Positions 1 to 64,000 of a stretch of 64,000 nt of DNA are shown here, in pieces (the first letter of the stretch is position 1; every line of letters begins with the position of its first letter). The translations under genes and the position numbers were made by a program. The DNA is from Prauserella aidingensis (lineage in GTDB: Bacteria > Actinomycetota > Actinomycetes > Mycobacteriales > Pseudonocardiaceae), in contig NZ_JAMTCN010000018.1 in the NCBI RefSeq assembly GCF_024171865.1, forward strand, positions 1 through 64,000, in the 5' to 3' direction. Below the pieces are notes generated by a model. The model was not told the origin of the DNA, searched no databases, and saw only the letters and a list, made by a program, of their open reading frames with translations.

Positions 1-306
1 GCCGCCTACGCCGGCATCGCCCCCGTCACCCACAAATCCGGATCGTCGATCAAGGGCGAACACCCGACACGGGCGGGCAATCGCAAGCTCAAACGGGCGT
101 TCTTCCTCGCCGCCTTCGCTTCTCTGACGGACCCGGTCAGTCGGACCTACTACGACAAGAAACGTGCCGAAGGCAAGAAACACAACGCCGCCCTCATCTG
201 CCTCGCCCGACGCCGCTGCGACGTCCTACACGCCATGCTCCGCAACGGCACCCACTACCAACCACCCCAGACCACACCGAGCGAAAACCTCCCCGCAGCC
301 GCTTGA
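1..306 (+). CDS. IS110/IS116-family transposase, C-terminal part (cut by window edge)
   Basis: The reading frame is open from base 1 to a TGA at 304-306 (101 residues). It shows the C-terminal signature of IS110-type transposases (Transposase_20 region): AYAGIAPVTHKSGSS near the start, then RAGNRKLKRAFFLAAFASL and YYDKKRAEGKKHNAAL. The N-terminal DEDD catalytic domain must lie left of the window, so whether the element is intact cannot be judged. It sits where ESX-4 loci related to M. tuberculosis carry eccB, downstream of and convergent with mycP. IS110 elements usually lack clear terminal inverted repeats, and none is visible here. Confidence 0.85.
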   Translation, partial: AAYAGIAPVTHKSGSSIKGEHPTRAGNRKLKRAFFLAAFASLTDPVSRTYYDKKRAEGKKHNAALICLARRRCDVLHAMLRNGTHYQPPQTTPSENLPAAA

Positions 307-429
307 CGTCCCCCATAGGGACACCCCCCCGGGGGGCATCGTCGTACCCGGGGCCGGCCCGTCACGTGGGCCGATGGTGTGGACCGATGGTGTGAACGTA
401 GGACCCGGCGGGCACCGGCATCGGCGCGC

Positions 430-560
430 GGGTTCAGGCGGTCCCGCAAACCAGCGGCTCAGCAGGGTGCTGCAAGCCCAGCGGCTCAGTGGGGGTACCG
501 CAAGCCCACGGGCTCAGGCGGTCCCGCAAACCCGGCCGCCCAGTGGGTTTGCAGGCTGCG
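430..560 (-). repeat. Imperfect tandem repeat of about 27 nt downstream of mycP
   Basis: The 326-bp gap between the transposase tail and the mycP stop codon holds four to five imperfect units. Read on the minus strand, the units resemble GGSYTTGCGGNACC...CTGAGCC followed by GCT. They lie in the sense-strand 3' region of mycP. The period and sequence differ from the 21-nt arrays elsewhere in the window, although both contain a TTGCGG core. The rest of the gap (307-429) shows only a C/G-rich run and no gene. Confidence 0.6.
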
Positions 561-632
561 CCGGGTCACCGGTTCCGGCGGCCCAGCGGGATGTGCGTGT
601 CGTGACGGCTCTGCGGGATCTGCAGGCCGGAG

Positions 633-2387
633 TCAGTCCGGTGAACCGGAGGACGACGCCCTTGCCGAGGTCTGCGGCGGCTTCTGCTTCCGCCGCACGG
701 TGTGGACGACGAACATCGTCACGCCGAGTGCCACGAGCGCACCCGCGGACCCGGTGACGGCGACGGCGAACGGTGTCCAGTTGGGGATGTTCGCGGGAGG
801 CAGGTCGTCGGGCAGCGGCTGCTGCTGGATCTTCTCGACGCCCATCTCCTCGGGCACGTCCGCGGTCAGCGCGGCGACGGGGTCGATGACGCCCTCGCCG
901 ATGTACTGGTCGTGACCGTCGGGGGTGGCCGGGTGGTGCGCGGTGTACTTGATGCGATCCGTGACCTGCGTCGCCGTGAGGTTCGGGTACATCTGCCGCA
1001 CCAGGACGGCCAGGCCCGAGACGTACGGTGCCGCGAAGCTCGTGCCCTCGATCGGGGCCGCGTTGCCGTTGGGGTCGATCGTCTGGTTGACGATGCGATC
1101 GGAGTTCTCCGCCGGGTCCAGCGAAATGATCTTCGTGCCGGGCGCGGCGACGCCGACCCACGGGCCGTTCATGCTGAACGGCGCGGTGCCCTCTTCGCCG
1201 ATCGCCGCCACCGACAGCACGTGGTCGGAGAACACCGGCGGCGAGACGATCGAGTTGAGCTTGGACAGGTCCGAGTCGGTGTTCTGCTGGCAGTTCTCGC
1301 CGACGTTGCCCGCCGCGGTCACGACGACGACGTCCTTGACCTCGTGCGCGTATTTGACGGCGGCCTGCAGCTTCTTGTTCTCGGCGTCGATGGTCGTCGA
1401 GAAGGGCTGGCAGTTGTTGATCGACACGTTCATGACGCTGCCGGGAGCCTCGTCGGCGGCCCTGATGATCGCGGCGGCGAGCGTGGCGAGCGTGCCCGCG
1501 CCCTCCTCGCTGTCGGCCTGCCGCTGCGACGTGCCCGTGGCCGAGGACTCGCCGGTGCCGGCGTCGCCACCGCCGTCGCCGCCTGCGTCGCCGTCACCTC
1601 CGGGACCGCCGCCGTCGCCACCGGCCCCGCCGCCGTCACCGCCACCGGGGCCACCGCCGTCGCCACCGTTCTGGCCACCGCCGTCGCCGCCGTTCTGGCC
1701 GCCGCCCGGGTTCTGCGGCTGCGCGGGTTCGTCGCTCTTCTCGTAGTACTGGCTGGACTGGCGGATCGCGTTGATCCGCACGTGCGGTGCGACGCCCTGG
1801 AAGCCGATGTCGGGCGGGGTATTCGCGCCGATGATGCCCGCGACCTCGGTGCCGTGGCCGTCGCAGTCGCGGACGCCCGGTCCGCCCTCCTCCTTGACGT
1901 ACTCGCCGATGCCGTGGACGCGGCTGTTTCCGTCCGGCCCCTGCATGTACGGGTGGCCGTCCTCGACACCGGTGTCGATCACGGTGACGGTCTGGCCCGC
2001 ACCCGGCTGTTTGCCCTCGGCGGCCAGGATGCGGTGGGCCTCGTCGAGCCGCAGGTACAGCTGTCCCCACGGGGCCTGCCGGAGACGGTCTGCCTCCTCG
2101 AGCTCGGCCGCCTTCACGCACTCGGTGTGGAGCTCGTAGTTCTCCTTGGGCCCGTCCATCTTCAGCTGGCCGATGGGTGGCAGGCCGGTGTCGGGTGGCG
2201 GTGTCCAGGCATCCGCCTGGGCCGCCGCGGGCAGCGACGGGACGAGCGCCGTCGTGGCGCCGATGGCGGCGGTGAGCAGTACCGCGGACATCCGGCGTGC
2301 CGGTCCCGTCCGGCGGGCACCGGCGCGGGGAGCGGCGCCGAACCGGCCGGCAGCTCGCGAACCGGCGTGTGGACCGACCGAACGCAC
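633..2387 (-). CDS. mycP: Type VII secretion mycosin (subtilisin-like serine protease)
   Basis: Membrane-anchored subtilase of the ESX secretion machine; mycosins stabilise the complex and cleave substrates outside the cytoplasmic membrane. The 584-residue product has a signal-like hydrophobic stretch (about 34-56), catalytic Asp138 (VIDTGV), His178 (GHGTEVAG), oxyanion Asn361 (AAGN) and Ser450 (GTSFAAP), then a C-terminal transmembrane helix (about 539-562) with a basic cytoplasmic tail. The GTG start at 2387 has AAGGGGG six bases upstream. Residues 228-278 are an almost pure Gly/Asp/Asn low-complexity insertion between His and Ser. The neighbours eccD and eccC and the link to rplM indicate the ESX-4 class (mycP4). 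Confidence 0.93.
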   Translation of the reverse strand: MRSVGPHAGSRAAGRFGAAPRAGARRTGPARRMSAVLLTAAIGATTALVPSLPAAAQADAWTPPPDTGLPPIGQLKMDGPKENYELHTECVKAAELEEADRLRQAPWGQLYLRLDEAHRILAAEGKQPGAGQTVTVIDTGVEDGHPYMQGPDGNSRVHGIGEYVKEEGGPGVRDCDGHGTEVAGIIGANTPPDIGFQGVAPHVRINAIRQSSQYYEKSDEPAQPQNPGGGQNGGDGGGQNGGDGGGPGGGDGGGAGGDGGGPGGDGDAGGDGGGDAGTGESSATGTSQRQADSEEGAGTLATLAAAIIRAADEAPGSVMNVSINNCQPFSTTIDAENKKLQAAVKYAHEVKDVVVVTAAGNVGENCQQNTDSDLSKLNSIVSPPVFSDHVLSVAAIGEEGTAPFSMNGPWVGVAAPGTKIISLDPAENSDRIVNQTIDPNGNAAPIEGTSFAAPYVSGLAVLVRQMYPNLTATQVTDRIKYTAHHPATPDGHDQYIGEGVIDPVAALTADVPEEMGVEKIQQQPLPDDLPPANIPNWTPFAVAVTGSAGALVALGVTMFVVHTVRRKQKPPQTSARASSSGSPD

Positions 2388-2463
2388 CCGAAACCCCCTT
2401 GACGTCTGTTGCCGTGCCTGCGCGGCCTGCTGTCGGCCGCGCGCGTGTCCGCCCCGCCCGGTG

Positions 2464-3858
2464 TCAGCCGAGAAGGTCGAGGTGGCGGAAGAACGAGTAC
2501 AGGCCCATGACCGCGAGCGCCAGCGGCAGCACCGCCGCGATGCAGACGGCCTCGAGGATGTCGACCGTGCGGCGCACCGGCGGCGAGAACCGCTGGTTGG
2601 GGATCACGACACCCAGCACGACCGAGCCCGCGGAGATCACGACGAACGCCACGCTGGCCCACAGCAGCTGGTCGAACGGTTCGGCGCCCTGCAGCCAGCC
2701 GATGAGGATGCCGCCCGCGGAGACCATGCCGGTGACCAGCAGTGCGACGGCCTGTGCGCCGTTGGCGTACGTCCGGGCGCGCAGCAGCAGCACGACGGTG
2801 GCGATGGCGCCGGTGAGGACGCCCCAGATGGCGCCGGAGGTGGCGGTGAGCATCGCCGCGAGCGCCGTGACGGCGCCGCAGCCGACGAGCAGGCCCGTCA
2901 TGTAGTTGTGCGCCGAACTGGTGCGCTGCTCGATGTCGGAGTAGTCCGGGATCTCGGAGTCTTCCTTGAGCTCGTCGGCGGTGCCCGGAACGGTCGGCAG
3001 CGGCAGCTTGGCCAGCCAGATGGTCGCGCGGGGGAGCATCGAGATGCAGCCGAGCGCGACGGCGGCCGTGCCGGCGGCGATACCCGGCGCGGGATGGTCG
3101 ACGAGCGTGGCGACGAGGAACGCGACGACGCCGAACACGCCCGCGGTCGCGGCGGCGATGAACGTCGTCAGGCCCGTGCCCATGATCATGATCGAGGCGG
3201 CGGCGACCACCACGACGAGTGCACTGGCCAGCAGCAGGTTCGGCCGGATCGAGGTGTCGAGCGGCACGATGAAGAAGCCCGCGACGAACGCCATCGGCAG
3301 GCCGCCCGCGGCGGAGATCAGCACGCCGGTCGAAACGGCCTGGTAGGCGCGGACGAGCGTGGCGCCCAGTGCGACGGCGGCGATGGCCACCACGCCGGCC
3401 GCGATCGCGGCGAACAGTGCGTAGCCGCCGATGCCGCCGAGGAACACGGCGAGTGCGGCGAGCACGGCCGACAGGCCGCCCGCGGCGTGGCCGATCTTCC
3501 GGGCCGTCTCCTTGCTCCAGGGGCGGAAGCCGTCGGGGTCGGCCTCGGCGATGGCGTCGACGACGTCGTCGTAGAGCGGCGGCGGCGGGTTCTCGTTGCG
3601 CTTGCGCAGCTGCAGCAGCTCGCCGTCCACGACACCCAGGGAGGCGAGCGTGCGGCTCGGGTCCAGCGGAGCGTCACCGAGCTTGGCCAGCGCCCAGCCG
3701 CCGTGGCGAGCGCCGCCGTCGGGAGAGACCTCCTTGGCCATCTCCAGCAGCATCGGCATCAGGTCCGCAACGGCCACGTCGGCCGGCAGTGCGACGTCGA
3801 TACGGGTGCTCGGTGCGACCACCGTGACCCGGCTGAATACGGTCGTGCCCGTTGCCAC
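2464..3858 (-). CDS. eccD: Type VII secretion integral membrane protein EccD
   Basis: Channel-forming membrane component of the ESX translocon. The 464-residue product starts with a ubiquitin-like (YukD) cytosolic domain (about 1-90: TTVFSRVTVVAPSTRIDVALP ... GVVDGELLQLRKR), a linker, and then about eleven closely spaced hydrophobic helices to the C-terminus, the standard EccD layout. The GTG start at 3858 has an AGGGGG Shine-Dalgarno sequence eight bases upstream. mycP follows 76 bp downstream on the same strand, so the two are probably one operon. eccC is divergent, the orientation found in actinobacterial ESX-4 loci. Confidence 0.93.
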   Translation of the reverse strand: MATGTTVFSRVTVVAPSTRIDVALPADVAVADLMPMLLEMAKEVSPDGGARHGGWALAKLGDAPLDPSRTLASLGVVDGELLQLRKRNENPPPPLYDDVVDAIAEADPDGFRPWSKETARKIGHAAGGLSAVLAALAVFLGGIGGYALFAAIAAGVVAIAAVALGATLVRAYQAVSTGVLISAAGGLPMAFVAGFFIVPLDTSIRPNLLLASALVVVVAAASIMIMGTGLTTFIAAATAGVFGVVAFLVATLVDHPAPGIAAGTAAVALGCISMLPRATIWLAKLPLPTVPGTADELKEDSEIPDYSDIEQRTSSAHNYMTGLLVGCGAVTALAAMLTATSGAIWGVLTGAIATVVLLLRARTYANGAQAVALLVTGMVSAGGILIGWLQGAEPFDQLLWASVAFVVISAGSVVLGVVIPNQRFSPPVRRTVDILEAVCIAAVLPLALAVMGLYSFFRHLDLLG

Positions 3859-4174
3859 CTGTTGTCCCCCTACCTGGATGTGTCGCTGACCCGGTACTTA
3901 TACCGCGCACGGGAACTTACCGTTCGCCCGCCCGGACGCCTACGGCTGTCTCGCGCGGCCGCGGCTGCGTGCCGTTTCTAGCGCACTCGCCCCGCTCGGT
4001 GGGACGGATTCGCCGAAGGCGGGCTGTGACGTCGCCGGTACGGGGATCGACTTCGCCGGTCTGTGGATCGCAGGTTGCTCTCGTTCGCTACCGTGTGGTC
4101 TCGGCCAGCATTCGGTCCGCAGGTGGCCGGTCGCATGGCGACTCGATCAGCCGAGTTGAAGAGGGGTCTTTTCG
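3859..4174. promoter_or_regulatory. Divergent eccD/eccC intergenic region
   Basis: This 316-bp gap separates the divergently read eccD and eccC, so promoters for both must lie here. An AT-richer stretch, GGTACTTATACC (about 3892-3903), is the best -10-like candidate on either strand. The eccC Shine-Dalgarno sequence GAAGAGGGG is at 4159-4167. No coding sequence with normal codon use was recognised. Confidence 0.45.
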
Positions 4175-7100
4175 GTGAGCACGCTGCAGTTCAAGCGGTC
4201 GCCACGTCTTGCTGCGCCCCGCCCGCCGGGCGGTGAGGTTCACCTCGAGCCGCCACCCGAGGTGCCCCGGGCGGTTCCGGGCAACATCATGATGAAGATC
4301 CTGCCGGTCGTCATGATCGTGGCGATGCTCGGCATGGTCGGCATGATCATGGTGCCGCGGCTGGAGCAGGGGCAGGCTCCGAGCCCGTTCATGATGATGA
4401 TGCCGATGATGATGATCATGTCGATGGTCGGCATGTTCGCGGGCGGCGGAAAAGGGGGCGGCCAGAAGAAGGCCGAGATGAACGAGGACCGCAAGGACTA
4501 CCTGCGGTACCTCGGCCAGATGCGCGAACGCGCTCGCGAGGCGATGGAGGAGCAGCGGGCCTCGCTGGAGTGGGTGCACCCGGATCCGCAGACGCTGTGG
4601 TCGATGGCGGCCACGCGCCGGATGTGGGAGCGCAGGCAGAACGACCAGGATTTTCTCCACCTGCGGGTGGGCCGCAGTGCGCACCGGCTCGCGACGCGGC
4701 TCGTGCCGCCGCAGACCGGCCCCGTCGACGAGCTGGAGCCGATCGCCACGCTCGCGCTGCGCCGGTTCGTGCGCGCGCACTCGATCGTCCCGGACCTGCC
4801 GACGCAGATCACGCTGCGTGGGTTCGCGGCCGTCGGCGTGCAGGGGGAGCGCGAACTCGTCCGCGGGCTGACGCGGGCGGCGCTCGCGCAGCTCGTCACG
4901 TTCCACAGCCCGGAGGACGTGCTCATCGCGGTCGCCTCGACCGGCCGGTCGAAGGCGGACTGGGAATGGGCCAAGTGGCTGCCCCACACCCAGCACCCGA
5001 CGCTGTCGGACGGCATCGGCCAGCTCCGCATGATGGCCGGTTCGCTCGCGCAGCTCGAGCAGTGGCTGGAGGAGGAACTGCGCGACCGGCAGCGGTTCTC
5101 GCGTAACGCCACGCCGCCGCCGGACCAGCCGCACATCGTGATCGTCCTCGACGACGCCGACGTCACCGGCGAGGAGCGGATCCTGCTGGAGGAGGGGCTG
5201 GTCGGCGTCACGCTGGTCGACCTGTCCGACACGATCGGCACCCTCGCCGCCCGCCGCGGGCTGCGCCTGGTCGCCGAGCCCGAGCGGCTCGGTGCGCGCA
5301 GCGCCGGCGGTGTCGAATGGTTCGGTGCGCCGGACACGCTCAGCCTCGTCGAGACGGAGGCGCTCGCGCGGAAGCTGTCGCCGTACCGCATCGGCACGGC
5401 CGCGGCCGACGACGGCGAGGAGCAGCCGCTGCTGTCGAACCCGTCGCTGCTCGAACTGCTGGGCATTCCCGGCGACCCGATGACGTTCGACGTGCAGCAG
5501 GCGTGGCGGCCGCGCCCGGTGCGCGACCGGTACCGCGTGCCGTTCGGCGTCGGCGAGATGGGCCAGCCGGTCGAGCTGGACATCAAGGAAGCCGCCATGG
5601 AGGGCATGGGCCCGCACGGCCTGTGCATCGGTGCGACCGGTTCCGGTAAGTCCGAGTTCCTCCGCACGCTCGTGCTGGGCATGCTGGCCACGCACTCGTC
5701 GACGTCGCTGAACTTCGTGCTCGTCGACTTCAAGGGTGGTGCGACGTTCCTCGGTCTGGACAAGGCGCCGCACGTCTCGGCGGTCATCACCAACCTGGCC
5801 GACGAGGTCACGCTGGTCGACCGGATGAAGGACGCGCTCGCCGGTGAGATGAACCGCCGTCAGGAGGCGCTCAAGAACGGCGGCAACTTCAAGAACGTGT
5901 GGGAGTACGAGAAGGCCCGCGAGAACGGCGCCGATCTCGACCCGCTGCCCGCGCTGTTCATCGTCGTCGACGAGTTCTCCGAGCTGCTGAGCGAGAAGCC
6001 CGACTTCATCGAGCTGTTCGTCGCGATCGGCAGGCTGGGCCGTTCGCTGCAGATGCACATGCTGCTGGCCTCGCAGCGCCTCGAGGAGGGCAAGCTGCGC
6101 GGTCTGGACTCGCACCTGTCGTACCGGATCGGCCTGAAGACGTTTTCCGCCGCGGAGTCCCGCGCGGCGATCGGCGTGCCGGACGCGTTCGAGCTGCCGT
6201 CGGTGCCCGGTGGTGGCTATCTGAAGTACGACACGTCGACGCTCGAACGGTTCAAGGCGTCCTATGTGTCCGGTCCGTACCGGCCCGCCGGAATCAAGGC
6301 CGCGGCGCCGGGTGCGAAGGTCGTGCGCGCCGACAAGCGGCCGCAGATGTTCGTGCCGGACTACATCGAACTCCCGAAGGAACCGGAACCCGAACCGGAG
6401 CCGGAACCGGAGCCGCAGCAGCCCGAGTCGGAGGAGGCCGTCGAGCCGAGCGAGCTCGACGTCATCGTCGGCAGGCTCGTCGGCCAGGGCCCGCCTGCCC
6501 ACGAGGTGTGGCTGCCGCCGCTGAACGAGCCGAACTCGCTCGACACGCTGCTGCCCAACCTCAACCCGACCGAGGAACGCGGCCTGTCGCCGGTCGGGTT
6601 CTTCGGCAACGGCAAGCTGCAGGTGCCGCTCGGCATCGTCGACCGCCCGTACGAGCAGCGGCGCGACCCGATGTGGGCCGACTTCTCCGGTGGTGCGGGC
6701 CACGGCGCCATCGTGGGCGGTCCGCAGTCGGGCAAGTCGACGTTGCTGCGGACGCTGATCATGTCGATGGCGCTGACGCACACGCCGCAGGAGGCGCAGT
6801 TCTACGCGATCGACCTCGGTGGCGGCACGCTCGCCTCGCTGAACGGCCTGCCGCACGTCGGCGGCGTGGCCGTGGCGAGGCGTGACCCCGACAAGGCGCG
6901 CCGGATCGTCGCCGAGCTGACGACGCTCGCCAATGAGCGCGAGTCGCGGTTCGGCGAGTTGAACGTCGACTCGATGGCCGACTTCCGCAACCGCAAGCGC
7001 CGGGGCGACATCACCGCCGACCAGGACGCGTTCGGCGACGCGTTCCTCGTCGTCGACGGCTGGCGTGCGCTGCGGGACGACTTCGAGGAGCTCGAGCCGC

Positions 7101-8194
7101 AGATCACGAAGCTCGCGGTGCAGGGCCTGGCCTACGGCGTGCACGTGGTCATCGCCTCGAACCGGTGGGCCGACATCCGCCCGGCCATCAAGGACATGCT
7201 GGGCACGCGGTTCGAGCTGCGCCTCGGTGACCCGAGCGAGTCCGACATCGACCGGCGCACCGCGGTGAACATCCCGGCGGCCAGGCCCGGTCGCGGTCTG
7301 ACGCGCGACAAGCTCCACTTCCTCGGCGGACTGCCGCGGATCGACGGTTCGAGCGACGCGGAGAGCATCGGTGACGGCGTGAGCGACGCCGTCGCGAAGA
7401 TCAACGCCGCGTGGCACGGCCCGAAGGCGCCGCAGGTGCGGCTGCTGCCGGAGCTCATGCCGTACGAGGACCTGCTGGCGATGGACCACCGCCGCGACTC
7501 GAAGCTGGTGCCCATCGGCGTCAACGAGGACGAGCTGGCACCCGTCTACCTCGACTTCGACGCCGACCCGCACTTCCTGGCCTACGCCGACGGCGAGTCC
7601 GGCAAGACGAACCTGTTGCGGCAGATCGTCCGGGGCATCACCGACCGGTACACGCCCAAGGAAGCGGTGCTGATCCTCGTCGACTACCGCCGCACGATGC
7701 TCGGTTTCGTCGAGGGCGACCAGGTGCTGTCGTACGTCGTGTCGGCCAACCAGCTCGACGGCATCGTCAAGGAGGTGGCCGGGTCGATGCAGAAGCGACT
7801 GCCCGGCCCGGACGTCACGCCGCAGCAGCTCAAGGACCGTTCGTGGTGGCAGGGTCCGGAGCTGTTCGTGATCGTCGACGACTACGACCTCGTGGCGACG
7901 CAGCAGAACAACCCGCTGCGGCCGCTGGGTGAGTACCTGGCCCAGGCGAAGGACGTCGGTCTGCACATGATCGTCGCCCGCCGCACGGGTGGTGCCGCGC
8001 GGACCGGTATGGATCCGATCCTCGGCAAGCTCAAGGAACTGGCGATGCCCGGCATCGTCATGAACGGGTCGAAGGACGAGGGGCAGTTGCTCGGCAACGT
8101 CAAGGCGGGGCCGATGCCTCCGGGCCGCGGCAACCTGGTCAGCCGCAAGGTCGGCAAACAGCTCATGCACGTCTCGTGGATCAACCCCGAGTGA
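4175..8194 (+). CDS. eccC: Type VII secretion ATPase EccC (fused EccCa-EccCb, three FtsK/SpoIIIE domains)
   Basis: Hexameric motor ATPase that recognises WXG100-type substrates and powers ESX export. The 1339-residue product has two N-terminal membrane helices (about 41-60 and 71-89, unusually Met-rich), a DUF-type stalk, and three FtsK-like ATPase domains with P-loops at 486-493 (GATGSGKS), 848-855 (GGPQSGKS) and 1138-1145 (ADGESGKT). Walker B-like runs such as LFIVVDEF follow domain 1. The single-chain form is typical of ESX-4. The GTG start at 4175 has GAAGAGGGG eight bases upstream. An acidic E/P repeat linker (about 735-755) separates domains 1 and 2. The Hsp70-like gene follows after 52 bp. 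Confidence 0.96.
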   Translation: MSTLQFKRSPRLAAPRPPGGEVHLEPPPEVPRAVPGNIMMKILPVVMIVAMLGMVGMIMVPRLEQGQAPSPFMMMMPMMMIMSMVGMFAGGGKGGGQKKAEMNEDRKDYLRYLGQMRERAREAMEEQRASLEWVHPDPQTLWSMAATRRMWERRQNDQDFLHLRVGRSAHRLATRLVPPQTGPVDELEPIATLALRRFVRAHSIVPDLPTQITLRGFAAVGVQGERELVRGLTRAALAQLVTFHSPEDVLIAVASTGRSKADWEWAKWLPHTQHPTLSDGIGQLRMMAGSLAQLEQWLEEELRDRQRFSRNATPPPDQPHIVIVLDDADVTGEERILLEEGLVGVTLVDLSDTIGTLAARRGLRLVAEPERLGARSAGGVEWFGAPDTLSLVETEALARKLSPYRIGTAAADDGEEQPLLSNPSLLELLGIPGDPMTFDVQQAWRPRPVRDRYRVPFGVGEMGQPVELDIKEAAMEGMGPHGLCIGATGSGKSEFLRTLVLGMLATHSSTSLNFVLVDFKGGATFLGLDKAPHVSAVITNLADEVTLVDRMKDALAGEMNRRQEALKNGGNFKNVWEYEKARENGADLDPLPALFIVVDEFSELLSEKPDFIELFVAIGRLGRSLQMHMLLASQRLEEGKLRGLDSHLSYRIGLKTFSAAESRAAIGVPDAFELPSVPGGGYLKYDTSTLERFKASYVSGPYRPAGIKAAAPGAKVVRADKRPQMFVPDYIELPKEPEPEPEPEPEPQQPESEEAVEPSELDVIVGRLVGQGPPAHEVWLPPLNEPNSLDTLLPNLNPTEERGLSPVGFFGNGKLQVPLGIVDRPYEQRRDPMWADFSGGAGHGAIVGGPQSGKSTLLRTLIMSMALTHTPQEAQFYAIDLGGGTLASLNGLPHVGGVAVARRDPDKARRIVAELTTLANERESRFGELNVDSMADFRNRKRRGDITADQDAFGDAFLVVDGWRALRDDFEELEPQITKLAVQGLAYGVHVVIASNRWADIRPAIKDMLGTRFELRLGDPSESDIDRRTAVNIPAARPGRGLTRDKLHFLGGLPRIDGSSDAESIGDGVSDAVAKINAAWHGPKAPQVRLLPELMPYEDLLAMDHRRDSKLVPIGVNEDELAPVYLDFDADPHFLAYADGESGKTNLLRQIVRGITDRYTPKEAVLILVDYRRTMLGFVEGDQVLSYVVSANQLDGIVKEVAGSMQKRLPGPDVTPQQLKDRSWWQGPELFVIVDDYDLVATQQNNPLRPLGEYLAQAKDVGLHMIVARRTGGAARTGMDPILGKLKELAMPGIVMNGSKDEGQLLGNVKAGPMPPGRGNLVSRKVGKQLMHVSWINPE

Positions 8195-8213
8195 TCACCG
8201 TGGTGTCGAACCG

Positions 8214-8251
8214 GTCACCGGTCGCCTCTGACGTCGGAGGCGACCGGTGAC
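8214..8251 (+). promoter_or_regulatory. Perfect 15-bp inverted repeat covering the RBS and start of the next gene
   Basis: Left arm gtcaccggtcgcctc (8214-8228) and right arm gaggcgaccggtgac (8237-8251) pair perfectly around an 8-nt loop. The right arm contains the Shine-Dalgarno bases GGAGG (8236-8240) and the GTG start (8247-8249) of the Hsp70-like gene. In RNA the hairpin would bury the ribosome-binding site. It could alternatively terminate or attenuate eccC transcription, but no U-run follows. Confidence 0.6.
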
Positions 8252-10409
8252 TTTTCGCGTCGCGATCGACTTCGGCACGTCGAGCACCTGTGTCGTGGCG
8301 GCGATCGGGGAACGGCAACCACAGGTCGTCGTGATCGACGGGCAGCCGCTGATGCCGTCCGCGGTGTACGCCCACGGCGACGGCACGCTGTTCGTCGGCC
8401 AGGAGGCCGAACGGCAGGCCGCGGTCGACCCGGCACGGTTCGAGCCGACGCCGAAACGCCGCATCGACGAGGGCGAGCTGCTGCTGGGCGACACGGTGCT
8501 GCCGGTCGTCGACGTGGTCCGCACGGTGTTGTCGCGCGCGGTGAGCGAGGCGCGCAGGCTCGCGGCGAACGCCGACGTCGACCTGCTCGTGCTGACCCAC
8601 CCCGCCGACTGGGGCGCGGTGCGCACGCGACTGTTGCGGCAGGCGGCGTCCGGTCTGGGGCACGAGGTGGCGCTGGTGCCGGAACCGGTTGCGGCGGCGG
8701 TGTTCCACGCCGCGACGTACACGCCCGCGAAGGGCGAGAACCCGGAGAAGACGGTCGCGTTCACCGGCAGTCCCGGCGACACGCTGGCCGTGCTGGACTT
8801 CGGCGGCGGCACGATCGACGTCAGCGTGGTGCGCAGGACGGAGTCGCAGCAGCGGCACACGGCGTTCGAGGTGCTGGCCACGCGCGGTGATCCGCGTTTC
8901 GGCGGTGCGGACATCGACCAGTCGCTGCTCGAACACGTCGGGTCGCTCGTGCCTGCTGACGACCGTGAGGCGTGGGACGAGCTGGTGCAGGGCCGCGAAC
9001 TCGCCGACCGCAGGCGCAGGCGGGTGCTTCGGCAGGACATCCGCGGCGCGAAGGAGACCCTGTCGCGGCACGCCTACACCGACGTGCCGATGCCGCCGCC
9101 GTTCGCGGACGCGCACGTCACGCGTGAACAGCTCGAAGAACTGATCGCCTCACCGCTCGGCAGGGCCGTCGAGTTGACGCTCGCCACGATCGAGGACGCG
9201 AAGCTGCGGGCCAAGCAGCTGACGGCGATCTTCCTGGTGGGCGGGTCGAGCCGGATCCCGATGATGTCGCGGCTGGTGCACGAGCGCACCGGGGTCGTTC
9301 CGACGACGCTCGACCAGCCGGAGACGGTCGTCGCCCGCGGCGCGCTGCGCGCCGTGCAGGTGATTCCCGACCGTGGTGGTTCCGTTCCGGCCGCGCTGCC
9401 GGGACGGGGCAGCGAGACCACGTCGGTCGTCGGCCGGGACGAGGCGAACCGCGCCACGCAGGGCGGGCCCGGCACCTCGGCGCAGGCGGGGTCCAGGCAT
9501 CCGGGACAGGCACCCCAGTCCGGCACACCCCAGTCCGGCACACCTCAGCCCGGTACACCCCGGCCCGGGGCGCCGCAGGCCTGGCACGGTGGGCCGAACC
9601 GGCAGGGACAGCACCACGGCGGTCCGAACCGGCAGGCCCCGACCCAGCACGGGCCGCAGGGCGGCGCGAGTCAGCCCGGGGGAGCCGGGCAGCCGCTGCA
9701 CGGCCCGTCGCAGGCATATCCGCAGAGCGGGCCGCTTCCGCATCAGCCACAGGGTGGTTCGCACCAGCCCGGGCCGTACGGAGCATTCGGCCACCAGGCG
9801 TCGCAGGGGTATCCGCAGCCCGCGGGTGCCCGCGGCGACGGCGGTGACGGGGAGAACGCGCCGAAGCGGAAGCGCCGGGGTCTCGTGTGGTCCGCGGCCG
9901 CGGTGGTCACGCTGTTGGTGGCCGGCGCGGCGGGCTGGTTCTTCTTCCTGCGCGACGACCGACCCCCCGGCACGGAGATCGCGCGGTTCTCCTATTCGTT
10001 CGTGGCACCCGAAGGCTGGCAGAAGGTTCTGGAGGACACGCAGCGCGCGCGGGTCGCATTCGCACCGAAGGACTCGGACGGTTCCGATCGCGTCGTGGTC
10101 CAGCAGATCGAGCAGGACTTCGACGCGGGCGAGCAGCGCAGGCAGCTCTACGACACCCTGCGCGCCGACGCCGACGAGGCGAACTCGCAGAGCCCCGGCA
10201 CGTACCGCAACTTCCGCGAGCACCACACCTACGCCGACAAGGACACGATCTACTACGAGGAGTTCCCGTCCGAGGGCGTGGTCATCAAGTGGTACGTCCA
10301 GGCCAACGGGAAGGCGCAGGTCAGCATCGGCTGTCGCGTCGTGGAGATGCAGCAGCGGCTGGAATCGGGGTGCCACCAGATCGTCGGCACCCTCGACTTC
10401 ACCAACTGA
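8247..10409 (+). CDS. Hsp70/actin-like ATPase fused to a T7SS-associated extracellular domain (ESX-4 accessory protein)
   Basis: The 720-residue product has an N-terminal Hsp70/actin-type nucleotide-binding fold (phosphate loops VAIDFGTSSTCVV at about 5-16 and LDFGGGTIDVSVV; adenosine motif VGGSSRIPMM). A Pro/Gln/Gly/His-rich linker (about 375-530) follows, then one transmembrane helix (about 545-566) and a roughly 150-residue extracytoplasmic domain (EIARFSYSFVAPEGWQ ... GCHQIVGTLDF) like the TIGR03931 T7SS-associated family. It lies between eccC and the WXG100 pair, the position of Rv3446c in M. tuberculosis ESX-4. The role is unproven; it might link cytosolic ATP binding to envelope assembly. 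Translation may be limited by the hairpin over its start. Confidence 0.8.
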   Translation: MTFRVAIDFGTSSTCVVAAIGERQPQVVVIDGQPLMPSAVYAHGDGTLFVGQEAERQAAVDPARFEPTPKRRIDEGELLLGDTVLPVVDVVRTVLSRAVSEARRLAANADVDLLVLTHPADWGAVRTRLLRQAASGLGHEVALVPEPVAAAVFHAATYTPAKGENPEKTVAFTGSPGDTLAVLDFGGGTIDVSVVRRTESQQRHTAFEVLATRGDPRFGGADIDQSLLEHVGSLVPADDREAWDELVQGRELADRRRRRVLRQDIRGAKETLSRHAYTDVPMPPPFADAHVTREQLEELIASPLGRAVELTLATIEDAKLRAKQLTAIFLVGGSSRIPMMSRLVHERTGVVPTTLDQPETVVARGALRAVQVIPDRGGSVPAALPGRGSETTSVVGRDEANRATQGGPGTSAQAGSRHPGQAPQSGTPQSGTPQPGTPRPGAPQAWHGGPNRQGQHHGGPNRQAPTQHGPQGGASQPGGAGQPLHGPSQAYPQSGPLPHQPQGGSHQPGPYGAFGHQASQGYPQPAGARGDGGDGENAPKRKRRGLVWSAAAVVTLLVAGAAGWFFFLRDDRPPGTEIARFSYSFVAPEGWQKVLEDTQRARVAFAPKDSDGSDRVVVQQIEQDFDAGEQRRQLYDTLRADADEANSQSPGTYRNFREHHTYADKDTIYYEEFPSEGVVIKWYVQANGKAQVSIGCRVVEMQQRLESGCHQIVGTLDFTN

Positions 10410-10743
10410 CGCCTCGCTGTCGCACCCCGCGGTGGTCGCGTTCGCGAATCGGTGCTGTCGCTTTCGCAAACCGCAGGCGTCGACGGCGGAAATCGATCGT
10501 TCGTCGGTAACCCGGACGTGTTCCCGCGCGCTTTCGGAAACGAATGCAAATTGCCACCCGGGTGGTTCTGACCTGGACAAACGGTGCCGGTTCCCGGTGG
10601 TTCCGACCTGTCGCGTTTACGGGAGCAACTACTTCCCGAACCCGTGGGACATCGTGGAACCGATCGTGGCAGGGTCTTCGTCGTAGGGTCAGTACCAACG
10701 AGGAAGTACTCGACCGAACCACTTACGAAGGGGGTCATTCCCA
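10410..10743. promoter_or_regulatory. Leader region of the WXG100 gene pair
   Basis: This 334-bp gap carries no convincing gene. It ends with a good Shine-Dalgarno sequence, GAAGGGGG (10727-10734), before the ATG at 10744, and probably holds the separate strong promoter usual for esx pairs. An AT-richer segment around 10540-10630 is the likely promoter zone; no consensus -35/-10 pair could be assigned with confidence. Confidence 0.4.
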
Positions 10744-11061
10744 ATGGCTGGCGGTTTTGCAGGGACACCGGAGCAGTTCCAGAAGGCGTTCCAGGACGTG
10801 TCGGAGACCAGGACCCAGATGGACTCCAACATGCAGAAGCTTCGCTCGAACATCGAGGCCACCTCGGCCGGTTGGCAGGGCGAGGCTGCCGGCGCGTTCC
10901 AGAACGTGATGGCCGCGTTCGACGAGAAGAACATGAAGCTGAACCAGGCGCTGCAGGACATCGCCGACCTGCTCCAGCAGTCGGGTCACAAGTACCAGCA
11001 GGCTGAGGAGGAGCAGAACTCCGCCATCAGCAACATCGGCAACGTCCTCGGCGGCCTCTGA
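10744..11061 (+). CDS. esxU: WXG100 secreted protein, CFP-10-like (EsxU position)
   Basis: Small secreted helical-hairpin protein of the ESX-4 system (105 residues). It has the WxG turn W44-Q-G46 between two amphipathic helices and the T7SS export motif YxxxE (Y84-QQA-E88) after helix 2, as expected of the CFP-10-like partner that EccC binds. It should form a heterodimer with the next gene product. The ATG is preceded by GAAGGGGG. Its place between the Hsp70-like gene and the second WXG100 gene matches esxU of M. tuberculosis; the symbol is assigned on position. Confidence 0.9.
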   Translation: MAGGFAGTPEQFQKAFQDVSETRTQMDSNMQKLRSNIEATSAGWQGEAAGAFQNVMAAFDEKNMKLNQALQDIADLLQQSGHKYQQAEEEQNSAISNIGNVLGGL

Positions 11062-11121
11062 GCAGGCGATTCCACGTCCTGATCCACTTCATTTCTCACG
11101 ACTTCTGGAGGGAAGAACAGC

Positions 11122-11409
11122 ATGTCCGGAATCAAGGTTGATTACGCAACCATCAACACCGCGGCCGAGGACTGCAAGTCCACCGGTGCCGAGCTCGAGG
11201 CCCTGTTCGAGCAGCTGAAGAGCAACCTCGCCCCGCTCACCAGCGAGTGGGAAGGCGAGGCCATGGCGGCCTGGCAGGAGCTGCAGCAGAACTGGAACAA
11301 CTCGCTCGACGAGCTGAAGCAGGTTCTCGCGCAGATCGCGACCGCGCTGCCGCAGATCGCCGACTCCTACCAGGGTACGGAGCAGGGCATCAAGGGCATG
11401 TTCGGCTGA
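11122..11409 (+). CDS. esxT: WXG100 secreted protein, ESAT-6-like (EsxT position)
   Basis: The 95-residue partner of the preceding gene, 60 bp downstream with its own Shine-Dalgarno sequence (CTGGAGGGAAG). The WxG turn is W43-E-G45, the two helices are acidic and Gln-rich, and a C-terminal Y83-QGT-E87 (YxxxE) is also present before GMFG. Length and architecture are normal for the family. A terminator-like hairpin follows within 40 bp, so the esx pair probably ends its own transcript. The symbol is positional (the gene before rplM). Confidence 0.88.
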   Translation: MSGIKVDYATINTAAEDCKSTGAELEALFEQLKSNLAPLTSEWEGEAMAAWQELQQNWNNSLDELKQVLAQIATALPQIADSYQGTEQGIKGMFG

Positions 11410-11445
11410 GACGGCTCCGGCTGTCGGCTGACGACGCTGTGTGAG

Positions 11446-11471
11446 GCGGGTCCGGCATCGGCCGGGCCCGC
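11446..11471 (+). terminator. Intrinsic-terminator-like hairpin after the WXG100 pair
   Basis: GCGGGTCCGG (11446-11455) pairs with CCGGGCCCGC (11462-11471) with one mismatch across a 6-nt loop and is followed by CTTTCGC. It lies 36 bp after the esxT stop. Confidence 0.6.
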
Positions 11472-11521
11472 TTTCGCATGTCCGGAGGCGGTGGCACGTG
11501 TCCCCACGGATACGTCGGCAT

Positions 11522-11649
11522 GCCCCAAGGGCACCTTGGCATGCACCCAAGGGCACTGTGGTGGCACTCGATACAGCCACGCGCCGGCGTGCGGATGAGG
11601 GTGGTGGTCGGGCCGGCGGGAGGGGCCCGAATCTTCCCCTCGTTGCCGA
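11522..11649 (+). repeat. Dispersed repeat copy 1, with half arms of the 53-bp palindrome family
   Basis: Two left-arm-like segments of the 53-bp palindrome (GCCCCAAGGGCACCTTGG and CACCCAAGGGCACTGTGG) are followed by about 85 bp ending CGAATCTTCCCCTCGTTGCCG. The same order recurs on the minus strand at 41806-41917 with roughly 80 percent identity by eye. It lies in the 535-bp gap before rplM. The rest of the gap (11650-11944) should hold the rplM promoter and leader; no gene was recognised there. Confidence 0.65.
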
Positions 11650-11944
11650 CTCGCGCTGTCGACCCGGCGTGCCCGTCGAGGGACGGCCGGCACGCCGGCC
11701 TGGTCGAGGTGCCCCGGGGCTTCACTCGGCCGGGGTGGTGCGTAAACTTCCGCGTCGCCGGAGGTCGACGCGCCGGTGCGGCCTGTTGGGCCGCAGGGGT
11801 CGCCGGTATTAGGATGACCGACCGACCCGACCCCGCTTCTATGCTCTCCGAAGCGACCGGGTATCTTCGTAGTCTGTGCGCGTGCCGAGTGTTTGCGGCC
11901 GGCCCGCACGTACCCACAAGCAATCTTGACGACGAGGTAGACCC

Positions 11945-12393
11945 TTGCCCACGTACAGCCCTAAGCCCGGCGATGTCACCCGTGCCTGGCACGTGATCGA
12001 CGCCCAGGACGTCGTGCTCGGCCGGCTCGCGACCGAGGTTGCCACGCTGCTGCGCGGCAAGCACAAGCCGACCTATGCTCCTCACGTGGACACGGGTGAC
12101 TTCGTCATCATCGTGAACGCCGAGAAGGTCGCCCTCACCGGCAACAAGCGCGAGCAGAAGTTCGCGTACCGCCACAGCGGCTACCCGGGCGGCATGCGCA
12201 AGCAGTCGTTCGGCGAGCTGCTGGACCACAAGCCGGAGCGCCTGCTCGAGAAGACCATCAAGGGCATGCTGCCGAAGAACAAGCTCGGCCGTGCCATGGG
12301 TAAGAAGCTGAAGGTGTACGCCGGCCCGGACCACCCGCACGCCGCGCAGAACCCGCAGCCGCACGAGATCACCAAGATCGCTCAGGTGACCAA

Positions 12394-12397
<4 letters not shown>
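11945..12397 (+). CDS. rplM: 50S ribosomal protein L13
   Basis: Structural protein of the large ribosomal subunit. The 150-residue product has the family hallmarks [16 protein letters not shown], the [21 protein letters not shown] loop region, and [29 protein letters not shown]. It begins at a TTG (11945) with GAGGTAG about seven bases upstream; no ATG is available in the conserved N-terminus. The stop overlaps the rpsI start by 4 bases (GTGA), the usual coupling of the L13-S9 operon. Being directly downstream of esxT is the conserved ESX-4/ribosomal junction. Confidence 0.98.
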
Positions 12398-12882
<485 letters not shown>

Positions 12883-12930
12883 CGTTCGGCGAACACTTCC
12901 GGTCGCGTGCGTCACATGCGCGCGCGGCAA

Positions 12931-12975
12931 CACGCGAAAGCGCCCATCCGATACACGGGTGGGCGCTTTCGCGTG
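12931..12975 (+). terminator. Terminator of the rplM-rpsI operon
   Basis: A long stem, CACGCGAAAGCGCCCA (12931-12946) with TGGGCGCTTTCGCGTG (12960-12975), closes a short loop 48 bp after the rpsI stop. Confidence 0.8.
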
Positions 12976-13007
12976 TCCAGGTGCAGCCGCGCAACGTCGT
13001 CTCCCGC

Positions 13008-13133
13008 CGTGTTGCGGATCCCCGGGCCCGTGTTGCGTTTTCCGGAGACCGTGTTGCGGTCCCAGGGGCTCGTGTTGCGGGTTCCGGGGGCCGTGTTGCG
13101 GGTTCCGGGGCGGGCGTTGCGCATGTCGTCGGG
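13008..13133 (+). repeat. 21-nt tandem repeat array R1 (about six units), downstream of rpsI
   Basis: About six contiguous units of exactly 21 nt begin CGTGTTGCGG and end in a C/G-rich half such as TTCCGGGGGC; the last unit is degenerate. The array lies on the rpsI sense strand just beyond its terminator. No spacers separate the units, so this is not a CRISPR. The remaining bases up to glmM (13134-13440) contain short GTGACCGG-type repeats but no recognised gene. Confidence 0.75.
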
Positions 13134-13450
13134 CCGGCCGCCGGTCCTCGGTCGGCGCGCGGCGGCGTCCGCGGGGTCGCCGCGGTGCTCGTGGCCGGGG
13201 CGCGGCCGCCGTTGTGGTGACCGGGTCGTGGTGACCGGTTCGCGGTGAGTGGGCCGGTCGGAGTGCGGAGGGGACCGCGGAGGCGCCCGAGCACGTGCGG
13301 AATGTCGCCGGTCGGGCACCGGCCGTAGCGCAAACGGTGACCCGCCGGTATCGCCCGCGCGTGTGTCGCTAAGTTGTCCGCGCGGCGCGCAGTGCCCACG
13401 GTGGGCTCGGAAGCGTCGTGAGGCGCGAGAAGTTGCAGTTGGAGGAACGT

Positions 13451-14794
13451 ATGGCCCGCCTGTTCGGCACCGATGGCGTGCGCGGTCTCGCGAACAGTGA
13501 GCTGACACCGGAGCTGGCGATGTCGGTGGCTGCGGCCGCCGCGGGGGTGTTGGCGGCTCACGACCGGTCGCACCGTCCGGTGGCGGTCGTGGGACGGGAT
13601 CCGCGGGCGAGCGGCGAGATGCTGCAGGCAGCGGTGGTCGCGGGGCTCACGTCGGCGGGTGCGGACGTGTTGCGGGTCGGTGTGCTGCCGACGCCTGCGG
13701 TGGCGTTCCTCGTCGGCGACCTGGGCGCGGATTTCGGCGTCATGATCTCGGCGTCGCACAACCCGATGCCGGACAACGGCGTGAAGCTGTTCGGCGAGGG
13801 CGGGCACAAGTTGGCCGACAGCATCGAGGACGAGATCGAGGCGGCGCTCGCGGGCCGCGGGCCGGGGCAGGCGCGTCCGACGGGGTCGGAGATCGGCCGG
13901 GTGCGGGACGTCGACGATGCGCTGGACCGGTACGTGGCGCACCTGGTGGCGGCGACGCCGCACGCGCTGTCGGGCCTGAAGGTCGTCGTGGACTGCGCGA
14001 ACGGCGCGGCGTCGGCGGCGGCGCCGGAGGCGTATCGGAAGGCGGGCGCCGAGGTGGTGGCGATCCACGCCGAGCCGGACGGGCTGAACATCAACGACGG
14101 GTGCGGTTCGACGCATCCGGAGCGGCTGCAGGATGCGGTCGTCTCCCACGGTGCGGACCTGGGGATCGCGCACGATGGTGACGCCGACCGCTGTCTGGCC
14201 GTGGACGCCGACGGCACGCTCGTGGACGGCGACCAGATCATGGCGGTGCTGGCGCTGGACATGGCCGAGCGCGGCGAGCTGGCGCACACGACGCTCGTGG
14301 CCACCGTGATGAGCAACCTCGGCCTGCACCTGGCGATGAAGGAACACGACATCACGCTGCGCACCGCGGCCGTCGGCGACCGTTACGTGCTCGAGGAGCT
14401 GCGGTCCGGTGGCTTCGCGCTCGGTGGTGAGCAGTCGGGCCATGTGGTGCTGCCCGCGCACGCGACGACCGGTGACGGGCTGTTGACGGCGTTGCGGCTG
14501 ATGAGCAGGGCCGCGGCGACGGGTAAGCCGCTGGCCGAGCTGGCGGCGGTGATGGAGCGGCTGCCGCAGGTGCTGGTGAACGTCCGGGTCGTCGACAAGG
14601 CGGCGGTGGCGGCGTCGCAGGCCGTGAAGGATGCCGTCGACGCGGTGACCGACGAGCTGGGCGAGGAGGGGCGCGTGCTGCTGCGCCCGTCCGGAACCGA
14701 GCAGCTGGTGCGGGTGATGGTCGAGGCCAAGGCTGAGGCCACTGCGCAGGCCGCCGCCGACCGGCTGGCGGGAGTCGTCGCCGCGGTGGCGTGA
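13451..14794 (+). CDS. glmM: Phosphoglucosamine mutase
   Basis: Converts glucosamine-6-phosphate to glucosamine-1-phosphate for UDP-GlcNAc and hence peptidoglycan. The 447-residue product starts [12 protein letters not shown]. The catalytic phosphoserine is S102 in [12 protein letters not shown], the metal loop DGDADR follows, and the phosphate-binding [12 protein letters not shown] loop is near the C-terminus. The ATG at 13451 has a perfect GGAGG six bases upstream, better than in-frame upstream starts. glmS, the previous step of the pathway, lies 12 kb downstream; the two are separated here by the T7SS cassettes. Confidence 0.97.
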
Positions 14795-14876
14795 CGCCGA
14801 TGACCCGCATCCCGGGGCGCCGCCTCGGGTGACGGGCGCGACCCTCGCGGCGTCGCATCGGGAAGGTGCCCGTGAC

Positions 14877-14892
14877 CGGGGCTTCGGCCCCG
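14877..14892 (+). terminator. UUCG-loop hairpin after glmM
   Basis: CGGGGC-TTCG-GCCCCG forms a 6-bp GC stem with a stable UUCG tetraloop 83 bp after the glmM stop. It is a plausible terminator without a U-run. Confidence 0.5.
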
Positions 14893-14952
14893 TGCGGCGC
14901 TGGTCACGTACCGGCCGGGCGGCTGTTCCCATCCCGTAGACCCGGTCGATTC

Positions 14953-14985
14953 GGTATGTTTCTCTGTGCATCCGTAACGGCACCG
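14953..14985 (+). promoter_or_regulatory. Candidate promoter/operator motif, copy A (cassette A)
   Basis: GGTATGTTTC, then TGTGCA, then ACGGCACCG, about 105 bp before the cassette A start. The same three blocks in the same order precede cassette B at 19261-19292. TATGTT (14955-14960) fits a -10 of the TAnnnT kind. The shared element suggests co-regulation of the two cassettes. Confidence 0.5.
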
Positions 14986-15058
14986 GACGTCATCGTGTTG
15001 CGTCTGAACCGTGAGGGACGAGCTCGACCTGCACGACATGCAACAGGGGGAGGAACCG

Positions 15059-15364
15059 ATGGCCGGTGGACACAACGTAAACCCGCAGAAGCTGGCTGCT
15101 GCTGGGCGTGCCTATGCCCAGGACGGTGGGCAACTGAAGGAGGTCGGCGGAAAGCTGGAGACCGACGTCGGGGAGGCGCAGGTCGGCAAGGCCTGGTCGG
15201 ATACCGCGAAACCGTATGCCGAGGCGATCAAGAAGTACCGCGATGCTGTGACCAAGTACGGCGAACAGGCCGCTGACCTGGGCGACAACATGAAGCAAGC
15301 CGCCAAGGCGTACGAGGACGGCGAGACCGTGAACGCGGAGACCATCGCCTCGAAGGGGGTCTGA
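15059..15364 (+). CDS. Cassette A gene 1: small EspC-like type VII secretion target
   Basis: A 101-residue helical protein resembling the WXG100/EspC superfamily (PF10824-like): N-terminal HNVNPQKLAAAGRAYAQ, a central KAWSDTAKPYAEAIKKY turn and helix, and a C-terminal Y85-EDG-E89 fitting the T7SS export motif YxxxE. The ATG at 15059 is chosen because GGGGGAGGA lies just upstream. It is two bases from the start of the very large gene 2 and is probably its secretion partner, since T7SS substrates usually leave as helical pairs. Its paralogue is at 19355. The family assignment is by pattern only. Confidence 0.7.
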   Translation: MAGGHNVNPQKLAAAGRAYAQDGGQLKEVGGKLETDVGEAQVGKAWSDTAKPYAEAIKKYRDAVTKYGEQAADLGDNMKQAAKAYEDGETVNAETIASKGV

Positions 15365-15366
15365 CG

Positions 15367-18300
15367 ATGGATGACAAGACCTCTGCTGCTCTCTCCGGGG
15401 TGCTCGGCCACGAAGCCCGTGCCGAAGCGGCGCAAAAGGCGGCCAAGTCGATGTTCACCGATGCAGAGCTGAAAGAGATGAAGACTCTGCTCGATGACCC
15501 GAATGTTTCGTCCGAGCATCGCGGGCAGATGCTGATGGCGCTGTCCAATGCGGGCATGGTCAGCCATCAGGAGATCGACAAGTATTCCAACAAGTACGGG
15601 TACGACGCGGAAGACATCAAGGAGGGTGGAGAGGCTCCGCTCGAGAATCTGGTCAATGCGCAGCGGTCTTTGCGCAGGGCGCAACGTGAAGCGCATCAGG
15701 GCAAAATTTCGGATGCGAAGGACAGCCTGCAGGACCTCAAGTCGTACCGGTCTTCGGACCAGATCATCGACAAGGCCAAGCTGATCGTCAAACTCTTCAG
15801 CGAGTTCTACCCGAAGTACACCGAAGTAAAATCTCTCGGCTACAACGCTGATTCCGGCGATCCGGGCAAGCGTGAGATGCCGCGAGCCGAGATCAACGAC
15901 CCGAACTCGGGGCAGGGCAAAGCGGGCGCGACGGCGAAGTACTCGGCGGACGGGCACGAACCGGACGATATTCGGGCAGGCCTGGACGAGTTCCGCGGCA
16001 TCGAGTTCCACTGCTTCTGGCAGGACTCCAATGCCTTCTCGGACACGCACGAGAAGGTCGGTGAGATCAAGGAGTCACTGAACGAGGCTTGGCGGGATGG
16101 AACCGCCGATTGGACCGGCGACGCCAAGGGTGCGGCCGACCAGCGAAACAGTGCCATTGACAAGAGCGCCAGCGACCTCTCGGAGGCGCTTAACACTTCT
16201 GCTGACAGTGTGATGGCCGGCATCGACGCGGTCCGGGAGTGTGTGGCGCAGTACGTCGAGGTCGTACTCGAGATGTACGGGGACGGCAGAATTTCGAGTC
16301 TTGTCCCGTCCGACATCGACACGCTCATCGCAGTGGTCCAGCAGTTTCCTTCTGGGATCAGTCGCCTCGAGGAAATGAAGGACACGAATGTCTTTCAAGA
16401 TATCGCTGGCGGTTTCATGGAGCTCCAGTCGTTCGGGATGCACAGCGGCGGTGTGCCTCGGGGGAAGTCGTCCTTGTTTGATTTTCAGGACTACAAGTTC
16501 GCTGAAATCATAAACAGCGACAACATCAATCAGGAAATTGAGCGTGGTACGCAGGCTCTGCAGGATGCCGAAAATCAGTTGAAGGCTTTTCTGGGTGCCT
16601 ACGAGCAGAAGGCGAAGCAGTTTCACAGTCTTGGGCAGGAGTACGTCGGGGGTATTCAGACCAACTACTCTGAAATGATTAACGCCCTGAACAAGAACCT
16701 GGGGCACGTATTCGGTGACCAGGCGGGCAAGGGCGGTGACAAACCTGCTGTTCCCGCCGGTCAGCAGACGGCGACGCAGACCGCCAATCCTGTCCAGGGT
16801 GGCGGGCCGCCGACGGGTGGTGGACCGCAGCAACCGGGTGGTTCACCTGTCGGCTCGCCGGCCGTGCCTCCGCAGGCTTCGGTCGACCCGGCCGCCGCCG
16901 GTGAGCAGGCGCAGGGAGAAGCCGGTCAGGGTGGGAACGGCCAGCCGAAACCGGGCGACGTGGGCGAGGGGAAGAACCCCGTCACGGGCGGCAAGCTCGA
17001 AACCGACCCTGAGACCGGCGAGCCGTACCCGATCGACCCGGAGACCGGCGAGGCCGTCAAGGACGCCACCGAGCGCGACACACTGACCGTCGAACAGGGC
17101 GACAAGAAGCTCGAACTCGCCGAACCCAACGCCGACGGTGAGATGGCGATCTCCGTCGACGACGGCAACGGGCAGCTCAAGGACTACAAGCTCGACTTCG
17201 GCAACGGTGAGGACGCTTCCGGAGGTGCCCAATCGGGTGGTCCGACGGAGGGTGGCCCCGCCCAGGCCGCTGGTCAGAACCAAGGCCCCGGGGGAGAGGG
17301 CCAGGGCCCGGGCGCAGGCCAGGAACAGAACCCCGGCGAGCAGGACAGGCAGGATTTCGGACCGCAGGGTTCCGGTGACGGGGCCGACGGCGGGCAGGGC
17401 GCCGGCCAGGGCGAGAAGGTCTACACGCCGGACGAGGACGGCAAGATCCGCATCCAGGACGGCGACACCGAGATCGTCGCCGAACAGCCCGACGGACCCG
17501 ACGGCCCGACCACGGTGACCGTCGACGACGGCAAGGGCGAACCCACCACCTACACCCTCGGAGAAGAGCAGAGCGAACCCTCCGCCGCGGGTGGCGGTGG
17601 CATGCGGCCCGGGGGTGGCGGCGCCGAGTTCGCGGGCCGCGGCATGACCGCCGAGCCGGCGGACGTGGCTGGTCGGGCCGACGCCGCCGATGGCGGGGTT
17701 GCGCAAGCCGCTCAGGACGGTGGTCCACAGGCTGCGTCCGACGTGGATGCCGCCGATGCGGGATCGGTCACGGGCGACCTCGGTGCCGCAGGCGGCGGTA
17801 CGCCCGCAGAACCGAGTGGCGACGCGATGCAGGCCGCGGCGTCCGCATCGGCCGCAGGTGGCGCCCCGTCGATGCCCGACGACATGGGTTCCTCCGGCGG
17901 TGGCGCTCCCGAATCCGGTGGGGGAACGCCGGCCGCGGAGCCGTCCCCGGCCGGCCGGCCGGGTGGAGACCAGGCGCCCGCCGCCGACACAGGCAACAGT
18001 GGTGGTGCCGACGACTCCACCTCGCCCGCATCCAGCCTCGGCTCGTCCCTGGGTGACGACGCGCTCGGTGGTGGTTCCGGTGAGGCCGGCGGTGGCAGCC
18101 TCGGGGACGCTGGCATGGGTGACAGTGCCGATGGTGGCGCTGCGGCCGACTCCGGCGACGGTGACAACGGCGGCCCCGGAGGTTCCGGCGACCGCGGTGG
18201 CGGCTCCGGTGCGGCCGGCAGCGGAATGATGGGCGGAGGCATGGGCGGCGCCGGCGGAGGCGGCGGTGGCGGCGACGAGGAACGGCAGAGCCAGTTCGTC

Positions 18301-18402
18301 CTCAACGCCGTCAGCGACCTCTTCGGCGAGGCCGTGGCCGGCAACCACATCACGGGCACGATCGGCGAGGGTGTCGAGCCCGCCGTGTCGTTCAGCCGGT
18401 GA
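15367..18402 (+). CDS. Cassette A gene 2: large WxG-domain, glycine-rich putative T7SS substrate
   Basis: A 1011-residue protein of unknown function. Residues 1-450 are helical with a DDPNVSSEHRGQ region near the N-terminus and a WXG-like turn at W249-T-G251. About 460-570 is a Pro/Gly/Gln-rich linker. Two beta-type repeats follow (about 571-612 and 684-733), sharing LTVEQGDKK-like openings and VDDGxG cores. A very Gly/Ala-rich stretch then leads to a conserved tail (969-1011: GDEERQSQF ... ITGTIGEG). No signal peptide or transmembrane helix is present, as expected of a T7SS substrate. The N-terminal half has visibly lower GC and relaxed codon use compared with its C-terminus and neighbours. 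Paralogue at 19681. Confidence 0.7.
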   Translation: MDDKTSAALSGVLGHEARAEAAQKAAKSMFTDAELKEMKTLLDDPNVSSEHRGQMLMALSNAGMVSHQEIDKYSNKYGYDAEDIKEGGEAPLENLVNAQRSLRRAQREAHQGKISDAKDSLQDLKSYRSSDQIIDKAKLIVKLFSEFYPKYTEVKSLGYNADSGDPGKREMPRAEINDPNSGQGKAGATAKYSADGHEPDDIRAGLDEFRGIEFHCFWQDSNAFSDTHEKVGEIKESLNEAWRDGTADWTGDAKGAADQRNSAIDKSASDLSEALNTSADSVMAGIDAVRECVAQYVEVVLEMYGDGRISSLVPSDIDTLIAVVQQFPSGISRLEEMKDTNVFQDIAGGFMELQSFGMHSGGVPRGKSSLFDFQDYKFAEIINSDNINQEIERGTQALQDAENQLKAFLGAYEQKAKQFHSLGQEYVGGIQTNYSEMINALNKNLGHVFGDQAGKGGDKPAVPAGQQTATQTANPVQGGGPPTGGGPQQPGGSPVGSPAVPPQASVDPAAAGEQAQGEAGQGGNGQPKPGDVGEGKNPVTGGKLETDPETGEPYPIDPETGEAVKDATERDTLTVEQGDKKLELAEPNADGEMAISVDDGNGQLKDYKLDFGNGEDASGGAQSGGPTEGGPAQAAGQNQGPGGEGQGPGAGQEQNPGEQDRQDFGPQGSGDGADGGQGAGQGEKVYTPDEDGKIRIQDGDTEIVAEQPDGPDGPTTVTVDDGKGEPTTYTLGEEQSEPSAAGGGGMRPGGGGAEFAGRGMTAEPADVAGRADAADGGVAQAAQDGGPQAASDVDAADAGSVTGDLGAAGGGTPAEPSGDAMQAAASASAAGGAPSMPDDMGSSGGGAPESGGGTPAAEPSPAGRPGGDQAPAADTGNSGGADDSTSPASSLGSSLGDDALGGGSGEAGGGSLGDAGMGDSADGGAAADSGDGDNGGPGGSGDRGGGSGAAGSGMMGGGMGGAGGGGGGGDEERQSQFVLNAVSDLFGEAVAGNHITGTIGEGVEPAVSFSR

Positions 18403-18481
18403 CGGCACACATCGAGGCGGCTGGTGACAGTCCCGGCCGGTGCGCGTTCAGATGCCGAGTCGTGAGCAGAGGGGAAGCAGC

Positions 18482-18961
18482 ATGGTCGAGAACGCTGATT
18501 CGGAGCTGGCGCAGCGGCTCGCCGAGAATCGGGCCCGGTTACGTGCCGCGACCGCCGAGATCAACGAATGGGCCCAGCAGGCCGAACGAGAGCGTGAAGA
18601 GGCGGCAGAAGCACGTCGCCAGGCTGCGGAGCAGTTGAACAAGGAACTCGACGAACAGGTCGCCGCCAACAAGGAAGCCCGCGAGGATCCGAACTCGAAG
18701 AACGAGTGGTTGCAGCGGCGCGACGACGGTGGTGGCCGCACGATGGACTTCGGCCCCACCGGGGACGGCTTCGAGGACGACCAGGCCGGCGCGGCCCCGG
18801 CACAGCCCGCCGCCCCGTCACCGCAGGTGCCCGTCGCGGAGCCTGCACCGGCGCAGCAACCGACGCAGCAACCGACGCAGCCGTCCAGGCCTGCCGCGCG
18901 GCACCGGCGCGCGGACGAGGACGACGACGAGGACTTCGCCAACCGCGACTGGTTCGTCTAG
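18482..18961 (+). CDS. Cassette A gene 3: coiled-coil protein with acidic, aromatic C-terminal tail
   Basis: A 159-residue soluble protein. Residues about 5-68 form a highly charged coiled coil (ENRARLRAATAEINEW ... REREEAAEARRQAAEQ), then come a Gly/Asp segment, a Pro/Gln/Ala-rich linker, and the tail DEDDDEDFANRDWFV. The ATG at 18482 has AGAGGGGAAG upstream. The family is unrecognised, but the domain order matches the third gene of cassette B, which ends DDHEDDDFSHETYLK, so the acidic-DF-aromatic tail looks like a conserved binding peptide. It may act as chaperone or adaptor for the large substrate; this is inference. Confidence 0.65.
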   Translation: MVENADSELAQRLAENRARLRAATAEINEWAQQAEREREEAAEARRQAAEQLNKELDEQVAANKEAREDPNSKNEWLQRRDDGGGRTMDFGPTGDGFEDDQAGAAPAQPAAPSPQVPVAEPAPAQQPTQQPTQPSRPAARHRRADEDDDEDFANRDWFV

Positions 18962-19083
18962 TCCGGGACTCCCGCGACACTGCGGAGTTCGCCGAGCCGG
19001 AGTTCGTCGAGCCGGGGTTCGCCGAGCCGGAGTTCGGCGAGCTTCTGGGCGCCGGACACACGTCCGTACCGGAGACGGCACAT

Positions 19084-19128
19084 CGACGGCGGCCGCCCGG
19101 GCCTTCACGGTCCGGACGGCCGCCGTCG
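19084..19128 (+). terminator. Terminator-like hairpin between cassettes A and B
   Basis: CGACGGCGGCCGCCCGG (19084-19100) pairs with CCGGACGGCCGCCGTCG (19112-19128) with one mismatch. It lies 123 bp beyond cassette A gene 3 and suggests that the cassettes are separate transcripts. Upstream, 18985-19041 carries three to four short direct repeats of the type GAGCCGGAGTTCG. No gene was recognised in the 393-bp gap. Confidence 0.6.
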
Positions 19129-19260
19129 TCGTTTCGCCCGGAGTCGTGGCAGGCCGGTGGTGCGCGGCCTGCTCGCCGTCGTCCCCGGCTGACCAGCGCG
19201 GACACCTCGCGCCGCCCGGGTGGCCGTGGTCGTTGCGCGTTCCTCGGATCCGCCCAACCC

Positions 19261-19292
19261 GGTACATTTCGTGTGCAGATGCGACGGCACCG
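19261..19292 (+). promoter_or_regulatory. Candidate promoter/operator motif, copy B (cassette B)
   Basis: GGTACATTTC, then TGTGCA, then ACGGCACCG, starting 94 bp before the cassette B start. The blocks and spacing are nearly the same as at 14953-14985. TACATT (19263-19268) is the -10-like hexamer. Confidence 0.5.
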
Positions 19293-19354
19293 ATCCGGTA
19301 CTCCTCGCGTCTCAGTCGTCAGACGACCACGGACGATGCCAGGGGGTGCGAGGA

Positions 19355-19684
19355 GTGAGCGGGGTCAACGCGCCGCAGGGGTACACGGCCGACCAGGGTT
19401 CGATGTCGAACCAGGCCACACGCATCGGCGATGCCGCGACGAGTGCGCAGGAGGAGGTCGTCGACGTCGGCACGTCGAACGTCGGCGAGGGCGGCTTCGG
19501 CAAGGCGCACACCGAGTTCAGCGGCGACTACACCGCGGGCATCCAGACGATCGGCGAGGCGGCGCAGGCCATGTGCAGCTCGTTGACGTCGTTCGCGAGC
19601 ACCGTCGGCGCGGCGGGCCGGCAGTACGGCGCTGCGGAGGAATCGCAGGCCCAGGCGGCCACGCGGGCGGGGAGTGGACTGTGA
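19355..19684 (+). CDS. Cassette B gene 1: small EspC-like type VII secretion target
   Basis: A 109-residue helical protein parallel to the gene at 15059. N-terminal QGYTADQGSMSNQATRIGDAA is followed by a glycine turn (NVGEGGFG), a second helix, and Y91-GAA-E95, a YxxxE export motif near the C-terminus. The GTG start at 19355 directly follows GCGAGGA. The stop overlaps the start of gene 2 by four bases (GTGA), so the pair is translationally coupled, as is typical for secreted partners. Similarity to the WXG100/EspC family is by layout, not strong sequence match. Confidence 0.68.
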   Translation: MSGVNAPQGYTADQGSMSNQATRIGDAATSAQEEVVDVGTSNVGEGGFGKAHTEFSGDYTAGIQTIGEAAQAMCSSLTSFASTVGAAGRQYGAAEESQAQAATRAGSGL

Positions 19685-22320
19685 GCGACTACACGTGGGA
19701 CGAGACGAAGGAGATCCTCGACGACCCGTACGTCTCGGCCGACACCAAGCAGGCCGTGCTCTACAACTACGCCATGGCCGGTGACGGTAACGAGGCCGCC
19801 GAGGCGTACTACGAGAAGTACAACGTCGCTCCGCACCCCTATCCCGGTCCGTACATGGGCAGTCGAGGGAACTACGAGGGCTACGACGGCAGGAAGGACC
19901 CGTACGAGAAGGCGCGCGAGGAGTCCGAGGCGGGAAGCTATCGCGGCAGCCAGCTCGAGTCGAAGCTCGACGAGAACGCCGACGAGCTCGACCAGGCGCA
20001 GCCGCCCGCGTCGTCGTCCTCGTCGGCGGGCGGGGTCACCACCTCCGACGAGCTGCTCGAATTGGCCAAGGACGCGCTCGACACGTTCCACACGTTCCTG
20101 CCGATCGACGCGCAGGTCCCGGCCGACTCCAAGCACATCGACGGGCCGTTGGACTACGCCACGGACATCCGCGAGCGCTACTGGGAGCAGAGCGGCATCG
20201 ACTTCCGGAAGTTCCTCGACGATGCCGAGCAGCTGCGCAAGGCACACGGCACGCTGAAGGAACTTCGGACGAGCACACAGCAGGATCTGAACTCGCTCTA
20301 CCGCGACTGGACCGGCGACGCCGCCAACGCGTCGTACCAGCAGTACAGCGAGGACATCGAGCCGAACGCGGCCGACCTGATCGAGCATCTCGACGGCGCG
20401 TCCCAGGTGATCGAGGCCGCCGTGCAGACGGTGTTCGACACGGTCAAGCACAAGGCCGAACAGGTCATGCAGCTGTACACGCCGACCGTCGGCCAGGCCA
20501 CGCCGGAGATCGCGAAGCAGGTCATGACGCTCGCGAACGGCGATTTCTCCACCCAGGACGAGGTGCTCGAGGTGGCCGCGTGGGTCGACTCGGTGTGCGG
20601 GTCCAACCTGGAAGCCACGATCCGCGCCGACAACTGCGGCCTCAACGACGAGAACAAGGAACTCGTCAAGACCGAGTGCAAGACGTGGATCCGCGAATCG
20701 TGGAACGTCGACCTGTACGACAACCTGTACGCCTCGTTCACGTCGCTGTGCGACTCGACGAAGGAAGCCGTCGACCAGGCCTACAGCACCCTGAACGAGT
20801 ACCTCGGCGAGTACGAGAACGGCTTCCCGGCCCAGCAGGGAGGCACACCGGGAGGTACGCAGCCGCCGGGCGTCGACACCGGGGTCGGCACTCCGGGCAC
20901 CGGCACTCCGGGCACCGGTACGCCGGGCGCAGGTACGCCGGGGGCGGGCACTCCCGGCGCGGGCGCAGGGACGCCGAGCGTGGCGACGCCGGGTGCGGGC
21001 AGCCCGGGCGGTGGCGCTCCCGCGGGCGGCGGCCCCGGTGGCGGGAGCCCCGGCGCGCCGACGACGCCGAGCACCCCGGCGCCCGACGTCCCGAAACCCG
21101 ACGTTCCAAAGCCCGAAGCGCCGAAGGTCCCGGAGTTCGAGACGCCCGGCCCCGGAACGGGCGGGCCCGGCACCGGTGGCGGCGACACCGACGGCGACGG
21201 TGAGCCGGACCTGCCGGAGTTCGAGACGCCGGACCTGAAGAAGCCCGACCTGGGCCTCGACGACGACGGCGACGGAAAGCCCGACAACGTGCTCGACACA
21301 CCGGGAGACGATCGCGACAGGCTCACGGTCGAGGAGGGCGACAACACGCTCGAGATCACCGAGCCCGACGACGACGGGAAGATGGAGATCTCCGTCGACG
21401 ACGGCACGGGCCTGCCCAAGGACTACCGACTCGACTTCGGCAACGACGACGCAGCAGGCGACGACGCAGCAGGCAACGGCGCAGCAGGTGGCGGGAACGC
21501 GAGCGGCGACACCGGCGACCGGCGCGAAGTCCGCGCGGAGGACGCCGCCGAGGCGTACGACGGCGGTTCCGATGGCGGGACCGACGGCGGCAAGGTCCAC
21601 ACGCCCGGCCCGGACGGCACGATCCGCATCGAGGACGGCGACCTGACGATCGTCGCCGAACAGCCCGAGGGGCCGGACGGTCCGACGTTGGTCACCGTCG
21701 ACGACGGCACGGGCGAGCCGACCACGTACACGCTCGACGGAGTCGACAGCGGTGACAGTGGTGACAGCGGTGCCGACAGTGGACTCCGGACGCTGCCGAA
21801 GGAGTTCGAGCCGCCGTCGTCGGGCTCGCTCGACCTCGACGACGGCCCCGCCGGCGGTGACGACCCCGCGGGCGGTGGCGGCGCTGCGGTGGGTGGCGGT
21901 GTCACAGGCGGTAGCGGCTCCGTCGGGGAGGGTGCCGGTTCGATCGGAGCCGGTGCCGGCTCGGTCGGTGGCGGTGGCGGCGGCGGGTTCTCGGCCGACG
22001 CCGAGGCACCGCAGCCGCTGAACGAGGGCTCGCGCACGAGCGCCACCACCGGCGCTCTGCCCACGAGTGGCGCACCCGCGGCCGTCGCGGGCGGTGGTGA
22101 CGCCGGTGGCGGTGCGGCCGGTGGTCGCGGCGGAATGATGGGCGGCGGCATGATGGGTGCGCCGATGGGCGCCGGCGGCGGCGCCGGTGGGCAAGGCGGC
22201 GACCAGGAACGGACGTCGAGCTACCGCATCGACGGTGGCCTGTTCGACGGTTCCGAGTCCCCGCAGGCCATCACCGGCACGATCGGCGACGACCCGCCCG
22301 CCGTGCGCTACGACAAATGA
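19681..22320 (+). CDS. Cassette B gene 2: large WxG-domain, glycine-rich putative T7SS substrate
   Basis: An 879-residue paralogue of the gene at 15367. The N-terminus has LDDPYVSADTKQ (compare DDPNVSSEHRGQ in cassette A), a WXG turn at W210-T-G212, helical segments to about 390, and a Gly/Thr/Pro tandem linker (GTPGTGTPGAG type). Two beta repeats with VDDGTG cores begin near 546 and 638. A Gly/Met-rich stretch and the conserved tail (about 839-879: GDQERTSSYR ... ITGTIGDD) end the protein. The GTG at 19681 overlaps the upstream stop; the longer in-frame extension lacks normal codon use and would overlap gene 1. No signal peptide. Export by ESX is inferred. Confidence 0.72.
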   Translation: MSDYTWDETKEILDDPYVSADTKQAVLYNYAMAGDGNEAAEAYYEKYNVAPHPYPGPYMGSRGNYEGYDGRKDPYEKAREESEAGSYRGSQLESKLDENADELDQAQPPASSSSSAGGVTTSDELLELAKDALDTFHTFLPIDAQVPADSKHIDGPLDYATDIRERYWEQSGIDFRKFLDDAEQLRKAHGTLKELRTSTQQDLNSLYRDWTGDAANASYQQYSEDIEPNAADLIEHLDGASQVIEAAVQTVFDTVKHKAEQVMQLYTPTVGQATPEIAKQVMTLANGDFSTQDEVLEVAAWVDSVCGSNLEATIRADNCGLNDENKELVKTECKTWIRESWNVDLYDNLYASFTSLCDSTKEAVDQAYSTLNEYLGEYENGFPAQQGGTPGGTQPPGVDTGVGTPGTGTPGTGTPGAGTPGAGTPGAGAGTPSVATPGAGSPGGGAPAGGGPGGGSPGAPTTPSTPAPDVPKPDVPKPEAPKVPEFETPGPGTGGPGTGGGDTDGDGEPDLPEFETPDLKKPDLGLDDDGDGKPDNVLDTPGDDRDRLTVEEGDNTLEITEPDDDGKMEISVDDGTGLPKDYRLDFGNDDAAGDDAAGNGAAGGGNASGDTGDRREVRAEDAAEAYDGGSDGGTDGGKVHTPGPDGTIRIEDGDLTIVAEQPEGPDGPTLVTVDDGTGEPTTYTLDGVDSGDSGDSGADSGLRTLPKEFEPPSSGSLDLDDGPAGGDDPAGGGGAAVGGGVTGGSGSVGEGAGSIGAGAGSVGGGGGGGFSADAEAPQPLNEGSRTSATTGALPTSGAPAAVAGGGDAGGGAAGGRGGMMGGGMMGAPMGAGGGAGGQGGDQERTSSYRIDGGLFDGSESPQAITGTIGDDPPAVRYDK

Positions 22321-22458
22321 GCACGCCACGACAAGTGACCGCCCCACGGCAGGTGAACCCCTGCTCCGGCGAACGCGCCAAGGCGGTGGGAAGGGCGGCG
22401 GTGGAAACGGCGGCGGTGGAAACGGCGGCAGGCGAGGACAGGACGGCGGGAGAGGACC

Positions 22459-22866
22459 ATGGCTGAGGGCAGGGCGGCGGCCGCGCTGGCCCGGTTCGAC
22501 CGGATCAACCGGGAACTGGCGGACCGGCGGGCGTTGCGGGAACGCAAGGCCGCCGAGGCGAAACAGCGGGCGTCGGACAACCTCGCGCGGCGCGGTGAGG
22601 TCGCCGAGCGGTCGGCGAAACACCTCATCGAGCTGGCGAAACGGCAGCGCGCGAACAGCGGCTTCGACACCGGCCGCTCGCGTGAGGAGGAAGAGCACGT
22701 GCTGCGGTTCGGTGCCGAGGACGAGACGGCCGCAGAACCGCCCACCCGGCACATGCTGCCGCCCCAGCCGCCCGCATCACCTGCACCGCCGCCACCTCCG
22801 CGCGGGCCGGCTCCCGCCGACGACCACGAAGACGACGACTTCTCCCACGAGACCTACCTGAAATGA
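22459..22866 (+). CDS. Cassette B gene 3: coiled-coil protein with acidic C-terminal tail
   Basis: A 135-residue protein: a charged helix (about 5-72, RFDRINRELADRRALRERKA), an acidic patch, a proline-rich linker (PPQPPASPAPPPPPRG) and the tail DDHEDDDFSHETYLK. It mirrors cassette A gene 3 in order and tail, though overall sequence is diverged. The ATG at 22459 follows GGGAGAGG. The 138-bp gap before it contains a 15-nt GGCGGCGGTGGAAAC direct repeat. Its stop overlaps the ACP start (ATGA), tying the T7SS cassette to the ketosynthase genes. Confidence 0.62.
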   Translation: MAEGRAAAALARFDRINRELADRRALRERKAAEAKQRASDNLARRGEVAERSAKHLIELAKRQRANSGFDTGRSREEEEHVLRFGAEDETAAEPPTRHMLPPQPPASPAPPPPPRGPAPADDHEDDDFSHETYLK

Positions 22867-23192
22867 GCGCCGGCGACATGAACACCGAACGGAACGCCGA
22901 AGCCGCCGCCGCAACGACCGCGACCGTGCCCGCGGCGGTGGCAGGCAGGGCCCGGGAGATCGAGGCATTGGTGTGCCGGGTGCTGGAGGTCGAGTCGGGG
23001 ACGGTGGGCCCTGAGGATCGGTTCGTCGACGATCTGGGTGCGGATTCGATGAAGTTGATCGAGTTGTTGTCGCATTTGGAGATCGAGTTCGACGTGGAGA
23101 TCGACGAGGACGAGTTGGAGCGCCTGGTGCACCTGCAGGGCGTGTACGACGTGCTCGGCGACGTCCTGGACGCCGACTCCCTGGACGCCTAG
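22863..23192 (+). CDS. Acyl carrier protein
   Basis: A 109-residue carrier protein with an Ala-rich N-terminal extension (about 30 residues) and a four-helix ACP core. The phosphopantetheine attachment site is S62 in DDLGADSMKLIELL, followed by the acidic recognition helix EIEFDVEIDEDELERL. It would carry an acyl or polyketide chain for the ketosynthase pair that follows. Its ATG overlaps the stop of cassette B gene 3 and its own stop is two bases before the ketosynthase start. The position outside any fatty-acid operon suggests a dedicated pathway rather than the housekeeping AcpM. Confidence 0.88.
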   Translation: MSAGDMNTERNAEAAAATTATVPAAVAGRAREIEALVCRVLEVESGTVGPEDRFVDDLGADSMKLIELLSHLEIEFDVEIDEDELERLVHLQGVYDVLGDVLDADSLDA

Positions 23193-23194
23193 CC

Positions 23195-24433
23195 GTGGCG
23201 GGTTCGCGTGCGCACGCGGGCAGGCGCCGCGTGGCCGTGACGGGCGTCGGCGTCGTGTCCTCGATCGGCACGGGCGCCGACGCCTACGCGCGCGCATTGC
23301 GGCAGGGCCGCAGCGGGGCTCGTCCGATCGAGGCGTTCGACACCACCGGGTTCGCGCACGCCACGGGCTGCGAGGTCGTCGGGTTCGAACCGGAGCGCTG
23401 GCTGCGGCGCGTGCCCGTGGAGGAGGCGGGCAGAGCGGCGCAGTTCGCGATCGCCTCGGCCGGGATGGCGCTCGACGACGCCGGGATCACCGAGGACGAC
23501 CTGCGGGACCGGCGCGGCCTCGTGTCCATCGGCACCACCGACGGCGGCTCCGACGACGGTGAACGTCTCGCCGCCTCGTTCGTCCACGACGGCCCCGCGG
23601 CGATCGACCCGGCCGCCGCACGCCGCGTGCCCGCGAGTCGTCTCGCCACCGGTGTGGCCCGCGACCTCGGACTCGCCGATGTCGAGGTGTCGACCGTCGC
23701 CACGGCCTGCGCCGCGGGCAACTACGCGATCGGCGGCGGCGTCGACGCACTCCGCACCGGCGAGGTCGACTACGCCCTCTGCGGCGGCGCCGACGCCCTG
23801 TGCCGCATGACGTTCACCGGCTTCTACCGCCTCGGCGCCGTGGATCCCGACCGCTGCAGGCCGTTCGACGTCGACCGCCGCGGCATCCACACCGGCGAAG
23901 GTGGCGCGGTGCTGCTGCTCGAACCCCTCGACGACGCCGTGGCGCGCGGCGCGCGGGTCTACGCCGAGGTGCTCGGTTACGGCCTCAACTGCGACGCCCA
24001 CCACCAGGTCGCCCCGCACGGGGAGAGCGTCGCCCGCTGCATGGAACTCGCACTCGACGACGCCGATGTAGCACCCGCCGACGTCGACCTGATCTCCGCT
24101 CACGGCACCGGCACGAAGGCCAACGACGTCACCGAGTGCGGCGCGATCCACGGCGTGTTCGGGCCCGCGGGCGAGGTGCCGCCGGTGGTGTCGGTCAAGT
24201 CGATGCTCGGCCACACCATGGGTGCCGCCAGTGCGCTCGCCGCCGCGGCGTGCGCACTCGGCATCGACGGCGGATTCGTCCCGCCGACGATCAACCACAC
24301 CGAGACCGATCCGGAGTGCGCCGTCGACTGCGTCCCCAACACCGCCGTGGACGCCGACCTGCGGGTGGTGCAGAACAACGCGCTCGCCTTCGGGGGCAAC
24401 AACGCCGTCGTCGTGCTGGGCAGGCCCGCATGA
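23195..24433 (+). CDS. Beta-ketoacyl-ACP synthase (KS-alpha-like, catalytically complete)
   Basis: Condensing enzyme of the FabF/type II polyketide class (412 residues). The full triad is visible: Cys172 (VATACAAGN), His303 (SAHGTGTKAND) and His340 (KSMLGHTMGAAS), plus the C-terminal NNALAFGGNNAV loop. It should decarboxylate and condense malonyl-type extenders on the adjacent ACP. The gene overlaps the next one by four bases (ATGA). The KS/KS-like pairing resembles KS-alpha/chain-length-factor, but no ketoreductase, cyclase or acyltransferase is nearby. The product is unknown. Confidence 0.9.
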   Translation: MAGSRAHAGRRRVAVTGVGVVSSIGTGADAYARALRQGRSGARPIEAFDTTGFAHATGCEVVGFEPERWLRRVPVEEAGRAAQFAIASAGMALDDAGITEDDLRDRRGLVSIGTTDGGSDDGERLAASFVHDGPAAIDPAAARRVPASRLATGVARDLGLADVEVSTVATACAAGNYAIGGGVDALRTGEVDYALCGGADALCRMTFTGFYRLGAVDPDRCRPFDVDRRGIHTGEGGAVLLLEPLDDAVARGARVYAEVLGYGLNCDAHHQVAPHGESVARCMELALDDADVAPADVDLISAHGTGTKANDVTECGAIHGVFGPAGEVPPVVSVKSMLGHTMGAASALAAAACALGIDGGFVPPTINHTETDPECAVDCVPNTAVDADLRVVQNNALAFGGNNAVVVLGRPA

Positions 24434-25545
24434 CCGGCGCGGTGATCACGGCGTGGTCGGCGATCTCGGCGTGCGGCGTCGGCGCCGACTCCCATCGCGC
24501 GGTGTACGGCGACCCTGCCCGCAGGCCCCGGCTCACCCCGGTGGGCGATCCGGTGCCCGGCGAAGCCCACGTGGCCGCGGACTTCGACGTCACCGAGGCC
24601 CTCGGCCCGAAGGGCACCTCCTCGATGGACCGGTGCAGCGCCCTCGCCGTCGCCACCGCGGCCGACCTCCTCGCCGCCGGGCAGCGCCCCCAAGGGCACA
24701 TTGGTTGCATTCAACGCAACCAAAGTGCCTCTGGGGGCATCGCACCACCGAGCGGGATCGGCGTGGTGCTGGGGACGACGTCGGGGAGCGCGCAGACCCA
24801 GCTCGACTTCACGCGCGAATCGCTGACCCGCGCCAAGCCGTACCGCGTCAATCCGGCGCTGATGCCGTTCGCGCTGATGAACAGTGCCGCGGCCCGGACG
24901 GCGATGTGGCACGGGCTCACCGGTCCGAACACGACGATCGCGGGTGGCCGCATGTCCGGCCTGTCCACGCTGCGCTACGGGGCGCGGCTGCTCGCCACCG
25001 GCCGTGCCGACGCGATGCTGTGCGGAGCCGTCGAGGAGTACGGACCCGCCCGGCAATGGCTCGCCGACCAGCGCACCCCGGACGCGCTGCACCCGCTCGG
25101 CGAGGGCGGAGCCGTCCTACGCCTCGAACCGGCGGCCGCGCACGGCGAGACCACGGCCACCTTCGGCGAGACCACGGGCGCGGGTACTCCGGCACTGGCC
25201 GACGTGCTGGGCATCGACACCCGGGTGGTCGTCGACGACGATCCGGCGGCGGCGCTCGAGGCCTGCATCCGCCGCACCCTCGACCGTGCCGGTGCCGCCG
25301 CGAGCGACGTGCGCACCGTCGCCGTGTCCGCCCCGCCCGGGCCGCTCGCCGACGCCGAACGCCGCGCCGTCGCCCACACCGCCGGTCACGCCGACGTGCG
25401 CGACCCCGGCGACATCGTCGGCGACACCGGGGCGGCGACCGGCCCGTTCCAGGTCACGCTGGTGCTCGAGCGCCGCGGACTCGCACTGATGACCGCCGCG
25501 GACGAGGACGGCACGGTCGGCTGCGGCCTGCTCCGCGTGCACTGA
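24430..25545 (+). CDS. Ketosynthase-like protein lacking the catalytic triad (chain-length-factor-like)
   Basis: A 371-residue thiolase-fold protein coupled to the preceding ketosynthase. Alignment of NTTIAGGRMSGLS with STVATACAAGN puts Arg174 at the active cysteine; the HGTGT histidine region reads SAPPGPL and the second histidine region GDTGAATG, so all three catalytic residues are missing. This is expected of a chain-length factor or KS-beta partner rather than an enzyme. Residues about 86-103 are encoded by an inserted 53-bp palindrome. It might be non-functional, but the frame is intact and codon use outside the insert is normal. Confidence 0.8.
   Translation: MTGAVITAWSAISACGVGADSHRAVYGDPARRPRLTPVGDPVPGEAHVAADFDVTEALGPKGTSSMDRCSALAVATAADLLAAGQRPQGHIGCIQRNQSASGGIAPPSGIGVVLGTTSGSAQTQLDFTRESLTRAKPYRVNPALMPFALMNSAAARTAMWHGLTGPNTTIAGGRMSGLSTLRYGARLLATGRADAMLCGAVEEYGPARQWLADQRTPDALHPLGEGGAVLRLEPAAAHGETTATFGETTGAGTPALADVLGIDTRVVVDDDPAAALEACIRRTLDRAGAAASDVRTVAVSAPPGPLADAERRAVAHTAGHADVRDPGDIVGDTGAATGPFQVTLVLERRGLALMTAADEDGTVGCGLLRVH
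24686..24738. repeat. 53-bp palindrome copy 1, inside a coding sequence
   Basis: 23-nt arms (24686-24708 and 24716-24738) begin and end GCCCCC/GGGGGC and flank a 7-nt loop, ATTCAAC; 20 of 23 positions pair. It lies in frame within the ketosynthase-like gene and adds about 18 residues (PQGHIGCIQRNQSASGG). Confidence 0.9.
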
Positions 25546-25612
25546 CCGCGGTCGGTTCCGGATCCGTGGTGGCCGATTCCACCCGCGGTGGCCGGGAGCC
25601 TGCTCCGCCGGG

Positions 25613-26449
25613 TCAGCCGGCCTTCGCGACCGCGGCCTTGTCGGAACCGGCGCCCGGCTCGTCGAGGTCGACGATCTTGGCGCTCTTCACGCTCTCGTCG
25701 AGCAGCGGGCGGTAGGTGTCGGTGCCGGTCAGGTGCGTCAGGAAGAACGCGGTCAGCAGCGCGCGTACGGTGCGGTGCGCCGCGCGGTTCGGCTTGCCGT
25801 GCACGAGCAGCCTGCTCCAGTGCATGCCCTCGGTGACGGCCAGGTGCGACGCCTTCGGCACGGTCCGCAGCTGCACCGGGCCGGCCCAGGCGCGGGCGAT
25901 GGCCTCGGCGTTGCCCTGGGCGGGCGCCACGAGGTCGTCCTCCGCGGCCAGGTGTAGCCCGGGGCGGTCCACCTGCCGGGCCGCCGCCGACGCCGACGGG
26001 ACCGTCTGTGCGGGCGCGAACGTGCCGACCGCCCGAACGGACTGCTCCTTCGCGGCCGCCAGCACCGCCGAGCCGCCGCCCGTCGAGTGGCCGCCGACGC
26101 CCAGCTTCTCCGGGTCGACGCTGATCGCGCCCGGTCCGAGCCGCACCCCGGTGATCATGTCCAAGGTCGACAGCAGATCGTCGGCCAGCAGCCGGTGCGA
26201 CGGCAACGGCCCACCCTGCGTCGACGGAGCGGCCGTGACGATGCCCCAGCTCGCCAGGTGTCGCAGCAGCTCGCGGTACTGGCCGGTCGGCTGCAGCCAC
26301 CCGTGGCCGAACGCGACGGCAGGCAGCCCGCGGCCCTGCTTCGGCGTGTAGACCACGCCCGGCAACCCGACCAGTGCCAGGTCGCCGCGCAGCACGTCGT
26401 GCGGTCCCGGGAAGGTGAGGTCCTCGAGCAACTGCTTCGCCTTGGCCAT
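25613..26449 (-). CDS. Alpha/beta hydrolase, chlorophyllase/dienelactone-hydrolase-like (Rv3438-type)
   Basis: A 278-residue hydrolase of unknown substrate. The nucleophile elbow is GVGGHSTGGGS; an oxyanion-side FGHGWLQPTGQY, an acid in LHLAAEDDLVAP and a histidine in KASHLAVTEGMHW complete a plausible triad. No signal peptide is present. The start MAKAKQLLEDLTFPGP (ATG at 26449) is preferred because further upstream the frame runs into the palindrome at 26520. It is divergent from glmS, like Rv3438 beside glmS in M. tuberculosis as I recall. A 67-bp gap separates its end from the convergent ketosynthase-like gene. Confidence 0.82.
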   Translation of the reverse strand: MAKAKQLLEDLTFPGPHDVLRGDLALVGLPGVVYTPKQGRGLPAVAFGHGWLQPTGQYRELLRHLASWGIVTAAPSTQGGPLPSHRLLADDLLSTLDMITGVRLGPGAISVDPEKLGVGGHSTGGGSAVLAAAKEQSVRAVGTFAPAQTVPSASAAARQVDRPGLHLAAEDDLVAPAQGNAEAIARAWAGPVQLRTVPKASHLAVTEGMHWSRLLVHGKPNRAAHRTVRALLTAFFLTHLTGTDTYRPLLDESVKSAKIVDLDEPGAGSDKAAVAKAG

Positions 26450-26519
26450 GCCGGGCAGATTACTCGACACCCCGCGACGACGAGACGCCCGACACAGGTG
26501 CGCGACCGGTGCGGCGGAC

Positions 26520-26572
26520 GCCCCCAGGGGCACTTTGGTCGCATTCAATGCAACCAAAGTGCCCTTGGGGGC
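26520..26572. repeat. 53-bp palindrome copy 2, in the divergent hydrolase/glmS promoter region
   Basis: Arms 26520-26542 and 26550-26572 pair at 21 of 23 positions around the loop ATTCAAT. The element sits between two divergent genes, so here it cannot simply be a transcription terminator. Confidence 0.9.
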
Positions 26573-26653
26573 AACACCGGTCGTGCGGAGGCACGACGCG
26601 CGTCGACCGCGGCCGGCAGGGCGTCGCTCGGTCGTGTCGATACGCTGGAGGGC

Positions 26654-28519
26654 GTGTGTGGAATCGTCGGATACGTCGGGCACCGGGACGCACTGGATGT
26701 GGTGCTCGGTGGGCTGCGACGCATGGAGTACCGCGGCTACGACTCGGCGGGCGTCGCCGTCCTGGACGGGGCGGGCGGCCTGACCGTCGAGCGGAAGGCG
26801 GGCAGGCTCGCGAACCTGGAGGCCGCGCTGGACGAGGCGGGCCGGACGCGGTTCGCGGGCACGTCCGGGATGGGCCACACGCGCTGGGCCACCCACGGCC
26901 CGCCGGTGGACCGCAACTCGCACCCGCACCGTGACGCGGCCGAACGCGTCGCCGTGGTGCACAACGGCATCATCGAGAACTTCGCGCAACTGCGCGCCGA
27001 GCTGGAGGCCGACGGGGTCGAGCTCGAGAGCGACACCGACACCGAGACGGCCGCGCACCTCATCGCGCGCGCCTACGACAAGGACCCGGACACCGCGGGC
27101 GACCTGCCTGCCAGCGTGCGGGCGGTGTGCCGCAGGCTCGAAGGCGCGTTCACCCTCGTCGTGACGCACGCCGACCACCCGGACCTGATCGTCGCCGCAC
27201 GCCGGTCGTCGCCCCTGGTGGTGGGCGTCGGTGAGGGCGAGACGTTCGTGGCCTCCGACGTCGCCGCGTTCATCGAACACACCCGTGAGGCCGTCGAGCT
27301 CGGCCAGGACCAGCTCGTGACGATCACCCGCGAGGGCTACGAGGTCAGCGACTTCCACGGCGAGCTCGCCCAGGGCAAGCCGTTCACGGTCGACTGGGAC
27401 CTGTCGGCCGCCGAGAAGGGCGGCCACGAGTACTTCATGCTCAAGGAGATCGAGGAGCAGCCCGACGCGCTCGCCAACTCACTCCGCGGGCACTTCTCCG
27501 AAGGCCGCGTCGTCCTCGACGAACAGCGCATCTCCGACCAGGATCTGCGCGACATCGACAAGGTGTTCGTCATCGCGTGCGGCTCGGCGTACCACTCGGG
27601 CCTGGTGGCGAAGTACGCGATCGAGCACTGGTGCCGCCTGCCCGTCGAGGTCGAGCTGGCCAGCGAGTTCCGCTACCGCGACCCGGTGCTGGACCGCGAC
27701 ACGCTCGTCGTGGCCGTCTCCCAGTCCGGCGAGACCATGGACACCCTCGAAGCCGTCCGCCATGCCAGGGAGCAGAAGGCCAGGGTGCTGGCGGTCTGTA
27801 ACACCAACGGCGCGCAGATCCCCCGCGAGTCCGACGCCGTGCTGTACACGCACGCGGGCCCGGAGATCGGTGTCGCCTCGACGAAGGCGTTCCTCGCGCA
27901 GATCGCCGCCAACTACCTCGTCGGCCTGGCGCTCGCGCAGGCCCGAGGCACCAAGTACCCCGACGAGGTGGGCCGCGAGTTCGCCGAGCTCGAAGCCATG
28001 CCGAAGGCGGTCGAGCAGGTGCTGTCGACCGTCGGCCAGGTGCGGGAACTCGGCGCGCGGCTCGCCGACTCGAAGGCGGTGCTGTTCCTCGGCAGGCACG
28101 TCGGCTACCCGGTTGCGCTCGAAGGTGCGCTCAAGCTCAAGGAGCTCGCCTACATGCACGCCGAGGGCTTCGCCGCGGGTGAGCTCAAGCACGGTCCGAT
28201 CGCGCTGATCGAGAAGGACCTGCCCGTGGTCGTGGTGATGCCGTCGCCGCGGGGCCGCGCGGTGCTGCACGCCAAGCTGGTGTCGAACATCAGCGAGATC
28301 CAGGCCCGCGGCGCTCGCACGGTCGTCATCGCCGAGGAGGGCGACGAGACGGTGCGGCCGTTCGCCGACGAGCTCATCGAGGTGCCCGCCGTGTCGACGT
28401 TGTTGCAGCCGCTGGTGTCGACCGTGCCGCTGCAGGTGCTGGCGGCCGAGATCGCCCGCACGCGCGGTTACGACGTCGACAAGCCGCGCAACCTCGCCAA
28501 GTCCGTGACGGTGGAGTAG
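26654..28519 (+). CDS. glmS: Glutamine--fructose-6-phosphate aminotransferase (isomerizing)
   Basis: First committed step to UDP-GlcNAc: fructose-6-phosphate plus glutamine gives glucosamine-6-phosphate. The 621-residue product begins with the nucleophile Cys2 (MCGIVGYVG), then the class II amidotransferase domain (RRMEYRGYDSAG, GHTRWATHG, HPH) and two SIS isomerase domains (ACGSAYHSGLVAKY, SQSGETMDT, EVGVASTKAF-like EIGVASTKAF), ending in the conserved RNLAKSVTVE. The GTG at 26654 fixes Cys at position 2. nnrD follows after five bases. Confidence 0.97.
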   Translation: MCGIVGYVGHRDALDVVLGGLRRMEYRGYDSAGVAVLDGAGGLTVERKAGRLANLEAALDEAGRTRFAGTSGMGHTRWATHGPPVDRNSHPHRDAAERVAVVHNGIIENFAQLRAELEADGVELESDTDTETAAHLIARAYDKDPDTAGDLPASVRAVCRRLEGAFTLVVTHADHPDLIVAARRSSPLVVGVGEGETFVASDVAAFIEHTREAVELGQDQLVTITREGYEVSDFHGELAQGKPFTVDWDLSAAEKGGHEYFMLKEIEEQPDALANSLRGHFSEGRVVLDEQRISDQDLRDIDKVFVIACGSAYHSGLVAKYAIEHWCRLPVEVELASEFRYRDPVLDRDTLVVAVSQSGETMDTLEAVRHAREQKARVLAVCNTNGAQIPRESDAVLYTHAGPEIGVASTKAFLAQIAANYLVGLALAQARGTKYPDEVGREFAELEAMPKAVEQVLSTVGQVRELGARLADSKAVLFLGRHVGYPVALEGALKLKELAYMHAEGFAAGELKHGPIALIEKDLPVVVVMPSPRGRAVLHAKLVSNISEIQARGARTVVIAEEGDETVRPFADELIEVPAVSTLLQPLVSTVPLQVLAAEIARTRGYDVDKPRNLAKSVTVE

Positions 28520-28524
28520 CCCCC

Positions 28525-29997
28525 GTGCGCGGCGCGTGGACGACCGCCGGGGTGCGGGAGGCCGAGGACGAGGTCCTCGCCCGCACACCCGACGGTGCGC
28601 TCATGCAGCGCGCCGCCCATGCCGTCGCAGTGCGCGCGGCGGCGCTGCTCACCGATCACACCGGCGGCGTTTCCGGACGCCGCGTGCTGCTCGTCGTCGG
28701 CGCGGGCAACAACGGCGGCGACGCGCTGTGGGCGGGGGCGTTCCTGCGCAGCCGCGGCGTGGGCGTCGCCGCGGTGCTACTCGCTCCCGAGAAGGCGCAC
28801 GCCGCGGGGCTGGCCGCGTTGCGTCGCCGTGGCGGCCGCGTGCCGGCCGACGCGGATGTTCCACAGTGGATCGAACGGGCCGACCTGGTCGTCGACGGCG
28901 TGGTCGGCATCTCCGCCCGCGGTCCGCTCCGGCCCGCCGCCGCGGACGTGTTCGACCGCGTCACCGCGCCCGTGCTCGCCGTCGACCTGCCCAGCGGTGT
29001 CGACCCCGACACCGGCGCCGTCGACGGTCCCGCCGTGGCGGCCACCGCCACGGTCACGTTCGGCGCCCGCAAACCCGTCCACCTGCTCGCGGCCGGGCGG
29101 TGCGGCGACGTCACGCTCGTCGATCTCGGCCTGCCGCTCGGCGCCGACCACGGCAGGCCGCCCGCACTGCGGCAGCTCGACGTCGCCGACGTCGCCGCGG
29201 CCTGGCCGGTTCCCGCACCCGAGGACGACAAGTACACCCAGGGCGTGGCGGGTATCGCCGCGGGCTCGGCGACCTACCCCGGCGCGGCGGTCCTCGCCGC
29301 GGGCGCCGCGGTGCGCGCGACGTCCGGCATGGTGCGCTACGCCGGTCCCGCCGCCGACGAGGTGCGGTCCTGGTGGCCCGAGGTCGTCGCCACCGGGTCG
29401 GTGGCCGACGCGGGACGCGTGCAGGCGTGGTCGGCGGGCCCCGGCCTCGGCACGGGCCGCGACGGCTCCGACGTCCTCGCCCACGTCCTCGGGCAGGGCG
29501 TGCCCGTGTGCGCCGACGCCGACGCCATCACGCTCATCGCCACCCGGCCCGAGGTCCTCGACGCGCGGGACCCCGACACACCGCTGGTGCTCACCCCGCA
29601 CGACGGCGAGTTCGCCCGCCTCACCGGCGACTGCCCCGGCGCCGACCGCGTCACCGCCGCCCGCGACGCGGCCCGCCGGTTCGACGCCGTCGTGCTGCTG
29701 AAAGGCCACTGCACGCTCGTCGCCGCCCCCGACGGGCGGGTGCTCGCCAACCGGCCGCGCGGCGCGTGGCTCGCGACCGCGGGTTCCGGCGACGTGCTCT
29801 CGGGCATCCTCGGGGCGCTGCTCGCCGCGGGACTCGACCCGTGGCTCGCTGCCGGGGCGGCCGCCGACGTGCACGCCCGCGCGGGGGAGATCGCCGCGGC
29901 CGGGGCGCCGACGTCGGCATCCCAGGTGCTCACGGCGGTACCGGAGGCGATCCGGCGGGTACGTGCGTTGTGCGACGATGGCGCACACGGTGCGTGA
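28525..29997 (+). CDS. nnrD: Bifunctional NAD(P)H-hydrate epimerase/ADP-dependent dehydratase
   Basis: Repairs damaged NAD(P)H hydrates. The 490-residue fusion has an N-terminal YjeF_N epimerase domain (about 1-215; GAGNNGGDALWAGAFL, DLPSGVDPDTG) and a C-terminal ribokinase-like dehydratase domain (about 225-490; LTPHDGEFARL, LLKGHCTLVAAPDG, ATAGSGDVLSGILGALLAAG with the catalytic Asp). The GTG start lies five bases after the glmS stop, so the genes are probably co-transcribed. A 135-bp gap without a recognised signal separates it from alr. Confidence 0.95.
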   Translation: MRGAWTTAGVREAEDEVLARTPDGALMQRAAHAVAVRAAALLTDHTGGVSGRRVLLVVGAGNNGGDALWAGAFLRSRGVGVAAVLLAPEKAHAAGLAALRRRGGRVPADADVPQWIERADLVVDGVVGISARGPLRPAAADVFDRVTAPVLAVDLPSGVDPDTGAVDGPAVAATATVTFGARKPVHLLAAGRCGDVTLVDLGLPLGADHGRPPALRQLDVADVAAAWPVPAPEDDKYTQGVAGIAAGSATYPGAAVLAAGAAVRATSGMVRYAGPAADEVRSWWPEVVATGSVADAGRVQAWSAGPGLGTGRDGSDVLAHVLGQGVPVCADADAITLIATRPEVLDARDPDTPLVLTPHDGEFARLTGDCPGADRVTAARDAARRFDAVVLLKGHCTLVAAPDGRVLANRPRGAWLATAGSGDVLSGILGALLAAGLDPWLAAGAAADVHARAGEIAAAGAPTSASQVLTAVPEAIRRVRALCDDGAHGA

Positions 29998-30132
29998 ACG
30001 GCGGCGTCGGCCCCGGACACGCGGCGTCCCCGCGAGCAGCCCGACGGTCCACCCCGGCGACCGCCCGCGAACGAGGGGCCGAACAGTGGCTCCGCACCCC
30101 GGAACGACACTCGACAGCAGCGCAGGAACCTC

Positions 30133-31263
30133 ATGACCGCACACACCCGGCCGGCGCGGGCGCTGGCGACCGTGGACCTCGGCGCGATCCGCCGCAACGT
30201 CGCACTGCTCTCGTCGCGCGCGGCCGCGTCGGGCGCCGCGACGATGGCGATCGTCAAGGCCGACGGCTACGGCCACGGCGCCGAGCAGGCCGCCCGTGCG
30301 GCCCTGCGCGGCGGCGCGACGTGGCTGGGCGCGTGCTCGATGGCCGAGGCGCTGGCCCTGCGCCAGGCCGGTATCGATGCGCCGCTGTTCAGTTGGCTCG
30401 AGTCGTGGGACGCCGACTTCGCGCCCGCGCTGGAGGCGGGCATCGACGTGTCGGTGTCGTCGGCCTCCGAGCTGGCGCGCGTGGCGGGCGCCTCCGCACG
30501 CACCGGCAAGCGGGCGCGGGTGCACCTGAAGATCGACACGGGGTTGTCACGCAACGGCTGCCCGCCCGAACTGTGGCCCACGCTGGTCAAGGCCGCCGCC
30601 GCGGAATCGGGTGTGGACGTCGTCGCCGTGTGGTCGCACCTGGCCGCCGCCGACGAACCGGGACACCCGTCGATCGACCGGCAGGCCCGGCGCTTCTCCG
30701 AGGCTTACGATCTCGCGCGCGAGGCGGGCCTGACCCCGTTGCGGCACCTGGCGAACTCGGCGGCCACGCTCACCCGCCCCGACCTGCACTTCGACCTCGT
30801 CCGCCCGGGTATCGCGATCTACGGCCTCAACCCCGTCCCCGAGTCGGCGGACCTGACGCCCGCGATGACGTTCTCGTCGCACGTCGTGCTGACCAAGCGG
30901 ATCGCCGCGGGCGAAGCGGTGTCCTACGGCCTCACCTGGACCGCCGAGCGGGACACGACGGTCGCGCTCGTGCCCGTCGGCTACGCCGACGGCGTGCCGC
31001 GCACGCTGTCGGGCCGGATGGACGTGTGGCTCGGCGGGCGCAGGCGCCCCGTCGTCGGCCGGGTGTGCATGGACCAGATCGTCGTCGACTGCGGCGACGA
31101 CGAACCGCCGCTGGGCGCCGAGGTCGTGCTCTTCGGCACCGGCTCCGAGGGCGGGCCGACCGCACGCGAATGGGCGGACACGATCGGCACGATCGACTAC
31201 GAGATCGTCACCGGCATGTACCGGCCCCGCGTGCAGCGCACCTACCCGGGAGCGGAGTCGTGA
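30133..31263 (+). CDS. alr: Alanine racemase
   Basis: PLP enzyme making D-alanine for peptidoglycan. The 376-residue product has the PLP lysine K42 in AIVKADGYGHGA, the second catalytic base Tyr265 in EAVSYGLTW, and the conserved VGYADGVPR and GRVCMDQIVVDCG segments. Length is normal. It continues the cell-wall precursor set (glmM, glmS). Its stop overlaps the next start by four bases (GTGA). Confidence 0.97.
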   Translation: MTAHTRPARALATVDLGAIRRNVALLSSRAAASGAATMAIVKADGYGHGAEQAARAALRGGATWLGACSMAEALALRQAGIDAPLFSWLESWDADFAPALEAGIDVSVSSASELARVAGASARTGKRARVHLKIDTGLSRNGCPPELWPTLVKAAAAESGVDVVAVWSHLAAADEPGHPSIDRQARRFSEAYDLAREAGLTPLRHLANSAATLTRPDLHFDLVRPGIAIYGLNPVPESADLTPAMTFSSHVVLTKRIAAGEAVSYGLTWTAERDTTVALVPVGYADGVPRTLSGRMDVWLGGRRRPVVGRVCMDQIVVDCGDDEPPLGAEVVLFGTGSEGGPTAREWADTIGTIDYEIVTGMYRPRVQRTYPGAES

Positions 31264-32267
31264 CCACGGAGGCGGGCAGGCCGGAACCCGAGGACGTCCT
31301 GGGCGCGCCGGGCGACGGCAGGGTCTCGACGGTCGCCGCCGAGGACGGCACGCCGCTGATCGTCGAGGAGATCGCACCGCGGTCGGCGAAGGCGGCGCTG
31401 ACCGTGGTGGGCGTGCACGGCTTCGCCCTCTCGCGGCGCAGCTGGCACTTCCAGCGCCGGGCGCTCACCGCGCTCGAACAGCCGGGCGTGCGACAGGTGT
31501 ACTACGACCACCGCGGGCACGGCGAGTCCGGACCCGCCGACACCGGCACCTGCACGATCGAACAGCTCGCGGCCGACCTGCACGTCGTGATCCGTACCGT
31601 CGCGCCCGGTGAACCTGTCGTCCTGATGGGACACTCGATGGGCGGCATGGTGCTGATGGAGCTCGCCCAGCAGGCACCCGAGCTGTTCGCCTCCCAGGTG
31701 TGCGGAGTGGCGCTGCTGGCCACCGCCGCAGGCGAGGTCGGCAGCCACGGACTGCCGAGATCGTTGCTGTCGCGGAAGAACCCGATCACCCGTGGTGTCG
31801 GCGAACTCGCCGGATGGCAGCCGGGGCTCGTCGAGTTCGTGCGCGCCGCGGGCGGGCAGCTGACCCGCACCGCCGTGCGGCACCTGGCGTTCGGCAAACA
31901 CGACGTGCCCTCCGAGGTCGTGTCGTTCATGCAGGAGATGCTGGCGGTGTCGTCGGTGAAGCAGCTGGCCGGTTTCGCCGACACGTTCGGCACCCACAAT
32001 CGGTACGCGGCGCTGGCCGGGCTGAAGCACGTGCACACGCTCGTCGTCGGCGGGGACGCCGACCGCATCACACCGCAGGCGCACACCGAACGCATCGTCG
32101 CCGAGCTGCCGGACGCGTCGCTGCTGCGTCTTCCCGGCGCGGGGCACATGCTGCAACTGGAACAGCCGGACGAGGTCAACGGCCACGTGATCGAACTGGT
32201 GCAGCGGTGCGCGGGTGTCACGGGCAGGGAGAAGACGAAACGGAAGTCGAGGTGGTGGCGCCGGTGA
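31260..32267 (+). CDS. Alpha/beta hydrolase between alr and tsaE
   Basis: A 335-residue hydrolase: the oxyanion motif VGVHGFALSRRSW, the DHRGHGESG segment, the nucleophile elbow LMGHSMGGMVL, the acid in VGGDADRITP, and the histidine in PGAGHMLQLEQP. The C-terminus is very basic (KTKRKSRWWRR). No signal peptide; substrate unknown. The GTG start overlaps the alr stop and its own stop overlaps the tsaE start, so it is embedded in the alr-tsaE operon. Many actinobacteria carry such a hydrolase here, though M. tuberculosis appears not to. Confidence 0.85.
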   Translation: MTTEAGRPEPEDVLGAPGDGRVSTVAAEDGTPLIVEEIAPRSAKAALTVVGVHGFALSRRSWHFQRRALTALEQPGVRQVYYDHRGHGESGPADTGTCTIEQLAADLHVVIRTVAPGEPVVLMGHSMGGMVLMELAQQAPELFASQVCGVALLATAAGEVGSHGLPRSLLSRKNPITRGVGELAGWQPGLVEFVRAAGGQLTRTAVRHLAFGKHDVPSEVVSFMQEMLAVSSVKQLAGFADTFGTHNRYAALAGLKHVHTLVVGGDADRITPQAHTERIVAELPDASLLRLPGAGHMLQLEQPDEVNGHVIELVQRCAGVTGREKTKRKSRWWRR

Positions 32268-32824
32268 CCATCGAACTGACCACGGCCGACGACGCGATCC
32301 GATTCGGACGGTCGTTGGGCAGGGCGTTGCGGGCGGGGGATCTCGTACTGCTGGCAGGCCCGCTCGGCGCGGGCAAGACGACGATGACGCGCGGCATCGC
32401 CGAGGGCATGGGCGTGTCGGGCCGCGTCAGCTCACCGACGTTCGTGCTCGCGCGCGTGCACCCCGCCTCCGGCGACGGGACTTCCGGGGACGGCTCATCC
32501 GGGGACCGCTCATCCGGGGTCGGCGCCTCCAGGGGCGGTGCCTCCGAGGACGGCTCATCCGGGGACGGCGCCTCCGAGGACGCTGTCGCGCTCGTCCACG
32601 TCGACGCCTACCGGCTCGGCGGTGACCTGTCCGAACTGGACGACCTCGACCTCGACGCGGAACTCGATCGGTCCGCGGTCGTCGTCGAGTGGGGCGAGGG
32701 GCTGGCCGAGCCGCTGTCGGAGGACCGTCTCGTCGTCCGCATCGCGCGCCACGCCGACGACACCCGCACCGTCACGTTCGAACCCCACGGAACCTGGAAG
32801 ACCCGCGTCGACACCCTCCCCTGA
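32264..32824 (+). CDS. tsaE: tRNA t6A biosynthesis ATPase TsaE, with low-complexity insertion
   Basis: P-loop ATPase that works with TsaB and TsaD in threonylcarbamoylation of tRNA A37. The 186-residue product has the Walker A motif GPLGAGKTT, the SSPTFVLARV switch region, and VHVDAYRLGGDLSELDDLDL. Between ARVHP and VALVHVDAY, about 38 residues are a Ser/Gly/Asp repeat encoded by degenerate 12-15-nt units (about 32467-32582), absent from ordinary TsaE. The GTG start at 32264 overlaps the upstream stop; a GTG at 32252 is an alternative. Confidence 0.92.
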   Translation: MTIELTTADDAIRFGRSLGRALRAGDLVLLAGPLGAGKTTMTRGIAEGMGVSGRVSSPTFVLARVHPASGDGTSGDGSSGDRSSGVGASRGGASEDGSSGDGASEDAVALVHVDAYRLGGDLSELDDLDLDAELDRSAVVVEWGEGLAEPLSEDRLVVRIARHADDTRTVTFEPHGTWKTRVDTLP

Positions 32825-32829
32825 CCCCG

Positions 32830-32913
32830 CGTGTTGCGGATCCCGGAGCCCGTGTTGCGGGTTGCGGAGCGCGTGTTGCGCTTCCGGGGGCGCGTGTTGC
32901 TCCCGCCCGTCGC
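32830..32913 (+). repeat. 21-nt tandem repeat array R2, directly after tsaE
   Basis: Three to four units beginning CGTGTTGCGG start six bases after the tsaE stop codon and run in its sense direction. One diverged related unit lies at about 32950-32990. The remaining bases to 33088 lie between the convergent tsaE and matB and show no gene. Confidence 0.75.
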
Positions 32914-33088
32914 CCGGCCACCACCCCTCAACGACGCGCTACCGCGCGACTGTGTTCCCGGGGCGCGTGTTGTCGATTCGGGGAGCCGGGTCGTCGCCGG
33001 TGGAAGCCGTGGCGCCGCTCGGTCGACGATGCCGCAGGCGAACGCCGAGGCGACGGCGTCGATCATCCCGCGGGCCGAATCGGGCAGG

Positions 33089-34525
33089 TCACCCATGGAG
33101 CGACCGCTTCATCAGCTTGCCCATGTCGTTGCGCGGCAACCGGTCGAGGAACCGCACCACGCGCGGCCGCTTGTGCGGTGTCAGCAGGCGGGCCACGTGG
33201 TCGGCGAGTTCCGCCTCGGCCGGTGTGGCGCCGGCGGGCACGACCCACGCCACGATCCGCTCGCCGAGGTCGTCGTCGGGTTCGCCGGTCACCGCCGCCT
33301 CGGCCACGCCGGGATGTTCGATGAGCGCGTTCTCGATCTCACCGGCGCCGATCTTGTAGCCGCCGGACTTGATGATGTCGGTGCCCTTGCGGCCCACGAT
33401 CTTGACGTAGCCGTCGGCGTCGCGCGTGGCCATGTCACCGGTGCGGAACCACGAGTCGTGGAAGGCCTCGGCCGTGGCGTCCGGCCGGTTCAGGTACTCG
33501 GTGAACAGGTTGGGCCCCCGCACCTCGATCTCGCCGACGGTCTCGCCGTCCCACGTCGTGATCGGCGTGCCGGACTCGTCGACGAGCCGCAGCTCGACGC
33601 CGCGGAGCGGGACGCCGACCGTGCCCGGTTTGCGTTCGCCGTCGGCGCGCACGCTGGTGTTCATGAGCGTCTCGGACATGCCGTAGCGCTCGACGACCCG
33701 CCTGCCGGTCGCGGCGTGGATGCGCTCCTGGTCGTGCACGGGAAGCGGGGCCGACCCGGAGACGAGCAGCCGCGCGCCGCGCAGTGCCCCGGCCAGCGCC
33801 TCGTCGGAGTCGACCTCGTCCGCGATCCGGTGGTACATCGTCGGGACGCCGAACATCATCGTCGCGCCGCTGGTCAGCGCGCCTGTCAGCGCGGCGATGG
33901 AGAACGTGCCGAGGTGCCACACCGTGCCGCCGCGGCGCAACGGGCCGAGCACGCCGAGGATCAGTCCGTGCACGTGGAACAGCGGCAGCCCGTGCACCAC
34001 GGTGTCGTCCGACGTCCACTGCCACGCGTCCTCGAGGGCGTCCAATGTCGAGGCGATCGCCCGTCGCGGGAGGACGACTCCCTTCGGCGCGCCGGTCGTA
34101 CCGGAGGTGTAGACGATCAGCGCGGGCGCCTCGGCGTCCGGTTCCGGCAGCGGGTCCGCCGTGGCGGGTGCGGCGTCGACGTCCAGGCGCGGCACGTCGG
34201 CCAGTCCCGGCGGCAGGTCGTCGCCGCCCGCGGCGAGCACCAGACCGGGCTCGCTGTCGGACACGATGTGCGCCAGTTCGCGCTCGCCGATCTTGGGGTT
34301 GATCGGCACCGCGGGCACTCCCGCGAGCAGTGCGCCCACCACGGCGACGGCGGTCTCCAGGGTCGGCGTCGCCCACACCGCCACGCGGCCCACGCCGGTC
34401 AGCCTGGCTGCCAGTGCGCCCGCGGCCCCGGCCAGGTCGTCGTAGGTCAAGGTCTGTTCGCCGAACCGCACCGCGGTCTTCGCGGGCGGGGCGGACAGGG
34501 ACGGCAGCAACGGCGGCACGCTCAC
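33089..34525 (-). CDS. matB: Malonyl-CoA synthetase (MatB-type acyl-CoA ligase)
   Basis: ANL-superfamily ligase that makes malonyl- or methylmalonyl-CoA from the free acid. The 478-residue product has the P-loop YTSGTTGAPKGV, GLPLFHVHGLILG, the acyl-pocket run LLVSGSAPLPVHDQERI, ERYGMSETLMNTS, FRTGDMATRDADGY, KSGGYKIGAGEIENALIEHP and the C-terminal Lys in PRNDMGKLMKRSLHG. It closely resembles Streptomyces coelicolor MatB as I remember it. The GTG start at 34525 follows GAGGAGA. It lies between tsaE and tsaB on the opposite strand and could supply extender units to the ketosynthase pair 8 kb away (inference). Confidence 0.88.
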   Translation of the reverse strand: MSVPPLLPSLSAPPAKTAVRFGEQTLTYDDLAGAAGALAARLTGVGRVAVWATPTLETAVAVVGALLAGVPAVPINPKIGERELAHIVSDSEPGLVLAAGGDDLPPGLADVPRLDVDAAPATADPLPEPDAEAPALIVYTSGTTGAPKGVVLPRRAIASTLDALEDAWQWTSDDTVVHGLPLFHVHGLILGVLGPLRRGGTVWHLGTFSIAALTGALTSGATMMFGVPTMYHRIADEVDSDEALAGALRGARLLVSGSAPLPVHDQERIHAATGRRVVERYGMSETLMNTSVRADGERKPGTVGVPLRGVELRLVDESGTPITTWDGETVGEIEVRGPNLFTEYLNRPDATAEAFHDSWFRTGDMATRDADGYVKIVGRKGTDIIKSGGYKIGAGEIENALIEHPGVAEAAVTGEPDDDLGERIVAWVVPAGATPAEAELADHVARLLTPHKRPRVVRFLDRLPRNDMGKLMKRSLHG

Positions 34526-34675
34526 ACGGTCTCCTCGGTCGGGTCTGGCTCGCGGGCCTCCTCGTCCGGAGCCCGGCACGACAAGTATCAGCTCCGTGGC
34601 CGCCTGCGCCATGGTCACGGCGCCGCGGGCGGAGACGCGCGCGAGTAGTCGGCCGCGACGTCGTACGCTCGAAGG

Positions 34676-35365
34676 GTGCTGATTCTCGCCCTCGACACCG
34701 CCACACCCGCGGTGACCGCCGGGATCGTCCGACTGTCCGGACCCGCCGCCGCAGCAGCTCCCGCGGCCGCCGACGGCACGGCGCCCGGCCCCACCGCGTC
34801 CGGCCCCGTCGGCGCGGACGTCGCGGAGCCCGTCGTCGAGCAGGTGGCCGCGCGCGTGACCGTCGACCCGCGGGCGCACGGCGAGCTGCTCACCCCGCAC
34901 GTACTGGACGCCGTCGCCGACGCCGGGATCACGCTCGCCGACGTCGGCGCCGTCGTCGTGGGCACGGGCCCCGGGCCGTACACCGGACTTCGGGCGGGCC
35001 TGGTGACGGGCGCGGCGCTGGCGCACAGCCTCGGCGTCCCGGCCTACCCGGTGTGCACGCTCGACGCGATCGCGGCCGGTCCGGAGGGTGCGGCGCTGGT
35101 CGTCACCGACGCCCGCCGCCGCGAGGTGTACTGGGCGACCTACGACGCCGGGGCACGTACCGACGGTCCCCACGTCGGGCCGCGCGACGAGGTACCGGAA
35201 CCGGCGGGGCGCCTCGCCGACCACGAACAGCCGACGCCGGCAGGCATCGTGCGTGCAGCGGCGCCGGACGTCCTGGCCGGGCGCGAACCGGGGCCGTTGA
35301 CGCCGCTGTACCTGCGCAGGCCCCACGCCGCCGAGCCGGCGACCAGGAAGCGGGTGACGGCGTGA
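34676..35365 (+). CDS. tsaB: tRNA t6A biosynthesis protein TsaB
   Basis: Inactive-kinase-fold partner that scaffolds TsaD and TsaE in t6A synthesis. The 229-residue product begins MLILALDTATPAVTAGIV and contains the conserved GTGPGPYTGLRAGL and LDAIAAG segments, plus an Ala-rich insertion (about 22-45). The start is a GTG 150 bp from the divergent matB start. The stop overlaps the rimI start by four bases. Confidence 0.95.
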   Translation: MLILALDTATPAVTAGIVRLSGPAAAAAPAAADGTAPGPTASGPVGADVAEPVVEQVAARVTVDPRAHGELLTPHVLDAVADAGITLADVGAVVVGTGPGPYTGLRAGLVTGAALAHSLGVPAYPVCTLDAIAAGPEGAALVVTDARRREVYWATYDAGARTDGPHVGPRDEVPEPAGRLADHEQPTPAGIVRAAAPDVLAGREPGPLTPLYLRRPHAAEPATRKRVTA

Positions 35366-35988
35366 CCCTCGGCGACCGCCCCTTCGGAAGCCCCGACGGC
35401 GCCGCGAACCCGAACGGTGCGGCGGCCGACGGCGCGGCCGTCCACGCCGACGGCGCGGTGACCGGGCCGAGCGACCCCGACGGTGCGGCACCCGCGAGGC
35501 TGGAACCGATGCGCAGACGGCACGTGCGGGAGTGCGCGGAGATCGAGAAGGTGCTGTTCGCCGGGGACAGCCCGTGGCCACCGGCCGCGTTCCACAGCGA
35601 ACTCGACCTCGGCGGGTACTACCTCGTCGCGGTCGACGGTTCGGTCTCCGGCGGCGACGAGCACGTGCTCGGCTACGCGGGCCTCGCCGTCATGGGCAAA
35701 CGCGGGGACCACGAGACGAGCCTGCACACGATCGGGGTGCGCCCGGAGCATCAGGGCACCGGCCTCGGCCAGGCGCTGCTGCGGGCGGTGCTGGCGAGGG
35801 CCGACGAGCTGGCCGCGCCCGTGTTCCTCGAGGTGCGCACCGACAACGACAGCGCGATCGGACTGTACGAGAAGCACGGATTCCGGCGACTGGGCGTGCG
35901 CAAGGGCTACTACCAGCCTTCGGGCGCCGACGCGTACACGATGCGCCGGGACGCGATCACCGGTGAGCGACAGGAGGACGGCCGCTGA
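35362..35988 (+). CDS. rimI: Ribosomal-protein-alanine N-acetyltransferase RimI
   Basis: GNAT acetyltransferase acting on N-termini (S18 in E. coli; broader in actinobacteria). The 208-residue product from the GTG at 35362 has an Ala/Gly/Asp-rich tail of about 48 residues, then the GNAT core: [16 protein letters not shown], acetyl-CoA loop [16 protein letters not shown], and [24 protein letters not shown]. An internal ATG at MRRRHVREC would give the usual shorter length, so the extension may not be translated. It sits in the conserved tsaB-rimI-tsaD order and touches tsaD as TGATG. Confidence 0.93.
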
Positions 35989-37034
35989 TGGCGAGGATCA
36001 TCATGGGCATCGAGAGCTCGTGCGACGAGACCGGTGTCGGGCTGGTCGCCGCCCACGACGACGGCACGGTGGAGCTGCTGGCAGACGAGGTCGCCTCCAG
36101 CGTGGAGCAGCACGCGCGGTTCGGCGGCGTCGTGCCGGAGATCGCCAGCCGCGCGCACCTCGAGGCGATGGTGCCGACGACCCGCCGCGCGTTCGACACC
36201 GCGGGCCTTTCGATGTCCGATGTGGACGCGGTCGCCGTGACGGCCGGTCCCGGGCTGGCGGGCGCGCTGCTGGTCGGCGTCTCCGCGGCGAAGGCGTACG
36301 CGGCGGCGCTCGACGTGCCGCTGTACGGCGTCAACCACCTCGCAGGGCACATCGCGGTCGACACGTTGCAGCACGGGCCGTTGCCTGCGCCGTGCCTGGC
36401 GCTGCTGGTGTCCGGCGGGCACACGCAACTGCTGCGGGTGGACGACATCGCGGGCACGATCACCGAGATCGGCTCCACTGTGGACGACGCCGCGGGGGAG
36501 GCCTACGACAAGGTGGCCCGGCTGCTCGACCTGCCGTATCCCGGCGGCCCGCCGATCGACAAGGCCGCCCGCGACGGTGATCCGCAGGCGATCGCGTTCC
36601 CGCGCGGCATGACGGGACCGCGGGACGCGCAGTTCGACTTCTCGTTCTCGGGCCTGAAGACCGCCGTGGCGCGGTGGGTCGAAGGTGCGCAGGGACGCGG
36701 CGAGGAGGTGCCGGTCGCCGACGTCGCGGCGTCGTTCCAGGAGGCCGTCGCCGACGTGCTGACGGCCAAAGCGGTGCGCGCCGCGACCGAGGCCGGGATC
36801 GGCACGCTCGTCGTCTCCGGTGGGGTGGCGGCGAACTCGCGGCTGTCGGCGCTGGCGCAGGAGCGGTGCGCCGAGGCCGGGATCGAACTGCGTATCCCAC
36901 GGCCCCGGCTGTGCACCGACAACGGCGCGATGATCGCCGCGCTCGGCGCCCACGTCGCGGCCGCGGGCCACAAGCCCAGCTCCCTGGACCTGTCGGCCAA
37001 CCCCGGCCTGCCCGTGGACACGGTCCTGGTCTGA
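35988..37034 (+). CDS. tsaD: tRNA N6-adenosine threonylcarbamoyltransferase TsaD
   Basis: Transfers the threonylcarbamoyl group to A37 of ANN-decoding tRNAs. The 348-residue ASKHA-fold product has [12 protein letters not shown], the metal-binding histidines H117 and H121 (VNHLAGH), [11 protein letters not shown], and [23 protein letters not shown]. Length is normal. The ATG overlaps the rimI stop by one base. It ends the t6A gene group; an AraC gene follows after 13 bp. Confidence 0.97.
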
Positions 37035-37047
37035 GGGGAGCGAGAGC

Positions 37048-37836
37048 GTGGGGGAATTCCGGCGCAGCACGGCGGTGCCGCACCTGGAGGTGCGCCGCTC
37101 GTGCCGGCACGACACGTGCTACCGCCCGCACTTCCACGACACGTTCTCGATCGGGTTGATCGACAGGGGATCGTCGGTGTTCACGGGGTCGCCCGCGGGC
37201 ACGATCCGCCTGCAGCCGGGTGACGTCGTCGTCATTCCGGCCGGGCACGTCCACGCCTGCAATCCCGACGACGGGCCGTGGCGGTACCGGATGGCGCACA
37301 TGGGCCAGGAGTGGGCGGTCTCCCTCGTGTCCGGCGGCGCGGCGGACCGCCTGCTGTCCGGGATCGGGGTGCTGCGCCGCGACGAACTGCATCGGCGGAC
37401 TGCCGCCGCGATGCAGACCGTCGTCGCCGATGCGGAACCCGCGCGCATCGAGGCCGAGTTCGCCGCCGCGCTGACCGAACTGGCCGCAGCCGCACCGGAA
37501 CACCTCGTCCCCAGCGGCACGGATTCCGCGCTGCGCACGCGATTGCGCCCGGTCATGGACCGCCTGCGCGGTGACGAGACGAACCCGCCGCTCGACGAAC
37601 TGGCGCGGTCGGTCGGCATGACCAGGTACGGCCTGGTGCGGGCGATGCGGCGCGCGACCGGTCTCACGCCACTGGCCTGGCGGCAGAACGCCCGCATCGT
37701 GCGGGCCCGGTACCTGCTCCGTGCGGGACTGCCGATCGCCGACACCGCACAGGAACTCGGGTTCACCGATCAGAGCCATTTCCACCGCGTGTTCCGCGCG
37801 CACGTCGCCGTCTCGCCGGGCGCCTACCGCGGCTGA
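37048..37836 (+). CDS. AraC-family transcriptional regulator
   Basis: A 262-residue regulator with an N-terminal cupin sensor (RPHFHDTFSIGLIDRG; GDVVVIPAGHVHACNP, typical His-containing cupin motifs) and a C-terminal double helix-turn-helix (LDELARSVGMTRYGLVRAMRRATGLTPLAWRQNARIVRARYLL; DTAQELGFTDQSHFHRVFRAHVAVSPGAYR). It lies directly before a LysE-type exporter on the same strand, an arrangement in which such regulators usually control the exporter in response to a small ligand. The ligand is unknown. Confidence 0.9.
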   Translation: MGEFRRSTAVPHLEVRRSCRHDTCYRPHFHDTFSIGLIDRGSSVFTGSPAGTIRLQPGDVVVIPAGHVHACNPDDGPWRYRMAHMGQEWAVSLVSGGAADRLLSGIGVLRRDELHRRTAAAMQTVVADAEPARIEAEFAAALTELAAAAPEHLVPSGTDSALRTRLRPVMDRLRGDETNPPLDELARSVGMTRYGLVRAMRRATGLTPLAWRQNARIVRARYLLRAGLPIADTAQELGFTDQSHFHRVFRAHVAVSPGAYRG

Positions 37837-37913
37837 GCGCAAGAACGTACAAGATCCCGGCCCCGGCTGTTGCGCATGCTCGGCGTGTTCGTCGCCGAGA
37901 CATGTGAGGGGAC

Positions 37914-38531
37914 ATGGAGCAGTTCGCCGCGGTCGCCGCCGCCCACTTCCTCGCCCTGCTGATTCCCGGGGTGGACTTCTTCCTCATCGCACGCACCGCG
38001 ATGACGTCCGGCTGGCGCAGCGCCACCGGAGTCTGCCTGGGTATCGCCGTCGCCAACGGGATCCTCATCGCGGCGGCGTTCTCCGGCGTGTCGTTGCTGT
38101 CGCATCCCGTGCTGCTCGACGGGATCCGTGTGGCGGGCGGGGTGTTCCTCGTCGTCGTCGGCGCCGCGTTCGTCAGGGCGAGAGTCAGGGTCGACGTCGA
38201 ACAGGGTCCGCGTGCCGAATCGGCGACGTGGCTGCGCGGCGCCGGACTCGGCTTCACGTCGGGCCTGCTGAACCCGAAGAACGCGCTGTTCTACGTCAGC
38301 CTCGCCGCCGCGGTCGCCACTGCCCGGCCGCCGGCACTCGTGCTCTACGGCGCGTGGATGGTGACGGTCGTGCTCGGCTGGGACGTCTTCGTCGCTCTCG
38401 CGCTCGGTTCCCGGCGGGCGCTCGCTCGTATGGACCGCGTGCTGCCGTGGCTCACGAAGGCAGCGGGCGGCTTCCTCGTCGTGTTCGGCATCGCCATGAT
38501 CGCCGGCCTCGCCGCGGGGCTCGTCTCCTAG
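37914..38531 (+). CDS. LysE-family amino-acid/metabolite exporter
   Basis: A 205-residue inner-membrane protein with about six hydrophobic helices. The LysE/RhtB signature PGVDFFLIARTAMTSGWRSATGVCLGIAVANG is near the N-terminus and GLLNPKNALFYVSLAAA is in the middle. Likely a proton-driven exporter of amino acids or analogues; the substrate cannot be told from sequence. Probably regulated by the upstream AraC protein, 77 bp away. A 53-bp palindrome lies 25 bp after the stop. Confidence 0.9.
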   Translation: MEQFAAVAAAHFLALLIPGVDFFLIARTAMTSGWRSATGVCLGIAVANGILIAAAFSGVSLLSHPVLLDGIRVAGGVFLVVVGAAFVRARVRVDVEQGPRAESATWLRGAGLGFTSGLLNPKNALFYVSLAAAVATARPPALVLYGAWMVTVVLGWDVFVALALGSRRALARMDRVLPWLTKAAGGFLVVFGIAMIAGLAAGLVS

Positions 38532-38555
38532 TGGGAACACCGCGGAACGCAGGAC

Positions 38556-38608
38556 GCCCCCCGGGGCACCCTGGTTGCATTGAACGCAACCAGGGTGCCC
38601 CCGGGGGA
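38556..38608. repeat. 53-bp palindrome copy 3, between convergent genes
   Basis: Arms 38556-38578 and 38586-38608 pair at nearly every position around the loop ATTGAAC. It fills most of the 84-bp gap between the convergent lysE-type and amidase genes, where it could act as a bidirectional terminator. Confidence 0.9.
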
Positions 38609-38615
38609 TGTGCTC

Positions 38616-40598
38616 CTACACGTGCCAGGTGTCGACGTCGGCGAGCCTGACGTAGGCGACGCGGTGGCCGAGTTGCACCTGCGCGTACTTCTCCCCGCGG
38701 ACGACGACGTGCTGCGACTCGTCGTAGGTCTTGGCGTGGTAATACTCCGAATCCACGACCAGGCCGACGGCGTAGCGCTGCCCCTCGGGGATCGAGTACT
38801 GCAGCGGCGCGAGCTCCTGCGGCGGCACGCCTTCGGGGTAGGCGCCCGCCTCCGGGTACGCCCGCCCGTACACCGGGATCCGCCCCGAACCGGCCTTCGG
38901 CGCGGCCACCACGCCGAGCGTCGGCCGCACGACCGGGGCCGACGCCGGGTTCTTCAGCCACGCCTTCCTGCCGTTGAACCAGATCGCCGTCCAGTCGCCG
39001 TCGGAGTCGGCGACCGCGTACACCTGACCGGTCACGACGCGGCTGCCCCAGTCGGACAGCTGCATCGACTGCGGCGAGCCGTCGGGGTTCAGCGCCGGAT
39101 CGCTGAGCAGCGGCGCGTCGTCGCGGGGTTCGGTGCGCAGCAGGACCATCGCCGAGCCGGTGACCGGGCACGCGGCGGACGGGTCGTCGGCCTCGCACCC
39201 GCGGTAGGGCACGTGGTTCGCGTCGAAGTCCGGCAGGACCACCACGAGGCCGGTGTCGGCGCGCCACGTCGGCAGCTCGGCGCCGAGCAGCTCGAAGTAG
39301 TGCGCCCAGTCCCAGTACGGGCCCGGGTCCCAGTGCATGCCCGCGACGTTCTCCGGGATCGTGCCCGGGACGTTGTCGTGCCCGATGATGTGGTGCCGGT
39401 CCAGCGGAATGCGGAACCGGCGCGCCAGGTGCCGCACCAGCTTCGCCGACGCGCGGTACATCGCCTCGGTGTACCAGGCCGGTTCGGCGGCGAAGCCCTC
39501 GTGCTCGATGCCGACGGACTTGGCGTTGACGTACCAGTTTCCCGCGTGCCACCCGACGTCCTCGGTGCGCACGTGCTGCGCGACGTGCCCGTCGGACGAG
39601 CGGATCGTGTAGTGCCACGACACGTACTCCGGGTCCTGCACCAGGCCGAGCGCGACGTCGTAGCTGCACTCGGTGTCGTGGATGACGATGTGGGTGATGC
39701 GCTGACTGTCGGGACGGCTCGCCCGGTCGTGGTTGCCGTAGCTGCCCGGGTCGTCGGAAAGCCGTTCGTACGGCGCGGGGATCCACTCGACGGGCAGGTC
39801 GTCGGGGCCCTCCGGTGGCGCGGCGCGGGCGGTGCGCAGGCCGAGGGAGCGGAGTTGGGTGCGGTCCGGACGTGCGCTCGTGGCGGCGAGCCGGACCGTT
39901 TCGCCGTCGACGGTCACGCGCTCGGCACCCTCGGCGAGCACGGTGTACACCTCGTCGGCGAAGAACCCCGCCGTGGCCTCGTCGTCGGCCCCGGCGTAGC
40001 GGGCGACCGCTCCGTAGAAGTCGCCGGGGTCGTGTCCGCGTGTTCCGGACGTGCGCTGGTAGTGGGCGAGCAGCGCCGCGCCGCCGCGGATGTTCTCCAC
40101 CGGATCGGTGCGCAGTGTCTCCTTGTCGACACCGGTGAGCTCGGAGGCGAGGTCGATCGTCTGCAGCCGTTCCGTCGGCGTGCCCTCGGCGGGCGAGACG
40201 GGCCGCAGCGCGCGTCGGGCGGTGTCGCCGCGCGGATCCTCGACGACTGTGCCGCTGACGGCGACGTCCCCGCCGGTCGCGGTGCCGGCCCGGTGGTCGT
40301 GGTGACTGCCCCCTGCTGCCGCGGTGCGCAGGTCGGTGAGGTGCATCGGCCCGTACCCGGCACCGCTGCTCGGCCTGCCGCCGTGATCGTCCCAGCGGGA
40401 TTCGAGATACGACACCGCCAGCAGCACCCGCTCCGGTACGCCGAACTCCGCGGCGGCCGCGGCGAACGCACGCTGCCGGGCGCTCCGCTGCGCGGCGGAG
40501 GCGACGCCACCCGTGGCGGAGAGTCCCGCGGTGGCCGCGGCGAGGCCCGCGGTTCCGGCGGCGGCGCGGAGAGCGCTGCGTCGAGGGAAGGTGTCCAT
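38616..40598 (-). CDS. Secreted N-acetylmuramoyl-L-alanine amidase (Tat signal, Amidase_2)
   Basis: Peptidoglycan hydrolase of 660 residues. A twin-arginine type leader (FPRRSALRAAAGTAGLAAATAG) is followed by a transglycosylase/SLT-like helical region (AAEFGVPERVLLAVSYLESRWDD ... YGPMHLTDL), a linker, and an Amidase_2 zinc domain: HIVIHDTECS, SVGIEHEGF, HHIIGHDNVPGT and MHWDPGPYWDW supply the ligands. A C-terminal SH3-like part follows (VVTGQVYAVADSDGDWTAIWFNGRKAWL). The ATG at 40598 follows GTGAGGAG; a GTG at 40613 is an alternative. Probable role: cell-wall turnover. Confidence 0.92.
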   Translation of the reverse strand: MDTFPRRSALRAAAGTAGLAAATAGLSATGGVASAAQRSARQRAFAAAAAEFGVPERVLLAVSYLESRWDDHGGRPSSGAGYGPMHLTDLRTAAAGGSHHDHRAGTATGGDVAVSGTVVEDPRGDTARRALRPVSPAEGTPTERLQTIDLASELTGVDKETLRTDPVENIRGGAALLAHYQRTSGTRGHDPGDFYGAVARYAGADDEATAGFFADEVYTVLAEGAERVTVDGETVRLAATSARPDRTQLRSLGLRTARAAPPEGPDDLPVEWIPAPYERLSDDPGSYGNHDRASRPDSQRITHIVIHDTECSYDVALGLVQDPEYVSWHYTIRSSDGHVAQHVRTEDVGWHAGNWYVNAKSVGIEHEGFAAEPAWYTEAMYRASAKLVRHLARRFRIPLDRHHIIGHDNVPGTIPENVAGMHWDPGPYWDWAHYFELLGAELPTWRADTGLVVVLPDFDANHVPYRGCEADDPSAACPVTGSAMVLLRTEPRDDAPLLSDPALNPDGSPQSMQLSDWGSRVVTGQVYAVADSDGDWTAIWFNGRKAWLKNPASAPVVRPTLGVVAAPKAGSGRIPVYGRAYPEAGAYPEGVPPQELAPLQYSIPEGQRYAVGLVVDSEYYHAKTYDESQHVVVRGEKYAQVQLGHRVAYVRLADVDTWHV

Positions 40599-40705
40599 GC
40601 GTTCGCTCCTCACGCGGCGATGTGACGTGAGGAACGTACCGACAATTCGCCTACCGTGGAACGAACTTTCCGCCGGGAAACCGACGCCGTCCGGGTGACG
40701 CGTGG

Positions 40706-41902
40706 TCAGGCGCCCAGCCGCACGGCGGCGCGGATCACCGGGCCGAGCGCACTCGACATGCCGCGCCGGGGCAACGCCGCGATGCGGGCGACCCGCCGGC
40801 GGAGACCGTCCAGGTCGCCGCGCTCGACGTGATGGGCGACGTGCAGTGCGGCGAGCTGGTGGGTGTCCAACGCGCTGTGTCCGTTGTCGGGCAGCTCGAC
40901 CCGCACGGAGTGCGGAAGCAGCTGCGCGACGCGTTCGGCGACGGGCCGTGGCGTGCGCAGGTCCCTGCCGCCCGACACCACGGCTGTCGGCCAGTCGAAC
41001 CCGGGCAGGGCAGCGGGCAGGTCGACGGTGTCGCCGGTGAACGGCGGTGCGTGCTCAGCGGCCGGTGCGAACTCGGCCTGCGGATCGAGGGGCAGCCCGT
41101 CGGGTTTCGCTCCGTAGCCCAACTCGCCGTGGGTGATGCCGGCGACCAGGTCGAACTCGGCGACGAACGGCGCGGCCTCACCCGCCGTTTCCTGCTTGCC
41201 GAGCGAGGACAACCACTGCCAGGTCACGCGGGCGTCCCCGCGCAGCCTCGCCTCGAGCAGTCGTTCGAGTGCGTCGGGTCCGGCGAACTCGTACACGACC
41301 TGCGCCACGTGCCCGGCGCGGTCCCACCCGGCGTCCACGGCCGCACGCACCAGCGAGGGCAGTCGGCCGGGGCCGTCCAGCAGCAGCTCGCGGCGGTGGC
41401 TGCGGACGGTCTCACGGTCCTCGGCGGACAGCAGGGGCGAGTCGAGCACCATGCCGGCCACCCGGTGCGGATGGCGCACGCCGAACACATGTGCCAGGTA
41501 CGAGCCGTACGAGGTGCCGTACACCACGGCGCGGTCGATGTTCTCCCTGTCGAGGACCGCGGCGACGTCGTCGGCCGCGGCGGCCGTCGACACCGCGGAC
41601 ACGGCCAGTTCGGTGCCGTCGACGTCCCGGCGGGACAGCCCGACGCCGCGGTGCTCGGTCATCACCACGTCCAGCCCGCGGGCGAGCGCGCGCCTGCGCA
41701 GCGAGTGGTACGGCAGTGCCGACGCCAGGCCCGGACCGCCGGGCAGCACCACCACCGGCGTCCCGCGTCTGCGTTCCGGCGGGGCCGGGCGCAGCGAGAG
41801 GAGACCGGGAACGAGGGGAAGATTCGGGGGCGCCCGCCCGTCGGCCCGACCACCCCGACCACCCCGGGCACGCTGACGCGTGGCTGTGTTCGATGCCACC
41901 AA
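40706..41902 (-). CDS. Alpha/beta hydrolase, proline-iminopeptidase-like, start uncertain
   Basis: A hydrolase of up to 398 residues. It has the VVVLPGGPGLASALPYH oxyanion motif (GGPG, as in proline iminopeptidases), the MTEHRGVGLSRR segment, nucleophile elbow VVYGTSYGSYLA, acid in SGGRDLRTPRP and histidine in LPDNGHSALDTHQ. The first 30-35 codons of the frame overlap a dispersed repeat, have only a TTG start with no good Shine-Dalgarno sequence, and look unlike family N-termini. The true start may lie downstream, or the repeat has replaced the original N-terminus. The 91-bp gap to the amidase start holds no recognised gene. Confidence 0.75.
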   Translation of the reverse strand: MVASNTATRQRARGGRGGRADGRAPPNLPLVPGLLSLRPAPPERRRGTPVVVLPGGPGLASALPYHSLRRRALARGLDVVMTEHRGVGLSRRDVDGTELAVSAVSTAAAADDVAAVLDRENIDRAVVYGTSYGSYLAHVFGVRHPHRVAGMVLDSPLLSAEDRETVRSHRRELLLDGPGRLPSLVRAAVDAGWDRAGHVAQVVYEFAGPDALERLLEARLRGDARVTWQWLSSLGKQETAGEAAPFVAEFDLVAGITHGELGYGAKPDGLPLDPQAEFAPAAEHAPPFTGDTVDLPAALPGFDWPTAVVSGGRDLRTPRPVAERVAQLLPHSVRVELPDNGHSALDTHQLAALHVAHHVERGDLDGLRRRVARIAALPRRGMSSALGPVIRAAVRLGA

Positions 41903-41917
41903 GGTGCCCTCGGGGGC
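41806..41917 (-). repeat. Dispersed repeat copy 2, with a half arm of the 53-bp palindrome
   Basis: On the minus strand: GCCCCCGAGGGCACCTTGG, then CACAGCCACGCGTCAGCGTG, then GGTGGTCGGGCCGACGGG, then CGAATCTTCCCCTCGTTCCC. This matches 11522-11649 block by block. Only one palindrome arm is present. It overlaps the 5' end of the hydrolase frame. Confidence 0.65.
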
Positions 41918-41983
41918 AAAATCCGGGTCCCTCGGGCAGGCGGTCGCTGCGGGTGTTCGGCGGTCCCGGGCCTGAACGGCGAA

Positions 41984-42007
41984 CGGCCCCCGACGTGGTC
42001 GGGGGCT
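41984..42007 (-). terminator. Hairpin downstream of the Cys-rich micro-ORF
   Basis: CCCCCGAC and GTCGGGGG pair around a three-base loop within 41984-42007. It lies 18 bp after the micro-ORF stop (minus strand) and before the hydrolase frame. Confidence 0.55.
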
Positions 42008-42024
42008 GTGGCGTCACGCGGTCG

Positions 42025-42093
42025 TCAGGAGCAGCTTCCGCAGCACCCGCATCCGCGACCGGTACACGCACTGCAGCAGTTGCAGCCACCCAT
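42025..42093 (-). CDS. Putative Cys-rich micropeptide (22 residues, 8 cysteines)
   Basis: A very short frame from the ATG at 42093 to a TGA encodes a peptide starting MGGCNCCSAC, with cysteines at positions 4, 6, 7, 10, 15, 17, 18 and 21 and otherwise Gly, Ser, Thr, Arg and Asn. A GTG nine bases upstream, with AAGGGA before it, could be the real start and would add VIR. A hairpin terminator follows directly. The density and spacing (CxCC, CxCC) suggest metal binding, metallothionein-like. No homologue is recalled; it may be chance coding in GC-rich DNA. Confidence 0.45.
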   Translation of the reverse strand: MGGCNCCSACTGRGCGCCGSCS

Positions 42094-42233
42094 TCGGATC
42101 ACCGTCCCTTGTCCGTCGTCCGCAGGGGAGCGTTCACGGTAGGCCGGTGGGCGGTGCTCGCGGCACCGCGCGACGAGTGACGACCGGCGGTCACGGGGAG
42201 TGCGCACGCGGCGAAAGGTGCCGATCAGGCCGG

Positions 42234-42261
42234 TTGCGGACCCTGCTTGCGCGGCTAGCAC
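42234..42261 (+). promoter_or_regulatory. Candidate groESL promoter
   Basis: TTGCGG (42234-42239) and TAGCAC (42256-42261) are separated by 16 bp. The -10-like hexamer overlaps the left arm of CIRCE, as in other HrcA-controlled promoters. Confidence 0.55.
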
Positions 42262-42281
42262 TCCCATGGCTAGAGTGCTAA
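42255..42281 (+). promoter_or_regulatory. CIRCE operator (HrcA binding site) upstream of groES
   Basis: CTAGCACTC-N9-GAGTGCTAA, one base from the consensus TTAGCACTC-N9-GAGTGCTAA, 107 bp before groES. It predicts HrcA repression relieved by heat or other proteotoxic stress. Confidence 0.95.
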
Positions 42282-42387
42282 TCGAAACGGCACCACACAC
42301 GCCCCGGCACCCGCGACGGCGGGGTGGTAGGCGCCGTACCCAATAGGTACCTGCCAACGCTTTCTTAGACCCGTGGAGGTCAACCCG

Positions 42388-42681
42388 GTGAGCGTGAACA
42401 TCAAACCGCTCGAGGACAAGATCGTTGTCCAGAGGAGCGAGGCCGAGGAGACGACGGCTTCCGGTCTCGTCATCCCGGACACCGCCAAGGAGAAGCCCCA
42501 GGAGGGCAAGGTTCTGGCCGTCGGCCCGGGCCGTGTCGACGACAAGGGCAACCGCGTCCCGGTGGACGTGAACGAGGGCGACGTCGTCATCTACTCCAAG
42601 TACGGCGGCACCGAGGTCACGTACAACGGCGAGGAGTACTTGATCCTGTCCGCCCGCGACGTGCTGGCCGTCGTCAACTGA
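42388..42681 (+). CDS. groES: Co-chaperonin GroES
   Basis: The heptameric lid of the chaperonin (97 residues). Conserved segments: [13 protein letters not shown], the mobile loop [21 protein letters not shown], and [30 protein letters not shown]. The GTG at 42388 is chosen because GGAGG lies at 42375-42379; an upstream GTG at 42373 overlaps that Shine-Dalgarno sequence. It is co-regulated with groEL by CIRCE. Confidence 0.97.
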
Positions 42682-42698
42682 CGACCCGCTATGCGTTG

Positions 42699-44382
<1,684 letters not shown>

Positions 44383-44411
44383 CGTCGGCATCGCCTGCGT
44401 CTCTCGTAGCG

Positions 44412-44446
44412 ACGGGGCGGCACTCCGATTCGGAGTGCCGCCCCGT
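44412..44446 (+). terminator. groESL terminator
   Basis: ACGGGGCGGCACTCCG (44412-44427), loop ATT, CGGAGTGCCGCCCCGT (44431-44446): a perfect 16-bp stem followed by TCTTCG, 29 bp after the groEL stop. Confidence 0.85.
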
Positions 44447-44506
44447 TCTTCGTCCCTACCGACATTTCCCGTGCAAGTAGTTTGCGGGAAAGAAAATTCG
44501 GCGAAA

Positions 44507-44538
44507 AGAAAGGGGCGCCCGGCCGGGCGCCCCTTTCT
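44507..44538 (-). terminator. Perfect 32-bp palindrome downstream of whiB
   Basis: AGAAAGGGGCGCCCGG (44507-44522) meets its exact complement (44523-44538) with no spacer. Placed 42 bp after the whiB stop and convergent with groEL, it is best read as the whiB terminator. Confidence 0.75.
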
Positions 44539-44579
44539 TCATCCCCCTCCGGTCGCTCCCTCGAGATGAGGAAAGCGAT

Positions 44580-44879
44580 TCACATTACGACCGTCAACGA
44601 CCGGTGCTCGTTGCGGATGATGTGCTCCCGTTCGCTTTCCGAGAGTCCGCCCCACACCCCGTAGGGCTCGTGCACCGCGAGGGCGTGCTCCCGGCACAGC
44701 TCGAGCACCGGGCACGATCGGCACACGGCCTTCGCTCTGGCCTCCCTGCGCGCTCTCGCCGGTCCCCGCTCCCCGTCGGGGTGGAAGAACGAACCGCTGT
44801 CCATGCCCCGGCACGACCCCTCGAGCTGCCAATTCCAGATATCGGCATTCGGGCCGGGAAGTCTGCGGGTATCCGCCAT
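44580..44879 (-). CDS. WhiB-family iron-sulfur transcription regulator (WhiB3-type position)
   Basis: A 99-residue Wbl protein holding a redox-sensitive [4Fe-4S] cluster and acting with the primary sigma factor. The four cysteines are C23, C53, C56 and C62 (C-x29-C-x2-C-x5-C); the beta-turn GVWGG (74-78) and a basic C-terminal region (SESEREHIIRNEHRS) follow. It lies next to groEL1, like whiB3 in M. tuberculosis, and is divergent from the following gene across a 240-bp region that should contain both promoters. The symbol is withheld because Wbl orthology needs a tree. Confidence 0.93.
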   Translation of the reverse strand: MADTRRLPGPNADIWNWQLEGSCRGMDSGSFFHPDGERGPARARREARAKAVCRSCPVLELCREHALAVHEPYGVWGGLSESEREHIIRNEHRSLTVVM

Positions 44880-45119
44880 CGGTGTCCCCTCGTCGAATCC
44901 GGTCCCACGTAACCGGATCTACTGCGACTACTCCATTCGGTGCAACGAGATGCACGTTAGAAGTGCGGCAAAAGTTGTTCAAGTGATGGGTCGGCGGATT
45001 CATTCTTTAGGCATCCCCCGCTGGTGTGATGGCAGACACAGCGTGGGTTTTCGGCGGTGTTTTCGGCCGAGTGGATGCCGCGAACGCGCTTTCCGGGTGG
45101 CCGAGGGGCCGGAGGCAGG

Positions 45120-46040
45120 ATGGGGGCCGTGACCCTCGAGAATCGCCTCCGCGGGCTGGCGTTCGGCGACCCGGGTGAGCTCCGTATCACACCGGACCAC
45201 CGGTTCGCCGGTGTCGCCGCACGGGCCCGCACGGATCGTGAGCGCTGGCTGGCCGCCGTGGTGCTCGGCGCGCACGGCCGGTACGCCGCTGCCACGACCC
45301 TCCTGCGCGGACTGCGCCACAGCAGCGACGTCGTGATCGCCTCGCTCGCGGCGAGCACCCTCGCCTCCCTCCGTCGACAGCTCGGCGGGCACGCCGCGGC
45401 CCTGCCCGCCGACGGGGCCGCGCTCGCCGTCGTGGCCGGGCTGCCCCTCACGGGGTCCGCCGACCACGACGGGATCGACGTCGCGGGCGCGTGGGCCGAC
45501 GCCCTGCTCGGGCTGGCCGCCGACCATCTCGCGTTGGGCGGACCCGCCACGGCGCGACGCCTCGTCGCGGAGGTGACGGCCGGTCTCGACGCGGCCTACG
45601 GGGTGGGTGGTGGCAGTCTGCGCTCCCGCGTGCGTGCGGGCTGGGTCGGCGCCGAGGCCGCGCTCGCCGGCGGCGACGCGGCCGCGGCCGTCGTATCGGC
45701 GGAGGAGGCGTTGCGCCGGGTCGAGGCGGCACCCGGGGTGAATCCGGTGCGGCACCGGGCCAAGACGGAGCTCGTCCTCGCCGCGGCGCTGTCGGCGTCC
45801 GCGCCCGGTGCGGCGGCGTCGACGCGGCCCGCGGAGTTGGTGGCATCGGCGCTCGCGACGATCGACGCCCACGGGTTCGCCTCGCTGTCGTGGCCCGCCC
45901 GGCTCCTCGCCGCCGACGCCGACCCGGCGCGTGCCGACGAGCACCGCCGCCGCGCCACGCGTGAGGTACACGCGCTGTTACCCAGGGTCGACCCCGAGTT
46001 GCGCAGACTCGCGGTGGAGTCGCCGTGGGTTCCGGCGTGA
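45120..46040 (+). CDS. Conserved hypothetical helical protein (Rv3415c position)
   Basis: A 306-residue Ala/Arg/Leu-rich soluble protein: VTLENRLRGLAFGDPGELRITPDHRFAGVAARARTD near the N-terminus, then repeated helical hairpins (RTDRERWLAAVVLGAHGRYAAATTLLRGL) suggestive of a TPR-like solenoid, and the tail LPRVDPELRRLAVESPWVPA. The ATG at 45120 follows GGAGG closely; a GTG at 45129 is possible. It lies between whiB and a bldM-type regulator, the place of Rv3415c in M. tuberculosis. Function unknown. Confidence 0.78.
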   Translation: MGAVTLENRLRGLAFGDPGELRITPDHRFAGVAARARTDRERWLAAVVLGAHGRYAAATTLLRGLRHSSDVVIASLAASTLASLRRQLGGHAAALPADGAALAVVAGLPLTGSADHDGIDVAGAWADALLGLAADHLALGGPATARRLVAEVTAGLDAAYGVGGGSLRSRVRAGWVGAEAALAGGDAAAAVVSAEEALRRVEAAPGVNPVRHRAKTELVLAAALSASAPGAAASTRPAELVASALATIDAHGFASLSWPARLLAADADPARADEHRRRATREVHALLPRVDPELRRLAVESPWVPA

Positions 46041-46169
46041 GCCCGCGACCTGGCGTTCCGGCATCCGGGTCAGAGAAATTTCAAAAAAGCCACCAGATCG
46101 TGTCAAGGTCCGGCCTCAAGCGTCCGATAGTGGGGGTAGTACGTCACCCGGCTGCAGGAAGGAACCCCC

Positions 46170-46766
46170 GTGACTACGGTCTTGATCTGCGACGACCGAC
46201 GCAGTGTCCGCGAAGGCCTCACCCGCGTGATGTCCGCTGTGCCCGGCGTCAGCCGCATCGACTGTGTAGCGCACGGTGACGAGCTGTTGGCGCGTTACTC
46301 CCGCCAGCCGGTCGACGTCGTGCTCGTGGGCACGCAGCGCGCCGTGCCCACGGGTGTGGAGGCCACGCGGCGTCTCGTGTCGGCGAACCCGCAGGCGAAC
46401 GTGATCGTCTTCGGTGCCCCGGACGACGCGGGCAGCATCGCCGCGGCCATCGCAGGCGGTGCCCGCGGCTACCTGCGCTGGGACGCCTCGCGGCCCGAAC
46501 TCGTCGCCGCCCTCGCGCACACGCTCGCCAGCACGTCCGTGCCCGCCCAGCGGCAGCCCGCCGACCCCGGCGTGCAGCTCACCGAGCGCGAGCTCCAGGT
46601 GCTGCGCGGCATGGCCCAGGGCAAGAGCAACGGCCAGATCGGCCGTGAGCTCTACCTGTCGGAGGACACGGTGAAGACGCACGCGCGTCGCCTGTTCCGC
46701 AAGCTCGGCGTGCGCGACCGCGCGCAGGCCGTGGCGCACGGCTTCCGGCGCGGACTCGTGGCCTGA
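46170..46766 (+). CDS. BldM-type orphan response regulator with degenerate receiver
   Basis: A 198-residue regulator: N-terminal receiver fold (MTTVLICDDRRSVREGL) and C-terminal LuxR-type HTH (LTERELQVLRGMAQGKSNGQIGRELYLSEDTVKTHARRLFRKLGVRDRAQAVAHGFRRGL), the latter very close to Streptomyces BldM. Gly54 (VVLVGTQ) stands where the phosphorylated Asp is expected, and the conserved Lys region reads GYLRWDAS, so phosphorylation is unlikely. No kinase gene is adjacent. Position between groEL/whiB and sigD-guaB matches the bldM locus of Streptomyces as I recall. A GTG start with AGGAAGG upstream. Confidence 0.85.
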   Translation: MTTVLICDDRRSVREGLTRVMSAVPGVSRIDCVAHGDELLARYSRQPVDVVLVGTQRAVPTGVEATRRLVSANPQANVIVFGAPDDAGSIAAAIAGGARGYLRWDASRPELVAALAHTLASTSVPAQRQPADPGVQLTERELQVLRGMAQGKSNGQIGRELYLSEDTVKTHARRLFRKLGVRDRAQAVAHGFRRGLVA

Positions 46767-46806
46767 TCTGCCTCCTCGCCGGAGGGCTTGCCCGGGGACG
46801 AACGCC

Positions 46807-46842
46807 GACGGGGCGTGGCATGACGACATGCCACGCCCCGTC
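46807..46842 (+). terminator. Terminator after the bldM-type gene
   Basis: GACGGGGCGTGGCATG (46807-46822), loop ACGA, CATGCCACGCCCCGTC (46827-46842), then TCTCG. The following 286 bp to sigD (46843-47128) hold its promoter region; no gene was recognised. Confidence 0.85.
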
Positions 46843-47128
46843 TCGTGCGCGAGGCGGGGTACCGTGACCGACGGCGATGCCGTGAACCGTGAGCGCATCG
46901 CCCACACGGCCGCCCGTCACGACGGACGCAGTGTGTTCGCGTGACCGGAGGCCGTTCGGCAGTGACCCGTCCGTGGGGCATGTCACCTGCGCGAGCGACG
47001 GCCGGGAACTCACGCGGAACTCAGAGAGTGGCCGGGTACTGTGGTCACGTCACCGGCGTGAGGGACGCTCAAACCCGCGCGCCGCTTTTCATGCACACCG
47101 AGACGTAACACCGGGATCGTTGTCTGCG

Positions 47129-47701
47129 ATGGCCACTGTGGGGGATGGACTGGACGAGTCGGTCGCCGCCGCTGTTGAGGGAGATCAGCAAGCGGTCGAG
47201 CGGCTGCTCGCTTCGATCCGCCCCCTAGTGGTGCGGTACTGCCGCGCCCGTGTTGGCAGGCAGGAGCGTTCGTACGCTTCGGCAGACGACGTGGCTCAGG
47301 AGGTGTGTCTCGCGGTGCTCACCGCTCTGCCCTCCTACCGCGACCAGGGACGACCGTTCCTGGCGTTCGTCTACGGCATCGCCGCTCACAAGGTGGCCGA
47401 CGCGCACCGCGCGGCAGCCAGGAACAAGGCGGAGCCGGTCGCCGATGTGCCGGACGAGATGGAGCGGGACGTCGGGCCCGAGCAGTTCGCCATCCAGGGC
47501 GAGCTGAACGAGCGCATGACGAAGCTGCTCCAGGTCCTGCCGGAGAAACAACGCGAGATCGTGGTGTTGCGCGTGGTCGTGGGACTGTCCGCGGAGGAGA
47601 CCGCGGAGGCCGTGGGCTCGACCCCCGGCGCGGTCCGGGTCGCTCAGCACCGTGCTCTCGCGCGGCTGCGCAAGGTGCTGGCCGCTGAGGAGGTGGTCTG
47701 A
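47129..47701 (+). CDS. sigD: ECF RNA polymerase sigma factor SigD
   Basis: A 190-residue extracytoplasmic-function sigma factor. Region 2: RYCRARVGRQERSYASADDVAQEVCLAVLTALPSYRDQGRPFLAFVYGIAAHKVADAHR. Region 4: LPEKQREIVVLRVVVGLSAEETAEAVGSTPGAVRVAQHRALARLRKVL. The next gene encodes its RsdA-type anti-sigma factor and starts one base after the sigD stop, so both come from one message. The ATG at 47129 gives the family length. In mycobacteria SigD is linked to starvation responses; the role here is inferred from that family. Confidence 0.94.
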   Translation: MATVGDGLDESVAAAVEGDQQAVERLLASIRPLVVRYCRARVGRQERSYASADDVAQEVCLAVLTALPSYRDQGRPFLAFVYGIAAHKVADAHRAAARNKAEPVADVPDEMERDVGPEQFAIQGELNERMTKLLQVLPEKQREIVVLRVVVGLSAEETAEAVGSTPGAVRVAQHRALARLRKVLAAEEVV

Positions 47702-51468
<3,767 letters not shown>

Positions 51469-51574
51469 CCGCGGCGCCGGCACCGGCACCGCGGCCGAGC
51501 CACCGACGACGGGTACGCGGCCCGAGCAGCGCCGCCGCGAGCGGCGGAATCGCCTGAGCGAGAGAGGACTACAC

Positions 51575-52732
51575 GTGCGGGATCTGGTCGAGATCGGCAT
51601 GGGACGGACCGCCCGGCGGTCGTACGACTTCGACGACATCGACATCGTGCCGTCGCGGCGGACGCGCTCGTCGAAGGTCGTGTCGACCGGGTGGCAGATC
51701 GACGCCTACCGGTTCGACCTGCCGCTCGTGACGCACCCGACGGACGCGGTCGTGTCGCCGCACACCGCCATCGAGATCGGCAGGCTCGGCGGGCTCGCCG
51801 CGCTGAACGCCGAGGGCCTGTGGGCGCGGCACGCCGACGCCGAGAGCGCGCTCGCCAGGGTCGCCGAGGCCGCCAAGGAGGGTGCGGCGCCGTCCGAGGT
51901 CGTCCAGCGCCTCCAGGAGCTGCACTCCGCTCCCGTCCGGCCCGACCTGATCACCGAGGCGGTGCGCACCGTGCGCGACTCGGGCGTCACCGTGGCGGCA
52001 CGTGTCAGCCCGCAGCACGCGGCCGAGCTCACTCCGCACCTGCTGTCCGCGGGCGTGGAGATCCTCGTCGTGCAGGGCACGATCGTGTCGGCCGAGCACG
52101 TGGGGGAGGACAACGGCGAGAGCGACACCGACCCGCTGAACCTCAAGGACTTCATCGCCGACCTCGACGTTCCGGTGGTCGCGGGCGGCGTGAGCGACTA
52201 CCGCACCGCGATGCACCTGATGCGCACCGGCGCGGCGGGCGTCATCGTCGGCCACGGCTACACCCCGGGTATCACCAGCACGGACCAGGTGCTCGGCATC
52301 GGCGTGCCGATGGCGACGGCGTTGATCGACGCCGCGGCTGCGCGCCGCGACTACCTCGACGAGACCGGCGGGCGCTACGTCCACGTGCTCGCCGACGGCG
52401 GGGTGCGTCACTCCGGCGACATCGCCAAGGCCGTCGCGTGCGGCGCGGACGCCGTCATGCTGGGCGCACCGCTGGCCGCAGCGTCCGAGGCGCCGGGCCA
52501 CGGGCTGTACTGGACGTCGGCGGCGGCCCACCCGTCGCTGCCGCGTTCGCGCGTGGCCACGGCCGGTCAGGGTGAGCACGGCGCCGTGGACCTGCGCACG
52601 TTGCTGCACGGGCCGTCGCAGGACCCGAGCGGCACGGTCAACCTGTTCGGCGCGCTCCGCCGGGCACTGGCCAAGACGGGCTACTCCGACCTCAAGGAGT
52701 TCCAGCGCGTCGGCCTCACGGTCCGCCACTGA
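51575..52732 (+). CDS. guaB3: GuaB3-family IMP dehydrogenase-related protein
   Basis: A 385-residue barrel related to IMPDH but without CBS domains: MRDLVEIGMGRTARRSYDFDDIDIVPSRRTRSS, HPTDAVVSPHTAIEIGRLGGLAALNAEGLWAR, ADGGVRHSGDIAKAVACGADAVMLG. In the loop aligned with GuaB GSICTTR it reads PGITSTDQ, so the catalytic cysteine is a threonine. As I recall, actinobacterial GuaB3 proteins share this change. Activity is uncertain; a cyanobacterial GuaB3 has been reported as a GMP reductase. A purine-pool role is likely from context with guaB. Confidence 0.93.
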   Translation: MRDLVEIGMGRTARRSYDFDDIDIVPSRRTRSSKVVSTGWQIDAYRFDLPLVTHPTDAVVSPHTAIEIGRLGGLAALNAEGLWARHADAESALARVAEAAKEGAAPSEVVQRLQELHSAPVRPDLITEAVRTVRDSGVTVAARVSPQHAAELTPHLLSAGVEILVVQGTIVSAEHVGEDNGESDTDPLNLKDFIADLDVPVVAGGVSDYRTAMHLMRTGAAGVIVGHGYTPGITSTDQVLGIGVPMATALIDAAAARRDYLDETGGRYVHVLADGGVRHSGDIAKAVACGADAVMLGAPLAAASEAPGHGLYWTSAAAHPSLPRSRVATAGQGEHGAVDLRTLLHGPSQDPSGTVNLFGALRRALAKTGYSDLKEFQRVGLTVRH

Positions 52733-52760
52733 CCGCCCTGACTGCCGTTCTGCGCCTGGC

Positions 52761-52813
52761 GCCCCCAAGGGCACCTTGGTCGCGTTGAGTGCAACCACAG
52801 TGCCCCTGGGGGC
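52761..52813. repeat. 53-bp palindrome copy 4, between guaB3 and the GMC oxidoreductase gene
   Basis: Arms 52761-52783 and 52791-52813 pair at about 20 of 23 positions around the loop GTTGAGT. It lies 28 bp after the guaB3 stop. Confidence 0.9.
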
Positions 52814-52936
52814 AACCGTGCCCGTGCTGCACCGACCGCATCGCGGCTACGGAGCGTCACGCGATGTGACAACATGAATTGACCCGTTGGTAACTTACCT
52901 CTGGTCAGAAGGTGCCTCGCTGGTTACAGTTTTGCT

Positions 52937-54667
52937 GTGACTTCGCGTAACACCATCGCTGAGGATGGCAGGACGGACCTCGACTACGACGTGCTGGTCG
53001 TCGGCTCCGGATTCGGCGGCAGCGTCGCGGCGCTGCGGCTGACGGAGAAGGGCTACCGCGTCGGTGTCGTCGAAGCGGGCAAGCGGTTCACCGACGAGGA
53101 CTTCGCCAAGACCTCCTGGGACCTGCGCAACTACCTGTGGGCGCCGCAGCTCGGCTGCTACGGCATCCAGCGGGTGCACCTGCTGCGCGACTGCATGATC
53201 CTCGCGGGCTCCGGCGTCGGCGGCGGCTCGCTGGTGTACGCGAACACCCTCTACCGGCCGCTCGCCCCGTTCTACCGGGACTCGCAGTGGTCGCACATCA
53301 CCGACTGGGAGTCCGAGCTCGCACCGTTCTACGACCAGGCGAGCCGCATGCTCGGCGTGAACGTCAACCCGACGGTGACCCCGTCCGACGAGGTCATGCA
53401 GAAGGTGGCCGCGGACATGGGCGTCTCCGACACCTACCACGCGACACCCGTGGGCGTGTACTTCGGCGAGCCGGGCAAGGACGTGCCCGACCCGTACTTC
53501 GGCGGCGCCGGGCCGGAGCGCACGGGCTGCACCGAGTGCGGCTCCTGCATGACCGGCTGCCGCGTGGGCGCGAAGAACACGCTCGTCAAGAACTACCTGT
53601 ACCTGGCCGAGCAGGGCGGGGCCCACGTCGTGCCGATGACGACCGTCACGGCGGTGCGGCCGCGGGGGAAGGGGGCGTTCGAGGTCGACCTGCGGAAGAC
53701 GGGCACGACGTCGAAGAAGTTCACCACGACCGTCACGGCGGGCCACGTGGTCATGGCCGCGGGCACGTGGGGCACGCAGAAATTGCTGCACGCGATGCGC
53801 GACACCGGCACGTTGCCGCGCCTGTCGAACCGTCTGGGCGAGCTGACGCGCACCAACTCCGAGGCCATCCTCGGCGCGGCGCGCACCGACGTCGACCCGG
53901 AACGCGACTACAGCCGCGGCGTCGCGATCACGTCGTCGATCCACCCCGACGAGGACACGCACGTCGAGCCGGTGCGCTACGGCAAGGGCAGCAACGCGAT
54001 GAGCCTGCTGCAGACGATCGCCACCGACGGCAGCCTCGCCGAGCCGCGGTGGAAGCAACTGGCCAAGTACATGCTCAAGCACCCGTTGAAGAGCGTGAAG
54101 ATGCTCAACGGCTACAAGTGGAGCGAGCGGACCGTGATCCTGCTCGTGATGCAGAGCCTCGACAACTCGATCACGACGTTCACCAAGCGGGGCCTGTTCG
54201 GGCGGCGCAGGTACACGTCGAGGCAGGGGCACGGCGAGCCGAACCCGACGTTCATCCCGGCGGGACACGAGGCCACGCAGCGCACCGCGGAACACATCGA
54301 CGGCGTCCCGGGTGGTACGTGGGGCGAGATCTTCGACATCCCGCTGACCGCCCACTTCATCGGCGGCGCGCCGATCGGCACGAACGCCGACGACGGCGTC
54401 ATCGACCCGTATCACCGGGTTTTCGGCTATCCGAACCTCCACATCGTGGACGGCACGGCGATCACGGCGAACCTGGGCGTGAACCCGTCGCTGACGATCA
54501 CGGCGCAGGCGGAGCGGGCGTTCTCGTTCTGGCCGAACGCGGGCGAGTCGGATCCGCGTCCGTCGCAGGACGAGCCGTACCGCCGGATCGACCCGGTCGC
54601 CCCGCGTCGCCCTGCGGTCCCCGCCGAGGCCCCGGGCGCCCTCCGCCTCCCCATCACCCCGGTGTAG
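52937..54667 (+). CDS. FAD-dependent GMC oxidoreductase (ChoD-like)
   Basis: A 576-residue flavoenzyme like M. tuberculosis ChoD (Rv3409c), which has the same position after guaB3. The FAD-binding VVGSGFGGSVAALRL is at 22-36, GSGVGGGSLVYANTLYRP follows, and NLHIVDGTAITANLGVNPSLTITAQAERA ends the FAD domain. Residues 198-208 form a tight Cys cluster (C198-x2-C201-x2-C204-x3-C208) unlike classical cholesterol oxidases and reminiscent of an iron-sulfur site. The substrate is unproven; sterol or other alcohol oxidation is possible. GTG start at 52937. Confidence 0.87.
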   Translation: MTSRNTIAEDGRTDLDYDVLVVGSGFGGSVAALRLTEKGYRVGVVEAGKRFTDEDFAKTSWDLRNYLWAPQLGCYGIQRVHLLRDCMILAGSGVGGGSLVYANTLYRPLAPFYRDSQWSHITDWESELAPFYDQASRMLGVNVNPTVTPSDEVMQKVAADMGVSDTYHATPVGVYFGEPGKDVPDPYFGGAGPERTGCTECGSCMTGCRVGAKNTLVKNYLYLAEQGGAHVVPMTTVTAVRPRGKGAFEVDLRKTGTTSKKFTTTVTAGHVVMAAGTWGTQKLLHAMRDTGTLPRLSNRLGELTRTNSEAILGAARTDVDPERDYSRGVAITSSIHPDEDTHVEPVRYGKGSNAMSLLQTIATDGSLAEPRWKQLAKYMLKHPLKSVKMLNGYKWSERTVILLVMQSLDNSITTFTKRGLFGRRRYTSRQGHGEPNPTFIPAGHEATQRTAEHIDGVPGGTWGEIFDIPLTAHFIGGAPIGTNADDGVIDPYHRVFGYPNLHIVDGTAITANLGVNPSLTITAQAERAFSFWPNAGESDPRPSQDEPYRRIDPVAPRRPAVPAEAPGALRLPITPV

Positions 54668-54705
54668 CCCCGCCGCGTGTCCCGCACCCGCACCCGGTCC
54701 GTCCA

Positions 54706-54833
54706 CGCGTGTCCTGCACCCGTGTCGCCGTGTTGCAGCTCCAGGGGCCCGTGTTGCGGGTTCCGGGGATCGTGTTGCGCATCCCGGGGGCTGTGTTGCG
54801 GGTTCAAGGGATCGTGTTGCGGTTTCCGGACAC
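54706..54833 (+). repeat. 21-nt tandem repeat array R3 with 17-nt leader, downstream of the GMC gene
   Basis: The leader CGCGTGTCCTGCACCCG (54706-54722) is followed by five 21-nt units beginning C/TGTGTTGCGG (54729-54833), in the sense direction of the GMC gene. The rest of the 410-bp gap (54834-55077) shows no other recognised signal except the next gene's GGAGGAG. Confidence 0.78.
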
Positions 54834-55077
54834 CGGGCGGGCCACCTCGCGGAGCTGACGGCACGCCGCGTCCGGGATGTCGTGGCCGGGTGGCTGTTTG
54901 TTCGGGTGGCTGTGCGTCCGGGGTGCGGCGTTCGGTGCCAGGGTGGGCCGTGTGTCGGGAGGCGGTGCACACGGCCTGGCCGTCGTGACGGGTTGACCTT
55001 CGAGTCGGTCGAAGCCCGAGGATCACTCGGCCGGTGGCAGCCCCCCACCGGCCCGAGCCGACGGAGGAGACCCGCTC

Positions 55078-55626
55078 ATGGCCACCACATCGACGACCAC
55101 ATCGACCACCGACTCGACCGGCGAATCGGCCACCGACGCCGATCCGACGATGGACGCCATCGTGTCCGCCGTGACGGCCGGCCGGGACGGTGACGTCGAC
55201 ACCGCCCGCCGTGAACTGCTGCGCATCTGGGCGCGGGTCGGTGCCGCGGGAGACCCGTTCCACCGCTGCACGCTGGCGCACTATCTGGCCGACCTCTACG
55301 ACGACCCGGCCGAGTCGCTGATGTGGGACGTTCGCGCGCTCGATGCCGCCGACGCGCTCACCGATCAGCGTGCCCGGCAACACGACGCGAGCCTGCACGT
55401 CGCCGGCTTCTACCCGAGCCTGCATCTCAACCTCGCCGACAACTTCCGGCGCCTGGGCGCGTTCCGGGCCGCAGCCGAGCACATCGAGGAGGCCGAGCGC
55501 CACACCTCGTCGCTCCCCGACGGCGCGTACGGCGACACCATCCGCGCGGCCGTTCGGGACGTGGGCCGTGCGGTGGCGCAACCCGACACGGCACGGCGCG
55601 CTTCGTCGCCCGGCCCCGCCCGGTGA
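55078..55626 (+). CDS. Hypothetical TPR-like helical protein
   Basis: A 182-residue cytosolic protein. A Thr/Ser-rich N-terminus (about 1-22) precedes helical hairpins: DAIVSAVTAGRDGDVDTARRELLRIWARVG, CTLAHYLADLYDDPAESLMWDVRALDAAD, SLHLNLADNFRRLGAFRAAAEHIEEAERHT. The last hairpin has a clear TPR look. GGAGGAG lies ten bases before the ATG. Function unknown. It is enclosed by two 21-nt arrays of opposite polarity (54706 and 55690). Confidence 0.78.
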   Translation: MATTSTTTSTTDSTGESATDADPTMDAIVSAVTAGRDGDVDTARRELLRIWARVGAAGDPFHRCTLAHYLADLYDDPAESLMWDVRALDAADALTDQRARQHDASLHVAGFYPSLHLNLADNFRRLGAFRAAAEHIEEAERHTSSLPDGAYGDTIRAAVRDVGRAVAQPDTARRASSPGPAR

Positions 55627-55689
55627 CGGTCCGGTCTCTCGCGATCGACCACGCCGAGAGCTCGTGGACACGCCCGCGGGCGTGTCCAC

Positions 55690-55878
55690 GGCCCCGGAAT
55701 CCGCAACACGATCCCCGCGTTCCGCAACACGGCCCCGGAATCCGCAACACGATCCCCGCGTTCCGCAACACGGCCCCGGAATCCGCAACACACGCCCCGG
55801 GATCCGCAACACGCGCCCGGGAATCCGCAACACGCGCCCCGGAAAGCGCAACACGGCGGGTCGGGTGCAGGACACGCG
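55690..55878 (-). repeat. 20-21-nt tandem repeat array R4 with 17-nt leader, downstream of the aldehyde dehydrogenase-like gene
   Basis: About eight units occupy 55690-55854 on the minus strand, including an exact duplication of a roughly 41-nt two-unit block. The leader at 55862-55878 is the exact reverse complement of the R3 leader at 54706-54722. The array begins 33 bp after the minus-strand stop at 55887. Confidence 0.8.
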
Positions 55879-55886
55879 AGGTGGGG

Positions 55887-57185
55887 TCAGGTCAGGGTCG
55901 TCAGTTGGGGAGTGGTGATCGCGTGCATGGTGATGTGGACCGTGGCCGGGTCGTAGTCCGGCACGTCGCCGACGACGACGCGAGTCGCCTCCAATTGCGA
56001 ACGCGCGCGCAGCGCCAGTGCGGTGTCGCCGGTGAACAGTCCGACCGCCGGAGCGGCCGCGCCGGGTACCGCGACCGCGGCGAGCGCCTCCTCCGGTTCG
56101 TCGGCGACCGTCACGGCCAGCACGGGGCCGCAGGCGGGTTCGTCCTCGGTGCCGGTGACGAGCGTCGGCTCTCCCGAGGCGCCGCCGGCCAGGACGGTCG
56201 CACCCGCCGCGGTGGCCTCGCTCAACCAGGCCGCCGTCCGCTCGGTGACCTCGGCGGGCAGGGCGGCCACCGAGACGGACGTGTCGTAGGCGCCGCCGGT
56301 CGGCTGGGCCTCGACGGCCGCGGTCAGCGCGGGCAGCAGTGCGTCGGCGACGGCCGAGCACACCACGGCCCGCCGCACCGCCTCCGGCCGCATCCCGCCC
56401 TGGCGGGTGGCGGCGACGGCGATGCGCTCGGCGGCGTCGTCGACGTCGGCGTTCGGGAGGCCGGTGACGACCACGGCGGCACCCCGTGACGGGGTCGTGG
56501 TGTCGATCCGCACCAGGTCGCCTGCCTCCGGCTCGTCGCCCGGCAGCACGGAGAACGCGCCCTCGGGCAGGCCGACCTCGCCCAGCGCCTCGCCGAGCGC
56601 CAGCGCGGACAACGGTGTCGCGGTGCCTGCGGCCACGATCACCGGCGTGCCCACGGCGAGTGCGGCGGCCACCGCGTGCGCGGCGCTGCGCAGCGGCGCC
56701 TCCGGTGACACCACGCCCAGCACCGGTCCCCGCGGGACGTCGTGGATCAGGGTCGTGACGCCGCCGTCGTTGCTGACCCGGCCGCCATGGGGGAGCGGGT
56801 TCCGTGCCGCGTACCGCAGCACGGCGACGGCGTCGTCGACCTCGCGCTGTGCCCAGCGCAGCGGGATGCCGCTCTCGGCCGTGAGCAGTTCCGAGAGTTC
56901 CTCGTGGCGTGCCTCGAGTTCGCCCGCGGCGATGTGCAGTGCGCTCGTGCGCAGCTGCTCGTCGTCGATCCGGCCGAGGCTCACGGCCGTCTCCACCGCG
57001 GTGGCGGCCTGCTCCGGCGTGGCCACCGCGACGGTCGCCACCTCGGTGTCGTCGGCGGGGTGGGTCACCGCGGCGGTGTCGGGACTCGACTCCGCGCGCC
57101 CGGCGATCCAGGCGTCGCGCGGCCGCGGGGTGTAGGCGTCGTCCTCGGTGTCGAACTCGAAATCCGGCGGGCCTGCTGTGGTCAT
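55887..57185 (-). CDS. Aldehyde dehydrogenase-fold protein lacking catalytic residues
   Basis: A 432-residue protein of the ALDH superfamily by its overall pattern ([92 protein letters not shown]). The usual PWNFP Asn motif reads SPEAPL, the KPS lysine is AAG, the ELGG glutamate region reads VVTGLPN, and the GQxC cysteine motif reads GGMR (263-266). It is therefore probably not an oxidoreductase and may be a structural or regulatory pseudoenzyme. The gene is divergent from guaA. Shorter than a typical ALDH (about 480). Confidence 0.82.
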
Positions 57186-57328
57186 GGGCGCACCTTATGT
57201 GGGCCCGCTCACCCGCCGTCACACCCGCCGTGACGTGGGGCCGCACGCGGCCCACCTGGCGGCGAGCGCCGTCGGCTCACCTGCGACGATGGGAGCCGGT
57301 CGAATGTCGCAGCGAGGAGGTCCCGCTC

Positions 57329-58906
<1,578 letters not shown>

Positions 58907-58925
58907 CGCGCGAGACGAACCGGGG

Positions 58926-59714
58926 GTGACGGGCGTGTGGATCGCAGGCGCGATTCTGATCGTGGCGGGTGTGGCCGCATTCTTCTTCATGCAGCACACC
59001 AAGAAGGAGCTGCACGCGATGATCGGCACGGAGACGCTGTCGATCCCCGAGCTGGAGGCCGAGCGAACGGCCTCCGACGACCTCGGTGCGAAGGGCTCGT
59101 TCCGTAAGATCACCGAGGTCGTCGGCGCGGCGCACCCGCGGCCCGAGGGCGTGCTGACGGCGGAACTGTCCAAGCAGGAATGCGTCTGGTACCGCTACAC
59201 CGTCGAGCGCGAGTACGAGCACGTCGAGTACCGCGACGGCGACCGGCGCACGCGCAGGCGCACCGAGAAGATGGCCGACCACTCGTCCAACGCGGGCTTC
59301 GCCGTGATCGACGAGGCGGGCCGCACGATCGGCGTCGACCCGGGCGGTGAGCGGCCCGACAAGCCCGAACAGGTCATCGACCGGTTCGAGCCGCACGAGG
59401 GCGGCCGCGGCAGCGTCGAACTGTTCGGGATCACACTGCCCAGCTTCGGCGGCGGCAACCGGACGATCGGCTACAAGTACAAGGAATGGATCGTCCGACC
59501 CGGTCAGCGGCTGTACATCCTCGGCGAGGTGCACGACAAGATCGGCCCACTGGTCATCGGCAAGCCGTCCGAGGACGGGCATTTCATCATCTCGACCCGA
59601 TCCGAGTCCGAGCTCCGCAAGTCCCGCGAGACGCAGCACAAACTGCTGGCGCTCGGCACGGTCGCCGGCGTCGTCATCGGCCTCGGACTCCTCGTCGCGG
59701 GGATCGTCGCCTAG
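58926..59714 (+). CDS. GIDE-domain membrane protein
   Basis: A 262-residue protein with an N-terminal transmembrane helix (about 4-22), a soluble domain, and a second transmembrane helix near the C-terminus (about 239-261). The middle (GVLTAELSKQECVWYRYTVERE ... RPGQRLYILGEVHDK ... PLVIGKPSEDGHFIISTRSESELRKS) matches the GIDE domain first described in mitochondrial E3 ligase MUL1; bacterial members have no RING finger and no known function. It begins 19 bp after guaA and may be co-transcribed with it. Confidence 0.85.
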   Translation: MTGVWIAGAILIVAGVAAFFFMQHTKKELHAMIGTETLSIPELEAERTASDDLGAKGSFRKITEVVGAAHPRPEGVLTAELSKQECVWYRYTVEREYEHVEYRDGDRRTRRRTEKMADHSSNAGFAVIDEAGRTIGVDPGGERPDKPEQVIDRFEPHEGGRGSVELFGITLPSFGGGNRTIGYKYKEWIVRPGQRLYILGEVHDKIGPLVIGKPSEDGHFIISTRSESELRKSRETQHKLLALGTVAGVVIGLGLLVAGIVA

Positions 59715-59738
59715 CGACCGCCGCGCCCCACTCCTCAC

Positions 59739-59782
59739 GCCGTGGCCACACCGGAGACGCTCCGATGTGGCCACGGCTTTTT
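59739..59782 (+). terminator. Terminator after the GIDE-domain gene
   Basis: GCCGTGGCCACA (59739-59750) pairs with TGTGGCCACGGC (59766-59777), followed by TTTTT. Between it and the RAE site (59783-59997) no gene was recognised; short GCGTCGAGGGGAAC direct repeats lie near 59903-59934. Confidence 0.9.
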
Positions 59783-59899
59783 CGCGCCATGCCACCGCCG
59801 CAGGGGCACCGGCAGCGCAGGGTGAACCGGAAATCGGTGTCGACGGTCGCGCGGTGTCGGTCGACAACGGCCTGACAGCACGCAGCGTCGACCGCGTGA

Positions 59900-61621
<1,722 letters not shown>

Positions 61622-61627
61622 TGACTT

Positions 61628-61666
61628 GCTCTGGGCCGATGTGTGAGGAGCGCATCGGCCCAGAGC
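61628..61666. terminator. Bidirectional terminator between rox and the small membrane protein gene
   Basis: GCTCTGGGCCGATG (61628-61641) pairs exactly with CATCGGCCCAGAGC (61653-61666), between the convergent stop codons at 61621 and 61668. Confidence 0.88.
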
Positions 61667-61667
61667 G

Positions 61668-61904
61668 TCAGCGGTCCTTGCGCAGCGACGCGGCCAGCAT
61701 GACCACGCCGACCACCACGGCGATGCCCGCGACGACCCAGCGCGGGTCGACATGCCCGATCCACACCGGACCGTCGAAGAACACGTAGCCGGCACCGCCG
61801 AGGGCGGCCAGTCCGGCGAGGAGCGACAGCGGGTCGAACCGGTGCCGGTCGCGGGGGTCCGCGGCCGGATCGGGCGTGTGCTCGAACGGATTCTGCTCAG
61901 CCAT
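61668..61904 (-). CDS. Small two-helix membrane protein
   Basis: A 78-residue protein: a polar N-terminus (MAEQNPFEHTPDPAADPRDRHRF), two transmembrane helices (LSLLAGLAALGGAGYVFF and WVVAGIAVVVGVVMLAASL) and a basic end (RKDR). The start overlaps the stop of the PspC gene by eight bases, so translation is probably coupled and the two products may act together in the membrane. No specific function is recognised. Confidence 0.8.
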   Translation of the reverse strand: MAEQNPFEHTPDPAADPRDRHRFDPLSLLAGLAALGGAGYVFFDGPVWIGHVDPRWVVAGIAVVVGVVMLAASLRKDR

Positions 61905-63171
61905 CGCGCCGCACCTCCACGTTGCCGATACCGGCGTCGAGCCTCAGGTGGAACCGCTGCCCGCCTTCGTCCGTCCCGGTGTCGCCGGCACCGCTGTTGT
62001 TGTCGCCACTGTTGGTCACGTTCACGCCGGTCATGCCGCTCTGCGACTTGTCCAAGCACGTGGCCGTGCCGGTGCGGGCCTTGCAGTCGTAGGTCACGTC
62101 GGCGTCGCGGGGCACGGTGAACGTGATGTCGCCGGTGCCGACCCGGGCCTCGACGGAGATCGGACTACCAGTGTCGGGCAGTTCGGTGAGGTCCACGTCG
62201 ATCGAGCCCGCCGTGAGTTCGTAGGTGTCGAGCTGGTGCGCGTGCTGGGGCGTGTCGCGGATCTCGCCGAGTCCGCCCGGGTAGCCGCCCGGAGGTAACG
62301 CGCTCGTCAGCGCGGCGACCAGGGCCGTCGGCAGAGCGAACCAGATCAGGCCGCGTGCCCCTCCCGTGAACGCGCCGACCAGCAGCCCGCCCGCCAGCAC
62401 GGCCAGCGTCGCCGCGGCCACCTCGGAGACGCCCCACACCGGGCCGAGGAGGGTCGCCGTCACACCTGCGGTGATCACCGCCAGCGCCAGTGTCACGAGC
62501 GTGACCCTGGAGACGCAGCGACGCCTGGACGAGTGTTCTCGCGCGGGTCGTTCCGGTTCCTCGGGCGGCGGCGCGGGAACCGGCGTCGACGCATCGGCCA
62601 GGTGCCAGCCGAGCGGGTTCGCGCCCAGGGCGTCCCAGTCGGCGGTGGCCGTGTCGACCCGGGTGCCGGACTGCGGCGCCGTCGCGCCCGCCGTCCGGGA
62701 AGCGGGCCGGTTGAGGTGCCCTCGCCCGCGGTGCATCAGGTACAGCGCGGTGACGACGAGCGCCAGGCCGACGATGCCGCCGCCGTCCAGCCACGTGCCG
62801 CCGAACGCTAGTCCGAACGCGGGGAAGCACGCCGCGCACAGCAGCAGTGTCAGGCCTTTCGACGTCCCGCTGGCGCCGTGGCCGAGGAGCCCCTCGAATG
62901 CGGACACCTCGTCGTCGGCGGCCGGGAGGAACAGCCAGCCCAGCAGGTACACCGCCGGTCCGACGCCGCCGAAGAACGTCAGGGCGACGAGCGCCACCCG
63001 GATGACGATCGGGTCGATGCCGTACCGCAGGCCGACTCCCGCGGCCACGCCCGCGACCTTGCGTCCCTGCGCGGGGCGGCGGGGTCTGCTCGCCCAGAAG
63101 TCCTTGACCGTCGCCTCGAACCCGTCGAGATGCCGGGTCGCGCCGCTCGTGCTGTTCATGACGTCGAGCAT
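61897..63171 (-). CDS. PspC-domain membrane protein with LiaF-like C-terminal part
   Basis: A 424-residue envelope-stress-type protein. An N-terminal PspC domain (RKVAGVAAGVGLRYGIDPIVIRVALVALTFFGGVGPAVYLLGWLFLP, about 36-83) is followed by several transmembrane helices and a C-terminal beta-rich domain (SIDVDLTELPDTGSPISVEARVGTGDITFTVPRDADVTYDCKART ... LRLDAGIGNVEVRRDG) like the cell-wall-active antibiotic response domain. It is divergent from another PspC gene (63323), the usual actinobacterial pair of a membrane sensor and a histidine kinase. The ATG at 63159 is an alternative start. Confidence 0.9.
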   Translation of the reverse strand: MLDVMNSTSGATRHLDGFEATVKDFWASRPRRPAQGRKVAGVAAGVGLRYGIDPIVIRVALVALTFFGGVGPAVYLLGWLFLPAADDEVSAFEGLLGHGASGTSKGLTLLLCAACFPAFGLAFGGTWLDGGGIVGLALVVTALYLMHRGRGHLNRPASRTAGATAPQSGTRVDTATADWDALGANPLGWHLADASTPVPAPPPEEPERPAREHSSRRRCVSRVTLVTLALAVITAGVTATLLGPVWGVSEVAAATLAVLAGGLLVGAFTGGARGLIWFALPTALVAALTSALPPGGYPGGLGEIRDTPQHAHQLDTYELTAGSIDVDLTELPDTGSPISVEARVGTGDITFTVPRDADVTYDCKARTGTATCLDKSQSGMTGVNVTNSGDNNSGAGDTGTDEGGQRFHLRLDAGIGNVEVRRDG

Positions 63172-63322
63172 GCGCCCCGCGGTGGCCCCGGCACATCGGG
63201 GAGCACCCTGAAACCGTCCCCGAGGGCCACCGGCGGGCCCCGGCGCCGACGAGGACCGTCTCCGGGCCGTGCTTCAGGGGTTTCCCTGATGATTCCGGTC
63301 GCCATCTCTGTGACGATGGACG

Positions 63323-64000
63323 GTGACCATGGATGACGTGCAGGAACAGGGCGCGCAGGAACAGGGCGCGCAGGAACAGGGCGCAGCAGGGCGTCCGGCG
63401 GACACGCGACCCCGGGACGGGGCCGCCGCGCCGGACGCCGGCACCCACGCGTCCGGGGGCGGTGCGCAGGCCCACGGCGCGGTTCCGGCCGCTCCGGTGA
63501 CCGCCGGCGCAGGCCGGCTGTCCGACGGCGACTCCGCCGACGGTCACCCGGCGCAACCGAAGATGTACCGCAGGCGTGGTGGGCGTGCGCTCGCCGGTGT
63601 GGCGGGCGGGCTCGCCGATCACCTCGGCGTCAAGGTCCTGTGGGTGCGGATCGCGTTCGCCGTGCTCGCGGGCCTGGGTGGACTGGGCGTGCTGACGTAC
63701 GGCCTGCTGTGGGCGTTCGTGCCGCAGGAACGCAGGGACACGTCCCGTGCCGAGCTGTCCGGACGGCAGCGGCAACAGGCCTACGGGCTGATCGCGCTCG
63801 GTGTCGGGCTCACCGTCGTCGGCGGTGTGCTGAGCGGCGTGCTCACCGGCTGGGCGGGACTGCCCGTGGCGGTGGTGCTCGTCGGTGTGGCCGTCGTCTG
63901 GCGGGAGGCCGACGAGACGCAACGTCGCCGCTGGCGCAAGGGTGCGAGGTCCGGTGTCGCCGGGGTCGTGTTCGGCGGCGGGGGCGTGTCGGCGACGGTC
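63323..64000 (+). CDS. PspC-domain protein, probably the N-terminal part of a sensor histidine kinase (cut by window edge)
   Basis: The frame is open from the GTG at 63323 (or ATG at 63329) to the window end. It starts with three exact QEQGA repeats (15-nt units), then an Ala/Gly/Asp-rich region, then a PspC domain (KMYRRRGGRALAGVAGGLADHLGVKVLWVRIAFAVLAGLGG) and further transmembrane helices (YGLIALGVGLTVVGGVLSG; VAVVLVGVAVVW). In related actinobacteria such proteins continue into a histidine-kinase ATPase domain and are followed by a LuxR-type regulator; those parts would lie beyond the window. Confidence 0.78.
   Translation, partial: MTMDDVQEQGAQEQGAQEQGAAGRPADTRPRDGAAAPDAGTHASGGGAQAHGAVPAAPVTAGAGRLSDGDSADGHPAQPKMYRRRGGRALAGVAGGLADHLGVKVLWVRIAFAVLAGLGGLGVLTYGLLWAFVPQERRDTSRAELSGRQRQQAYGLIALGVGLTVVGGVLSGVLTGWAGLPVAVVLVGVAVVWREADETQRRRWRKGARSGVAGVVFGGGGVSATV

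What the first reader, a model, noticed from the sequence alone, without database searches (positions are those of the whole stretch)
15059..22866. Two tandem paralogous three-gene cassettes that look like a T7SS substrate system
Seen: two sets in the same order, each with (1) an EspC-like protein of 101-109 aa ending in YxxxE, (2) a protein of 879-1011 aa with a mid-protein WTG turn, two VDDGxG beta repeats, Gly-rich stretches and a conserved ITGTIG tail, and (3) a coiled-coil protein ending in an acidic DF-aromatic tail. Known: T7SS substrates are paired helical proteins with WxG and YxxxE, without signal peptides. Inferred: these are co-secreted pairs of the nearby ESX-4 system with a dedicated third factor. 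The coherent three-gene unit does not match any family I can name. M. tuberculosis, as I recall, has a gene of about 100 aa and a larger Ala/Pro-rich gene between glmM and the Rv3438 hydrolase, so a reduced version may exist there.
Basis: partly seen in the sequence, partly recalled or inferred. Interest (0 to 1): 0.82.

Follow-up and report, generated by a model that had tools for sequence, protein, structure and literature searches.

The report
Paired secretion-substrate cassettes beside ESX-4
Beside an ancient bacterial protein-export machine lie two old copies of a three-gene unit that looks like a pair of exported proteins plus a helper, and related bacteria keep the unit in the same place, which makes it a good candidate for further cargo of that machine.

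Summary
Confirmed: two tandem three-gene cassettes lie between glmM and glmS of a Prauserella genome, about 7 kb past eccC of an ESX-4 locus. Gene 1 is a WXG100/EspC-type hairpin with YxxxE. Gene 2 has a WxG domain of probably PPE-like fold, two beta units and a Gly-rich tail. Gene 3 is a coiled coil with an acidic-aromatic tail. In 100 glmM neighbourhoods, genes 1+2 occupy this interval in 20 of 20 genomes of the window's family, 16 of 20 of a second (inferred Mycobacteriaceae) and 0 of 60 others. Gene 3 follows 28 of 30 gene-2 copies in the window's family and seems lost where gene 2 is short. Best reading: an ESX-4-linked substrate pair with a dedicated chaperone, laid out like EspA/EspC/EspD and EspE/EspF/EspH of ESX-1 but with an unrelated third protein. 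The copies are old paralogues. Type B goes with an acyl-carrier module (ACP+KAS or P450-like+FAAL-type+ACP): in 10 of 11 genomes with B, 0 of 9 without. Pairing, export and chaperoning are inferred, not shown. New variant of a known kind.

The parts
633..2387 (-). mycosin protease (MycP)
   Evidence: TIGR03921 288.5 bits, cut-off 278.75; PF00082
2464..3858 (-). EccD
   Evidence: TIGR03920 298 bits; PF19053, PF08817
4175..8194 (+). EccC ATPase
   Evidence: TIGR03924 1040 bits and TIGR03925 857 bits
8247..10409 (+). Hsp70-like protein with a C-terminal Rv3446c-type T7SS domain, the ESX-4 accessory gene
   Evidence: PF00012; TIGR03931 64.7 bits, cut-off 47.6
10744..11061 (+). WXG100 protein 1 (EsxU/EsxT position)
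   Evidence: PF06013 61.6 bits
11122..11409 (+). WXG100 protein 2 (EsxU/EsxT position)
   Evidence: PF06013 67.6 bits
13418..14794 (+). glmM, the anchor gene of the survey
   Evidence: PF02878-80, PF00408
15059..15364 (+). gene 1A: WXG100/EspC-like hairpin with YxxxE, no WxG
   Evidence: PF06013 35.4 bits, cut-off 27.3; model of two long helices, pLDDT 75
15367..18402 (+). gene 2A: WxG helical domain, two beta units, Gly/Ala-rich tail ending ITGTIG plus about a dozen residues
   Evidence: TIGR03930 23.5 bits at residues 220-291, below cut-off; alignments A1, A4
18482..18961 (+). gene 3A: coiled coil, Pro-rich linker, acidic-aromatic tail
   Evidence: own HMM and alignment A3; no Pfam family over cut-off
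19355..19684 (+). gene 1B: EspC/WXG100-like hairpin with YxxxE
   Evidence: TIGR03930 16.1 bits, E 0.0099, below cut-off; aligned with the gene 1A family
19681..22320 (+). gene 2B: long WxG protein
   Evidence: PF06013 29.3 bits, cut-off 27.3, residues 174-253
20158..20835 (+). gene 2B residues 160-385: predicted PPE-like helical domain; WxG at residues 210-212
21319..21435 (+). gene 2B beta unit 1, four strands, residues 547-585
21619..21735 (+). gene 2B beta unit 2, four strands, residues 647-685
22459..22866 (+). gene 3B: coiled coil, Pro-rich linker, acidic-aromatic tail
22863..23192 (+). acyl carrier protein; start overlaps gene 3B stop (ATGA); GADS motif
   Evidence: PF00550 43.3 bits
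23195..24433 (+). ketosynthase (KAS) with the TACAAG, AHGTGT and KSMLGHT stretches that usually hold the catalytic Cys, His and Lys-His (roles recalled)
   Evidence: PF00109, PF02801
24430..25545 (+). second ketosynthase-like protein, apparently without the active-site Cys (by eye; chain-length-factor-like), holding an interspersed palindromic repeat
   Evidence: PF00109 47.7 bits
   Evidence: PF12740 47.4 bits

Best explanation
Each cassette encodes an ESX-4 substrate pair with its own cytosolic helper. Gene 1 (YxxxE hairpin, PE/EspC role) and gene 2 (WxG, PPE-like helical domain) form a four-helix heterodimer that carries the composite T7SS export signal. Gene 3 binds gene 2 in the cytosol, probably holding its beta/Gly-rich C-terminal half or helical tip until delivery to EccC, then stays behind. 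This is the job of EspD/EspH, EspK or EspG in other ESX systems. ESX-4 exports the pair, and gene 2 then works in or on the cell envelope through its two beta units and long disordered arm. Shown: gene order, conservation, domains, co-occurrence, linkage to ESX-4 and glmM. Inferred: pairing, export, chaperoning, final site. Not explained: what the exported beta/Gly part does.
For: Gene 1 lies directly upstream of gene 2 in 30 of 30 gene-2 copies of family f1 and 16 of 17 of family f8. Gene 3 follows in 28 of 30 f1 copies. Genes 1+2 go with an EccC within about 25 kb of glmM: 30 of 35 genomes with it, 6 of 45 without, Fisher p 4e-11, kinship not corrected (80 of the 100 surveyed genomes; nearness read by hand from a list that was cut at the weak end). 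WxG and YxxxD/E are split between partners, and gene 3 has neither as a conserved feature: WxG in 3 of 26 rows, YxxxD/E near the end in 4 of 26. PPE-like fold for gene 2 and WXG100/PE-like hairpin for gene 1. No hydrophobic segment: highest 19-residue mean hydropathy is 1.03 in the six proteins. In the same genome, C21:63815-67878 shows YbaB (acidic-aromatic tail), then a YxxxD hairpin, then a 1087-aa WxG protein, and C12 and C6 have like groups, so gene 3 fills a slot that YbaB fills elsewhere. EspD, EspH and EspK are reported chaperones of such substrates (PMC6107294 passages; PMC9811218 passages).
Confidence: 0.68

Rival explanations
1. The cassettes are envelope or growth genes tied to the glmM/glmS amino-sugar interval that borrowed a WXG100-type heterodimer fold but are not exported by ESX-4.
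For: Position after glmM is kept even where no EccC is listed nearby (G007, G021, G142, G148).
Against: WxG plus YxxxD/E split over a coupled gene pair is the T7SS substrate mark. 0 of 60 regions outside the two families have the pair although all 60 have glmM. EccC linkage is strong.
Confidence: 0.15
2. They are polymorphic antibacterial effectors (toxin plus partner plus immunity protein), with gene 3 as the immunity protein.
For: The layout resembles loci elsewhere in this genome, e.g. C21:63815-68147 with a small gene after the 1087-aa WxG protein. LXG/Lap toxins of T7SSb are built alike (PMC11217815 passages).
Against: The C-terminal part is conserved, not polymorphic: two beta units in 29 of 30 f1 copies and a loose terminal pattern in 29 of 30, with no toxin-family match for the window's proteins. 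Gene 3 is a conserved coiled coil.
Confidence: 0.09
3. Gene 3 is a third co-secreted subunit, or an EccC/Hsp70-docking adaptor, rather than a chaperone.
For: Short acidic-aromatic C-terminus after a Pro-rich linker, an arrangement suited to docking. EspD is both stabilising and secreted (secretion recalled, no call).
Against: Gene 3 has no conserved T7SS mark of its own: WxG in 3 of 26 rows, YxxxD/E near the end in 4 of 26.
Confidence: 0.2

Closest known systems
EspA/EspC/EspD and EspE/EspF/EspH of ESX-1
   Same: Small YxxxD/E partner, larger WxG protein, dedicated third protein that stabilises the pair (PMC6107294 passages)
   Different: Linked to ESX-4, not ESX-1. Gene 2 does not match Pfam EspA_EspE and gene 3 is not YbaB-like. 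The paper calls EspH-like proteins unique to ESX-1.
PE/PPE pairs with EspG
   Same: Predicted helical domain of gene 2 aligns with PPE41/PPE15 over about 160 of 173 residues; gene 1 model aligns with PE25 and WXG100 proteins
   Different: PPE is not among the 25 families shown for 29 gene-2 rows and the own-genome PPE search has no place in gene 2. The plasmid model has pe, ppe and espG joining a plasmid copy of ESX-4 later (PMC4791881 passages).
EspB with EspK
   Same: Helical PE/PPE-type domain, dedicated non-EspG chaperone (PMC9811218 passages); long low-complexity C-terminal part (recalled for EspB)
   Different: EspB is one chain holding both motifs; here the motifs are split over two genes.
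LXG toxins with Lap partners (T7SSb)
   Same: Long helical protein with small hairpin partner(s) (PMC11217815 passages)
   Different: One weak LXG match in 29 rows, E 0.044; no polymorphic toxin end.
Rv3440c-Rv3439c of M. tuberculosis (Rv3439c = Ppr2)
   Same: Likely the reduced version: a gene of about 100 aa, then a WxG, Pro/Ala-rich gene after glmM (unnamed f8 genomes; Rv gene positions recalled). Ppr2 was found as a two-hybrid partner of the Rip1 PDZ domain (PMC6963305 passage).
   Different: The g15 forms of f8 have no beta units and no gene 3. The M. tuberculosis genes themselves were not examined.

Membership tests
ESX-4 locus | eccC, eccD, mycP, Rv3446c-type gene and a WXG100 pair beside rplM-rpsI-glmM | tested here: met
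   NCBIfam matches over cut-off; gene order
ESX-4 locus | eccB | not tested
   not looked for; it may lie outside the window
WXG100 superfamily (PF06013) | score over Pfam cut-off | tested here: met
   gene 1A 35.4 and gene 2B 29.3 bits against 27.3. Gene 2A and gene 1B reach only sub-cut-off TIGR03930 scores.
T7SS substrate pair | WxG in one partner, YxxxD/E in the other | tested here: met
   27 of 29 and 32 of 39 rows
T7SS substrate pair | adjacent co-oriented genes forming a heterodimer | tested here: inconclusive
   adjacency met; the heterodimer itself was not modelled
T7SS substrate pair | export depends on EccC | not testable with these tools
   needs an eccC deletion and secretome
EspC family (PF10824) | score over Pfam cut-off | tested here: inconclusive
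   27 of 39 gene-1 rows match at E 0.1 or better, best 1.4e-11; window gene 1A 19.4 bits against 23.5
EspA/EspE family (PF18879) | profile match of gene 2 | tested here: not met
   own-genome search lists no match at gene 2A or 2B up to E 1
PPE family (PF00823) | profile match of gene 2 | tested here: not met
   own-genome PPE search up to E 1 finds 13 places, none in gene 2A or 2B; not among the 25 of 29 families shown for 29 gene-2 rows
PPE family (PF00823) | PPE fold | tested here: inconclusive
YbaB-type T7SS chaperones (EspD/EspH/EspL) | YbaB domain in gene 3 | tested here: not met
   none of the 12 families matched by 26 rows at E 0.1 is YbaB; own-genome YbaB search has no place in the cassettes
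YbaB-type T7SS chaperones (EspD/EspH/EspL) | binds and stabilises the WxG partner | not testable with these tools
   needs pull-down and a gene-3 deletion
LXG toxins | LXG domain | tested here: not met
   1 of 29 rows, E 0.044

The most novel reading that the evidence does not exclude
Cassette B is an acylated or acyl-lipid-linked ESX-4 cargo. A dedicated acyl carrier protein, fed by KAS enzymes in some genera and by a P450-like/FAAL-type pair in others, makes a fatty chain that is placed on the gene-2B product, or exported with it, to anchor it in the envelope. On this reading the ancestral ESX-4 exports lipid-modified PPE-fold proteins, a link between type VII secretion and ACP chemistry that I know of in no T7SS.
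Probability: 0.12. Interest if true: 0.86.

Novelty: new variant of a known kind. Interest (0 to 1): 0.62.

Why it matters
ESX-4 is called the most ancestral ESX system (PMC11217815 passages), yet in the M. abscessus study whose passages I saw its tested output is EsxU/EsxT, and the authors say that identifying additional ESX-4 substrates will be essential (PMC11791044 passages). A conserved pair at a fixed place beside glmM gives named candidates in harmless actinomycetes and in mycobacteria-like genomes. If export is shown, PPE-type pairs with a dedicated chaperone may predate the ESX-3/ESX-5 PE/PPE expansion, which would have to be squared with the model in which pe, ppe and espG joined a plasmid copy of ESX-4 (PMC4791881 passages). 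The repeated pairing of one cassette type with an ACP module opens a second question that gene removals can answer.

Tried and rejected
Gene 1-gene 2 complex prediction: not run. The structure tool folds one chain, and judging by eye I saw no cassette in the loci it admits with the two genes in one frame. The PDB rows cover the helical part only, so nothing is claimed about the fold of the beta units. Solved-structure sequence searches gave no T7SS relative for gene 2A and only weak EsxB for gene 1A. PHROGs and PADLOC were not searched. Papers: Rv3439c/Rv3440c in 6 papers, listing only except one passage; ESX-4 with glmM and type VII secretion, 1, listing; ESX-4 with EsxU, EsxT and substrate, 20 listed, passages of two; ESX-4 with Amycolatopsis, none; type VII secretion with acyl-carrier terms, 15 of 23 listed, none by title about such a link. 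I found no paper on this cassette in these searches; subscription journals are mostly not held. PMC9401124 (passages) notes that M. marinum ESX-4 was reported not to secrete EsxT/EsxU, so ESX-4 may not be active in all mycobacteria. A toxin reading was set aside because the C-terminal part is conserved.

Weak points of my own counts: thresholds are mine, and the profiles were grown on the regions they then scored. Gene-2 hits in g15 genomes (1e-3 to 1e-12) overlap the level at which the EsxU/T-type WXG100 genes also hit my profile, so I rely on place plus a profile-profile match (97.2%, 189 columns; a single comparison of 13 sequences). Outside f1 and f8 the profile gave only weak hits off the counted place: eight on the minus strand in f15 (E 0.0012 to 0.45) and one in f4 (0.1); I did not count them. 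9 of the 100 regions are shorter than 20 kb because of contig ends, L049, L053, L094 and L106 under 9 kb. Gene 3 was not hit by the profile in any f8 genome; I assign it by eye in L038, L042 and, weakly, L043, the first two then being put into alignment A3. The phylum search scored at most 6 candidates per genome and missed G007, which has the pair. The tail pattern of gene 2 is loose and has no shuffled control. The gene-2 tree used the 41 of 54 rows longer than 240 residues. Family names behind handles f1 and f8 are inferred, f1 from named loci, f8 from gene content only. EccC nearness was read by hand, whose list was cut at its weak end.
Full report
WHAT IS THERE. The window is from a Prauserella: the nearest named loci are Prauserella, with P. 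isguenensis 86% identical over gene 2A. From left to right it holds mycP and eccD (minus strand), eccC, an Hsp70-like gene fused to the Rv3446c-type T7SS domain, two WXG100 genes, rplM, rpsI, glmM, cassette A, cassette B, an ACP gene, a KAS gene, a second KAS-like gene, a hydrolase on the minus strand, then glmS (rplM and rpsI by their place and translation, names recalled). This is an ESX-4 locus by its NCBIfam matches and by its place beside rplM-rpsI-glmM.

SURVEY. glmM was found in 154 of 160 genomes of the order, in 15 of 16 families. I took 100 of these 154 neighbourhoods: 20 of family f1 (the window's family, Pseudonocardiaceae by the named loci), 20 of f8 (Mycobacteriaceae by inference), 19 of f15 and 41 of eleven others; 9 were cut short by contig ends. 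With profiles built from the window's own proteins and grown on these regions, genes 1+2 lie downstream of glmM on the same strand in 20 of 20 f1 regions, 16 of 20 f8 regions and 0 of 60 others (E under 1e-3 for both genes; L044, L045, L047 and L053 of f8 fall out). Ten of the 20 f1 regions have two gene-2 copies. Where glmS was seen it lies beyond the cassettes. Families without the cassette have the same glmM and mostly glmS, so it is an insertion in a fixed interval. A phylum-wide search with the gene-2 profile found 8 of 296 genomes: the window's genome, six of f8 and one weak WXG100-level match; it missed at least one genome that has the pair.

LINK TO ESX-4. Of 80 of the 100 genomes searched with part of the window's EccC, 35 have an EccC within about 25 kb of glmM, read by hand from the list. 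The pair is present in 30 of these 35 and in 6 of the other 45 (Fisher p 4e-11, kinship not corrected). Two of the six (G097, G132) are f1 genomes whose EccC lies on another contig, which may be assembly breaks. The other four (G007, G021, G142, G148) are f8 genomes where the pair stayed at glmM with no EccC listed nearby. This cuts against a purely ESX-4-driven placement. ESX-like EccC genes also exist away from glmM in genomes without the cassette, so the cassette is not a general part of such systems.

REDUCED FORM. In genus g15 of f8, 13 of 14 genomes have the pair. There gene 2 is about 430-480 aa (L049 is cut by its contig), lacks the beta units, and mostly ends in a C-x-x-AA-x-x-LP type tail; no gene 3 was hit. 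A profile of 13 of these proteins aligns with the f1 family over 189 columns at 97.2%. Rv3439c has been reported as Ppr2, a two-hybrid partner of the Rip1 PDZ domain (PMC6963305, one passage). That suits an exported protein, but two-hybrid data alone cannot say so. In L038 and L042, also f8, gene 2 is 603 and 572 aa, a gene-3-like coiled coil ends in a KSWLV tail, and a DUF6802 gene sits just upstream of gene 1. Gene 3 thus tends to go with the longer gene 2.

TWO OLD PARALOGUES AND THE ACP MODULE. A tree of 41 gene-2 helical domains puts cassette A and cassette B of the window in separate well-supported groups: B in a set of 16 rows (100/98), A in a set of 6 (100/100). The tandem is therefore not a recent duplication. 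15 of the 16 B rows, from 14 of 15 loci, come from loci that also hold an ACP gene; L030 is the exception. In Prauserella and near kin the ACP follows gene 3B, in the window with a 4-base ATGA overlap, and KAS follows (not found in L015). In the g3 genus and in L024 a P450-like gene (minus strand), an AMP-binding gene that I call FAAL-type and an ACP directly precede gene 1B. Pfam was run on L023 and L024 only; the L024 P450 match is 22.3 bits, just under the 22.8 cut-off. By genome in f1: ACP module in 10 of 11 with a B cassette and 0 of 9 without (Fisher p 1e-4, kinship not corrected). Within two genera the two appear and vanish together: L017 lacks both while L018, L019 and the window have both (g1), and L024 has both while L021 and L022 lack both (g7). 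Different acyl-making enzymes with the same kind of carrier beside the same cassette type is why I keep the acylation reading open. No modification has been shown.

MECHANISM. Small YxxxD/E partner plus WxG protein plus dedicated helper is how EspC/EspA/EspD and EspF/EspE/EspH are described. EspH binds EspE and is needed for EspE/EspF secretion, and EspD stabilises EspA/EspC (PMC6107294, passages). EspK binds the helical tip of EspB and keeps it from oligomerising (PMC9811218, passages). In the window's own genome, other WxG proteins are encoded beside a YbaB gene with an acidic, mostly aromatic tail and a small hairpin gene: C21:63815-67878, and like groups on C12 and C6. Gene 3 holds that slot with an unrelated coiled coil but a similar kind of tail. 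I therefore read it as a chaperone/adaptor, at lower certainty than the substrate pair.

VERDICT. Nothing here shows export.

Noticed in passing
window 22863-25545: ACP, ketosynthase and a second ketosynthase-like gene apparently lacking the active-site Cys lie in line behind cassette B, a set like a minimal type II polyketide synthase.
   Followed up: partly
window 24697-24728 and 26531-26562: A palindromic repeat of about 32 bases occurs twice (second copy 3 mismatches), once inside the second ketosynthase-like gene; none in 100 shuffles.
   Followed up: partly
L023, L026-L029 between the two cassettes; L024, L025 between glmM and the cassette: P450-like gene (minus strand), FAAL-type AMP-binding gene and ACP sit directly before the B-type gene 1.
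   Followed up: partly
L038:13108-13458 and L042:14637-15002: DUF6802 genes (PF20615, 143 and 160 bits) lie just upstream of gene 1 in two f8 genomes, a possible fourth partner there.
   Followed up: partly
L160 (G000 C21:63815-68147): Elsewhere in the genome: YbaB gene, YxxxD hairpin, 1087-aa WxG protein, small following gene; looks like a T7SS effector locus.
   Followed up: partly
G021 C55:110457-111287 and C119:35599-36420: One f8 genome has two further gene-2 copies away from glmM.
   Followed up: no
window 8247-10409: The ESX-4 accessory gene is an Hsp70-like ATPase fused to the Rv3446c-type domain.
   Followed up: partly
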